Part shown: positions 1-35,390 of the stretch, piece by piece
Layout: each line of letters starts with the position of its first letter
Position numbering within the stretch: the stretch's first letter is position 1
NCBI GenBank assembly: GCA_021162245.1
Contig: JAGGZD010000056.1
Coordinates: forward strand, 1-35,390
Direction of reading: 5' to 3'
Length of the DNA stretch: 35,390 bases
Source of the DNA: Dehalococcoidia bacterium
GTDB lineage: Bacteria; Chloroflexota; Dehalococcoidia; GIF9; AB-539-J10
Notes under the pieces: generated by a model
The model's input: only the letters and a program-made list of their open reading frames with translations
Database searches by the model: none
What the model was told of the DNA's origin: nothing
Made by a program: the position numbers and the translations under genes

Positions 1-1256
1 GCAGGGTGCATCCGTGCTGTTCTCCATGATGGTAACAGGCCTGCGAACAGTGGAACTCCGATGCCTACCATTATCCCCACGCCCACTGCGGGCCAATGTG
101 GCTCGGTGATTATAAATGGCAGCTTGAGCTGGCTGGCATACATTGTTGTGAGTGCATGGGCAGTGGCATGGCCGAGTAATGCACCGAGGGCCGAGCCGAC
201 TACCCCCACGATCAGGGCAAAGCCCATGTAGTGGATGAGAGTCTGTATCTTGCCATAACCCAGAGCCCGCATCAGGCCAATTTGCACACGTTGTGACTCT
301 ATCAGGCGGCTGAGCAAGGTGTAAACGTCCAGGGCGGCCGTAAAAAGGAAAAACATGGGAAACAGCACGGCCATTTGTTTGTACTTATTAACTCCCTGTT
401 TCATTAAATAGTTGCTTAACTGGTCATTTCTCTCAATCACGTAAGCCGTGCGGACTCCATGTATGACATCCATCTTTTGCGTGCTGATAGCTACGGGCTC
501 ATCTTTGCAGATTAGCCTGTTTATGTGGTATCTGCGCATAATCTGGCCGACCTCGTGGACGCCCTCATCGCTGTCTGTGTTCGGATCGAGCTTCAAGTTG
601 ATTTCATTGATTAGTCCCTTCATTGTAAATAACGCTTCGGCTCTTGCCTGTGGCATGAAGATGATGCCGAAAGTGCCTGGTGTGCTAAACAACTCCTGGA
701 CGTTCTTGGAAACCCAGATGTATTCGGGACTGACGACTGTGCCAGCTATTTTGAACCGTGCCTGGTAGTCTTCTCTCTTGATGGTGAGCCAGTCGCCGGG
801 GTGGAGGTTATGGAATTCCGCAAAGCGTTTCTCTATCAATATCTCTCGTTCCGAGTTGGGACTGAGGTAACTTCCGCTCTCAATCTGCACGTCGTTTATC
901 TGGGGATGCTGGCCCGGTGGCAGCGAGACGACTCTTCCCGACACCTGCTCGCCGGTTTCCATTTCCATATCGATGGTCACGTCTCTGACAATGCGGCCTT
1001 GTGCCAGCACGCCAGAAATGTCATTTATTTCTCTGGCTGCCCTCTGGCTTACATAATCCACTGATATCCAGTAGTCTGCCATGCGCAGTCGCTCATAGGA
1101 ACGTTTGAGAGAGCTGTCGAGGTTTTGGTAGGCTTCATAAGAGGCAACGAAGGTGGCTATGCCGAGGGTGATAATGAGAGTCACGGCGCTAAACTATGCC
1201 CTGGATGCTATAATATCGCGCAGAAGCTTTCGGTGAATCTTTGACACCGTTACCAT
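1..1256 (-). pseudogene. FtsX-like ABC transporter permease, interrupted by TAG, 3' end beyond window
   Basis: I translated the minus strand from an ATG at 1256-1254, which overlaps the stop of the ATPase gene upstream (ATGGTAA). The frame stays open to the window edge for about 418 codons except for one TAG at 1196-1194 (codon 21), where the protein reads IIASRA-stop-FSAVTLIITLGI. A Gln (CAG) would fit, so one C-to-T change explains it. After the stop come a first membrane helix, a large extracytoplasmic domain (about residues 45-280), and the FtsX-type membrane region with the hallmark QIGLMRALGYGK. The family (MacB/LolE-like permeases) pairs with the neighbouring ATPase for export or lipoprotein handling. 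TAG is a normal stop elsewhere here (for example at 26939), so recoding is unlikely. Restart at an in-frame GTG at 1184 could still make a nearly full-length protein, but its ribosome site is poor. Pseudogene, sequencing error and restart all remain possible. Confidence 0.72.
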
Positions 1257-1996
1257 TTAAGCCTTTCAGCGTCCAGTGGGTGGGTATTGTGGGTTATCTC
1301 TGCCACCTTGCCGTCGCACAGGTGTACCACGCGGTGGGCAATGTCGCCTACGGCAGAGTTATGGGTGACCACACCCACGATCTTCCGCTCTGTTTCGTTG
1401 AGAACTTTCAACAACTTGTAAATGCGTTTGCCCGTCTCAAAATCCAGGTTTCCTGTGGGCTCATCGCACAGCAACACAGGAGGATTGGTAGCCAGGGCTC
1501 TGGCTATGGCGACACGTTGATTCTCGCCGACGGAGAGCTCGCTGGGAAAATGCTTCATGCGTTCCTGGAGTCCTACCTCGTGCAGTAGCTCTTCGGGCGA
1601 CCTGTGCTGCACCACCAGCTCTGCGGCAAATTCCACGTTTTCTCCGGTAGTCAGTGTGGGGATTAAGTTGAAAAACTGGAAGATAAAGCCGATTTGTTTG
1701 CGGCGGAACCCTGTGAGCTGGTTCTCCGACATCTGCGTGATGTCGATGTCGTTGACCACGATTCTGCCCGAACTGGGAGAACCCAGCCCTCCAATGAGAT
1801 TGAGCAGAGTCGTCTTCCCCGACCCGCTGGGGCCCGGGAAAACGATGAATTCTCCTGCAATTATGTCGAGGTTGATTCCTCTCAGTACCGGCACCTGGAG
1901 CTTGCCTATGCGGTAGTTCTTGGAAACCTCTTTCAGCCTGATCCTGGGTTCCCTGGCATCTGGCTGTATTTCGCCTGGCTCTGCTGCGTGAGGCAT
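1250..1996 (-). CDS. ABC transporter ATP-binding protein (LolD/MacB type) with degenerate signature
   Basis: This is a 248-residue ATPase of the family that drives FtsX-like permeases. Visible motifs are Walker A GPSGSGKTT, Q-loop FQFFNLIPTLT, Walker B LLCDEPTGNLD and H-loop VVTH. The ABC signature, normally LSGGEQQR, reads LSVGENQR, and the D-loop is NLDFETG rather than the usual NLDSETG. The ORF track begins at a GTG at 2065, but the ATG at 1996 is preceded by AGGGGG with 8-nt spacing and fits the family N-terminus better, so I chose it. The stop overlaps the permease start. Together with the nonsense codon in the permease, the altered signature suggests relaxed selection on this exporter, though the conserved Ser and second Gly of the signature remain and activity cannot be excluded. 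Confidence 0.88.
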   Translation of the reverse strand: MPHAAEPGEIQPDAREPRIRLKEVSKNYRIGKLQVPVLRGINLDIIAGEFIVFPGPSGSGKTTLLNLIGGLGSPSSGRIVVNDIDITQMSENQLTGFRRKQIGFIFQFFNLIPTLTTGENVEFAAELVVQHRSPEELLHEVGLQERMKHFPSELSVGENQRVAIARALATNPPVLLCDEPTGNLDFETGKRIYKLLKVLNETERKIVGVVTHNSAVGDIAHRVVHLCDGKVAEITHNTHPLDAERLKW

Positions 1997-2220
1997 AGGT
2001 TGTCCCCCTGCTGCTTCATCTTTTTCGATGCTCCGATGATCGCTTGTGCCGCAATAATGCCCCACACTGGGTGTGCAGTATCGAGTTTAGTATTACACAG
2101 TTGCTAGCTCCTTTCAAGGCACATCTATGTGGTGTCCCGAGCACGCAATACGCTTTTTTGAGTTGTGGATATGAACTAAGTTTGACTGCAAACAACTGCA
2201 GAGAATTAATCAGGAAATAG

Positions 2221-2249
2221 TTGTATTTCAGGCTATGTTTTGATACTAT
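2221..2249 (+). promoter_or_regulatory. Putative sigma70 promoter of the MATE-MarR operon
   Basis: TTGTAT at 2221-2226 is followed by a 17-nt spacer and TACTAT at 2244-2249. The -10 box lies inside the left arm of the perfect palindrome at 2242-2275, so a bound regulator would block polymerase. The predicted start leaves a leader of about 40 nt before the MATE ATG. Confidence 0.5.
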
Positions 2250-2275
2250 TAGTTGTATATACAACTAATAGTATC
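2242..2275. promoter_or_regulatory. Perfect 34-bp palindrome, probable MarR operator
   Basis: The left arm GATACTATTAGTTGTAT is followed directly by its exact reverse complement, giving a 34-bp dyad without spacer or mismatch. The core TTGTATATACAA is the type of sequence bound by MarR/OhrR-family dimers. It lies 20 bp before the MATE start codon and overlaps the proposed -10 box. A further single half-site (AGTTGTAT) lies just upstream at about 2219-2226. The MarR gene at the end of the same operon is the obvious candidate ligand, giving autoregulation. Confidence 0.75.
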
Positions 2276-2295
2276 GTTCACGATTTCAATAACTT

Positions 2296-3678
2296 ATGCA
2301 GAATCACAGTCTGGCTCTGGCTAACGAACCTGTAAAAACATTGTTATGGAAACTCTCTGTTCCAGCGATGGCAGGCATGTTTGTTATGTCTCTATACAAC
2401 GTGGTAGATATGATTTTCGTTGGTCGGGGAGTAGGCGCTCTGGCCATTGCCGGCGTTTCTGTAGTTTTTCCTCTCCAGATGTTCACCATGGCAATTGGTA
2501 TGATGATCGGGATGGGAACGTCATCCCTCATTTCCAGGAGCATGGGCGCTGGCGATATGAAGCGAGCAGAACGTGCGCTGGGCAATGCCATTTTTCTGAT
2601 TCTTATTCTTGGAAGCACGTTAACGATTGTGGGATTAGCAAAAACCACTTTCTTCATTTATCTCTTTGGTGCTACGGATGATGTTTTTCCCTACGCAAAA
2701 GAGTATATGGATGTAATTCTTTTCAGCGTGGTGCTGCACGAATTCGCTATGTCATCCAACGGTATCATCAGGGCCGAAGGCAATGCCCGTGTTGCAATGG
2801 TAAGTATGTTCATAGGTGCCTTGGTAAATATTGCACTTGACCCAATTTTTATATTTGCTCTTGGCATGGGTGTTCGGGGGGCAGCAATTGCAACAGTTAT
2901 TGCGCAGGCTGTGACGACGCTATATCTTCTGCGTTATTTTCTTTCTGGGAAAAGCTCTCTGCGAATCAGGGTGAAGAATTTTCTTCTGGAGTGGGCTGTG
3001 GTCAAACAAATTGTGTCCATAGGATTTGCCTCCTTTATAAGGACTGCAGCAACAAGTTTTATCGCTGTTATCATTAACAGGACGCTGGCTTCCTATGGTG
3101 GGGGCATTTCCATAGCGGTATTTGGCGTGATACGTCGGGTGATGATGTTTGCCGCAATGCCGAGCATGGGTATTGCCCAGGGGCTCCAGCCGATTCTTGG
3201 CTTCAGCTACGGCGCAAAGCGTTACGACAGGGGGATAGAAGTAATACGCAAGTCCGCTATTATTGCAACAGTGTTTTCTGTGGCTGCTTTTGGGATTTTA
3301 CTATTTTTTCCCGGCCCGATTATGCGTATTTTTTCCACAGATGCTGTTCTCCTGTCACAGGGCACCCACGCGATGAAGCTGGCCTTTTTAGCATTTTGGC
3401 TGGTCGGATTTCATATGGTCGGCTCAACTATCTTTCAGGCAATCGGCAAGGTAATTCCAACATTCATTCTTGCTACATCCAGACAAATTCTCTTTCTGAT
3501 TCCATTGATATTAATTCTTCCTCGTTTCTTCCAGCTTGACGGGATATGGCTGTCAATACCAATTGCCGATGCCTTATCTTTTAGCATAACGCTTGTTATG
3601 GTCATCCCCCAGATGCGCGAGTTCAAGAGGCAGCAAGCTCTAATCGAAGAGGGCGATGTGATATGTACGAATCATTAG
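2296..3678 (+). CDS. MATE family multidrug efflux transporter
   Basis: This 460-residue membrane protein has the length and two-halved layout of MATE (multi-antimicrobial extrusion) antiporters. About twelve hydrophobic segments are visible, with the family-like starts ALANEPVKTLLWKLSVPAM and, in the second half, VVKQIVSIGFASFIRTAATSF. The stretch MGIAQGLQPILGFSYGAKRYDR matches the usual second MatE repeat (GxxQGxQPIxGYNYGA). Such proteins export cationic drugs in exchange for sodium ions or protons. The start ATG has no obvious Shine-Dalgarno sequence. The 3' end overlaps the MarR gene by 16 bp, so the two are translated together. Control is probably through the 34-bp palindrome just upstream. 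The substrate cannot be read from the sequence. Confidence 0.93.
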   Translation: MQNHSLALANEPVKTLLWKLSVPAMAGMFVMSLYNVVDMIFVGRGVGALAIAGVSVVFPLQMFTMAIGMMIGMGTSSLISRSMGAGDMKRAERALGNAIFLILILGSTLTIVGLAKTTFFIYLFGATDDVFPYAKEYMDVILFSVVLHEFAMSSNGIIRAEGNARVAMVSMFIGALVNIALDPIFIFALGMGVRGAAIATVIAQAVTTLYLLRYFLSGKSSLRIRVKNFLLEWAVVKQIVSIGFASFIRTAATSFIAVIINRTLASYGGGISIAVFGVIRRVMMFAAMPSMGIAQGLQPILGFSYGAKRYDRGIEVIRKSAIIATVFSVAAFGILLFFPGPIMRIFSTDAVLLSQGTHAMKLAFLAFWLVGFHMVGSTIFQAIGKVIPTFILATSRQILFLIPLILILPRFFQLDGIWLSIPIADALSFSITLVMVIPQMREFKRQQALIEEGDVICTNH

Positions 3679-4100
3679 GTAAATGGATTTCAATCATTCA
3701 CAGGTATAGCCGCAATTTTGTAGACAAAGAGTTTGCCGAGTTCGATATTAAGGGTGGGTATCTACAGTTTGTTCACGCTCTTTATCGGCATGATGGGTTA
3801 AGCCAGGACGAGTTGAGCGAGGCGCTTGGCATGGATAAGACCACCACGGCGCGGGTGATTAAAGAGCTGGTGGAGTTGGGGTATGTGGCCAAGAAACATG
3901 ATTGCCATGACAAACGCTTTTACAGGCTTTCCCTGACAGCTAAAGGAAAAGATATCGTGCCCAGACTGGAGAGGACTTTGAAACGCTGGACTGAAATTCT
4001 CGGCACTGGATTTACACAGGATGAAAGACGGCTTGCCATCACTCTGCTGAAGAAAATGGCCGAGAATGCCGCAGCATTCAAGCAAAGAGGGTTTAGTTAA
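3663..4100 (+). CDS. MarR family transcriptional regulator
   Basis: A 145-residue winged-helix regulator. The central DNA-binding region reads LSQDELSEALGMDKTTTARVIKELVELGYV (about residues 43-72), followed by a wing with DKRFYRLSLTAKG, all typical of MarR. The N- and C-terminal helices would form the dimer interface. The start ATG lies inside the last codons of the MATE gene behind GAAGAGG, so the regulator is coupled to the pump. MarR proteins usually repress a neighbouring transporter and themselves and are released by small phenolic or lipophilic ligands. The perfect palindrome at 2242-2275 is the likely operator. No redox cysteine pair of OhrR type is evident. Confidence 0.93.
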   Translation: MYESLGKWISIIHRYSRNFVDKEFAEFDIKGGYLQFVHALYRHDGLSQDELSEALGMDKTTTARVIKELVELGYVAKKHDCHDKRFYRLSLTAKGKDIVPRLERTLKRWTEILGTGFTQDERRLAITLLKKMAENAAAFKQRGFS

Positions 4101-4165
4101 GAGCGGGGTGGTTCACGAAGACAACTTCAGAGCAAAATATAGACGAGTTTTCTGATTGTGGAATG

Positions 4166-5320
4166 CTAATCACGGTTATGCCGCAGGAATATTGCGCAGA
4201 CCAGACTTACCATAAGTATTGCGATTCCGGCGCTGGTGAAGGTCGGCTGGAAGCCAAAGCGGTCGACGCAGTTGCCTATAAGGGGGGAAAATATGCCGCC
4301 GGCCTCCATGCTTGCAAAATAGTAAATACCAAGTATTGTTGAGCGACGGTGCTCCGGAGTCTGGCTAATGATGTAGGATTCCGATGCTGGCATGCGAATG
4401 TATATGGCTATGCCAAACATAAGTAGCACAGCGCCAATTCCCAGGCCAGAGGGCACTATATTTAACAGGTAAATCAGTGGGCCTGTAACAAGGCATGCCA
4501 CCAGCGCCACGCTGATTTTGCCGATGCGGTCCGATATATGTCCTCCCAGTGGGCTTGCCCACAGTCCGGCAGAATAGATAATGGACAAGAACGATGCGGC
4601 TGTTGCTTCAGCAACGCCAAAGTGGTCAACCATGAACAACGGGATGAACGATATTATGGAGAAGTTTACCCCCGCGGTGAATATGTTTAACACCATGAAT
4701 GGTATTAATTGAGGCAAATAACTTGAAGGTGGCTGTGCTTTATCACGATATTCAGATAGTGTTTTTGAAAGCCTGTTTAGCTCTGGGCGACGACCCAGCA
4801 CTATATAAAATGCGATTCCGAATAGTGCAGTCGGAATGGCCAGTAAGGTGAAGGAGGCACGCCAGCCATAATAAGCAGCGATGCCAGCGCCAACGAGTGG
4901 TGCTATGAAGAAGCTACCGCTGCCACCAATCATGTGGAAACCGAGCGCTCGTCCCCGATTCTTTGGTTCGACCGAGCGTGAAATTAGCGGTGTTGCCGAA
5001 GGATGGTAACCGCCTCCTGCTATTCCCATCAATACCAGGAATACTATCAGCATAAAATGGGTTTGCGAAAGGCCGACCAGTAGTCCTGTTACTGCCACGC
5101 CCGCAGTGCCTATCGTTAGCAGTACACGGGGACCGATGCGGTCGGCAAGCCAGCCTGATGGCAATTGACTGATGCCGTATGAGAGATTGAATGCCATGAC
5201 TACCACTCCTGCCTGCGTATAATCCATGGCAAACTCATTGCGGATGAATGGTAGGAGCGGTACCGGCAGCGCTATTACCAGGTGATGTGCGAAGTGCGCC
5301 AGGACAAATAAGGGAATCAC
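4166..5320 (-). CDS. Major facilitator superfamily transporter
   Basis: A 384-residue polytopic protein with about twelve membrane segments. The cytoplasmic loop 2-3 motif is GWLADRIGPRVLL and its second-half counterpart is GGHISDRIGK, both diagnostic of MFS. Overall it resembles drug or organic-acid exporters of the fosmidomycin-resistance (Fsr) kind, but the substrate is unknown. The track start is a GTG at 5320 without a nearby ribosome site and would leave almost no N-terminal tail. A good GAGAGG lies 5 nt before an in-frame ATT at 5359, which would add 13 residues (IIKKLSKSALFSS); a rare ATT start is therefore conceivable. A 10-codon ORF beginning at an ATG in the same leader is an alternative reading. 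The gene converges on the MarR gene and lies downstream of the acyl-CoA synthetase gene. Confidence 0.9.
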   Translation of the reverse strand: MIPLFVLAHFAHHLVIALPVPLLPFIRNEFAMDYTQAGVVVMAFNLSYGISQLPSGWLADRIGPRVLLTIGTAGVAVTGLLVGLSQTHFMLIVFLVLMGIAGGGYHPSATPLISRSVEPKNRGRALGFHMIGGSGSFFIAPLVGAGIAAYYGWRASFTLLAIPTALFGIAFYIVLGRRPELNRLSKTLSEYRDKAQPPSSYLPQLIPFMVLNIFTAGVNFSIISFIPLFMVDHFGVAEATAASFLSIIYSAGLWASPLGGHISDRIGKISVALVACLVTGPLIYLLNIVPSGLGIGAVLLMFGIAIYIRMPASESYIISQTPEHRRSTILGIYYFASMEAGGIFSPLIGNCVDRFGFQPTFTSAGIAILMVSLVCAIFLRHNRD

Positions 5321-5454
5321 GCTTGAAAAAAGAGCGCTCTTACTTAGTTTTTTGATAATTGTATCCTCTCATTTTTTCTGGTAGTTCTGATAATTGCTAC
5401 ATGAGGTAGAGAGCACTGGTTATGACATCAGAGTTGCCACGCGGTTAGGAAAAA

Positions 5455-7599
5455 TTAAGCTAGCATGACTCGGGCGTCAACTACCACATATCCATTATTT
5501 CGCTTCAGAACTTTCACTGGATTGAGGTCCAACTCTACTATCTGGGGCAGGTCCTCCACCATGGCGGAGACCCTTAGCAGGAGTTTCTCAAGAGCATTTA
5601 TATCAGAAGGTTCCGCTCCTCGCCAGCCTTCGAGAAGCTGGTAAGCCTTGACCGAGCGAATCATTTCCTTTGCATCGATATCAGTTAGTGGGTGAATGCG
5701 GAAAATGATGTCTTTAAATAACTCCGTATAAACCCCGCCCATGCCAAACAGAATTAAGGGACCAAGGGAAGGATCCTGGGTTACACCGACAATGACCTCT
5801 ATTTCCCCCGACATCATTTTTTGAACAATTACACCCTGCATCTCATTCTCTCTTCCGATACTGACCAGGTGCTGTCTGATTTGGGTGAAAGCGCGCTCCA
5901 CTTCGCTCTGCAAGTTGAGATCGAGGATTACCCCGCCAACCTCTGTTTTATGAATTACCGTGTCGGAGAGAAGTTTTAGGGCAACAGGGAAGCCAATCTC
6001 CTCTGCTGCCTTTTTCGCCTCCGCTGCAGTTGTGGCTGGTTTCGATTGCACTGTGTTAATGCCATAAGCTCCGAGAAGCCCGATAACGGAAGCGGTGTCC
6101 AGCCACAAGGGCCGCGTTGCACTTCGCGCTAAAGCTGCTTTGACTACCTGTTTAGCCTTCTGTTTATCGATGCCTTCTATTGTCGGGATTACTCCTTTTG
6201 CTCTCTTTAGCCAGTCACCGTATTCACAAGCCCTGGCGATCGCGCCTGCCGTAGCCTCAGGGAAGGTGAAACAGGGGACATATCCCTTCTCCCAGCCTAA
6301 TTTGGTGCTGGCACCACGCCAACCCATAAATGAAGCCACCAGCGTCTTGCCCTGTTGGCGAAATTGCGGCCCTATTTCACGGATGGCAGCAGCTATTGCT
6401 TCGGGCTGCGTAAGTATTGGAGGAATAAAAATAACAATCACTATGTCTATGCACTTATCTTGCGCCAGTAGCTTCAGTGCCTGGCTATATTCCTCAGCAC
6501 CGGCTTCAGCCGTCATATCGATGGGGTTGGTAAAACTGGCTCGGCGTGGCAGAAAGCTTTTCAACTCGGAGAGAGTTTTATCTGAAAACGCAGGCAGCTC
6601 GAGTCCTCTGGCGGCACAGGCGTCGGCAGTGAGAATTCCGGGGCCACCACCATTGGTAAGAATAGCCACTCTTCTCCCTGAAGGTATAGGTTGGTGGGAT
6701 AGCAGGTTGGCAATGTCGAAGAGTTCCTCCAATGTATCTACACGGATTACACCGGCCTGGGCAAACAGTGCTTCGCAGGCTACTTCAGCGGTAGCCAGTG
6801 CTCCTGTATGGGATGTGGCAGCTCTGGAGCCGGCTGTGGTACGTCCACTCTTTACCGCCACTATCGGCTTGGTGGGCGTTATGCTGCGGGCTATACGGGC
6901 AAATTTTCTTGGATTGCCGAAAGATTCCAGGTAAAGGAGAATAATATCGGTAGCAGGGTCTTTCTCCCAATACTGCAGCAAATCATTGTTGGATACATCA
7001 GCTCTGTTTCCTATGCTGACAAAAGTAGATAGGCCAATATTTAAGTTCTGTGTGTATTCCAATATGGCCAGTCCCAGGGCGCCGCTCTGTGTGCCTAAAG
7101 CAATGTTGCCGACAGGGGGGAAAACAGAGGAGAATGTGGCATTCATATTGAGTTGCGGGTCAGTATTGATTATTCCCATGCAGTTGGGCCCTACCAGTCG
7201 CATCCCATAGCTGTGAGCTATCTCAAGTAGTTTTTCTTGTCTGCCTATGCCTTCAGCCCCGCTCTCTGCGAAGCCGGAGGATATTATTACGATGCCGCGC
7301 ACGCCTTTTTGCCCACATTGCTCCACCACATGGTGAACTATTTCTGCTGGAACAATAACCACTGCCAGGTCCACATTTCCCGGTATATCGAGAACAGATG
7401 GGTATGCCTTTACGGAGGCCACCACCCTGGTGTTTGGGTTTACCGGATAAACGACGCCATTAAACTCCTGGTGCAGTATGTTATGGAAGAGCTTATTGCC
7501 GATGGTCCCATGTTTTTGGGATGCTCCAATAACTGCTATGGAGCGAGGCTTGAGCAGAGGCTCCAATGAGTCTATAGTGGCAACTTTCTCTTGTGGCAT
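5455..7599 (-). CDS. Acyl/acetyl-CoA synthetase (ADP-forming), fused alpha-beta subunits
   Basis: A 714-residue fusion of the two subunits of NDP-forming acyl-CoA synthetase, which makes ATP from acyl-CoA, ADP and phosphate. The N-terminal CoA-binding Rossmann domain begins SIAVIGASQKHGTIGN. The ligase-like CoA domains carry GRTTAGSRAATSHTGALA, whose His is the expected phosphohistidine. The C-terminal third is an ATP-grasp domain with VALKLLSDTVIHKTEVGGV and the metal-site stretch VELDLNPVKV. The track starts at 7728 inside argJ. The ATG at 7599, 16 bp after the argJ stop, fits the family N-terminus (MPQEK...LEPLLKPRSIAVIGAS). Cotranscription with argJ looks likely. In fermenters and syntrophs this enzyme gives substrate-level ATP from acetyl-, propionyl- or aryl-CoA; which one cannot be told here. 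Confidence 0.92.
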   Translation of the reverse strand: MPQEKVATIDSLEPLLKPRSIAVIGASQKHGTIGNKLFHNILHQEFNGVVYPVNPNTRVVASVKAYPSVLDIPGNVDLAVVIVPAEIVHHVVEQCGQKGVRGIVIISSGFAESGAEGIGRQEKLLEIAHSYGMRLVGPNCMGIINTDPQLNMNATFSSVFPPVGNIALGTQSGALGLAILEYTQNLNIGLSTFVSIGNRADVSNNDLLQYWEKDPATDIILLYLESFGNPRKFARIARSITPTKPIVAVKSGRTTAGSRAATSHTGALATAEVACEALFAQAGVIRVDTLEELFDIANLLSHQPIPSGRRVAILTNGGGPGILTADACAARGLELPAFSDKTLSELKSFLPRRASFTNPIDMTAEAGAEEYSQALKLLAQDKCIDIVIVIFIPPILTQPEAIAAAIREIGPQFRQQGKTLVASFMGWRGASTKLGWEKGYVPCFTFPEATAGAIARACEYGDWLKRAKGVIPTIEGIDKQKAKQVVKAALARSATRPLWLDTASVIGLLGAYGINTVQSKPATTAAEAKKAAEEIGFPVALKLLSDTVIHKTEVGGVILDLNLQSEVERAFTQIRQHLVSIGRENEMQGVIVQKMMSGEIEVIVGVTQDPSLGPLILFGMGGVYTELFKDIIFRIHPLTDIDAKEMIRSVKAYQLLEGWRGAEPSDINALEKLLLRVSAMVEDLPQIVELDLNPVKVLKRNNGYVVVDARVMLA

Positions 7600-7615
7600 G
7601 CCAGTTATCTTCCCA

Positions 7616-8815
7616 TTAAGTAATATCTTCGCTGTTGAGGGTAACGTATTCCTCGGATAAATCACAACCCCAGGCTGTGGCTTTACCATCTCCCAGGTTA
7701 AGGCATATCCTTGCAATTGCGGTGTCACGGGTGAGCAAGGTAATTCTCATTTCTTCCTGGTTGCAGAACACAGGAGAGCCCTGTTTCATAACGAGTGTAT
7801 TGTTGACATAAATGTCCAGCTTGTCAAGCGCCATTTCCACGCCACTTCGTCCCAGTGCAGCGGCGATACGACCCCAGTTGGGATTGCCTCCGTGAAGCGC
7901 TGTTTTCACCAGCGTTGCGCCGGCGACGGTTCGAGCTGCGCGGCGAGCCTCGACTTGCGTCGTGGCACCATCAACTGTGACTTCCATGAGTCTGTTTGCT
8001 CCTTCGCCGTCACGAACCATTGCCATGGCCAGGCGAATGCAAACTTCGTTTAAAGCTTCCTGGAAAGCCTCGCCGTTATCGAAGTTGATTATTCTATTGC
8101 CTGCCATGCCGTTGGCAAGCAGGAAAACGGAATCGTTGGTGCTGGTATCGCCATCGATGGTAGCCATATTAAAGGAAATATCCGCCGCCTTTCGCAGCGA
8201 TGCTTGCAGAAATGCAGCATCTACTCTGGCATCGGTGCTTATGAAACACAGCATGGTGGCAAGGTCAGGATGAATCATGCCTGACCCTTTGAGCGCTCCA
8301 CCGATGCTGAAGCTCTTGCCCTCGAAGCTAACTCTTGCTCCTATTTCTTTTGGCGTGGTGTCCGTGGTCATGATTGCCCTGGCGAAGGCATGGCCTCCGT
8401 TCTGGCGGAGCTTTATCTGCTCAATGCCACCTTTAATACAATCCATGGGCAAGGGCGTTCCAATTACGCCAGTGCTGGCTATAAGAACATCTTCGGGCTC
8501 GAGGTTCAGTTTTTGTGCAGCTAGATTTGCCATTTCCAGTGCGTCTGCTGCGCCTTGCTGGCCTGTACAGGCATTAGCGCAGCCCGAATTTGCCGCGATT
8601 GCCTGTGCTTGCGCTGTGGATAAATGTTCTTGGGACAGGATAACCGGGGCTGCTTTGACTTTATTGGTGGTAAAAACGGCAGCAGCCACGCATGGTGATT
8701 GGGAATAAAGGATAGCTAAATCAGTGCTATCGCTGCTTTTTATGCCGGCATGAACTGCTCCTGCCAGGAAGCCTTTTGCCGAGGTGACGGTGCCATGTAA
8801 AATTAGCTCGAACAT
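7616..8815 (-). CDS. argJ: Bifunctional glutamate N-acetyltransferase / amino-acid acetyltransferase ArgJ
   Basis: A 399-residue ArgJ of normal family length. It transfers the acetyl group from N-acetylornithine to glutamate in the cyclic arginine pathway. The autocleavage site is seen in KGSGMIHPDLATMLCF, where the Thr of ATML becomes the N-terminal nucleophile of the beta chain. Also visible are IAANSGCANACTG near residues 73-85 and the typical end CDLSEEYVTLNSEDIT. The ATG is preceded by GCGGAG at a sensible distance. Whether it also uses acetyl-CoA (bifunctional) cannot be judged from sequence. It is the first gene of a minus-strand pair with the acyl-CoA synthetase; no other arginine genes are in the window. 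Confidence 0.96.
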   Translation of the reverse strand: MFELILHGTVTSAKGFLAGAVHAGIKSSDSTDLAILYSQSPCVAAAVFTTNKVKAAPVILSQEHLSTAQAQAIAANSGCANACTGQQGAADALEMANLAAQKLNLEPEDVLIASTGVIGTPLPMDCIKGGIEQIKLRQNGGHAFARAIMTTDTTPKEIGARVSFEGKSFSIGGALKGSGMIHPDLATMLCFISTDARVDAAFLQASLRKAADISFNMATIDGDTSTNDSVFLLANGMAGNRIINFDNGEAFQEALNEVCIRLAMAMVRDGEGANRLMEVTVDGATTQVEARRAARTVAGATLVKTALHGGNPNWGRIAAALGRSGVEMALDKLDIYVNNTLVMKQGSPVFCNQEEMRITLLTRDTAIARICLNLGDGKATAWGCDLSEEYVTLNSEDIT

Positions 8816-8850
8816 AGAAACTCCGCTTAAGAATGTAGTTGCTACTATAT

Positions 8851-8880
8851 CATATATTGCTTTGCCTTCGCACTCTCCAA
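8851..8880 (-). promoter_or_regulatory. Possible promoter for argJ and acyl-CoA synthetase
   Basis: On the minus strand TTGGAG (8880-8875) is followed by an 18-nt spacer and TATATG (8856-8851), about 36 bp before the argJ ATG. The match is partial. Confidence 0.35.
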
Positions 8881-8931
8881 TAGATATGAGAAAAAATTAT
8901 TCTTAGACTGCTGGGAGGTGAAGAGTCAACA

Positions 8932-8960
8932 TTGACTTCAACCTCATCTGCGTGTATAAC
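8932..8960 (+). promoter_or_regulatory. Sigma70-type promoter of the first surface-protein gene
   Basis: TTGACT (8932-8937), a 17-nt spacer and TATAAC (8955-8960) form a near-consensus promoter, with the expected start about 28 nt before the coding ATG at 8995. Confidence 0.65.
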
Positions 8961-8994
8961 TTTATCATGGCCATTAGCCATTAAGGTAAAGTGA

Positions 8995-10455
8995 ATGATA
9001 CAAATGACGCGTAAGAAGCGAGGAAATTGTCTGGTAATGGCAGTGCTGCTGTTCCTGATAGCCTGCCTGCCCATTACTGCCCCTTTGCCAGTGGCAGCTA
9101 TTAGTCTTAACCCCTTCGATTATTTCGAAGGCGACTACTGCATCACCTTTAGCGAGAACGAGGTACAGGAGGATAAGGTTTTCTACCTGGAGATTAATGG
9201 ACAGGTGGAATGTATCCAGGATTTGCCCTTTGGGGCAAACCAGGCTGATATTGCTGTAAGCATTACGGCACAGCACAAGGAGACTGGTGATGTCGTGGTG
9301 CTTAATTCCGCTTATAGCGTCACTATACAGCCGGTTCCCGACTGGGAAGGCGATACCTTTGCAATGGAACTGTCCATACCACTGATTTTGCCCGCAGGGA
9401 GCCAGCCGGGAGAGTATGAAGTGGTTGCCCATCTTGAGCAGGCAGAGGTTGATGGCTGGGACATTACCAACCTTATCCCTGAAAGCTACCATTCATACTC
9501 TATCGGGACAGTTACCTGTGCAGAGATTCCTGTGCCTCCTCCCCCGCCAGTGGAAATCCCTGGCCATATTACGCTGGATATACTGGGAAACAGCTATGAA
9601 TATGAAATCTGGGACGATGGCAGTATCGCTGAGTCCGTCAATCTCAACCTCGTAGAGGGGGAAGTGGGCATTTATATCTCCAGTGGCACTCTCTGCCTTG
9701 ACAGGCATGATGAAGCGCTGAGCTACATTTCGGTGAATGGGGAAACATCTCCTCCAGATTATGAGTCTGGCTCGATAATCACTGCCTATAAATTCGCACC
9801 CGGCGGAGCCACTTTCGATCCATCGTTGGAGCTTACCCTGAGCTATGATGCGGTAAATTTGCCAGACGAAACGGCAGAGGAGGCATTGCATATTGCCTGT
9901 TATGACTATAGCGCACGGCAATGGACAGCGCTGAAAAGTGAGGTCGACGAGAGGGCAAATACCGTCGAGGCTAAAGTCAGCCACTTCAGCACCTTTGCCA
10001 TAATAGCGGATTCCGCTCCGCCAGCGCCAGCATCTTTTGTAATCAGCGATTTGAGCATCGACCCTGTCCATGTTGAGCCAGGGCAGTCAGTCACTATCTC
10101 TGTGAGGGTGAGTAACGACGGTGGCACGGAAGGCAGCTACACCCTCAAACTGCTGATAAACGATAAGCAGCAAAATAGCTGGGAAATAATCCTGGGCCCG
10201 GGAGGCAGCAAGACGATAAGTTGCCAGGTAGGGAAAACCAGAGAAGGAGAATACAGCGTAATCATGGGAGGATTGAGCGGTAAGTTCAGCGTGGGGTCGG
10301 TATCTTCGGCAGAAGTGCCTGCTGCAGGGCCCACTCAGGAACCAGAGCAGGACTCGGCTACTTCTCCGACTCCGAACACCTCCTTGCTTTCCTGGCTGCT
10401 CGAACACTGGCTGCTGGTTGTTGTGGTGCTCTACTTCGCCGTGTTTGTCCTGTAA
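8995..10455 (+). CDS. Secreted, membrane-anchored modular surface protein with CARDB-like domain
   Basis: A 486-residue protein with an N-terminal signal peptide (basic MTRKKR then a hydrophobic run, probable cleavage near PVAA). A beta-rich region (about 36-175) is followed by a Pro-rich linker. Next is a domain found in many bacterial and archaeal surface proteins (about 250-340), with GGATFDPSLELTLSYD and ending VSHFSTFAI. A CARDB-like adhesion domain follows (about 345-435; DLSIDPVHVEPGQSVTISV), then a Ser/Thr/Pro linker and a C-terminal hydrophobic helix that ends the protein without a positive tail. The start ATG is preceded by AAGG; an internal ATG at codon 4 is possible. Its own promoter lies at 8932. 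The CARDB and anchor part is homologous to that of the protein at 12369. No enzymatic motif is visible, so an adhesive or structural role is inferred. Confidence 0.85.
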   Translation: MIQMTRKKRGNCLVMAVLLFLIACLPITAPLPVAAISLNPFDYFEGDYCITFSENEVQEDKVFYLEINGQVECIQDLPFGANQADIAVSITAQHKETGDVVVLNSAYSVTIQPVPDWEGDTFAMELSIPLILPAGSQPGEYEVVAHLEQAEVDGWDITNLIPESYHSYSIGTVTCAEIPVPPPPPVEIPGHITLDILGNSYEYEIWDDGSIAESVNLNLVEGEVGIYISSGTLCLDRHDEALSYISVNGETSPPDYESGSIITAYKFAPGGATFDPSLELTLSYDAVNLPDETAEEALHIACYDYSARQWTALKSEVDERANTVEAKVSHFSTFAIIADSAPPAPASFVISDLSIDPVHVEPGQSVTISVRVSNDGGTEGSYTLKLLINDKQQNSWEIILGPGGSKTISCQVGKTREGEYSVIMGGLSGKFSVGSVSSAEVPAAGPTQEPEQDSATSPTPNTSLLSWLLEHWLLVVVVLYFAVFVL

Positions 10456-10512
10456 CTTATACCTCTTGTGTCACTGTAAGACATTTTTTGTCACTGTATA
10501 GTTGTGCATGAC

Positions 10513-10541
10513 TTGTAAAAAACCTGAATAAGTTCTATACT
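10513..10541 (+). promoter_or_regulatory. Sigma70-type promoter of the second surface-protein gene
   Basis: TTGTAA (10513-10518), a 17-nt spacer and TATACT (10536-10541). About 57 bp separate the -10 box from the chosen start codon. Just upstream the sequence GTCACTGTA occurs twice within about 25 bp (near 10470 and 10492), a possible paired binding site. Confidence 0.55.
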
Positions 10542-10598
10542 CAGAAATATAGCATCTGGTGACTAATGTGTCTTAAAAATAAGTAGTGAGGCGTGAAA

Positions 10599-12152
10599 AT
10601 GAAGAAGAGAGAATGGCGTAATAGAGTAATTCACTTCATAGTGGTTCTGTCATTGTGCCTGGCAATAATAGCAGCGCCGGCAGTGGCGATAAAGGCGGAT
10701 GACTCGGCAACATACACGGCATGCTGCTGTGAGGACTGGCTGATTAACCAGGTTGAGTCAACCAGAGTACCTGACATTACCGTCCCTTCGGTGAATCTGA
10801 CTGCTGCACACGAAATGCGTATCGATGATGCCAGCATGACCATCCTGGGTGCCAGCATAGCGCTCAATCATGTCGTGTTCGCTTTTAATGACACTGCTCC
10901 AGACACTACAGTTACAGTAAGTGGTGAGTTGTCACTCATTCTGCCGATACCCGATTCAGAAGATTTGTCGCTGAGCCCACGCTTCAGACTGGAATGCACA
11001 GTAAGCTGCGAGGCAGGAGATGCGCCGCAGCTAAGTGATATCAATGATATCAACATTGCTGGTGAGAGTTACTCGCTGTCGACGAGCGAGCTCGACACTA
11101 TCATGGACACCATTAATAGCGCAATCGATGCCAGCGGGTGGACATTAGGTTCGTCGCCGGATGGAAATTTAATGGGTATAGACGTCAACAGCAGCGGTGA
11201 ACTGGTGTTAAGCTGGGATGATGGTGACCCGACGAGTCTTGATGCCACTGCTGTCACGGGCAAGCTGCAAAGCGCCATGGACATTCTGGTTGATGAGGCA
11301 AACAATTATTTAAGCACAGGCTATGGTGACCCCAACGGGAAATGGTGGCTTCGTGTAGCCATCGTTACCGATACCATGCTGACCTTAAATGCGCAGGCAA
11401 CTGTTTTTGGCCTTACGGCGAAAATAGAAGATATGGATATCACGTTCCCAGGTTGCACAGCCGTAAACGCAACAGGTACTGTGTCCCTTGAGGGCAAGCA
11501 AGCAACTTTTGATGCAACTGGTAGCATATGCGGTGCTAACTACACTCCCGACCTGTCTCTGGATACTCTGGGCATCGATTGTGAATATTCTGTTATCAAT
11601 GACCTGGTCAAGGATAATCAGGCTGACCTGTGCGATGCGCTGAGCACTCTCGCTACCAACGTCATCGAAGAGATAGGGCTTACCTGTCCCGTCTGCTTTA
11701 ACAACATCGGCATTGAGGGTGATAACTTGAAGGTGTGGCTTGAAGGCATTCCCATCACTGGTGTAACTTATGAGGTCAATTGTGAGATTTTACCAGAGGT
11801 GACAGTCAAGCTCTTCGACAACGGAGAAAACCTCCAAGATAGTACTACCAGTGACGTAAACGGGAATTATACTGTGTACGCTCCTGAGGCTGGGAACTAT
11901 ACTGTGATTGCCAGCAAGACAGATTTCCTGGATGAGACGCAGGAACCAGTAGAGGTGAAGGAAGGTGATGACTCAGTAACGCTGGACTTCTGTGGTGACC
12001 ATGGGCTCATTCCTCTGGTTATTCGTTTGCCTGAGACGAGTCTCGATTATTTCCTGCTTTGCATGAATCTGTATCTGGAAGATTGGGGAGAATATGATAT
12101 TGGGTTGGACAAGTTCCTGGCAACGATGAATGCCTATCTGGAGCGATGGTGA
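10599..12152 (+). CDS. Secreted protein with carboxypeptidase-regulatory-like domain and shared C-terminal module
   Basis: A 517-residue exported protein of unknown function. The track starts at a GTG at 10593, but the ATG at 10599 has GAGG 7 nt upstream, so it is preferred. A signal peptide (KKREWRNRVIHF, hydrophobic run, ending near AIKA) is followed by about 360 residues I do not recognise, rich in Asp, Ser and Thr with scattered cysteines (ACCCEDW near the mature N-terminus, later CPVCFNN). The last 126 residues hold a carboxypeptidase-regulatory-like beta sandwich (VTVKLFDNGENLQ, SDVNGNYTVYAPEAGNYTV), then FCGDHGLIPL and an end beginning LDYFLLCMNLYLEDWGE. This module recurs in the cysteine peptidase at 14863. 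There is no C-terminal membrane helix, unlike the neighbours on either side. The gene has its own promoter and ends before the promoter at 12213. Confidence 0.82.
   Translation: MKKREWRNRVIHFIVVLSLCLAIIAAPAVAIKADDSATYTACCCEDWLINQVESTRVPDITVPSVNLTAAHEMRIDDASMTILGASIALNHVVFAFNDTAPDTTVTVSGELSLILPIPDSEDLSLSPRFRLECTVSCEAGDAPQLSDINDINIAGESYSLSTSELDTIMDTINSAIDASGWTLGSSPDGNLMGIDVNSSGELVLSWDDGDPTSLDATAVTGKLQSAMDILVDEANNYLSTGYGDPNGKWWLRVAIVTDTMLTLNAQATVFGLTAKIEDMDITFPGCTAVNATGTVSLEGKQATFDATGSICGANYTPDLSLDTLGIDCEYSVINDLVKDNQADLCDALSTLATNVIEEIGLTCPVCFNNIGIEGDNLKVWLEGIPITGVTYEVNCEILPEVTVKLFDNGENLQDSTTSDVNGNYTVYAPEAGNYTVIASKTDFLDETQEPVEVKEGDDSVTLDFCGDHGLIPLVIRLPETSLDYFLLCMNLYLEDWGEYDIGLDKFLATMNAYLERW
11772..12152 (+). 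repeat. Shared C-terminal module, copy 1 (coding)
   Basis: This segment encodes the last 126 residues of the protein at 10599. It aligns with the last 123 residues of the peptidase at 14863 (16564-16935), from EVNC to the final Trp. Both copies share the FLDET turn, DFCGDHGLIPL, and the terminal aromatic block. DNA is also clearly similar at the 3' end, pointing to duplication or domain shuffling. Confidence 0.85.
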
Positions 12153-12212
12153 ATTTCCACTATATACTGTGCCTGGATGAAGGAACAAATTTTAACCACA
12201 GGTCTTTGCTTA

Positions 12213-12241
12213 TTGACAGTGAGTGGGCGCTGGCATATTAT
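12213..12241 (+). promoter_or_regulatory. Strong sigma70-type promoter of the third surface-protein gene
   Basis: TTGACA (12213-12218), exactly 17 nt, and TATTAT (12236-12241). It leaves a leader of about 120 nt before the ATG at 12369; I see no clear regulatory fold in it. Confidence 0.72.
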
Positions 12242-12368
12242 ATAGGTAGTAGTGGTAACTTGAGGTAAGCTGAGTGTTAATTTGCCTTGCAAGCTACTGA
12301 CATGTGCTTCCTGGCATTTGTAATATACATTTAGGAAGGAAATTTTTACAAGGAGGTAGAAGAAAAAT

Positions 12369-14669
12369 ATGAATCCGAGAAGGTATCTTAAATTTATGAA
12401 CCTTGGTTTGACGGGCCTTTTGATGGGGTGTCTACTCATTGTGTCGGTAGGGGTTCCGTCTGTATCCGTATCAGCCGCTTCTCCTGCCGCAGCTATAAGA
12501 AACCTGCCAAATAATGCAGTGTTGCCGGGGGAAACTTTCACGGTTGAAATAACTTTTGTAGCTCCTGATGATGATTGTAAGAGTCTTGGCATCCATGATG
12601 AATCTCCAACCAGTTCCAGTGACTGGTTGACCGATGGAGATACAGGCTGGTGCAACCCCAATGCATTCACGGTAAAATATGGGGATGAAACGGACAACCT
12701 TATAGAATACACATGGCAGGGCCCTTATGAACAGGGAACGACTGTTAAAACAGTTTACCATGTTACTGTTCCTGATAATGTCCTGCCGGGGAAATATCAT
12801 TTTCCGGTGAGTGATAATACCACAGCATGGTTTGGGTACTATATTGGTACCAACCCATATAAGGTAGCTATCACTGGTGAGTGTCAAGTAACGGTTGAGA
12901 AGCCTGCTGAGGTATGGGTAGATGATGACTGGGCAAGCAATTCCACGGGGGATTATGTAGATGGTCATGTATTTGGGTATGATGCCTTTTCTACCATACA
13001 GGATGGTATTGATGGAGTTGGCAACAGCACGGTGAACGTGCTGGAAGGGACTTATGGTGCCTTCAATATTACCAGCTGGGATGGTCTAACTATAAGTGCG
13101 GAATCTGGTGCTGTGGTCAACGCTACTGCCCCATTCTCCGATAGTGGTTGGGATATTGATGTTATGGGGCTGATAAGCAACTCAACGAATATCAGAATTG
13201 ATGGACTTGAGTTCGATGGTAGCTCCTTATCTAACTCGAAGGACGAATATGGAATCTTTTCCCTTAATAGCACTGCCGATTTCACAGATTTGTCTGTGCA
13301 TGATCTGGATAGCGATAGTGGTAGTAGAGGAGTTGGCATAGGCGTAGTTGGAGGACTAACAACAGCAGATATTTCGGAATGCACGATTGCTGACTGCGAG
13401 ATCGGTATAAAGGTGAAAAATGACACGGCAAATATCAGCGACTGCACCATCACGGGGATGAATGGGTGTAGCACGAAAAGCATTGGAATCCAGGCACAGT
13501 CTGGCGCCGTGGTAAATGCTGATGGCTGTGATATAAGCAAGTGTGTTACCACTTCTCCTCCTCCTGCTCCCGTCCCTGGCCAAGCGAGTTGGTGGGGCAA
13601 GGGCGTTGAAGCGAGAAGTGGGGCAACGGTGGTGCTGGACTGCTGCAACAAAATTCACCACAATGATGTTGGCATATGGGTTGAATCTGGCGCCTGTGGA
13701 GAGGAACCACAGGTTAGTGGTGGCTACCTGACAGCCAACGACAACTCGATATATGACAATACCAATTATGGGCTTTATTATGAAGGGGGCGTTGTTGAGG
13801 GACTTGAAGCACCTGGGTTCATATTGGCTAGTTCTGTTGATGCGGAGGAGAACTGGTGGGGTCATGCCAGTGGTCCTGGTGGAGCGGGTGATGGTTCAGG
13901 TGATAATGTGACCGCCGGCGTGGACTTTATCCCCTGGTTAGATGCTCCATGTGATGAACATCCTGAAACGGTCGGCCCGAATGCGGAGTTCTGGGGAACA
14001 CCGACCACAGGGCTGGAACCTCTGTGCGTTGACTTTACTGATGAGTCGGAACCATATGATGAGTGGGATATAGTGGAGTGGGCATGGGACTTTGGTGACG
14101 GTACCACTTCCACGGAGAAGAACCCGACGCATTGTTACCCAGCAGCTGGCACTTACACTGTCAGCCTGGAAATAACCGACGAAGAGGGGCTGAGCGACAC
14201 CGAGACCAAAGAGGGGTACATAGTGGTGAGGGCGCCTGAGGGACTACTGGCACCTCCGGAGCCGGCGAACTTCGCTGTCTCTTATATGAAAGTGTCACCG
14301 CAGCAAGTGCTGCCTGGCCAAGAAGTGGAGATTTCTATTAACATTGCCAATCACGGTGGAGAGAGTGGTGCTCACAACGTGGCACTGTTCATCAATGGGT
14401 ATGTCGAACAGAGCCAGACTGTATCCGTTTCGCCTGGGGCTACCAGACTGGTAGTCTTCAGAACTTCGAAGACAGTGCCCGGCACATACCAGGTATCAAT
14501 GGAAGGTGCGGAGGGACAGTTCATCGTCCTTGACGTTTCGGAAAGCACAGCGCAACCTGCCGCTACTGCTGGTGGTGGTGGACTTGGCACGGCTGGCATA
14601 ATAGTGATTGTGGTGGTGGTAATAACGCTTGTTGTGGCGTTGGTTTTTGGAGTGATCAGAAGGGAATAA
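12369..14669 (+). CDS. Large secreted protein with beta-helix, PKD and CARDB-like domains and C-terminal anchor
   Basis: A 766-residue surface protein behind AAGGAGG. It has a signal peptide ending near VSAASP. An N-terminal beta domain (about 40-180) carries FTVEITFVAPDDDCK. A right-handed parallel beta-helix follows (about 185-500), with NosD/DUF1565-like stretches such as VWVDDDW, FSTIQDGID and repeated turns (DISECTIADCEIGIKV, NISDCTITGM) and the end marker ENWWGHASGPGG. A PKD domain (about 535-625) has the diagnostic WAWDFGDGTTSTEKNPTH and AGTYTVSLEITDE. A CARDB-like domain (about 635-725) precedes a Gly-rich linker and a transmembrane helix ending RRE. The CARDB and anchor resemble those of the protein at 8995. 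Parallel beta-helices often bind or cleave polysaccharides, but I see no catalytic signature, so carbohydrate binding or adhesion is inferred. Confidence 0.88.
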   Translation: MNPRRYLKFMNLGLTGLLMGCLLIVSVGVPSVSVSAASPAAAIRNLPNNAVLPGETFTVEITFVAPDDDCKSLGIHDESPTSSSDWLTDGDTGWCNPNAFTVKYGDETDNLIEYTWQGPYEQGTTVKTVYHVTVPDNVLPGKYHFPVSDNTTAWFGYYIGTNPYKVAITGECQVTVEKPAEVWVDDDWASNSTGDYVDGHVFGYDAFSTIQDGIDGVGNSTVNVLEGTYGAFNITSWDGLTISAESGAVVNATAPFSDSGWDIDVMGLISNSTNIRIDGLEFDGSSLSNSKDEYGIFSLNSTADFTDLSVHDLDSDSGSRGVGIGVVGGLTTADISECTIADCEIGIKVKNDTANISDCTITGMNGCSTKSIGIQAQSGAVVNADGCDISKCVTTSPPPAPVPGQASWWGKGVEARSGATVVLDCCNKIHHNDVGIWVESGACGEEPQVSGGYLTANDNSIYDNTNYGLYYEGGVVEGLEAPGFILASSVDAEENWWGHASGPGGAGDGSGDNVTAGVDFIPWLDAPCDEHPETVGPNAEFWGTPTTGLEPLCVDFTDESEPYDEWDIVEWAWDFGDGTTSTEKNPTHCYPAAGTYTVSLEITDEEGLSDTETKEGYIVVRAPEGLLAPPEPANFAVSYMKVSPQQVLPGQEVEISINIANHGGESGAHNVALFINGYVEQSQTVSVSPGATRLVVFRTSKTVPGTYQVSMEGAEGQFIVLDVSESTAQPAATAGGGGLGTAGIIVIVVVVITLVVALVFGVIRRE

Positions 14670-14690
14670 GCCTGTTCTGACAGGAAATTT

Positions 14691-14725
14691 AAAGTAGGGA
14701 GTGGCTTTTAGCTGCTCCCTACTTT
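14691..14725 (+). terminator. Hairpin terminator after the beta-helix gene
   Basis: AAAGTAGGGAG (14691-14701) pairs exactly with CTCCCTACTTT (14715-14725); two G-T pairs extend the stem inward. It begins 22 bp after the stop codon. The sequence after the stem is only moderately T-rich, so efficiency is uncertain. Confidence 0.6.
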
Positions 14726-14835
14726 CTAGTATTATGATATGTGTAATTATTAATTTGAATGTATAATCAGGTGGAGATACAGCGCAATAACCTAAAATTG
14801 TTTGAAATGGCAACAGGTTCAATACAGTTTTAGGG

Positions 14836-14841
14836 TATAAT
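14836..14841 (+). promoter_or_regulatory. Likely -10 element before the cysteine peptidase gene
   Basis: A consensus TATAAT sits 21 bp before the ATG. No good -35 box lies at 16-18 nt, so this would be a weak or activator-dependent promoter. Confidence 0.4.
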
Positions 14842-14862
14842 AATTGTCATAGGATTAGCCAT

Positions 14863-16935
14863 ATGAATAAGAGAATATGCGGCATCAAAAATGGAGGCTT
14901 GGCAGGCATCTTAAGTGTAGTTGTCTGTCTTATCCTTGCCTTTGCGTTTGTAGGCTTAAATGTGCCGGGGATTGTCCAGGCAGGTGATGGCAACCGTATT
15001 TATCCTGTCATGCAGCCCGATAGGGAAACCATGGAAGAATGGATAGAGTCCTATAATAGTGCTCCCAGGGCATCGATAGAGATGAGAGGGCTCCAGGGGG
15101 CCAGCACAGGAGGATTGCTTAGTCTTCTTGACCATCTGGACTATACAGCTTCTGAACGTGACCAAGGTTCTTGTGGCAACTGCTGGGCATGGGCTGGCAC
15201 TGGCTGCATGGGGATTGCACTTGATGTCCAGGAGGGAATAAAAGGCCGCCTGTCGGTGCAATATCTCAACTCCTGTGAAGATGATATAATCGGAAAGCCT
15301 TGCTGTGATGGAGGATGGTTGTCTAACTTGGCAGACTTCTATACTGCTACTAATATGGCCATTCCCTGGTCCAATACCAATGCCTACTGGCAGGATGGCG
15401 ATGCATCATGCGATACAAATTGCGGCTCTATCTCTACTGATCCCAATTACCCTATCACTTCTATCCAGGAACAGGTAGTTCCCACTCTGCCCCTAGATGG
15501 GGTGATGGACCAAGCAACTGCGATTGCCAATATCAAGGATGTGCTGAGTCAGGACAGAGCTGTCTGGTTCGGTTTCTTTTTGCCTACTGGCGCTGCCTGG
15601 AGCGATTTTAAAAGCTTTTGGAATACTAGTGGTGAGAGTATCGTTTATGACATGGATAAGTTTTGCGGTGTTCCCGATGAGCTTGCTGGCGCCCATGCGG
15701 TTCTGTGTGTGGGCTATAATGATACGGATCCCGATAACGCATACTGGATTATGCTGAATAGCTGGGGGACGACTGCCAGGCGTCCCAATGGCCTTTTCCG
15801 CATAGATATGGATATGGATTATGGCTGCAGTTATCCGATTTGTGGCTATGCATTCTACTGGCAGACACTGGATATTGCCTTTGCCATGAATGTGCCTGAT
15901 ATCACGCTTTCCCCCGAGAGCTTCGATGTGACTCTTCCCTCAAACACAACCCAGGATTATACATTGACTATTGGTAATGAAGGCAGTGCTAATCTTGATT
16001 ATACTATCAGTGATGAAGATACTACGGAAGCTGGAAGGGCAGATTGCACATGGCTGGATGAGACTCCTGATTCAGGCACAGTAGTGACAGGCGGACCTGC
16101 TGATAATATCACTGTTAGCTTTAACAGCACCGGACTTTCTGTAGGGGACTACAGTGCTGATATAGTTGTTTCCAGTAATGACCCTGATGAAAATTCTGAG
16201 ATAGTGCCGGTGGTTCTGCACGTAGTAGTGCCGGACTTGGTAATCACTGAAAAGCATGAAGAGTGGATTGACTTTGAGGCAAAGAGCTATAACATAACCT
16301 GTACGGTGGAAAACCAGGGGGATCTGGTGGCAGGTGCCAGTAAGACCGGAGTATGTATTGATGCTGGCTCCTGGGGTTTTTATGATTGCCCTGCATTGGA
16401 GCCAGGAGCTTCCAATTGCAGTACACTTGGCCCATTTATCCTGTCGGGCGACAGCGATAGCATCCTTGTTTGTGCCGATAAACAGGATGAAATTGATGAG
16501 AGCGACGAGGGCAACAATTGCAGTCAGAATACGTGGGGAACCGTGATAGCAGGGGTAACAAAGGAGGTTAATTGTCAGCCACTTGGAGAAGTGACCATAA
16601 AGCTGTATAACAATGGTGGTGTGGAAGGTATGACCACCAGCGATGGTGAAGGAAACTATTCCTTCACTGCTTACATTTCCACACAAGGCAATTACGAATT
16701 GGTGGCCAGCAAAGCGGATTTCCTGGATGAAACACAGCCTGTTACAGTGGGAGCTAGCAACATCACGCTGGACTTCTGTGGTGACCATGGACTTATTCCC
16801 CTGACCACTCCTAAGGGAGGAGGTTTAGATTATTTCCTGCTTTGCATGAACCTCTATCTGGAAGGTTGGGGCGAATGCAACATTGGTCTGGATAAATTCC
16901 TGGCTACGCTGAATGCTTATTTGGAGTCATGGTGA
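14863..16935 (+). CDS. Secreted papain-family (C1A) cysteine peptidase with CARDB-like and shared C-terminal modules
   Basis: A 690-residue exported peptidase. A signal peptide (about 1-40) is followed by a short pro-like stretch and the papain domain (about 85-340). The oxyanion Gln101 and nucleophile Cys107 lie in DQGSCGNCWAWA, the catalytic His278 in AHAVLCVGYND and Asn299 in MLNSWG, so the triad is complete. Next are a BACON/Hydin-like domain (about 345-457; TLTIGNEGSANLDYTI), a CARDB-like domain (about 458-565), a carboxypeptidase-regulatory-like domain and the 36-residue terminal block shared with the protein at 10599. There is no transmembrane tail. The propeptide region is much shorter than the inhibitory propeptides of classical papains. 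It probably acts outside the cell on peptides or on surface proteins. The upstream AGGA is a modest ribosome site. Confidence 0.92.
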   Translation: MNKRICGIKNGGLAGILSVVVCLILAFAFVGLNVPGIVQAGDGNRIYPVMQPDRETMEEWIESYNSAPRASIEMRGLQGASTGGLLSLLDHLDYTASERDQGSCGNCWAWAGTGCMGIALDVQEGIKGRLSVQYLNSCEDDIIGKPCCDGGWLSNLADFYTATNMAIPWSNTNAYWQDGDASCDTNCGSISTDPNYPITSIQEQVVPTLPLDGVMDQATAIANIKDVLSQDRAVWFGFFLPTGAAWSDFKSFWNTSGESIVYDMDKFCGVPDELAGAHAVLCVGYNDTDPDNAYWIMLNSWGTTARRPNGLFRIDMDMDYGCSYPICGYAFYWQTLDIAFAMNVPDITLSPESFDVTLPSNTTQDYTLTIGNEGSANLDYTISDEDTTEAGRADCTWLDETPDSGTVVTGGPADNITVSFNSTGLSVGDYSADIVVSSNDPDENSEIVPVVLHVVVPDLVITEKHEEWIDFEAKSYNITCTVENQGDLVAGASKTGVCIDAGSWGFYDCPALEPGASNCSTLGPFILSGDSDSILVCADKQDEIDESDEGNNCSQNTWGTVIAGVTKEVNCQPLGEVTIKLYNNGGVEGMTTSDGEGNYSFTAYISTQGNYELVASKADFLDETQPVTVGASNITLDFCGDHGLIPLTTPKGGGLDYFLLCMNLYLEGWGECNIGLDKFLATLNAYLESW
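16564..16935 (+). repeat. Shared C-terminal module, copy 2 (coding)
   Basis: This encodes residues 568-690 of the cysteine peptidase and corresponds to 11772-12152. Differences are concentrated in the beta-sandwich loops, while the FCGDHGLIPL stretch and the terminal aromatic block are nearly invariant. That is the pattern expected if the very end of the protein is recognised by a cellular machine. Confidence 0.85.
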
Positions 16936-16992
16936 ATAGAATAAGGGGTAAGTTATCCCTCAGGCTCATCTTGTATTGAAAGAGACTCGCAC

Positions 16993-17021
16993 TTTACCTT
17001 TGCTGTGTGCGATGCTAAAAT
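16993..17021 (+). promoter_or_regulatory. Putative promoter of yebC-ruvC-ruvA
   Basis: TTTACC (16993-16998), a 17-nt spacer and TAAAAT (17016-17021), 18 bp before the yebC ATG. No LexA-type box is evident to me. Confidence 0.45.
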
Positions 17022-17039
17022 TAGGTTGGGAGCAGTGAT

Positions 17040-17792
17040 ATGTCAGGACATTCCAAGTGGTCACAGATTAAACGGCAAAAGGGCGTAGCTGATGCCAAGC
17101 GTGGGCAGCTGTTCACCAAGCTTACCAGGGAGATTATGGTGGCGGTTAAGAGTGGTGGAGCCAATCCTGAGAACAATTTCCAATTAAAGCTGGCAATACA
17201 GAAGGCTCGCGATAACAACATGCCCACGGATAACATCGACAGGGCTATAAAACATGCCAGTGGCGGAGCTGAGGCAGCTAACTTAATTGAGGTAACACTG
17301 GAAGGTTATGGACCGGGTGGAGTAGCGGTGCTGGTAGCGGCGTTGACCAATAATCGCAATCGCACTATTCAGGATGTGCGCCGACTTTTCGCGCGACATG
17401 GCGGCAGCATGGGAGAGAATGGGTGCGTCTCATGGCTCTTTGAAAGCAGGGGAGTGATTACAGTGGAAAGTGATGGCTCCGATGCTGAAGAAATAGCGTT
17501 GCAGGCTATCGATGCCGGGGCAGAGGACGTTAACACCGAGAAGGACTATATTGAAATCTATACTCAACCACATGACATGGAGGCAGTAAGGAAGGCTGTT
17601 GAAGAGAAAAAACATGTAATCTCTTCGGAGCTTTCGAGAATTCCTAAAACCACGCTCATGCTGGGTGAGAAAGAAACAACTCAAACTTTGAGTCTCCTTG
17701 ACCATCTGGAAGAACTGGACGATGTGCAACATGTATTCTCCAACATTGATTTCTCTGATGCTACTTTAGAGAAACTTCGCTCTTCAGCATAA
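17040..17792 (+). CDS. yebC: YebC/PmpR family protein (TACO1 family)
   Basis: A 250-residue YebC with the invariant start MSGHSKWSQIKRQKGVADAKR and the conserved stretch EGYGPGGVAVLVAALTNNRNRT. The family was first described as DNA-binding regulators. Later work on YebC and mitochondrial TACO1 points to a role in translation of difficult sequences such as polyproline, so the regulatory label should be treated with care. GGGAG precedes the ATG. The stop is 4 bp before ruvC, an arrangement conserved in many bacteria. Confidence 0.97.
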   Translation: MSGHSKWSQIKRQKGVADAKRGQLFTKLTREIMVAVKSGGANPENNFQLKLAIQKARDNNMPTDNIDRAIKHASGGAEAANLIEVTLEGYGPGGVAVLVAALTNNRNRTIQDVRRLFARHGGSMGENGCVSWLFESRGVITVESDGSDAEEIALQAIDAGAEDVNTEKDYIEIYTQPHDMEAVRKAVEEKKHVISSELSRIPKTTLMLGEKETTQTLSLLDHLEELDDVQHVFSNIDFSDATLEKLRSSA

Positions 17793-17796
17793 CAAT

Positions 17797-18291
17797 ATGC
17801 GTATTCTTGGCGTTGATCCTGGAACCATAAATCTGGGCTACGGCGTAGTGGACCTTAAAGAAGAAATGTCCATGGTGGATTGTGGAGTGTTGAACGCTTC
17901 TCATAAAGTTCCTGTAGAAGAAAGATTGCATCTGCTGTACACTGGGTTAGTTGAGGCTTTTGCCAGATACCAACCGGATGAAGTTGCCATAGAGGAGCCT
18001 TTTATAGGCCATAATGTACGTTCGGCATTTGCTATAGGCAGAGCACAGGCTATGGCAATTCTGGCAGCAGCCAACCAGCAATTGCCCATTTACTATTACT
18101 CGCCTACCCAGGTGAAGCAACAGGTGGCCGGCTATGGACAGAGTGATAAGCAACAGATGCAGGAAATGGTGAAGATGCAACTCGGGCTTTCGCAGGTGCC
18201 TCAGCCGTACGATGCTGCGGATGCTCTGGCTGTGGCTATTTGCCATATCCAACAGAGTCGACTTAACCGATGGCTGGCTGAAGTGCATTAA
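17797..18291 (+). CDS. ruvC: Holliday junction resolvase RuvC
   Basis: A 164-residue RuvC, normal length. It cuts four-way junctions made by RuvAB branch migration. The four acidic catalytic residues are recognisable: Asp7 in ILGVDPGT, Glu in VAIEEPF, and two Asp in YDAADALAVAICH. The conserved SPTQVKQQVAGYG region is present. It sits between yebC and ruvA with gaps of 4 and 1 bp, so the three form one operon. Confidence 0.97.
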   Translation: MRILGVDPGTINLGYGVVDLKEEMSMVDCGVLNASHKVPVEERLHLLYTGLVEAFARYQPDEVAIEEPFIGHNVRSAFAIGRAQAMAILAAANQQLPIYYYSPTQVKQQVAGYGQSDKQQMQEMVKMQLGLSQVPQPYDAADALAVAICHIQQSRLNRWLAEVH

Positions 18292-18292
18292 G

Positions 18293-18874
18293 ATGATAGC
18301 TACATTGAAAGGAAGGCTGGAATATCGCGGTGATAACTCGGTTATCGTCAATGTCGGTGGTATAGGCTTTCGCGTATATGCTCCTAGCTCGACTTTAAAT
18401 CAACTGGGCACTATCGGAGATGAAGCCTCACTTTATACGCATTTCCACTTGAGGGAAGATAATGCTTCGCTTTATGGATTTATATCTGAGAAGGAGCTGG
18501 TTTTATTCAGGGATATCATTTCTATCTCTGGCATTGGACCTAAGGTAGCACTGGCAGCTCTTTCTGCACTGGACCCGGAACAGCTTGTCATGGCTATCAG
18601 CACTGGCGATAGCGAGTTCATAAGCCAGGTGCCTGGCATCGGCAAAAAAATGGCTAATCGTATTGTGGTTGAACTCAAGGGCAAAGTGGATAAGCAGTGG
18701 AAAGAATCTGTCTTGCCTCTGACTACAGAAAATGCTGATGTTGTGTCCGCCTTAATCAGCCTTGGTTATTCCGTAAGGGAAGCTAGCCAGGCTGCCTCCA
18801 GGATCCCCACCTCTTCAGAGCTAAGCCTGGAGGAGAAGGTTAAACAAGCATTACAGCAACTGACTGGAGAATAA
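18293..18874 (+). CDS. ruvA: Holliday junction branch migration protein RuvA
   Basis: A 193-residue RuvA that binds Holliday junctions as a tetramer and recruits the RuvB motor. The track extends it to 18212 inside ruvC. The ATG at 18293 gives the standard N-terminus MIATLKGRLEYRG and lies 1 bp after the ruvC stop. Visible are the OB-fold, the acidic/HhH region ISGIGPKVALAALS and VPGIGKKMANRIVVELKGK, a linker, and a C-terminal RuvB-binding helix bundle (VVSALISLGYSVREASQAA). ruvB is not next to it: the following gene is a convergent transporter 1 bp away, so ruvB must lie elsewhere. Confidence 0.97.
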   Translation: MIATLKGRLEYRGDNSVIVNVGGIGFRVYAPSSTLNQLGTIGDEASLYTHFHLREDNASLYGFISEKELVLFRDIISISGIGPKVALAALSALDPEQLVMAISTGDSEFISQVPGIGKKMANRIVVELKGKVDKQWKESVLPLTTENADVVSALISLGYSVREASQAASRIPTSSELSLEEKVKQALQQLTGE

Positions 18875-18875
18875 G

Positions 18876-20504
18876 TTAGAGACGGGGATCGGTCGGCGGC
18901 TTCGATTTAATCATTCGTGCCATGACGATGGTCTGGATGGTGGACAAAAGGGCAAAGAACCATACCCATGCCGGGATGCCTATGAAAACGGGCTGAATAT
19001 TACCCCAGTTCCAGAAATCCATTGCCATGATGAATATTCCTGCCATCATGTAGAGATAAGGGTTGTGCAGCCATTTCGGCGCTTGGAATGCCAGCAGCCC
19101 TTCCCTCCACAGCATAACTGCGTGGGTTATCAGATAAACAGAGAAGACGACAATCATCACCCATATCACTGGCAGAAAAACTCCTGCTGAGAACAATCCG
19201 AGGTAAAACATGAGTAGTGTGCTCTCTCCCCAGACAATCGAAAGAATAGCGGCCAGGGAATAGACACGTTTGAAGTAAAGTCCGAACAATACAGTAGGAA
19301 AGAGAACGGCGAGTCCAGAAAATGTCTGAGTGGCAATCTGGAGGATGGTTGTCGGTGGTTTGTAAGCCAGTGCGAGACCAGCGAGGCTAATGAAAATAAT
19401 AAAAATCCGGCCGGTAACGCTGTTATGACTTTTCTGCTTACGTATAAGAGAAAATATGTCCCTGCTGAAAATCGAGCTTAAAGTCAGTAGTTGTGAATCC
19501 ATGGTCGACATGAGAGCGGCAATTCCCGCAGCTAGAATCAGTGCCGCCATGAAATCTCCGGAGATCGACGTGAGCATCATGGGAAGAATCTTATCGCTCT
19601 GCGTGCCTGCGAGGCCCGGAAAGGAAAGATGCCCCAGGACACCCATCGAAATTGGCAGAAAGAAGATAACCGTGCAGATAATCGGATAAAAGAGCATGGT
19701 ACGGGAAATGCTCAACTTGCTGTGGGCGGAGAAAAAGCGCTGGAAGAGCTGCGGGAACATGGGGTCACAGAAAAACCATAGCAAAATGTAACTGAACCAG
19801 ATGCCATAGCTGTATGTGTCGACTCCTCCCGGCCGGGAAAAGAGCTCCGGATTGGTGGCAAGGACTTTCTGGTTGGCGACAATGAAACCTCCATGGTGCT
19901 GCGCCACTATAATCAGTGCTACGAGCAGCAGCACTGCCATGAAGGCGCCCTGGAAAAGGTCGGTCCATACTACGGCCTTCAATCCTCCTCGAAGAGTGTA
20001 TAGCACAATGATAGCCGTGACCAGAATGCATCCATAAACATAGGGCAACCCCAGCAATTCCTCCAGCGCATACCCTGCTGACATGGGTTGCAGGGCCAGG
20101 TAGGGGATGGTAAAGACAATCATAACTATTGCGAAGAGAAGCGATAGAAATGGGCTATGGTAGAGAACATTGACCAGTTCAGATGGCGTGACTACATTCT
20201 TGTTGCGTCCAATTTCCCAGATTTTGCGTCCCAGTATCCAGAAGGTAAGCGCCATAAACCCTGTTCCGAATCCCATAATTGGGAAAAAGGCGTACCCATC
20301 CCGGTAACCGGCCCCGGAGGTTCCGAAAACCGTGAAGGCTGAGAAATTGGTGGCTACCATAGTTCCTAGGAGCATCACAGTTCCCAGCTTGCGGTCGGCC
20401 AGGAAATAGCTCTCAGGGGAGCACTTCCACTTTGTGTGCGCAAGCAGGCCGATAACCAGGACAACGAGAAAGTATGAGAGGAGCGTGAAAATCTTTAGTG
20501 TCAT
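18876..20504 (-). CDS. Sodium:solute symporter family (SSS) transporter
   Basis: A 542-residue membrane protein with about 13 hydrophobic helices. It has the LeuT-like SSS layout, with YFLADRKLGTVMLLGTMVATNFSAFTVFG near the N-terminus (sodium and substrate site region) and the family signature AAGIAALMSTMDSQLLTLSSIFSRD near residue 330. It imports an organic solute with sodium; the solute is not clear. The gene converges on ruvA with a 1-bp gap. It has a strong promoter at 20615-20643 and a leader hairpin with a U-tract, so premature termination in the leader may control it. Confidence 0.93.
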   Translation of the reverse strand: MTLKIFTLLSYFLVVLVIGLLAHTKWKCSPESYFLADRKLGTVMLLGTMVATNFSAFTVFGTSGAGYRDGYAFFPIMGFGTGFMALTFWILGRKIWEIGRNKNVVTPSELVNVLYHSPFLSLLFAIVMIVFTIPYLALQPMSAGYALEELLGLPYVYGCILVTAIIVLYTLRGGLKAVVWTDLFQGAFMAVLLLVALIIVAQHHGGFIVANQKVLATNPELFSRPGGVDTYSYGIWFSYILLWFFCDPMFPQLFQRFFSAHSKLSISRTMLFYPIICTVIFFLPISMGVLGHLSFPGLAGTQSDKILPMMLTSISGDFMAALILAAGIAALMSTMDSQLLTLSSIFSRDIFSLIRKQKSHNSVTGRIFIIFISLAGLALAYKPPTTILQIATQTFSGLAVLFPTVLFGLYFKRVYSLAAILSIVWGESTLLMFYLGLFSAGVFLPVIWVMIVVFSVYLITHAVMLWREGLLAFQAPKWLHNPYLYMMAGIFIMAMDFWNWGNIQPVFIGIPAWVWFFALLSTIQTIVMARMIKSKPPTDPRL

Positions 20505-20529
20505 TACTCAGCGCTCATGCCCTGTTTTG

Positions 20530-20573
20530 AAATAAAACAAAAGCCATTCCTCCCTCAAGGCTGGGATGGCTTT
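20530..20573 (-). terminator. Attenuator-like terminator hairpin in the symporter leader
   Basis: In the minus-strand transcript AAAGCCAT (20573-20566) pairs with ATGGCTTT (20547-20540) with a further inner CCC-GGG pairing. It is followed by TTTTGTTTTATTT. It lies between the strong promoter (20615-20643) and the symporter start (20504), with no minus-strand gene upstream, so it cannot be the terminator of a preceding gene. CTCAGG upstream could pair with the CCTTGAG of the hairpin loop region (one bulge) as a competing fold. No known riboswitch class was recognised. Confidence 0.6.
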
Positions 20574-20614
20574 CACCTGACATAACCTGAGTATTGCGTT
20601 TAGCTTATGTATGT

Positions 20615-20643
20615 ATCCTATCAATCTTGCAATTCCCTGTCAA
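20615..20643 (-). promoter_or_regulatory. Sigma70-type promoter of the symporter gene
   Basis: On the minus strand TTGACA (20643-20638), 17 nt, and TAGGAT (20620-20615). The transcript would start near 20607 and carry a leader of about 100 nt containing the attenuator-like hairpin. Confidence 0.7.
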
Positions 20644-20692
20644 CAAAAAAATACTCGTCTGCACACTATCGAGAGGAGACAATATCCCAGAA

Positions 20693-20728
20693 TTTGCCAG
20701 ACCCTTTGATAATACGAAAACTGGCAAA
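20693..20728. promoter_or_regulatory. Inverted repeat in the symporter-degV intergenic region
   Basis: TTTGCCAG (20693-20700) and CTGGCAAA (20721-20728) are exact complements with a 20-nt spacer, 44 bp before degV. The half-sites are 28 bp apart, close to three helical turns, compatible with a dimeric regulator. Which of the two divergent genes it would serve is unknown. Confidence 0.4.
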
Positions 20729-20771
20729 ATGCTCCAGACATGGGCTAAAATGCTGGGTAGGCTAGTGCATT

Positions 20772-21650
20772 ATGAGTAAAGTAGCCGTGGTTGTCGATAG
20801 CGTTGCCTCTCTGCCCACGGAGTTGGTAGGCAAGTATGATATTCATATAATTCCTGTTCGAGTTGCAGTTGACGGCAGGGTTTACCATGATACCGACGAG
20901 GATTTGCCTGCGGAGCTAATTCACCGGTTTCAAAAACTACCGCAGATTGATACTACCCCCTGGCCTCCAGAATTCTATTTCCAGGAATATAAGAAGCTGA
21001 GCCGTGAGGCTGATAACATAGTACACGTAGTTTGCTTTTCGCAGTTTACGGCAACGATTTCCCTTGCTAAAGCAGGAGCTATGATGGCGCAGGAAGCTAT
21101 TCCTCACTTAAAGGTAGAGGTGCTTGATTCCACCACAGTTGCCATGGCTCAGGGCTTCATTGCCCTGGCAGCGGCTCGGGCTGCTGCTGAAGGTAAGGAC
21201 ATAAGCCAGGTGGTCGAAGTTGCTGATGCTGTTAAATCGAGGGTAGATTCAATCTTCAGTTTTGACACGCTTGGCTATTTAGCTCGGACAAGGCGTATTA
21301 ACAAACTGGCATCATGGGCAAGTTCTTTGCTCAATGTGAAACCGGTTATCAGACTTTGCCAGGGAAAACTATATCCCGTGGCATTGACCAGGTCGAAACA
21401 GAAAGCGACAGAAAAGATCATTAACAGGTTGGGGAAACATGTCGATGGAGGAGAGGCGCTGCACGTTGCGGTGATGGAAGTGGGGCGTCCAGCAGAGGCT
21501 GAAGACCTGGCTGCTATAATTAAGGAGCGAGTTCGTCCTGTTGAACTTTACATAATATCCTTTACTCCGGTTATGCAGGCTGTGGCTGGCCCGTCTGGAC
21601 TTGGGATTGCTTTTTATGGAGGGGAGCAGAACTCTGATGCCTCAATTTAA
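20772..21650 (+). CDS. DegV family fatty-acid-binding protein
   Basis: A 292-residue DegV protein. The N-terminus [15 protein letters not shown] is the family start (VDSxxDLP), and the second lobe has [17 protein letters not shown] and [20 protein letters not shown], where the conserved Arg and Thr/Ser bind the fatty-acid carboxylate. Members such as FakB present fatty acids to the kinase FakA. No FakA partner is nearby. The last 14 bp overlap the preferred uvrB start, so the two genes are translationally coupled. The ribosome site is weak. Confidence 0.93.
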
Positions 21651-23631
21651 GCTTGTCTCTGATTTTCGGCTCACAGGTGACCAGGAACAGGCCGTGGACA
21701 AGCTGGTCGATGGCCTGGGAAAAGGCTATCGACAGCAGACTTTGATTGGCGTTACCGGTAGTGGCAAGACTTTCACCATGGCCAGTATAACGGCGAGAAT
21801 GCAAAAGCCGACTCTGGTTATTTGCCACAATAAAACACTGGCTGCCCAATTAGCCACGGAGTTCAGGGAATTCTTCCCGGAGAACGCTGTCGGATATTTT
21901 GTTAGCTACTATGATTACTACCAGCCAGAGGCTTATATTCCCAGCACTGATATTTATATTGAGAAAGAGAGTGATATAAATGAGGAGATTGATAAGCTGC
22001 GTCATGCAGCTACCAACGCTCTCTTTGAACGTCGTGACGTAATCATAGTGGCTTCAGTTTCGTGCATCTATAGCCTGGGTGAACCCGAGGAGTATCATAA
22101 TTTTGCCCTTACCGTTAAAAAGAATAGCTATTATGAGCGGAATGACCTGATCCGCCGCTTTGTGGATATGAGGTATGAGAGAAATGATTTTGAGCTTGGC
22201 AGGGGGAAATTCCGCATTCGAGGTGACACTGTAGAAATCCAGCCAGCCTATAAGGAAACTGCTATCAGGATAGAATTCTGGGGAGACGAAGTTGACCGCA
22301 TTGTAGATATTGATACTCTCACAGGTGAAATACTCACCCAATGTGAGCAGGTGGATATTTACCCCGCCAAGCATTTCGTTACTCCTCAGGATAAGCTGAC
22401 GGCAGCGATTGGCGATGTCAGGGTTGAGCTGAATGAGAGGTTAAAGGAGCTAAATGCTCGAGGCAAGGTATTGGAAGCACAGCGTCTTGAGTCGCGGACT
22501 AACTATGACATCGAAATGCTCCAAGAGGTGGGTTATTGCAGTGGGGTGGAGAATTACTCTCGCCATCTGCAACGCCGTGCTCCGGGAAGCACCCCCTGGA
22601 CATTGCTCGACTACTTTCCCCACGATTTCTTACTTTTCATAGATGAATCACATATGACTTTGCCGCAGATAAGAGGTATGTACCATGGTGATATGTCTCG
22701 GAAGCAAACCCTGATTGACTATGGCTTTCGTCTTCCCTCCGCCCTTGATAATCGCCCATTGAATTTTGAGGAGTTCAAGAGGCGCATTAACCAGGTTGTC
22801 TACGTTTCAGCTACCCCGAAACCATATGAATATGAACACAGCCAGCAGGTGGTTGAACAGCTAATTCGGCCTACAGGGTTGCTGGAACCTACTATAGAGA
22901 TTAAGCCAACGAAGGGGCAGATTGATGACCTCATTTACCAGATAAAAAACAGGGTGGATAAAAAGGAACGTTGCCTGGTGACGACTTTAACCAAGAGGAT
23001 GGCCGAAGATTTGAGTGACTACCTGAGGGAAATGGAGATAAAAACCCACTATCTGCACTCCGAGGTGAATACGCTGGAAAGGGTGGAAATCCTCCGCGAC
23101 CTTCGTCTGGGTGTCTATGATGTGGTTGTGGGCATTAATTTGCTTCGTGAAGGACTGGATTTGCCCGAGGTAAGCCTGGTGGCCATACTGGATGCTGATA
23201 AGGAAGGCTACCTGAGGTCGGAGGAAGCTCTTATCCAGACAATGGGGCGGTCTGCCAGGCATGTGAATGCTCATACCATAATGTATGCCGATACTATTAC
23301 CGCTTCCATGAGGAAAGCGATGGATGAAGTTTCCCGTCGGCGAAAAATCCAGGAAGTGTATAATAAGGAACATGACATAACACCACAAGGAATAAAGAAA
23401 GCAATCAAGGATATAAATGAGCAGGTCAGAACAGTGGCTGAAACTCGGATTCCCTACGTGGCTAACCCTCTTTCCAGGGAGGAGATGTCACGTCTTATAA
23501 AACAGCTCGAATCCCAGATGAAAAAGGCGGCGAAAAACCTGGAGTTCGAGAAAGCTGCTATGATTCGCGACCGCATCATCGAATTGAGGAAGGACGAGGA
23601 GGTAATTGGCCCTTTAACCAAATCTGGGTGA
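21637..23631 (+). CDS. uvrB: Excinuclease ABC subunit B
   Basis: A 664-residue UvrB, the helicase-like damage verifier of nucleotide excision repair. The track starts at 21601, but the ATG at 21637 behind GGAGGGG gives the usual start [20 protein letters not shown]. Walker A is GVTGSGKT, the beta-hairpin region is [12 protein letters not shown], the DEAD-like box is [10 protein letters not shown], and helicase motif VI is QTMGRSARH. The C-terminal UVR domain, which contacts UvrC, is seen as [15 protein letters not shown]. It overlaps degV by 14 bp. uvrA and uvrC are not in the window. Confidence 0.97.
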
Positions 23632-23714
23632 AGGAACAGTTTTTGAGCTCTTGTTTAACCGAACCACCCAGCTGGGCGACTGTGTTTTGAATGGTTTGCT
23701 TTGAACATCTACAC

Positions 23715-24989
23715 TCAGTCCTGGGTCTTCTCGCTTTGACTACTTTGCTTGTAGTATTGTTCTATAGCATGCAGACGCTGGAGCAATGTTGGGTGTGAAT
23801 AGTTGAGGAACACATAGAATGGGTGTGGTGTCAGGTTGGAGAGGTTATCGCTGGAGAGTTTCTTCAGTGCCTCTATAAGACTATGTGGTGCGCCTGCGGT
23901 CTCGGCGGCGAAGCGGTCTGCTTCGTATTCGTGGCGACGCGATATCACGCTCATCCCTAGTGAGAGCAGGAGCTCTATCGGTGTATAGAGCAAGCCAAAA
24001 AAGACGAAGCCTGTGTAAATAGAGGGTTGCTCTATGCCAAAGGCCTGGTATAACCCTACGCTGTGCAGGAAGATGGATAACAGGAAGAACAGGAACCCCG
24101 TGTGCAATATGCCGATTATCATCCCTTTCAGGATATGTTTCTTCTTGTAGTGCCCCACTTCGTGGGCTAGTATGGACACCATCTCGGGCACTGTTTGTTT
24201 CGCAATCAGGGTGTCATAGAGAGCGATGCGCTTGTTGTGTCCAAATCCAGTGAAGAAAGCGTTTGCCCTGGAGGAGCGTTTTGAACCATCCATGACGAAG
24301 ACGTTTTTCACAGGGAATTTAACCGAAGCAGCATAATTGAATATGGCGTCTCGCAACTCGCCGGACGCCATTGGGGTGAATTTATTGAACAGCGGCATGA
24401 TCCATGTCGGGGCGATAAATTGTACCACCAGGGAGTAAGCGGCTGCGGCTGCCCAGCAGTATAGCCAGGCATGTGCGCCACTGTGTTCGAAGAGTAGTAG
24501 AACGCAGGCAAGTAATGAGCCACCCAGCAGTGCCTCCAATCCAAGTTTCTTGAAAAGGTCCAGTATGAAGGTGCGTGGCGTGGTTCGATTGAAGCCGAAT
24601 CTTTCCTCGATTACGAAGGTGTCGTAAACGCTGAATGGCAGGCTGAGCAATGTGGAAGCCAGCGTCAGAATACCAATGTAGAGCAAGCCATTCACTAGAG
24701 GGGTGAAGCCCCATGATCGAACTAGCTGGTCGAGATAGTTGAAACCGCCGATAAACCAGAAGGCCAGCAGCACAACCAGCATGAAAGTGCTTTCGATGAT
24801 AGTGAAACGCGTATTTACGCGCGTATATTCCTGAGAGTTGTGATATTTCTGTGGCGCGTATATTCCTTCCAGTTCAGGAGGTAGTTCCAGCTTAAGAGCC
24901 TTGATGTTCAGCAGATTGGCAATTAGGTGCAGCACAAAATCTGCTATGAGAGCAACAATGATTATTATGAAAAAGTAATTTATCGTCAT
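23715..24989 (-). CDS. M48 family (Ste24-like) membrane metallopeptidase
   Basis: A 424-residue integral membrane zinc peptidase resembling CAAX prenyl protease 1 (Ste24). The zinc site is HEVGH in SILAHEVGHYKKKH, and the third ligand is the Glu of RRHEYEADRFAAE. Also present are the Ste24-type N-terminal membrane region with LPFSVYDTFVIEERFGFN and the NAFFTGFGHNKRIALYDTL strand before the active site. Full family length and motif order indicate an active enzyme. In bacteria such proteins are linked to membrane-protein quality control; the substrate is unknown. It converges with uvrB across an 83-bp gap. Confidence 0.95.
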   Translation of the reverse strand: MTINYFFIIIIVALIADFVLHLIANLLNIKALKLELPPELEGIYAPQKYHNSQEYTRVNTRFTIIESTFMLVVLLAFWFIGGFNYLDQLVRSWGFTPLVNGLLYIGILTLASTLLSLPFSVYDTFVIEERFGFNRTTPRTFILDLFKKLGLEALLGGSLLACVLLLFEHSGAHAWLYCWAAAAAYSLVVQFIAPTWIMPLFNKFTPMASGELRDAIFNYAASVKFPVKNVFVMDGSKRSSRANAFFTGFGHNKRIALYDTLIAKQTVPEMVSILAHEVGHYKKKHILKGMIIGILHTGFLFFLLSIFLHSVGLYQAFGIEQPSIYTGFVFFGLLYTPIELLLSLGMSVISRRHEYEADRFAAETAGAPHSLIEALKKLSSDNLSNLTPHPFYVFLNYSHPTLLQRLHAIEQYYKQSSQSEKTQD

Positions 24990-25259
24990 CTGTCAGTTAT
25001 GTTGTCTTCTGTTAATATGGCGGAGAGTGTCGGTTGTTTAGTATAGCTATTCTAGCAACGAATCTAAGATGCTGCAAACAGCAGGGGTAAAAAATGCTCA
25101 TTTTTCTAAAAAAAGACTTTCATTTTGCCATGTGATGTATGCGGTGCCAGTAGGCTGGATTCTGCCCTCATTCCGATTCAGGTTTTAGTTAGCTTGGACA
25201 CACAAGATTATTCTGGCTTAGAGAGAGAATTAAGCTATGTGCCAGGGGGGGGTGTGAAC
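24990..25259. other. Intergenic region before tRNA-Ala
   Basis: No supported ORF. It holds the start region of the M48 gene on the minus strand (a possible TATACT at about 25040 on that strand) and an eight-G run near 25245-25252. The tRNA promoter begins immediately to its right. I see no repeat or RNA gene in the rest. Confidence 0.5.
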
Positions 25260-25289
25260 TTGACCTGAAGTTTAAGGCATTGTTACAAT
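25260..25289 (+). promoter_or_regulatory. Promoter of tRNA-Ala
   Basis: TTGACC (25260-25265), 18 nt and TACAAT (25284-25289) place transcription start a few bases before the mature tRNA 5' end at 25299. The antisense tail of the serine recombinase gene ends within it. Confidence 0.6.
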
Positions 25290-26927
25290 GCAGCCTGAGG
25301 GGATATAGCTCAGTAGGGAGAGCGCTGCGTTCGCAACGCAGAGGTTGGGGGTTCGAATCCCCCTATCTCCACCAAGGGTTTCAATAGGTAGAACTCCTAT
25401 TTGGTCCTTTGTTTTTCTATTTGTTGGTAGCGGCAGGTTATAGTGTATTGTAACCTGCTTTTTGTTTACCTCTATCCGTTTGATAAATGAGCGCAGGAAA
25501 GCCTTTCTCTCAATGAAGTCAGCTTCTTCAAGCAAGCCACGCAGGTCTCGGGCATAGGTTTTCACTAGATCAATATTTACTTGTTCAACACCCGCAGCTA
25601 TCATCTCCGCTTCTATCTCAACTCTGGTCATACTGAGTTGGTCCTGGCGGACCTTCAGTTCTTTAATTCTGGGCGCCAGATCATCAAGTTGGAGTTTTCC
25701 CGTTTCCAGAGCATCATAAAGCCTGGATAACCTGGACCTAACATCCACAAGTTCAGCGTCAATAACATCCATGCGGCCTTTAAGCACAGATGAGTTAGAC
25801 TGTAGTTCCTCATTTACCAGCTTTACCAATTCCTCGAGGTTTTCATCGGTCAGCACTTTGGCCCGAAGCTGCTCTATTACAAGTTTTTCTAATTTGTCCT
25901 TTGGTAACATCCTGGCATCGCAGGCATCTTCACCTTGCTTGAAACTCTTAGAACAGAGATAATAAAAATATCTATGAGATTTGGCGCTATGTCCGACCAT
26001 GGCTGCGCCACAAGAGCAAAAGAGAATCCCACTAAGAAGATAGAAACTGGGTACAGTACGCGGGTGAGTAACCTGCGGCCTTTTCAAGGTCATCTTTCGT
26101 TGGACTAATTGGAAGGTTTCGGGATTGATAATAGCTGGCCAGGCATTCTGCACTCTTATTGGAGGCTCACTACTATGGATTGCTGGATGTCCTGGTCTTC
26201 CACCCCACACCAGTGTGCCACAATAAGCTTCGTTAGTAAGCACTTTATGAATAGTTCCTCGGCCCCATCGTTCACCCCTACTTGTACGCACGCCTTCCTT
26301 GTTCAAGGTTTTGGCAATCTCCTTACATCCTATGTCCTTTGCTGCCATGTCAAATATCCTTCGAATTGTGTGTACAGCTACGGAATCCTCAGCCTCGGGT
26401 TCAAGCTTGTTTCTGGTCTTTGTCCCGTCCGAGACGGCTATCTTACGGAAGCCATAAGGTGGCCTGCTACCATTAAAAAAGCCTCTGGAAGCGTTTTCTC
26501 TCATACCTCGCTTGATATCCTGCCCGAGTTTGGCACTGTAGAACTCGTCTATAGACTCAATTACTCCCTCGAGCAATCGGCCGGTAGGGCTATCATCCAG
26601 AGGTTCATTGACAGAAATGACATCGATACCCTTGTTGCGTAGCAGGGTTTTATAAGTAATAGAATCAGCCCGGCTACGAGAAAAGCGGTTCAATTTCCAT
26701 ACAACTATGGCTTCAAAGGGTGGCTCCTTAGTCTTTGCCAGAGCCATCATCTCTCTGAAAGCAGGCCTCGCTGCGCTCCTGCCGCTCTCAGCCTCATCGA
26801 CGAATTCCCGCACTACCTGGTGCCCATTTCTCGATGCATAATCTCTCAAGCTTCTAAGCTGGGCTGATATGGACAGATCGACATCCTGTCTGTCTGATGA
26901 TACTCTGGCATAAAATGCTACTTTCAT
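25272..26927 (-). CDS. Large serine recombinase (integrase of the mobile element)
   Basis: A 551-residue site-specific recombinase. The resolvase domain begins MKVAFYARVSSDRQ, with nucleophile Ser10 and partner Arg8, and continues with VWKLNRFSRSRAD. Then come the recombinase domain (PYGFRKI, then EIAKTLNKEGVRTSRGERW), a zinc ribbon (CSCGAAM...YYLCSK...CDAR) and a coiled coil (about 385-470). The track starts at 26996, but the ATG at 26927 with AGGAGG 6 nt upstream gives the family N-terminus. The final ~33 residues, from GGDRGIRTPNL to the stop, are the antisense of tRNA-Ala and its promoter, hence chromosome-encoded. In the excised form the tail would differ. It probably integrates and excises this element. 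It follows the gene at 26939 by 11 bp in one operon. Confidence 0.93.
   Translation of the reverse strand: MKVAFYARVSSDRQDVDLSISAQLRSLRDYASRNGHQVVREFVDEAESGRSAARPAFREMMALAKTKEPPFEAIVVWKLNRFSRSRADSITYKTLLRNKGIDVISVNEPLDDSPTGRLLEGVIESIDEFYSAKLGQDIKRGMRENASRGFFNGSRPPYGFRKIAVSDGTKTRNKLEPEAEDSVAVHTIRRIFDMAAKDIGCKEIAKTLNKEGVRTSRGERWGRGTIHKVLTNEAYCGTLVWGGRPGHPAIHSSEPPIRVQNAWPAIINPETFQLVQRKMTLKRPQVTHPRTVPSFYLLSGILFCSCGAAMVGHSAKSHRYFYYLCSKSFKQGEDACDARMLPKDKLEKLVIEQLRAKVLTDENLEELVKLVNEELQSNSSVLKGRMDVIDAELVDVRSRLSRLYDALETGKLQLDDLAPRIKELKVRQDQLSMTRVEIEAEMIAAGVEQVNIDLVKTYARDLRGLLEEADFIERKAFLRSFIKRIEVNKKQVTIHYNLPLPTNRKTKDQIGVLPIETLGGDRGIRTPNLCVANAALSLLSYIPSGCIVTMP
25299..25374 (+). tRNA. tRNA-Ala (anticodon CGC), 3' CCA encoded
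   Basis: A complete 76-nt cloverleaf: acceptor GGGGATA pairs with TATCTCC. This includes G3-U70, the identity pair for alanyl-tRNA synthetase. The D-arm is GCTC...GAGC, the anticodon stem CTGCG/CGCAG with loop TTCGCAA (anticodon CGC, reading GCG), and the T-arm GGGGG TTCGAAT CCCCC followed by ACCA. The tRNA is intact although a mobile element starts at its 3' end, so integration must have restored the 3' part. The recombinase ORF covers the entire tRNA on the other strand. Confidence 0.96.
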
Positions 26928-26938
26928 ATCTTCCTCCT

Positions 26939-27850
26939 CTACATGCCGAGACGTCGGCAAATTCGGCACTGCCCCGGGATAAGCCCCATCATGCATATCT
27001 CTTCAGCAGCTCTTCTCGTTTTGGTGGTTGATGCTATGTGCGCTTCATAGCTTCTCATGAGCGTGTTCTTTATTTGTGTTGTTGACAGTTCCTTGAGTGC
27101 AGCAATGATATTGGTTCTGCAATTTTCTTCTTCGCCAAGAGCGAACGCCAGAGTGGTGCCTTGCCCATATTTGACCTGGCCTGTGTCGCTATCGGCAGAG
27201 ATGCTCTCCTCCATTCCAGCGATATCGAAGGGGAGTGGCAAGCTCATGAGGAGATAATGAGAAAGATGGTCAACTGCAGGCAAAAAGAGGCAGTGATCCC
27301 CTACAGCTCCATCTCTGAACTCGTACCCCGTTTTATTCTGGAGCAGTTCTGCTAGCTTCTGCTTAAGGTTCACGCGCTCCTCAATATGTGAGGAGAGTGT
27401 CCTCTTCCAAACCTGCAAAGCTCTGCTCAATGGATCCCTTTTCAGATGCTCCATAAGTAGCTGCCACTGTGCCTCAGCTTCGATATCCAGAGTAACCTCC
27501 GAGACCTCAGGATCAGGCCAATTTTGATACCTTGCTCTACCGCCAGGGAATGTCAATAATCCTATATCGGTTTCTCCCCAGGGGATGGCCTGGCTCGCAG
27601 GAAGAGGCTGAAGCACGACTACTAGTTTCTCTACGAGGTTTATCAGGCCTGTATTGTGCTTCTGCAGGGTTTCCTTCAACAGCTCTGCGTGGGCCAAGCT
27701 GATATCTCGCTCGCGCCTGGCATCGGCAATGCCCTTCTTGATCGTTCTGACATCTCGTTTGTACTTGGTCGCTATATCAATCTGCGGCTTACCTTTATCA
27801 TATTCATTCAACCACTGTCTTTTCATAACCATGGAAGTTTTTTTCGCCAT
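26939..27850 (-). CDS. Unknown protein with N-terminal helix-turn-helix, cotranscribed with the serine recombinase
   Basis: A 303-residue protein I do not recognise. Residues 8-45 (MKRQWLNEYDKGKPQIDIATKYKRDVRTIKKGI) resemble the helix-turn-helix of resolvases and transposases. The rest is helical and hydrophilic with no catalytic motif, and the end GQCRICRRLGM has a CxxC pair. GGAGG stands just before the ATG. The gene is first in an operon with the recombinase, under a consensus promoter, which suggests a directionality factor, regulator or DNA-binding accessory. That role is inferred from position only. Confidence 0.8.
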   Translation of the reverse strand: MAKKTSMVMKRQWLNEYDKGKPQIDIATKYKRDVRTIKKGIADARRERDISLAHAELLKETLQKHNTGLINLVEKLVVVLQPLPASQAIPWGETDIGLLTFPGGRARYQNWPDPEVSEVTLDIEAEAQWQLLMEHLKRDPLSRALQVWKRTLSSHIEERVNLKQKLAELLQNKTGYEFRDGAVGDHCLFLPAVDHLSHYLLMSLPLPFDIAGMEESISADSDTGQVKYGQGTTLAFALGEEENCRTNIIAALKELSTTQIKNTLMRSYEAHIASTTKTRRAAEEICMMGLIPGQCRICRRLGM

Positions 27851-27905
27851 TTGCCCTCCAAAAACTTGACAAGCTATTTAAGCATTTATTTACCTTACGA
27901 ATACC

Positions 27906-27935
27906 ATTATATAGGCTATTCTATGCAGTTGTCAA
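27906..27935 (-). promoter_or_regulatory. Consensus promoter of the recombinase operon
   Basis: On the minus strand TTGACA (27935-27930), 18 nt and TATAAT (27911-27906), both boxes perfect. ACTTGACAA occurs at about 27863-27871 and in inverted orientation at 27929-27937, overlapping the -35 box, so a dimer bound to both could silence the integrase operon. Confidence 0.78.
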
Positions 27936-27985
27936 GTGTGACTAGTGTCCAGTCCTGAGCAACCCCGTTTGCTAGAATATAAATA

Positions 27986-28159
27986 ATGGGAAAGATAAGG
28001 AAATCTGCAACGCCCGACTCGCGGTTGGCTTCTAGCGATGAGGAGAAATACGAACAGGGCTTACGGGCATTGGCACGCCTGATTGCCAGAGCACATTTAT
28101 CCAACGTGGCACGCAGACGGGAAAATGCACCATCTCCCAGGAGGAGGCTGGAAACTTGA
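27986..28159 (+). CDS. Small basic protein, 57 residues, upstream of the tyrosine recombinase
   Basis: This ORF is too short for the supplied track. It begins MGKIRKSATPDSRL and ends SPRRRLET, with a central amphipathic helix (YEQGLRALARLIARAHLSN) and basic ends. Its TGA overlaps the TTG start of the recombinase (TTGA), and the recombinase ribosome site AGGAGGAGG lies inside its last codons, so the pair is tightly coupled. Short ORFs of this kind often precede recombinases in mobile elements. No strong ribosome site is seen before its ATG. Function unknown. Confidence 0.62.
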   Translation: MGKIRKSATPDSRLASSDEEKYEQGLRALARLIARAHLSNVARRRENAPSPRRRLET

Positions 28160-28869
28160 AGAATTCGCAGACGCCACATATGGAAACATATCTTGAGCCG
28201 AAGGCAATTGCCTTAATGGAAGAGCAAGCCAGATATGCCAGGGACAGGCTACTTATCAGGTTGCTGTTTCACTTGGGATGCCGTGTTTCGGAGGCCCTGG
28301 CACTGACGGTGGGTGACATAGACTTGAGAAAGGGGCTGGTTACGATTGTCCATCTGAAGACTCGTGTCAAACTATCCTGCCCTCACTGCCAGTCCAGGTT
28401 GTCCAGGTCTCACCAGTTTTGTCCTGCATGCGGTAGCAAGGTAAAGAAAGCAAGCAAAAGCGAAACAGAGAATTGCAGGTTGAGAACGTTGCCGATCGAC
28501 CCGGATACGCTGCAGATGCTCAAGGATTATATCTCCCGTGGCGGCCCAGTTTTGAGGCATGGCAAGATGTATATCTTTGGCATTAACAGGCATCGGGCCT
28601 GGGGAATAGTGAGGGATTGTGCTGAAAGAGCCAACTTGCCTCGCCTCTTGAATCCACAAACAGGAAAAAGCAGAGGCATAAGCCCCCACAGGTTACGAGA
28701 TGCCTTTGCCGTGCACGCAGTGAAGCTTGATGACTCAGGAGACGGGCTAAGGCTTCTGCAGGAACATCTGGGGCATGCAAATTTCAACACGACTGCGAAG
28801 TATCGAAAAATCAGCGGAGTTGAGCACAGGGAGTGGTACGAAAAGCTATGGAAAAAAGACATCCATTAG
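28156..28869 (+). CDS. Tyrosine recombinase with inserted zinc ribbon
   Basis: A 237-residue phage-integrase-family protein consisting of the catalytic domain only. Catalytic residues visible are Arg in GCRVSEALALTVGDID, His-x-x-Arg in SPHRLRDAF, His in QEHLGHANFNTT and the nucleophile Tyr in TAKYRKI. Between the first two is a zinc-ribbon insertion, CPHCQSRLSRSHQFCPACGSK (about residues 75-95). The usual N-terminal core-binding domain is absent, so the protein starts directly at the catalytic fold. The start is a TTG supported by AGGAGGAGG at 8-nt spacing. It may resolve dimers of the element, move cargo, or act with the two downstream small proteins. Confidence 0.88.
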   Translation: MKNSQTPHMETYLEPKAIALMEEQARYARDRLLIRLLFHLGCRVSEALALTVGDIDLRKGLVTIVHLKTRVKLSCPHCQSRLSRSHQFCPACGSKVKKASKSETENCRLRTLPIDPDTLQMLKDYISRGGPVLRHGKMYIFGINRHRAWGIVRDCAERANLPRLLNPQTGKSRGISPHRLRDAFAVHAVKLDDSGDGLRLLQEHLGHANFNTTAKYRKISGVEHREWYEKLWKKDIH

Positions 28870-28973
28870 GTGCGCTACCTTTAAGGCCAAGGAGAGGTGG
28901 CTTTTTGAGGCCCTTTGGCTGCGGTTGGTTTATAAGGGAGTTCCTGTTGGGCCATGGTCCCGGAGGATCACCT

Positions 28974-29381
28974 ATGATAAGCCCGAATGTTGGCGCTCCA
29001 CAAGCAGACATTTTCCATTATTACAAGCGAGCCATTCTCAGAGCGATTGCCGAGGACAGAGCCATCAGGCACGAAGAGCGAGAGGCAAAACGTCAAAAGC
29101 GTCTTATCTCGCCCGACAAAATAGACCAACTTATCAAAAGATATCTGGTTCATGCTCCCTACAAAGTCAACAGCTGTCGCTATCACTCCTTTGTCGTTTA
29201 CTTTTCAAATCTCCAGAGGTTGGGATGGGTGGAGTTTACGGGGCGGGAAGAGCCCTCTTCTCTCCAGGATAACTACCCTGCTGGACAGCCACGTAAGTAT
29301 TTTCGCTTGACTGCAGCCGGGCTCATGGCTGGTGATGCTGCCTGGTCGAACCCCTTGGCTGCTCTCTATGGCAGGAGGTAA
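28974..29381 (+). CDS. Putative winged-helix DNA-binding protein of the mobile element
   Basis: A 135-residue protein. The track begins at 28833, but the ATG at 28974 has CGGAGG with 7-nt spacing and is preferred; a longer form from 28848 cannot be excluded. The N-terminal half is helical and charged (EDRAIRHEEREAKRQKR). The C-terminal part, FVVYFSNLQRLGWVEFTG and GQPRKYFRLTAAG, looks like the recognition helix and wing of a winged-helix domain. The next gene starts 13 bp downstream. Family not recognised; a regulator or replication-associated factor is plausible. Confidence 0.68.
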   Translation: MISPNVGAPQADIFHYYKRAILRAIAEDRAIRHEEREAKRQKRLISPDKIDQLIKRYLVHAPYKVNSCRYHSFVVYFSNLQRLGWVEFTGREEPSSLQDNYPAGQPRKYFRLTAAGLMAGDAAWSNPLAALYGRR

Positions 29382-29394
29382 GGAGGACCATAAA

Positions 29395-29676
29395 ATGTCG
29401 TTTGAACAAGAACACAACAATGGTCTCAACATCCGGGAATTCCATCGGGAGAAACTCCTTGAGCCCGGATGGCCTGGTGAGCTAAGTCCTTCTGAGCTGG
29501 CATACGTCAAATCAGAAATCAGGAAATCGCCTTCACTCAAGAGGATCTGGGGCTTCCGCCCTACAGCGAAAAGACTTTCCGAGAAGCATATACGGGATGT
29601 TGCCAGAAACGGAGTCATTCGCAAAAGCAAGCCAGTTTCAGCTTCAGCTACCAGAAGGCAAAAACCAAACAGGTAG
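29395..29676 (+). CDS. Small unknown protein of the mobile element
   Basis: A 93-residue basic protein starting MSFEQEHNNGLNIREFH, chosen over the track start at 29332 because AAGGAGG lies 8 nt upstream of the ATG at 29395. It has a central segment LSPSELAYVKSEIRKSPSLKRIW and a basic end. The last 17 codons are part of the first copy of the tandem repeat that follows, and a non-coding duplicate of this gene tail is found at 29841. No family recognised. Confidence 0.62.
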   Translation: MSFEQEHNNGLNIREFHREKLLEPGWPGELSPSELAYVKSEIRKSPSLKRIWGFRPTAKRLSEKHIRDVARNGVIRKSKPVSASATRRQKPNR

Positions 29677-29807
29677 GGATAAGCCTCAAAAGGGTTTAGA
29701 CCTTTTACAGGTAGCTACGAAAAGTGGCCCTTGAAGTGCCTTAGAAGCGTATTTCAAGTGACGCCTTAGCCTCTAAGATCAATCTGTTCTGTCAGCCAGG
29801 TAAATTC
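29627..29807 (+). repeat. Tandem 181-bp repeat, copy 1
   Basis: Copy 1 aligns without gaps to 29841-30021 (offset 214 bp) with about 12 differences that I counted by eye. It contains the tail of the preceding gene, then a non-coding part with hairpin potential: AAAAGG-loop-CCTTTT, and CTTAGA with inner GCGT pairing to ACGC and TCTAAG. Most differences between copies lie in the proposed loops or outside the stems. Confidence 0.9.
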
Positions 29808-29840
29808 ATGATGCTGGCAGGAACAGCCTGATTGGCAAAT

Positions 29841-30021
29841 GCAAGCCAGTTTCAGCTTCAGCTGGCAGAAGGCAAAAACCAAACAGGTAGGATAAAGCCT
29901 CAAAAGGGTTTAGGCCTTTTACAGGTAGCTACGAAAAGTGGCCCTTGAAGTGCCTTAGAAGCGTAGCTCAAGTGACGCCTTAGCCTCTAAGATCAGCCTT
30001 TTTTGTCAGCCAGGTAAATTC
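29841..30021 (+). repeat. Tandem 181-bp repeat, copy 2
   Basis: The second copy, separated from the first by 33 bp of unique sequence. It begins with a non-coding duplicate of the end of the upstream gene and keeps both proposed hairpins. The loop TATTTC of copy 1 is TAGCTC here. It may be a structured RNA, a partition or replication site, or simply a recent duplication. Confidence 0.9.
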
Positions 30022-30270
30022 CTATTTTTTGAAAAAGGTTTTTGCGCAATATCATGTAAATATAGGTTCATTTTTTAATATCACAAAACTTCCTTTTGTT
30101 CAATAATAGGATCATAGAATTTGAACATTAACAAATAGCAATCACATAGAGGGTTGCTCATAGAGGAAAGCCAGAAGCCTAACCTTGCTCCAGTCTATTG
30201 CCTCTGAAAAGCAAATGCCTGGCCAGATGTTACCCGGCCAGGCAAATCTAACAAGGGGAGGACATCCACA
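30022..30270. other. AT-rich non-coding region with inverted repeats before the sigma-like gene
   Basis: No ORF is supported. The stretch 30022-30145 is clearly AT-rich, and GTTCAA/TTGAAC form a short dyad near 30100-30125. TGCCTGGCC (30216-30224) and GGCCAGGCA (30236-30244) form a 9-bp perfect stem 27 bp before the sigma-like gene. It has no T-run, so it is more likely an operator or leader hairpin than a terminator. Lying beside the repeats and the clamp gene, an origin or leader function is possible. Confidence 0.45.
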
Positions 30271-30738
30271 ATGCTAGACTGGAAAAAGTATATGGAAATA
30301 GCCGATAAGTTTCAACACAGGGCAAAATACCAGGACAGGGAAGATTTAAAGCAGGACATCGTAGTCAGGCTTGCCGAAGTGGCCAGCAACAATGGGCATA
30401 AGCCGTTTACCGAAGGGGCGATGGTAAGGGTGGCCAGCTATGTGACAATGGAGTACTGGCATAATCTCAAGAGGCAACCTGTAGTATCAAGTCTAAGCAA
30501 TGAGATAGACGGTGGAGATGGCAATACTACCGAGTTATACCAGACTATAGCCGATGATAAAACTATAGACTTAGACGCCTGGATTGACGCTAAGGCCTGG
30601 CTGCTAAGGTGTCCTCAGAGGCTGATAGATATTGCCCATAAAAGGGCGATCGGGCAACCACTAAAAGGCAATGAGCGTCAATACCTATGCCGCCATCGTC
30701 AAAGGGAATTAGCTAAAGTACAAAAAACCCTGGTTTGA
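30271..30738 (+). CDS. Sigma-70-like protein of the mobile element
   Basis: A 155-residue protein. Residues 20-75 (YQDREDLKQDIVVRLAEVA, then VRVASYVTMEYWHNLKRQP) follow the pattern of sigma region 2 (DAEDLvQEvflrl...yl..iarN...d..Rr). The C-terminal third (CPQRLIDIAHKRAIGQPLKGNERQYL) could be a divergent region 4. GGGGAGG precedes the ATG. It lies directly upstream of the clamp-like gene and may direct transcription of element genes. The match is by pattern only; a helical DNA-binding protein of another kind is possible. Confidence 0.6.
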   Translation: MLDWKKYMEIADKFQHRAKYQDREDLKQDIVVRLAEVASNNGHKPFTEGAMVRVASYVTMEYWHNLKRQPVVSSLSNEIDGGDGNTTELYQTIADDKTIDLDAWIDAKAWLLRCPQRLIDIAHKRAIGQPLKGNERQYLCRHRQRELAKVQKTLV

Positions 30739-30851
30739 TGTCACGTTTTGACCTGGTTTTGTCATTATATAAGTAGAGGCAAAAGCAATGCCAGCGGATA
30801 GCGGATTGTGATTAACCTTACAGTTTCAATAATTACCTCGTTCCAATCAAA

Positions 30852-30876
30852 TGCTTAAGCAAGGCTCGTTTAAGCA
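30852..30876. promoter_or_regulatory. Putative operator before the clamp-like gene
   Basis: TGCTTAAGCA is a perfect 10-bp palindrome at 30852-30861, and a second half-site TTAAGCA follows at 30870-30876, 24 bp before the TTG start. The same half-site in two orientations suggests a regulator-binding site. Confidence 0.4.
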
Positions 30877-30899
30877 AATTCAGATAAGGGGGTGATAAA

Positions 30900-32231
30900 T
30901 TGGAGCAAGTGAATATAGAGGGCAAGCGTTCGGGTGAAGGCTTCGTAGCTCACAAGGACACTCTGGCCAACGCCTTATCAAGGGTGTTGGCGGAGAGGGT
31001 GATGTTGTTCAATGATGATGTTACCGTTGGGCGAAAAGGTTTCCTGGGCTATCTCAAGGCTTTAGCAGGTTCAAATATCGTTAAGGTAGTGCCTGCTAAC
31101 GGTAATGCTAGCGGAGAGCAGGTTATTGATAAAGGGCTTAAGGTAGTTTGTGGTAGCCATCAAAGCTGTATCCCTGAAGGGGCCTGGATTAAGGATAAAA
31201 CGCCGTTTACTTTTACCCAAATCCGAGTATCTTCCTGTAACGCTGTTATGCCAAATCTCGGTAGTGTTGAGCTAGCCGAAGCACTGGCCAGGGTTTTGCC
31301 CTTTACTGCCAGCGATGATAGCAGAGCGGTTTTGCAATGCATCAAGTTAAGCATAAAGGATAGCAAATTGATCCTGGTAAGCGCTGATGGCTACAGGCTG
31401 GCTATTGCTAACCTTTACTTTGATGGTGATGAAGGGGAGGTCTTGATACACAGAGATGATGTAAAGGGGTTAATCCCAGCTTTAAGGAAAGCTAAAAGAG
31501 CAAGGTTAGCGATTGAGCAGAAACCTGATAGTGAAGGTAACTTACTTAACAAGTATGTTGTCATTGACACCGAGCTTGTAAGGTATAAGCTGCCAAATCA
31601 AGATGGCAAATATCCTGATTATGGCCAAATCATACCGAGTGAGTTTACCTGTAATGCTAGCTTTGACACCAGAGAGGCAAGCAGGGCAAGCCGAAGCCTG
31701 TTGAGCGTCTGGTATGATGATAATATCAGGCCTCTTGACCATCCTTTGATCCTGACTATCAATGATGGCAGGATAGCCATAGAGGCTAAAGAGGGTAGAG
31801 GCAAAACTGAGATTAAGGCAGATACAAGCGGAGAAGGTAAGATAGCGGTAAACGGCAAATACCTGCTGGAAGCCTTGAAGGCCTGTGATGGTATTGTGAA
31901 CCTTCAGATGGTAAATCCAGGCTCCCCAATGCTGTTCAGCGTTGATGGCTATCAGCTTATCTTGATGCCGATTAGAATGAGCGAACTGGCCGAAACCGAG
32001 GCAAAACGTCAAGCTGAAGCTGAAACCACCAACCAGGCCGAAGCCGAAGCAGTGGCTGAAGCGGAGAAGGTAGCCCAAAAGGCGCAAGCCAGGACTAGAG
32101 GCAAGGCAAAGAGAAGGGCCAAAGCCAAAGCCAAGGTTAAAGCAGTAGAGGGTGTAAAGCCAGGTAAAACCGAAGTGACCAAGAGTGAAACCGAACAAAC
32201 CAGGAAAGCCGATCTTGTCGGTGTAGCATAA
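30900..32231 (+). CDS. DnaN-like beta sliding clamp with long Ala/Glu and Ala/Lys tail
   Basis: A 443-residue protein whose first ~360 residues match the three-domain size of the DNA polymerase III beta clamp. Recognisable are LPFTASDDSRAVLQCIKLS with SADGYRLAIA (start of domain II), KYPDYGQIIPSEF (the hallmark YPDYxxxIP), VNGKYLLEAL and the end NPGSPMLFSVDGYQLILMPIRM. Domain I (about 1-118) is strongly divergent. From residue 361 the protein carries an 83-residue tail: first Ala/Glu-rich (EAEAVAEAEKVAQKAQ), then Ala/Lys-rich (GKAKRRAKAKAKVKAVEG), like nucleic-acid-binding H1-type tails. The start is a TTG with AAGGGGGTGAT just upstream, nearly the full anti-Shine-Dalgarno match. A strong terminator follows. 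An element-encoded clamp suggests its own replication or repair role. Confidence 0.82.
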   Translation: MEQVNIEGKRSGEGFVAHKDTLANALSRVLAERVMLFNDDVTVGRKGFLGYLKALAGSNIVKVVPANGNASGEQVIDKGLKVVCGSHQSCIPEGAWIKDKTPFTFTQIRVSSCNAVMPNLGSVELAEALARVLPFTASDDSRAVLQCIKLSIKDSKLILVSADGYRLAIANLYFDGDEGEVLIHRDDVKGLIPALRKAKRARLAIEQKPDSEGNLLNKYVVIDTELVRYKLPNQDGKYPDYGQIIPSEFTCNASFDTREASRASRSLLSVWYDDNIRPLDHPLILTINDGRIAIEAKEGRGKTEIKADTSGEGKIAVNGKYLLEALKACDGIVNLQMVNPGSPMLFSVDGYQLILMPIRMSELAETEAKRQAEAETTNQAEAEAVAEAEKVAQKAQARTRGKAKRRAKAKAKVKAVEGVKPGKTEVTKSETEQTRKADLVGVA

Positions 32232-32272
32232 AACCAAACATGAACGCTTAACCGAAAAACAGAGCCACATAG

Positions 32273-32308
32273 AAAAAGAGGGGTATAGTACCCCTCTTTT
32301 TGCTTTTT
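32273..32308 (+). terminator. Rho-independent terminator after the clamp-like gene
   Basis: AAAAAGAGGGGTA (32273-32285), loop TAG, then the exact complement ending in TTTTT at 32301 and another T-run. The A-run before the stem makes it potentially bidirectional. Confidence 0.9.
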
Positions 32309-32312
32309 ACAG

Positions 32313-32347
32313 GGGTGCAAGCCGCCAAACTGGCGGGGTTTGCACCC
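32313..32347. repeat. Large imperfect palindrome following the terminator
   Basis: GGGTGCAA (32313-32320) pairs with TTGCACCC (32340-32347), and CCGCCA (32322-32327) with TGGCGG (32331-32336). Together they form a 14-bp stem with a 3-nt loop. It begins five bases after the terminator and lacks a T-run. It could be a second terminator, a replication or nicking site, or a binding site. Confidence 0.75.
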
Positions 32348-32370
32348 TGCTAACATAGGGGGAACTAAGG

Positions 32371-32457
32371 TATTCCCAGGCCAGAGTTAAATGTATTTCC
32401 TCTATAGTTTTGACAACGACCATAACCTTGACCTGGCAGGTTAGAATTATACCTGTT
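32371..32457 (+). repeat. Diverged direct repeat, copy A
   Basis: Aligns without gaps to 32572-32658 at an offset of 201 bp, with about three quarters identical bases and many of the differences being transitions. Blocks kept exactly are GTATTT, TTTTGACA, AACCTTG, GCAGG and ATTATAC. No coding frame is conserved. Confidence 0.7.
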
Positions 32458-32571
32458 GCTTGTGTTGGACTGTAATAACTTCATCATCTTTACTCATTTG
32501 TACTAATCTGTATAAATTAAATACGATTGATACAAGTGAGATTAAATTAAGTGAGACTGAGTTAAGTGAGA

Positions 32572-32658
32572 TGTTCCGGGGTCGGAGTCACACGTATTTC
32601 TCCTATACTTTTGACAGAGCCCACAACCTTGTCCTAGCAGGCCAAGATTATACTTGTT
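32572..32658 (+). repeat. Diverged direct repeat, copy B
   Basis: Partner of copy A. Each copy is closely followed by TTGGACTG (near 32465 and 32658), a motif that recurs in the dyad at 32680-32731 and in the related dyad at 35073. The retained blocks in otherwise drifting sequence suggest protein-binding sites. Confidence 0.7.
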
Positions 32659-32679
32659 GGACTGGTATATGATTACGAT

Positions 32680-32731
32680 CTTGTCTGGACTGCTAAAATC
32701 ACGTATGACTTGACTGGACAGTCCAGACAAG
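32680..32731. repeat. Dyad 1: 13-bp perfect inverted repeat with nested palindrome
   Basis: CTTGTCTGGACTG (32680-32692) and CAGTCCAGACAAG (32719-32731) are exact complements, 26 nt apart. The right arm also forms CTGGAC-a-GTCCAG (32714-32726). TATGAC and ACTGGACAGT within it recur, in the same order, in the dyad at 35073-35116. Candidate recombination or regulatory site at the left border of the cargo. Confidence 0.75.
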
Positions 32732-33019
32732 GTAAAGCTAAGTCCGTGCATATATGACGCAGTAAGTATTACTGTGGAAAAGTAAGCACATATTGCATAG
32801 GTATTTCAAGATGCTGTGCCGGTCTGACCTCATATTCATGAGTAGTTATGAACAATCGCGCTGTATGCGAGTTTACCGTACAAGGCATTTGTGTAGAGTA
32901 CGCAATGAATAGATATTTTCATAGATATGTAACAAAACAGGCTTTTGTTGCTGACACCCAACATTCTGGGAGTATATTGAAAGGGAACTTGCTTAAATCT
33001 ATAGCCCAGTGTTACCTAT
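32732..33019. other. Non-coding region before the beta-domain protein
   Basis: The only ORF here (32848-33069, 73 residues) has no ribosome site and overlaps the next gene out of frame, so it is not accepted. I see no convincing promoter. It may contain decayed sequence, since the next gene lacks the N-terminus expected of its type. Confidence 0.4.
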
Positions 33020-33802
33020 GTGGCAGCCAGCGCACGTGTAGGGAGTTACCAGAATACTTGGTATCCTGATGAGAAGTGGGGTATTGGGCAACATGAAGTT
33101 TCTGATGGCAATTTCCTAGTTGGGTTTTCTATCTGGTCAGATAAGAAACCTTCTCTGATTCCAGAACCTCTCCTTTTACCCGATGTGACAATCGAGCTTG
33201 TGGATGTGCCCCCACAGGCCAAATGCTCATATGGCTTTACCAATGAACTGTACACTAATACTCTTACTATCATGAATCATGAATCAGTCGATGTGCAAGT
33301 AGATTGGAGTGTGGATTGGGATGCACTTTGTTCCGACTTTGAGATATGCGATAAAGGCACTGTAACTGTACCGGCAGACAGAGACGTTGACATATCCCAT
33401 CGATATTTCTACAAGACTGTGGGCATTCAAGGCGTGACCTATACCATATCTCAGAATGGTAGAGAGCTTGACTCGTGGTCCGGAAGCATAGATGTGATTG
33501 GCCGGAGTGGCACTATTACTGTTAGCACGCCATCTACGGTTAAAGTTGGTGAATCGTATGAGGTTACAATAACTCTTACTAACGAAGGATCAGACTACCT
33601 TGACATATCTTGGAGTGCTCACTCTACAATTACTGGTGAGTTCGATGGTGGAACCATACTTATGATAGCGCCGCATGAAGATTATGTTATGACTAGGTCG
33701 TACCACTGTGATGAACCGGGTAGCAGGACTATTACGTACAAGATGTTCTGCTACGATGATGAGCTTGATTCTTGGTCTGGCGAATTGAATGTCATTCCAT
33801 AA
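33020..33802 (+). CDS. Two-repeat beta-sandwich protein, probably 5'-truncated
   Basis: A 260-residue ORF opening at a GTG without ribosome site; an in-frame TAG lies just upstream at 33002. There are two tandem Ig/CARDB-like units, about residues 50-155 and 157-260, both ending in the same phrase (ELDSWSGSIDVI and ELDSWSGELNVI). The second contains STVKVGESYEVTITLTNEGSDYLDISWSAH. Domains like these are normally extracytoplasmic, yet no signal peptide or anchor is visible, so the gene may have lost its 5' end, perhaps when it was captured as cargo. Its neighbour is a small membrane protein. Function unknown. Confidence 0.6.
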   Translation: MAASARVGSYQNTWYPDEKWGIGQHEVSDGNFLVGFSIWSDKKPSLIPEPLLLPDVTIELVDVPPQAKCSYGFTNELYTNTLTIMNHESVDVQVDWSVDWDALCSDFEICDKGTVTVPADRDVDISHRYFYKTVGIQGVTYTISQNGRELDSWSGSIDVIGRSGTITVSTPSTVKVGESYEVTITLTNEGSDYLDISWSAHSTITGEFDGGTILMIAPHEDYVMTRSYHCDEPGSRTITYKMFCYDDELDSWSGELNVIP

Positions 33803-33837
33803 CTGAATTATGAGAAGCTATGATTGAGGAATAGAAA

Positions 33838-34068
33838 GTGAAATTGGGGATTTTCCTTCTTGTATTTGGTTTGTTCTTAGCAGCGCTTGGCGTGTTTGCT
33901 TGGCAATTTGCCCAGTCATCTATGTGGGAGACAGTTCTAGGCGAATTCTTTGGATACCATGAGGAATATGAACAAGCTCTAATGCTTAGAGCAGGGGGTT
34001 TGGCGTTAACTGTCTTCGGAGGAGGCATTGCCTTAGGTGGGTTAGTTAGGATGATAGTTAAGAGGTAG
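33838..34068 (+). CDS. Small membrane protein with two transmembrane helices
   Basis: A 76-residue protein starting at a GTG, with GAGG 9 nt upstream. Helix 1 is GIFLLVFGLFLAALGVFAW, then a short polar loop with an acidic stretch (YHEEYEQ), then helix 2 LALTVFGGGIALGGLV and a basic end. No family recognised. It begins 35 bp after the beta-domain ORF and may be cotranscribed with it. Confidence 0.65.
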   Translation: MKLGIFLLVFGLFLAALGVFAWQFAQSSMWETVLGEFFGYHEEYEQALMLRAGGLALTVFGGGIALGGLVRMIVKR

Positions 34069-34390
34069 GTTGGCGGTGAATTGTCATGAGATTAGCACAT
34101 ATATTTGTTATGAGCGAAGAAACGGGGGTTTGCTCAGATAGGCATAGTGTATAGACTGAAGTGAACTCCTGGAATAATCTGTTCTAGCTGGAAGCCTGGG
34201 TCCCTGCAAAAGGATATCAGACAGCCCTGATAATAAGTGGTGCCATTGATCAGTTGCATGTCCCAATCATAAATGAGCCCGGAGGGATAGGATGCCCCCA
34301 TTTTCAGTGCCACCTAGAATGAGAGACTCCTCATAGGGAGCAGAACTCGCGCTTAACAATCTGTCCAAATTTTGGGGACACCTCAGTTTG
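34069..34390. other. Non-coding region between the small membrane protein and the frameshifted gene
   Basis: No supported ORF. TGTCCAAATTTTGGGGACA (34362-34380) is an imperfect palindrome close to the 3' end of the frameshifted gene. It could be a remnant of an insertion-sequence end, but no transposase is present. Otherwise nothing recognisable. Confidence 0.4.
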
Positions 34391-35063
34391 CTAACTATCA
34401 TTAAGTTTGTCTGGTTTTTCACAGAACTGAATTGCTTCAGGCACTTTGACAAAAAGTGGTTCTTCAGCTTTCCCGTTTACTACCCAGACAAATCTATATT
34501 CAACCTGGTTAGCATAACGACTGTCTTTCAAAAAAAATGGTAAGGGACACCGTGCAAGAACTGGTTTCATGAGCTTGGCAACGTCAACTGAACCGCTATC
34601 ATCTTTAAAGTGTTCTAAGTCTTTCGGTGGTTCGTGAGTTTCTTTTACCAGTATCCTCGTCGGTTGATAATTGCACGGGCCTTCGAAGGCAGCTATTAGA
34701 TTGGGAATATGCCTAGCAATTGCGACACCAAACTTGGTAGACTCGTTAACTCTGATATACGAATCGCACTTGAACAAGTCAGTCGACTTATCGTCGAATC
34801 GCATGCATGATGAAAGTATATAAGAATTATTCTTATTTCTCGATAGTCTGCCCACCCTTTTCTCTTGTTTGCCAAACAAAATAAGCCTCGCCTTCACTCT
34901 TATCCTGTCTTTGTTCGTCTTTGTGCTTGCAAAACTGAGCGAATGTGCTAAGCCTAAGGGTTCCATCCTCGAAAAATGCATCAACATACTCTTTATCAAG
35001 AAATCTGAATAAGGTAGGCGTACAAATATGCCACTCAGTTGTGGCTATTATGAATTTGATCAT
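34391..35063 (-). pseudogene. Frameshifted unknown gene (DUF2971-like N-terminus)
   Basis: Two overlapping minus-strand ORFs in the track (34833-35063 and 34391-34999) are the halves of one gene. The first gives LFRFLDKEYVDAFFEDGTLRLSTFAQF and SEGEAYFVW, a start like that of DUF2971-type proteins, and stops right after GGQTIEK. The second frame continues sensibly from NKNNSYILSSCMRFDDKSTDLF to the end. Removing one A in the AAA of GAGAAATAA near 34837 joins them into about 223 residues. No ordinary programmed-shift signal is evident. A sequencing error or a true inactivating insertion are equally possible. Function unknown. Confidence 0.62.
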
Positions 35064-35072
35064 TAGAATATA

Positions 35073-35116
35073 TCTCTGGACTGCACTCCTATGACTGGAC
35101 AGTTAGTCCTGGAGAG
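35073..35116. repeat. Dyad 2, related to the dyad at 32680-32731
   Basis: TCTCTGGACTG (35073-35083), TATGAC and ACTGGACAGT (35094-35103), then AGTCCTGGAGAG, form an imperfect inverted repeat. The words CTGGACTGC, TATGAC and ACTGGACAGT occur in the same order in dyad 1; the distance from first to last is 18 bp here and 28 bp there, a difference of one helical turn. It lies just upstream of the frameshifted gene. Confidence 0.6.
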
Positions 35117-35270
35117 CCTATACAGATGCGCCATCGCATGCCGTCAGTCCCCCTATTCTTATTATAGACCTTCTCACCAGGATTTTGGGTATTTGCGGTG
35201 AAATTCTTCCAACCTGAAGCGTCGGGTTTCGGAGATTCACTCTGCTGAAAAGCACCTGCATTAACCGGGA

Positions 35271-35390
35271 TTACAATGCCGCAGCCTTCTGGTTTAGTTT
35301 CCTCGCTTTCACCATCCGCACGAAGCTTTTGAACCATTGCTTTTCGTCATCAGTGAGTAGCTTCCAATCCTTCTGGAAGAAGAGCCGCAA
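35271..35390 (-). CDS. C-terminal end of an unknown protein, 5' part beyond window
   Basis: The minus-strand frame entering from the right edge is open for 39 codons to a TAA at 35273-35271. It reads RLFFQKDWKLLTDDEKQWF and then a basic amphipathic helix (SFVRMVKARKLNQKAAAL). The amphipathic pattern looks like a real helical C-terminus. The ORF in the track at 35089-35337 overlaps it in another frame and is less convincing. Family unknown. Confidence 0.5.
   Translation of the reverse strand: MRLFFQKDWKLLTDDEKQWFKSFVRMVKARKLNQKAAAL

What the first reader, a model, noticed from the sequence alone, without database searches (positions are those of the whole stretch)
11772..16935. Shared C-terminal module in a cysteine peptidase and its neighbour: candidate surface-sorting domain
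The proteins at 10599 and 14863 differ over most of their length but end in the same ~125-residue module, most conserved in its last ~55 residues (DFCGDHGLIPL, then LDYFLLCMNLYLE...IGLDKFLAT.NAYLE.W). Neither has a transmembrane tail, whereas the two other surface proteins of the cluster do. A conserved extreme C-terminus on otherwise unrelated secreted proteins is how sorting or secretion domains (for example the type IX and PEP-CTERM signals) were recognised. I know no named family with this block.
Basis: partly seen in the sequence, partly recalled or inferred. Interest (0 to 1): 0.7.

Follow-up and report, generated by a model that had tools for sequence, protein, structure and literature searches.

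The report
Dockerin-replacing module on surface peptidase
Two secreted proteins of an uncultured bacterium end in the same module, which sits exactly where close relatives carry the dockerin half of a known molecular plug; the matching socket on a neighbouring membrane protein is swapped too, so this may be an unrecognised plug-and-socket pair for holding a protein-digesting enzyme on the cell surface.

Summary
P2 (10593-12152) and P4, a papain-type peptidase (14863-16935), differ over most of their length but share a ~127-residue C-terminal module (61% identity over 147 aa). It is a CarboxypepD_reg beta-sandwich (PF13620) followed by an unnamed ~50-aa tail built of a duplicated 15-residue helix.

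It is not a sorting signal. In related genomes the module is also internal or directly after the signal peptide (4 of 13 copies), it is rare (7 genomes found), and there are only 1-4 copies per genome.

The best clue is synteny. Genome G029 has the same four-gene cluster. There the P2 and P4 homologues end in canonical dockerins instead, and the membrane-anchored P3 homologue starts with a cohesin where window P3 starts with an unrelated beta-sandwich domain (called IGLD here). The window genome (93% complete) has no cohesin and no dockerin match. In two other relatives both proteins share a third module; in G004 P2 has its own membrane anchor.

Best reading: a docking module that works like an X-module-dockerin dyad without calcium loops, recruiting P2 and P4 to the cell surface, with IGLD on P3 as candidate receptor. 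Docking is inferred, not shown; the receptor claim rests on one clean matched swap plus co-occurrence.

The parts
10593..12152 (+). P2: secreted protein with unclassified N-terminal domain (residues ~35-385) plus the C-terminal module; no transmembrane tail
   Evidence: homologues of the N-domain in 6 other genomes of the order
11760..11981 (+). P2 module, first half: CarboxypepD_reg beta-sandwich
   Evidence: PF13620 E=2e-11, 44.5 bits over cut-off 32.3
11982..12149 (+). P2 module, second half: duplicated-helix tail (SLDYFLLCMNLYLED / GLDKFLATMNAYLER)
   Evidence: no family
14863..16935 (+). P4: secreted papain-family (C1) peptidase with BACON/HYDIN-like and CARDB domains, ending in the module; no transmembrane tail
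   Evidence: PF00112 E=7e-18, CARDB E=5e-16; motifs QGSCGNCW, AHAVLCVGY, LNSWG read in P4 and in homologues; hydropathy
16549..16767 (+). P4 module, first half: CarboxypepD_reg-like beta-sandwich
   Evidence: PF13620 29.1 bits, just below cut-off 32.3; homologous to that of P2
16768..16932 (+). P4 module, second half: duplicated-helix tail (GLDYFLLCMNLYLEG / GLDKFLATLNAYLES)
12369..14669 (+). P3: membrane-anchored surface protein (signal peptide, IGLD, beta-helix, PKD, CARDB, TM); orthologue of the cohesin-bearing protein of G029
   Evidence: residues 168-766 align with G029 P3 160-733, 42% identity, E=2e-112
12489..12908 (+). IGLD: N-terminal beta-sandwich-like domain of P3, at the place of the G029 cohesin; candidate receptor for the module
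   Evidence: profile of 10 members; no Pfam family over cut-off
8995..10455 (+). P1: membrane-anchored surface protein (CARDB, TM), conserved first gene of the cluster

Best explanation
The shared C-terminus is a docking module: a CarboxypepD_reg beta-sandwich plus a two-fold repeated helix pair. It works like the X-module-dockerin dyad of cellulosomes but has no calcium loops and no detectable dockerin ancestry. It recruits the secreted papain-type peptidase P4 and its partner P2 to the membrane-anchored surface protein P3, most likely by binding P3's N-terminal IGLD domain, which stands where a relative has a cohesin. Shown here: the shared module, its two-part anatomy, the internal helix repeat, the conserved gene cluster, and module in place of dockerin plus IGLD in place of cohesin. 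Inferred: that the module binds anything, that its partner is IGLD, and that the result is a surface proteolytic complex.
For: (1) G029 has the same cluster: P1, P2, P4 and P3 homologues at 39, 28, 56 and 42% identity; there P2 and P4 end in canonical dockerins (PF00404), a small third protein has one too, and P3 begins with a cohesin (PF00963). (2) The alignments stop at the changed domains: P3 168-766 vs 160-733; P2 19-381 vs 10-375. (3) The window genome, 93% complete, has no cohesin and no dockerin match. (4) In each of the 4 genomes with both P2 and P4 the two carry the same kind of terminal module: hairpin (window), dockerin (G029), GWN domain (G034, G024); identities within a pair are 61%, 80% and 50%. 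(5) In G004, and in a frameshifted copy in G001 of the window's own genus, P2 ends in CARDB plus a transmembrane helix instead, so the module takes the place of an anchor. (6) The module profile matches the X-module of X-dockerin structures 4u3s/4wi0 (E=2.5e-4, 3e-4), and the X-module has the Ig-like fold of carboxypeptidase D (PMC5141474). (7) The tail is an internal helix duplication, as in dockerins. (8) IGLD lies beside or inside module proteins in all 5 module genomes with usable context and is absent from 201 kb of other fetched loci. (9) A second, distant papain-type peptidase in G254 also carries the module.
Against: No binding was or could be tested. The two-sided swap is one clean case (G029 against window); in G024 P3 has a cohesin-like domain and a dockerin lies on the same contig, but the better P2 and P4 copies carry the GWN domain. 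IGLD and module share one chain in 5 proteins, so their co-occurrence may be simple domain linkage. The comparison loci were not a random sample and the background frequency of IGLD is unknown. IGLD is not detectably related to cohesin, nor the tail to dockerin. Structure models were poor. Matching modules within a genome could come from gene conversion.
Confidence: 0.45

Rival explanations
1. Attachment module with a different target: it binds another surface protein (for example P1), the cell wall or a glycan, and the N-terminal domain change in P3 is coincidental domain shuffling.
For: Swaps with dockerin, GWN domain and TM anchor at the same position support attachment without naming the partner. 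Surface proteins shuffle domains freely. G758 carries the module on a contig without IGLD (the contig is only 4.7 kb).
Against: P3 is the only other cluster member with a changed domain against G029, and it changed from the dockerin's own partner, cohesin.
Confidence: 0.25
2. Self-association: the helix pairs of P2 and P4 bind each other and assemble the peptidase with its partner.
For: Both cluster members carry it; the tail is short, amphipathic and two-fold repeated.
Against: Single module copies occur in G226 and G030; does not explain the P3 change.
Confidence: 0.12
3. Structural or ligand-binding accessory domain with no docking role (carbohydrate-binding-like beta-sandwich with a helical cap).
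For: CarboxypepD_reg domains are common, poorly understood accessories of secreted proteins; the helices could pack on the sandwich. The module occurs at any position in a protein.
Against: Exact substitution for dockerins and for a membrane anchor on the same two proteins.
Confidence: 0.14
4. C-terminal sorting or secretion signal of the type IX or PEP-CTERM kind.
For: C-terminal in both window proteins and in 9 of 13 copies; carriers with intact N-terminus have a signal-peptide-like start.
Against: N-terminal or internal in G758 and three G254 proteins; rare and low-copy; half of it is a known beta-sandwich family.
Confidence: 0.04

Closest known systems
X-module-dockerin dyad of cellulosomal scaffoldins (e.g. 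PDB 4u3s, 4wi0)
   Same: Carboxypeptidase-D-like Ig beta-sandwich directly followed by a duplicated helix pair; profile match to the X-module (PMC5141474)
   Different: No calcium-binding loops, helix units ~21 residues apart, no sequence relation of the helical half to dockerin; no cohesin in the genome
Cohesin-dockerin surface complexes outside cellulosomes
   Same: Same orthologous gene cluster in G029 uses dockerin on P2 and P4 and cohesin on TM-anchored P3
   Different: Both halves are other domains in the window
Fungal dockerins of anaerobic gut fungi
   Same: Precedent for a docking module unrelated to bacterial dockerins (PMC5737911, PMC12063362)
   Different: Other module family and organisms; partner there is a fungal scaffoldin
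Cysteine-peptidase-like module with X-dockerin, Ruminococcus flavefaciens RflaF_05439 (PMC3573020)
   Same: Papain-like or NlpC/P60 cysteine peptidase fold fused to a C-terminal X-dockerin dyad
   Different: A true dockerin; different peptidase family
NPCBM_assoc / NEW3 domain (PF10633), for IGLD
   Same: Weak similarity in 7 of 10 IGLD members (best E=3e-4)
   Different: Window copy of IGLD does not match it; distinct conserved motif IGLxDxxPxGW ... WxGPYxxG

Membership tests
C-terminal sorting signal (type IX, PEP-CTERM kind) | Always at the extreme C-terminus | tested here: not met
   4 of 13 copies are internal or N-terminal
C-terminal sorting signal (type IX, PEP-CTERM kind) | On proteins with signal peptides | tested here: met
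   Signal-like N-terminal hydrophobic segment in carriers with intact N-terminus
C-terminal sorting signal (type IX, PEP-CTERM kind) | Many proteins per genome | tested here: not met
   1-4 copies per genome
C-terminal sorting signal (type IX, PEP-CTERM kind) | Dedicated processing or export gene co-occurs | not tested
CarboxypepD_reg (PF13620), first half of module | Profile score over curated cut-off | tested here: met
   P2 44.5 bits vs 32.3; P4 29.1 bits, below cut-off but homologous to P2
Dockerin type I (PF00404) | Profile match | tested here: not met
   No match in any of 11 tails at E<=10; none in the genome; hhalign probability 0.6%
Dockerin type I (PF00404) | Two calcium-binding DxNxDG loops | tested here: not met
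   Pattern absent in all 12 members
Dockerin type I (PF00404) | Internal duplication giving two helices | tested here: met
   15-residue helix repeat, shuffle p <= 1.5e-4 in 11 of 12 members, 0.006 in the other
Dockerin type I (PF00404) | Binds a cohesin | not testable with these tools
   No cohesin in the window genome; binding needs experiment
X-module-dockerin dyad | X-module homology of the beta-sandwich | tested here: met
   E=2.5e-4 and 3e-4 to the X-modules of 4u3s and 4wi0; other CarboxypepD_reg-type domains also match, so not specific
X-module-dockerin dyad | Dockerin as second half | tested here: not met
Cohesin (PF00963), for IGLD | Profile or profile-profile match | tested here: not met
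   No cohesin in genome; no cohesin family among IGLD matches; hhalign probability 0.7%
Papain family C1 peptidase (P4) | Profile match with catalytic Cys, His and Asn | tested here: met
   PF00112 E=7e-18; CGNCW, AHAV and LNSWG motifs in P4 and homologues

The most novel reading that the evidence does not exclude
CarboxypepD_reg-hairpin and IGLD form a previously unrecognised, calcium-independent docking pair, unrelated to cohesin-dockerin, that has taken over from cohesin-dockerin (or the reverse) within one conserved surface-peptidase cluster, both halves having been exchanged together.
Probability: 0.35. Interest if true: 0.82.

Novelty: new variant of a known kind. Interest (0 to 1): 0.64.

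Why it matters
Cohesin-dockerin is the textbook docking pair of bacterial surface enzyme complexes. A conserved gene cluster in which both halves appear to have been replaced together by unrelated domains would show that the docking chemistry is interchangeable, give a natural matched experiment on how binding pairs evolve, supply a possibly calcium-free pair for protein engineering, and assign a role to two unnamed domains in uncultured bacteria. It also yields a simple two-protein binding test.

Tried and rejected
Sorting-signal reading: rejected on module position and census. Degenerate dockerin: the helix pattern looks similar by eye (D-M-S-x-V-L-x-x-V-N-x-W-L), but Pfam at E<=10, the calcium-loop pattern and hhalign all fail. 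IGLD as divergent cohesin: hhalign fails and no PDB match has E<0.1. Structure prediction from window sequences only: module pLDDT 50, IGLD pLDDT 40; too poor for a fold search, so none was run. The 85,462-species pattern scan with the window peptide found one Caldilineae locus that matches only through the beta-sandwich. Viral, phage and plasmid collections: nothing. Papers: no description of this module found. Amphipathic membrane-surface helices: hydrophobic moments are moderate (0.20-0.43) and not decisive.
Full report
WHAT IS THERE. Between argJ (minus strand) and yebC-ruvC-ruvA (the latter three named by eye from the sequence) lies a plus-strand cluster of four secreted proteins: P1 8995-10455, P2 10593-12152, P3 12369-14669, P4 14863-16935. 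P2 and P4 are unrelated except for their last ~147 residues, which are 61% identical (E=1e-46). P4 is a papain-family peptidase with BACON/HYDIN-like and CARDB domains; P3 has a beta-helix, PKD and CARDB; P1 has CARDB. P1 and P3 have a C-terminal transmembrane segment, P2 and P4 do not.

ANATOMY OF THE MODULE. It has two parts. The first ~75 residues are CarboxypepD_reg (PF13620; P2 44.5 bits, cut-off 32.3; P4 29.1 bits). The last ~50 residues match nothing convincing in Pfam, NCBIfam or the PDB. In all 12 members compared this tail is a tandem pair of one 15-residue helix unit, e.g. DMWYALDCVNLWLYP / DMWTALDAVNAWLYP (shuffle p <= 1.5e-4 in 11 of 12, 0.006 in the other). The two units lie about 21 residues apart, which leaves no room for the calcium loops of a dockerin, and the DxNxDG pattern is absent. 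A weak model (pLDDT 50) shows strands followed by two helices, 94-106 and 116-129.

Profiles of the tail find it in 5 of 84 held genomes of the order, with 5 solid hits in a 393-genome class sample and 3 of 400 in a phylum sample; seven genomes in all, 1-4 copies each. In G254 the module is internal in a papain-type peptidase, followed by a caspase-like domain, and near the N-terminus of two other proteins; in G758 it sits directly after the signal peptide of a 1249-aa protein. Carriers with intact N-termini have signal-peptide-like starts. So this is a mobile extracellular module, not a C-terminal sorting signal.

THE KEY RESULT: SYNTENY WITH A COHESIN-DOCKERIN LOCUS. Searching the order with the P4 peptidase domain and the P2 N-domain led to genome G029 (same family). 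Contig C118 there holds the same cluster: a P1 homologue (39% over 427 columns), a P2 homologue (28% over 381), a small signal-peptide-plus-dockerin protein, a P4 homologue (56% over 307) and a P3 homologue (42% over 608). In G029, P2 and P4 end in canonical type I dockerins (PF00404; 80% identical to each other) and P3 begins with a cohesin (PF00963). The alignments stop at the changed domains: P3 168-766 against 160-733, P2 19-381 against 10-375. So the hairpin module stands where the dockerins stand, and the N-terminal domain of window P3 (IGLD) stands where the cohesin stands. The window genome (93% complete) has no cohesin and no dockerin match.

MORE SWAPS AT THE SAME PLACE. In G034 both P2 and P4 homologues end in a third, unannotated ~145-aa domain (GWNMVSVPL ... 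GYWV; 50% identical to each other). In G024 the P4 homologue ends in it and the P2 homologue starts it at the contig end. Window P4 and G024 P4 align through peptidase, Ig and CARDB up to residue 570, about where the module begins (563). In G004, and in a frameshifted copy in G001 (same genus as the window), P2 ends instead in CARDB and a transmembrane helix. In all four genomes that have both P2 and P4, the two carry the same kind of terminal module. This is strong circumstantial evidence that the module's job is attachment.

A COMPLICATION. G024 also has a contig (C104) with a dockerin protein, a second peptidase copy in broken reading frames and a cohesin-type P3. Cohesin and dockerin are thus again together, but the contig position of the P3 that belongs to the GWN-bearing pair is unknown. 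The matched two-sided swap therefore rests on one clean comparison.

THE CANDIDATE PARTNER. IGLD (LPxxVxPGxxFxVxVxFxAPxDxFxxIGLxDxxPxGW ... WxGPYxxG) has ten members in the fetched loci. It lies next to or inside module proteins in all five module genomes with usable gene context (G000, G030, G226, G254, G407) and nowhere in 201 kb of other fetched loci, many of which were chosen for cohesins. G030 has a minimal signal peptide-IGLD-TM protein, and G226 a TM-anchored IGLD protein beside the module protein. IGLD matches no family above cut-off; its commonest weak similarity is to the NEW3 domain. Limits: IGLD and module share one chain in five proteins, and the background frequency of IGLD was not measured.

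COMPARISON WITH WHAT IS KNOWN. The module's architecture is that of the X-module-dockerin dyad. The module profile matches the X-module of solved dyads 4u3s and 4wi0 (E=2.5e-4 and 3e-4), and the X-module is described as having the Ig-like fold of carboxypeptidase D (PMC5141474); other CarboxypepD_reg-type proteins match too, so this is a fold-family link, not a specific one. The second half fails every dockerin test (profile, calcium loops, hhalign), and IGLD fails the cohesin test. It may work like a dockerin; it is not one by these tests. Precedents: anaerobic fungi use dockerins with no similarity to the bacterial ones (PMC5737911, PMC12063362); a cysteine-peptidase-like module with an X-dockerin dyad is known from Ruminococcus flavefaciens (PMC3573020); cellulosome-like peptidase complexes have been proposed in Cloacimonadota (PMC8542988).

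VERDICT. Observation confirmed; sorting-signal reading rejected; the surface-attachment part of the reading retained and sharpened. Most likely a non-dockerin docking module in a surface-peptidase cluster, with IGLD of P3 as candidate receptor. I put the attachment role at about 0.7 (best explanation and first rival together) and IGLD as partner at about 0.4; both are inference. A wider census and a binding test are needed.

Noticed in passing
L104 265-4698 (G034), L077 571-2835 and L078 3-1181 (G024): A third shared C-terminal domain of ~145 aa (GWNMVSVPL ... YTWNP ... GYWV) on the P2 and P4 homologues; no Pfam or NCBIfam family covers it.
   Followed up: partly
window 10593-11750 (P2 N-domain): A ~345-aa secreted domain without any family, found in seven genomes of the order, next to P1 and anchored in several different ways.
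   Followed up: partly
L103 6568-14215 (G029): Compact cohesin-dockerin locus: three dockerin proteins, one a papain-type peptidase, plus one TM-anchored cohesin protein; three of the four dockerins found in that genome are here. All three share an extension after the dockerin (SLGIL.KPL.D).
   Followed up: partly
L021 1993-5502 (G254): One secreted protein with both a papain-type (C1) and a caspase-type (C14) peptidase domain, the module between them.
   Followed up: no
window 25272-32231: Serine recombinase (25272-26996, -), tyrosine integrase (28156-28869, +) and a divergent DNA polymerase III beta-clamp-like gene (30900-32231, +): probably an integrated mobile element.
   Followed up: no
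window 29575-30002: Tandem duplication of a 214-bp unit (86% identical) inside the presumed mobile element.
   Followed up: no
L067 567-2043 (G024 C104): Second peptidase copy in broken reading frames between a dockerin gene and a cohesin-type P3 gene: decayed gene or assembly error.
   Followed up: no
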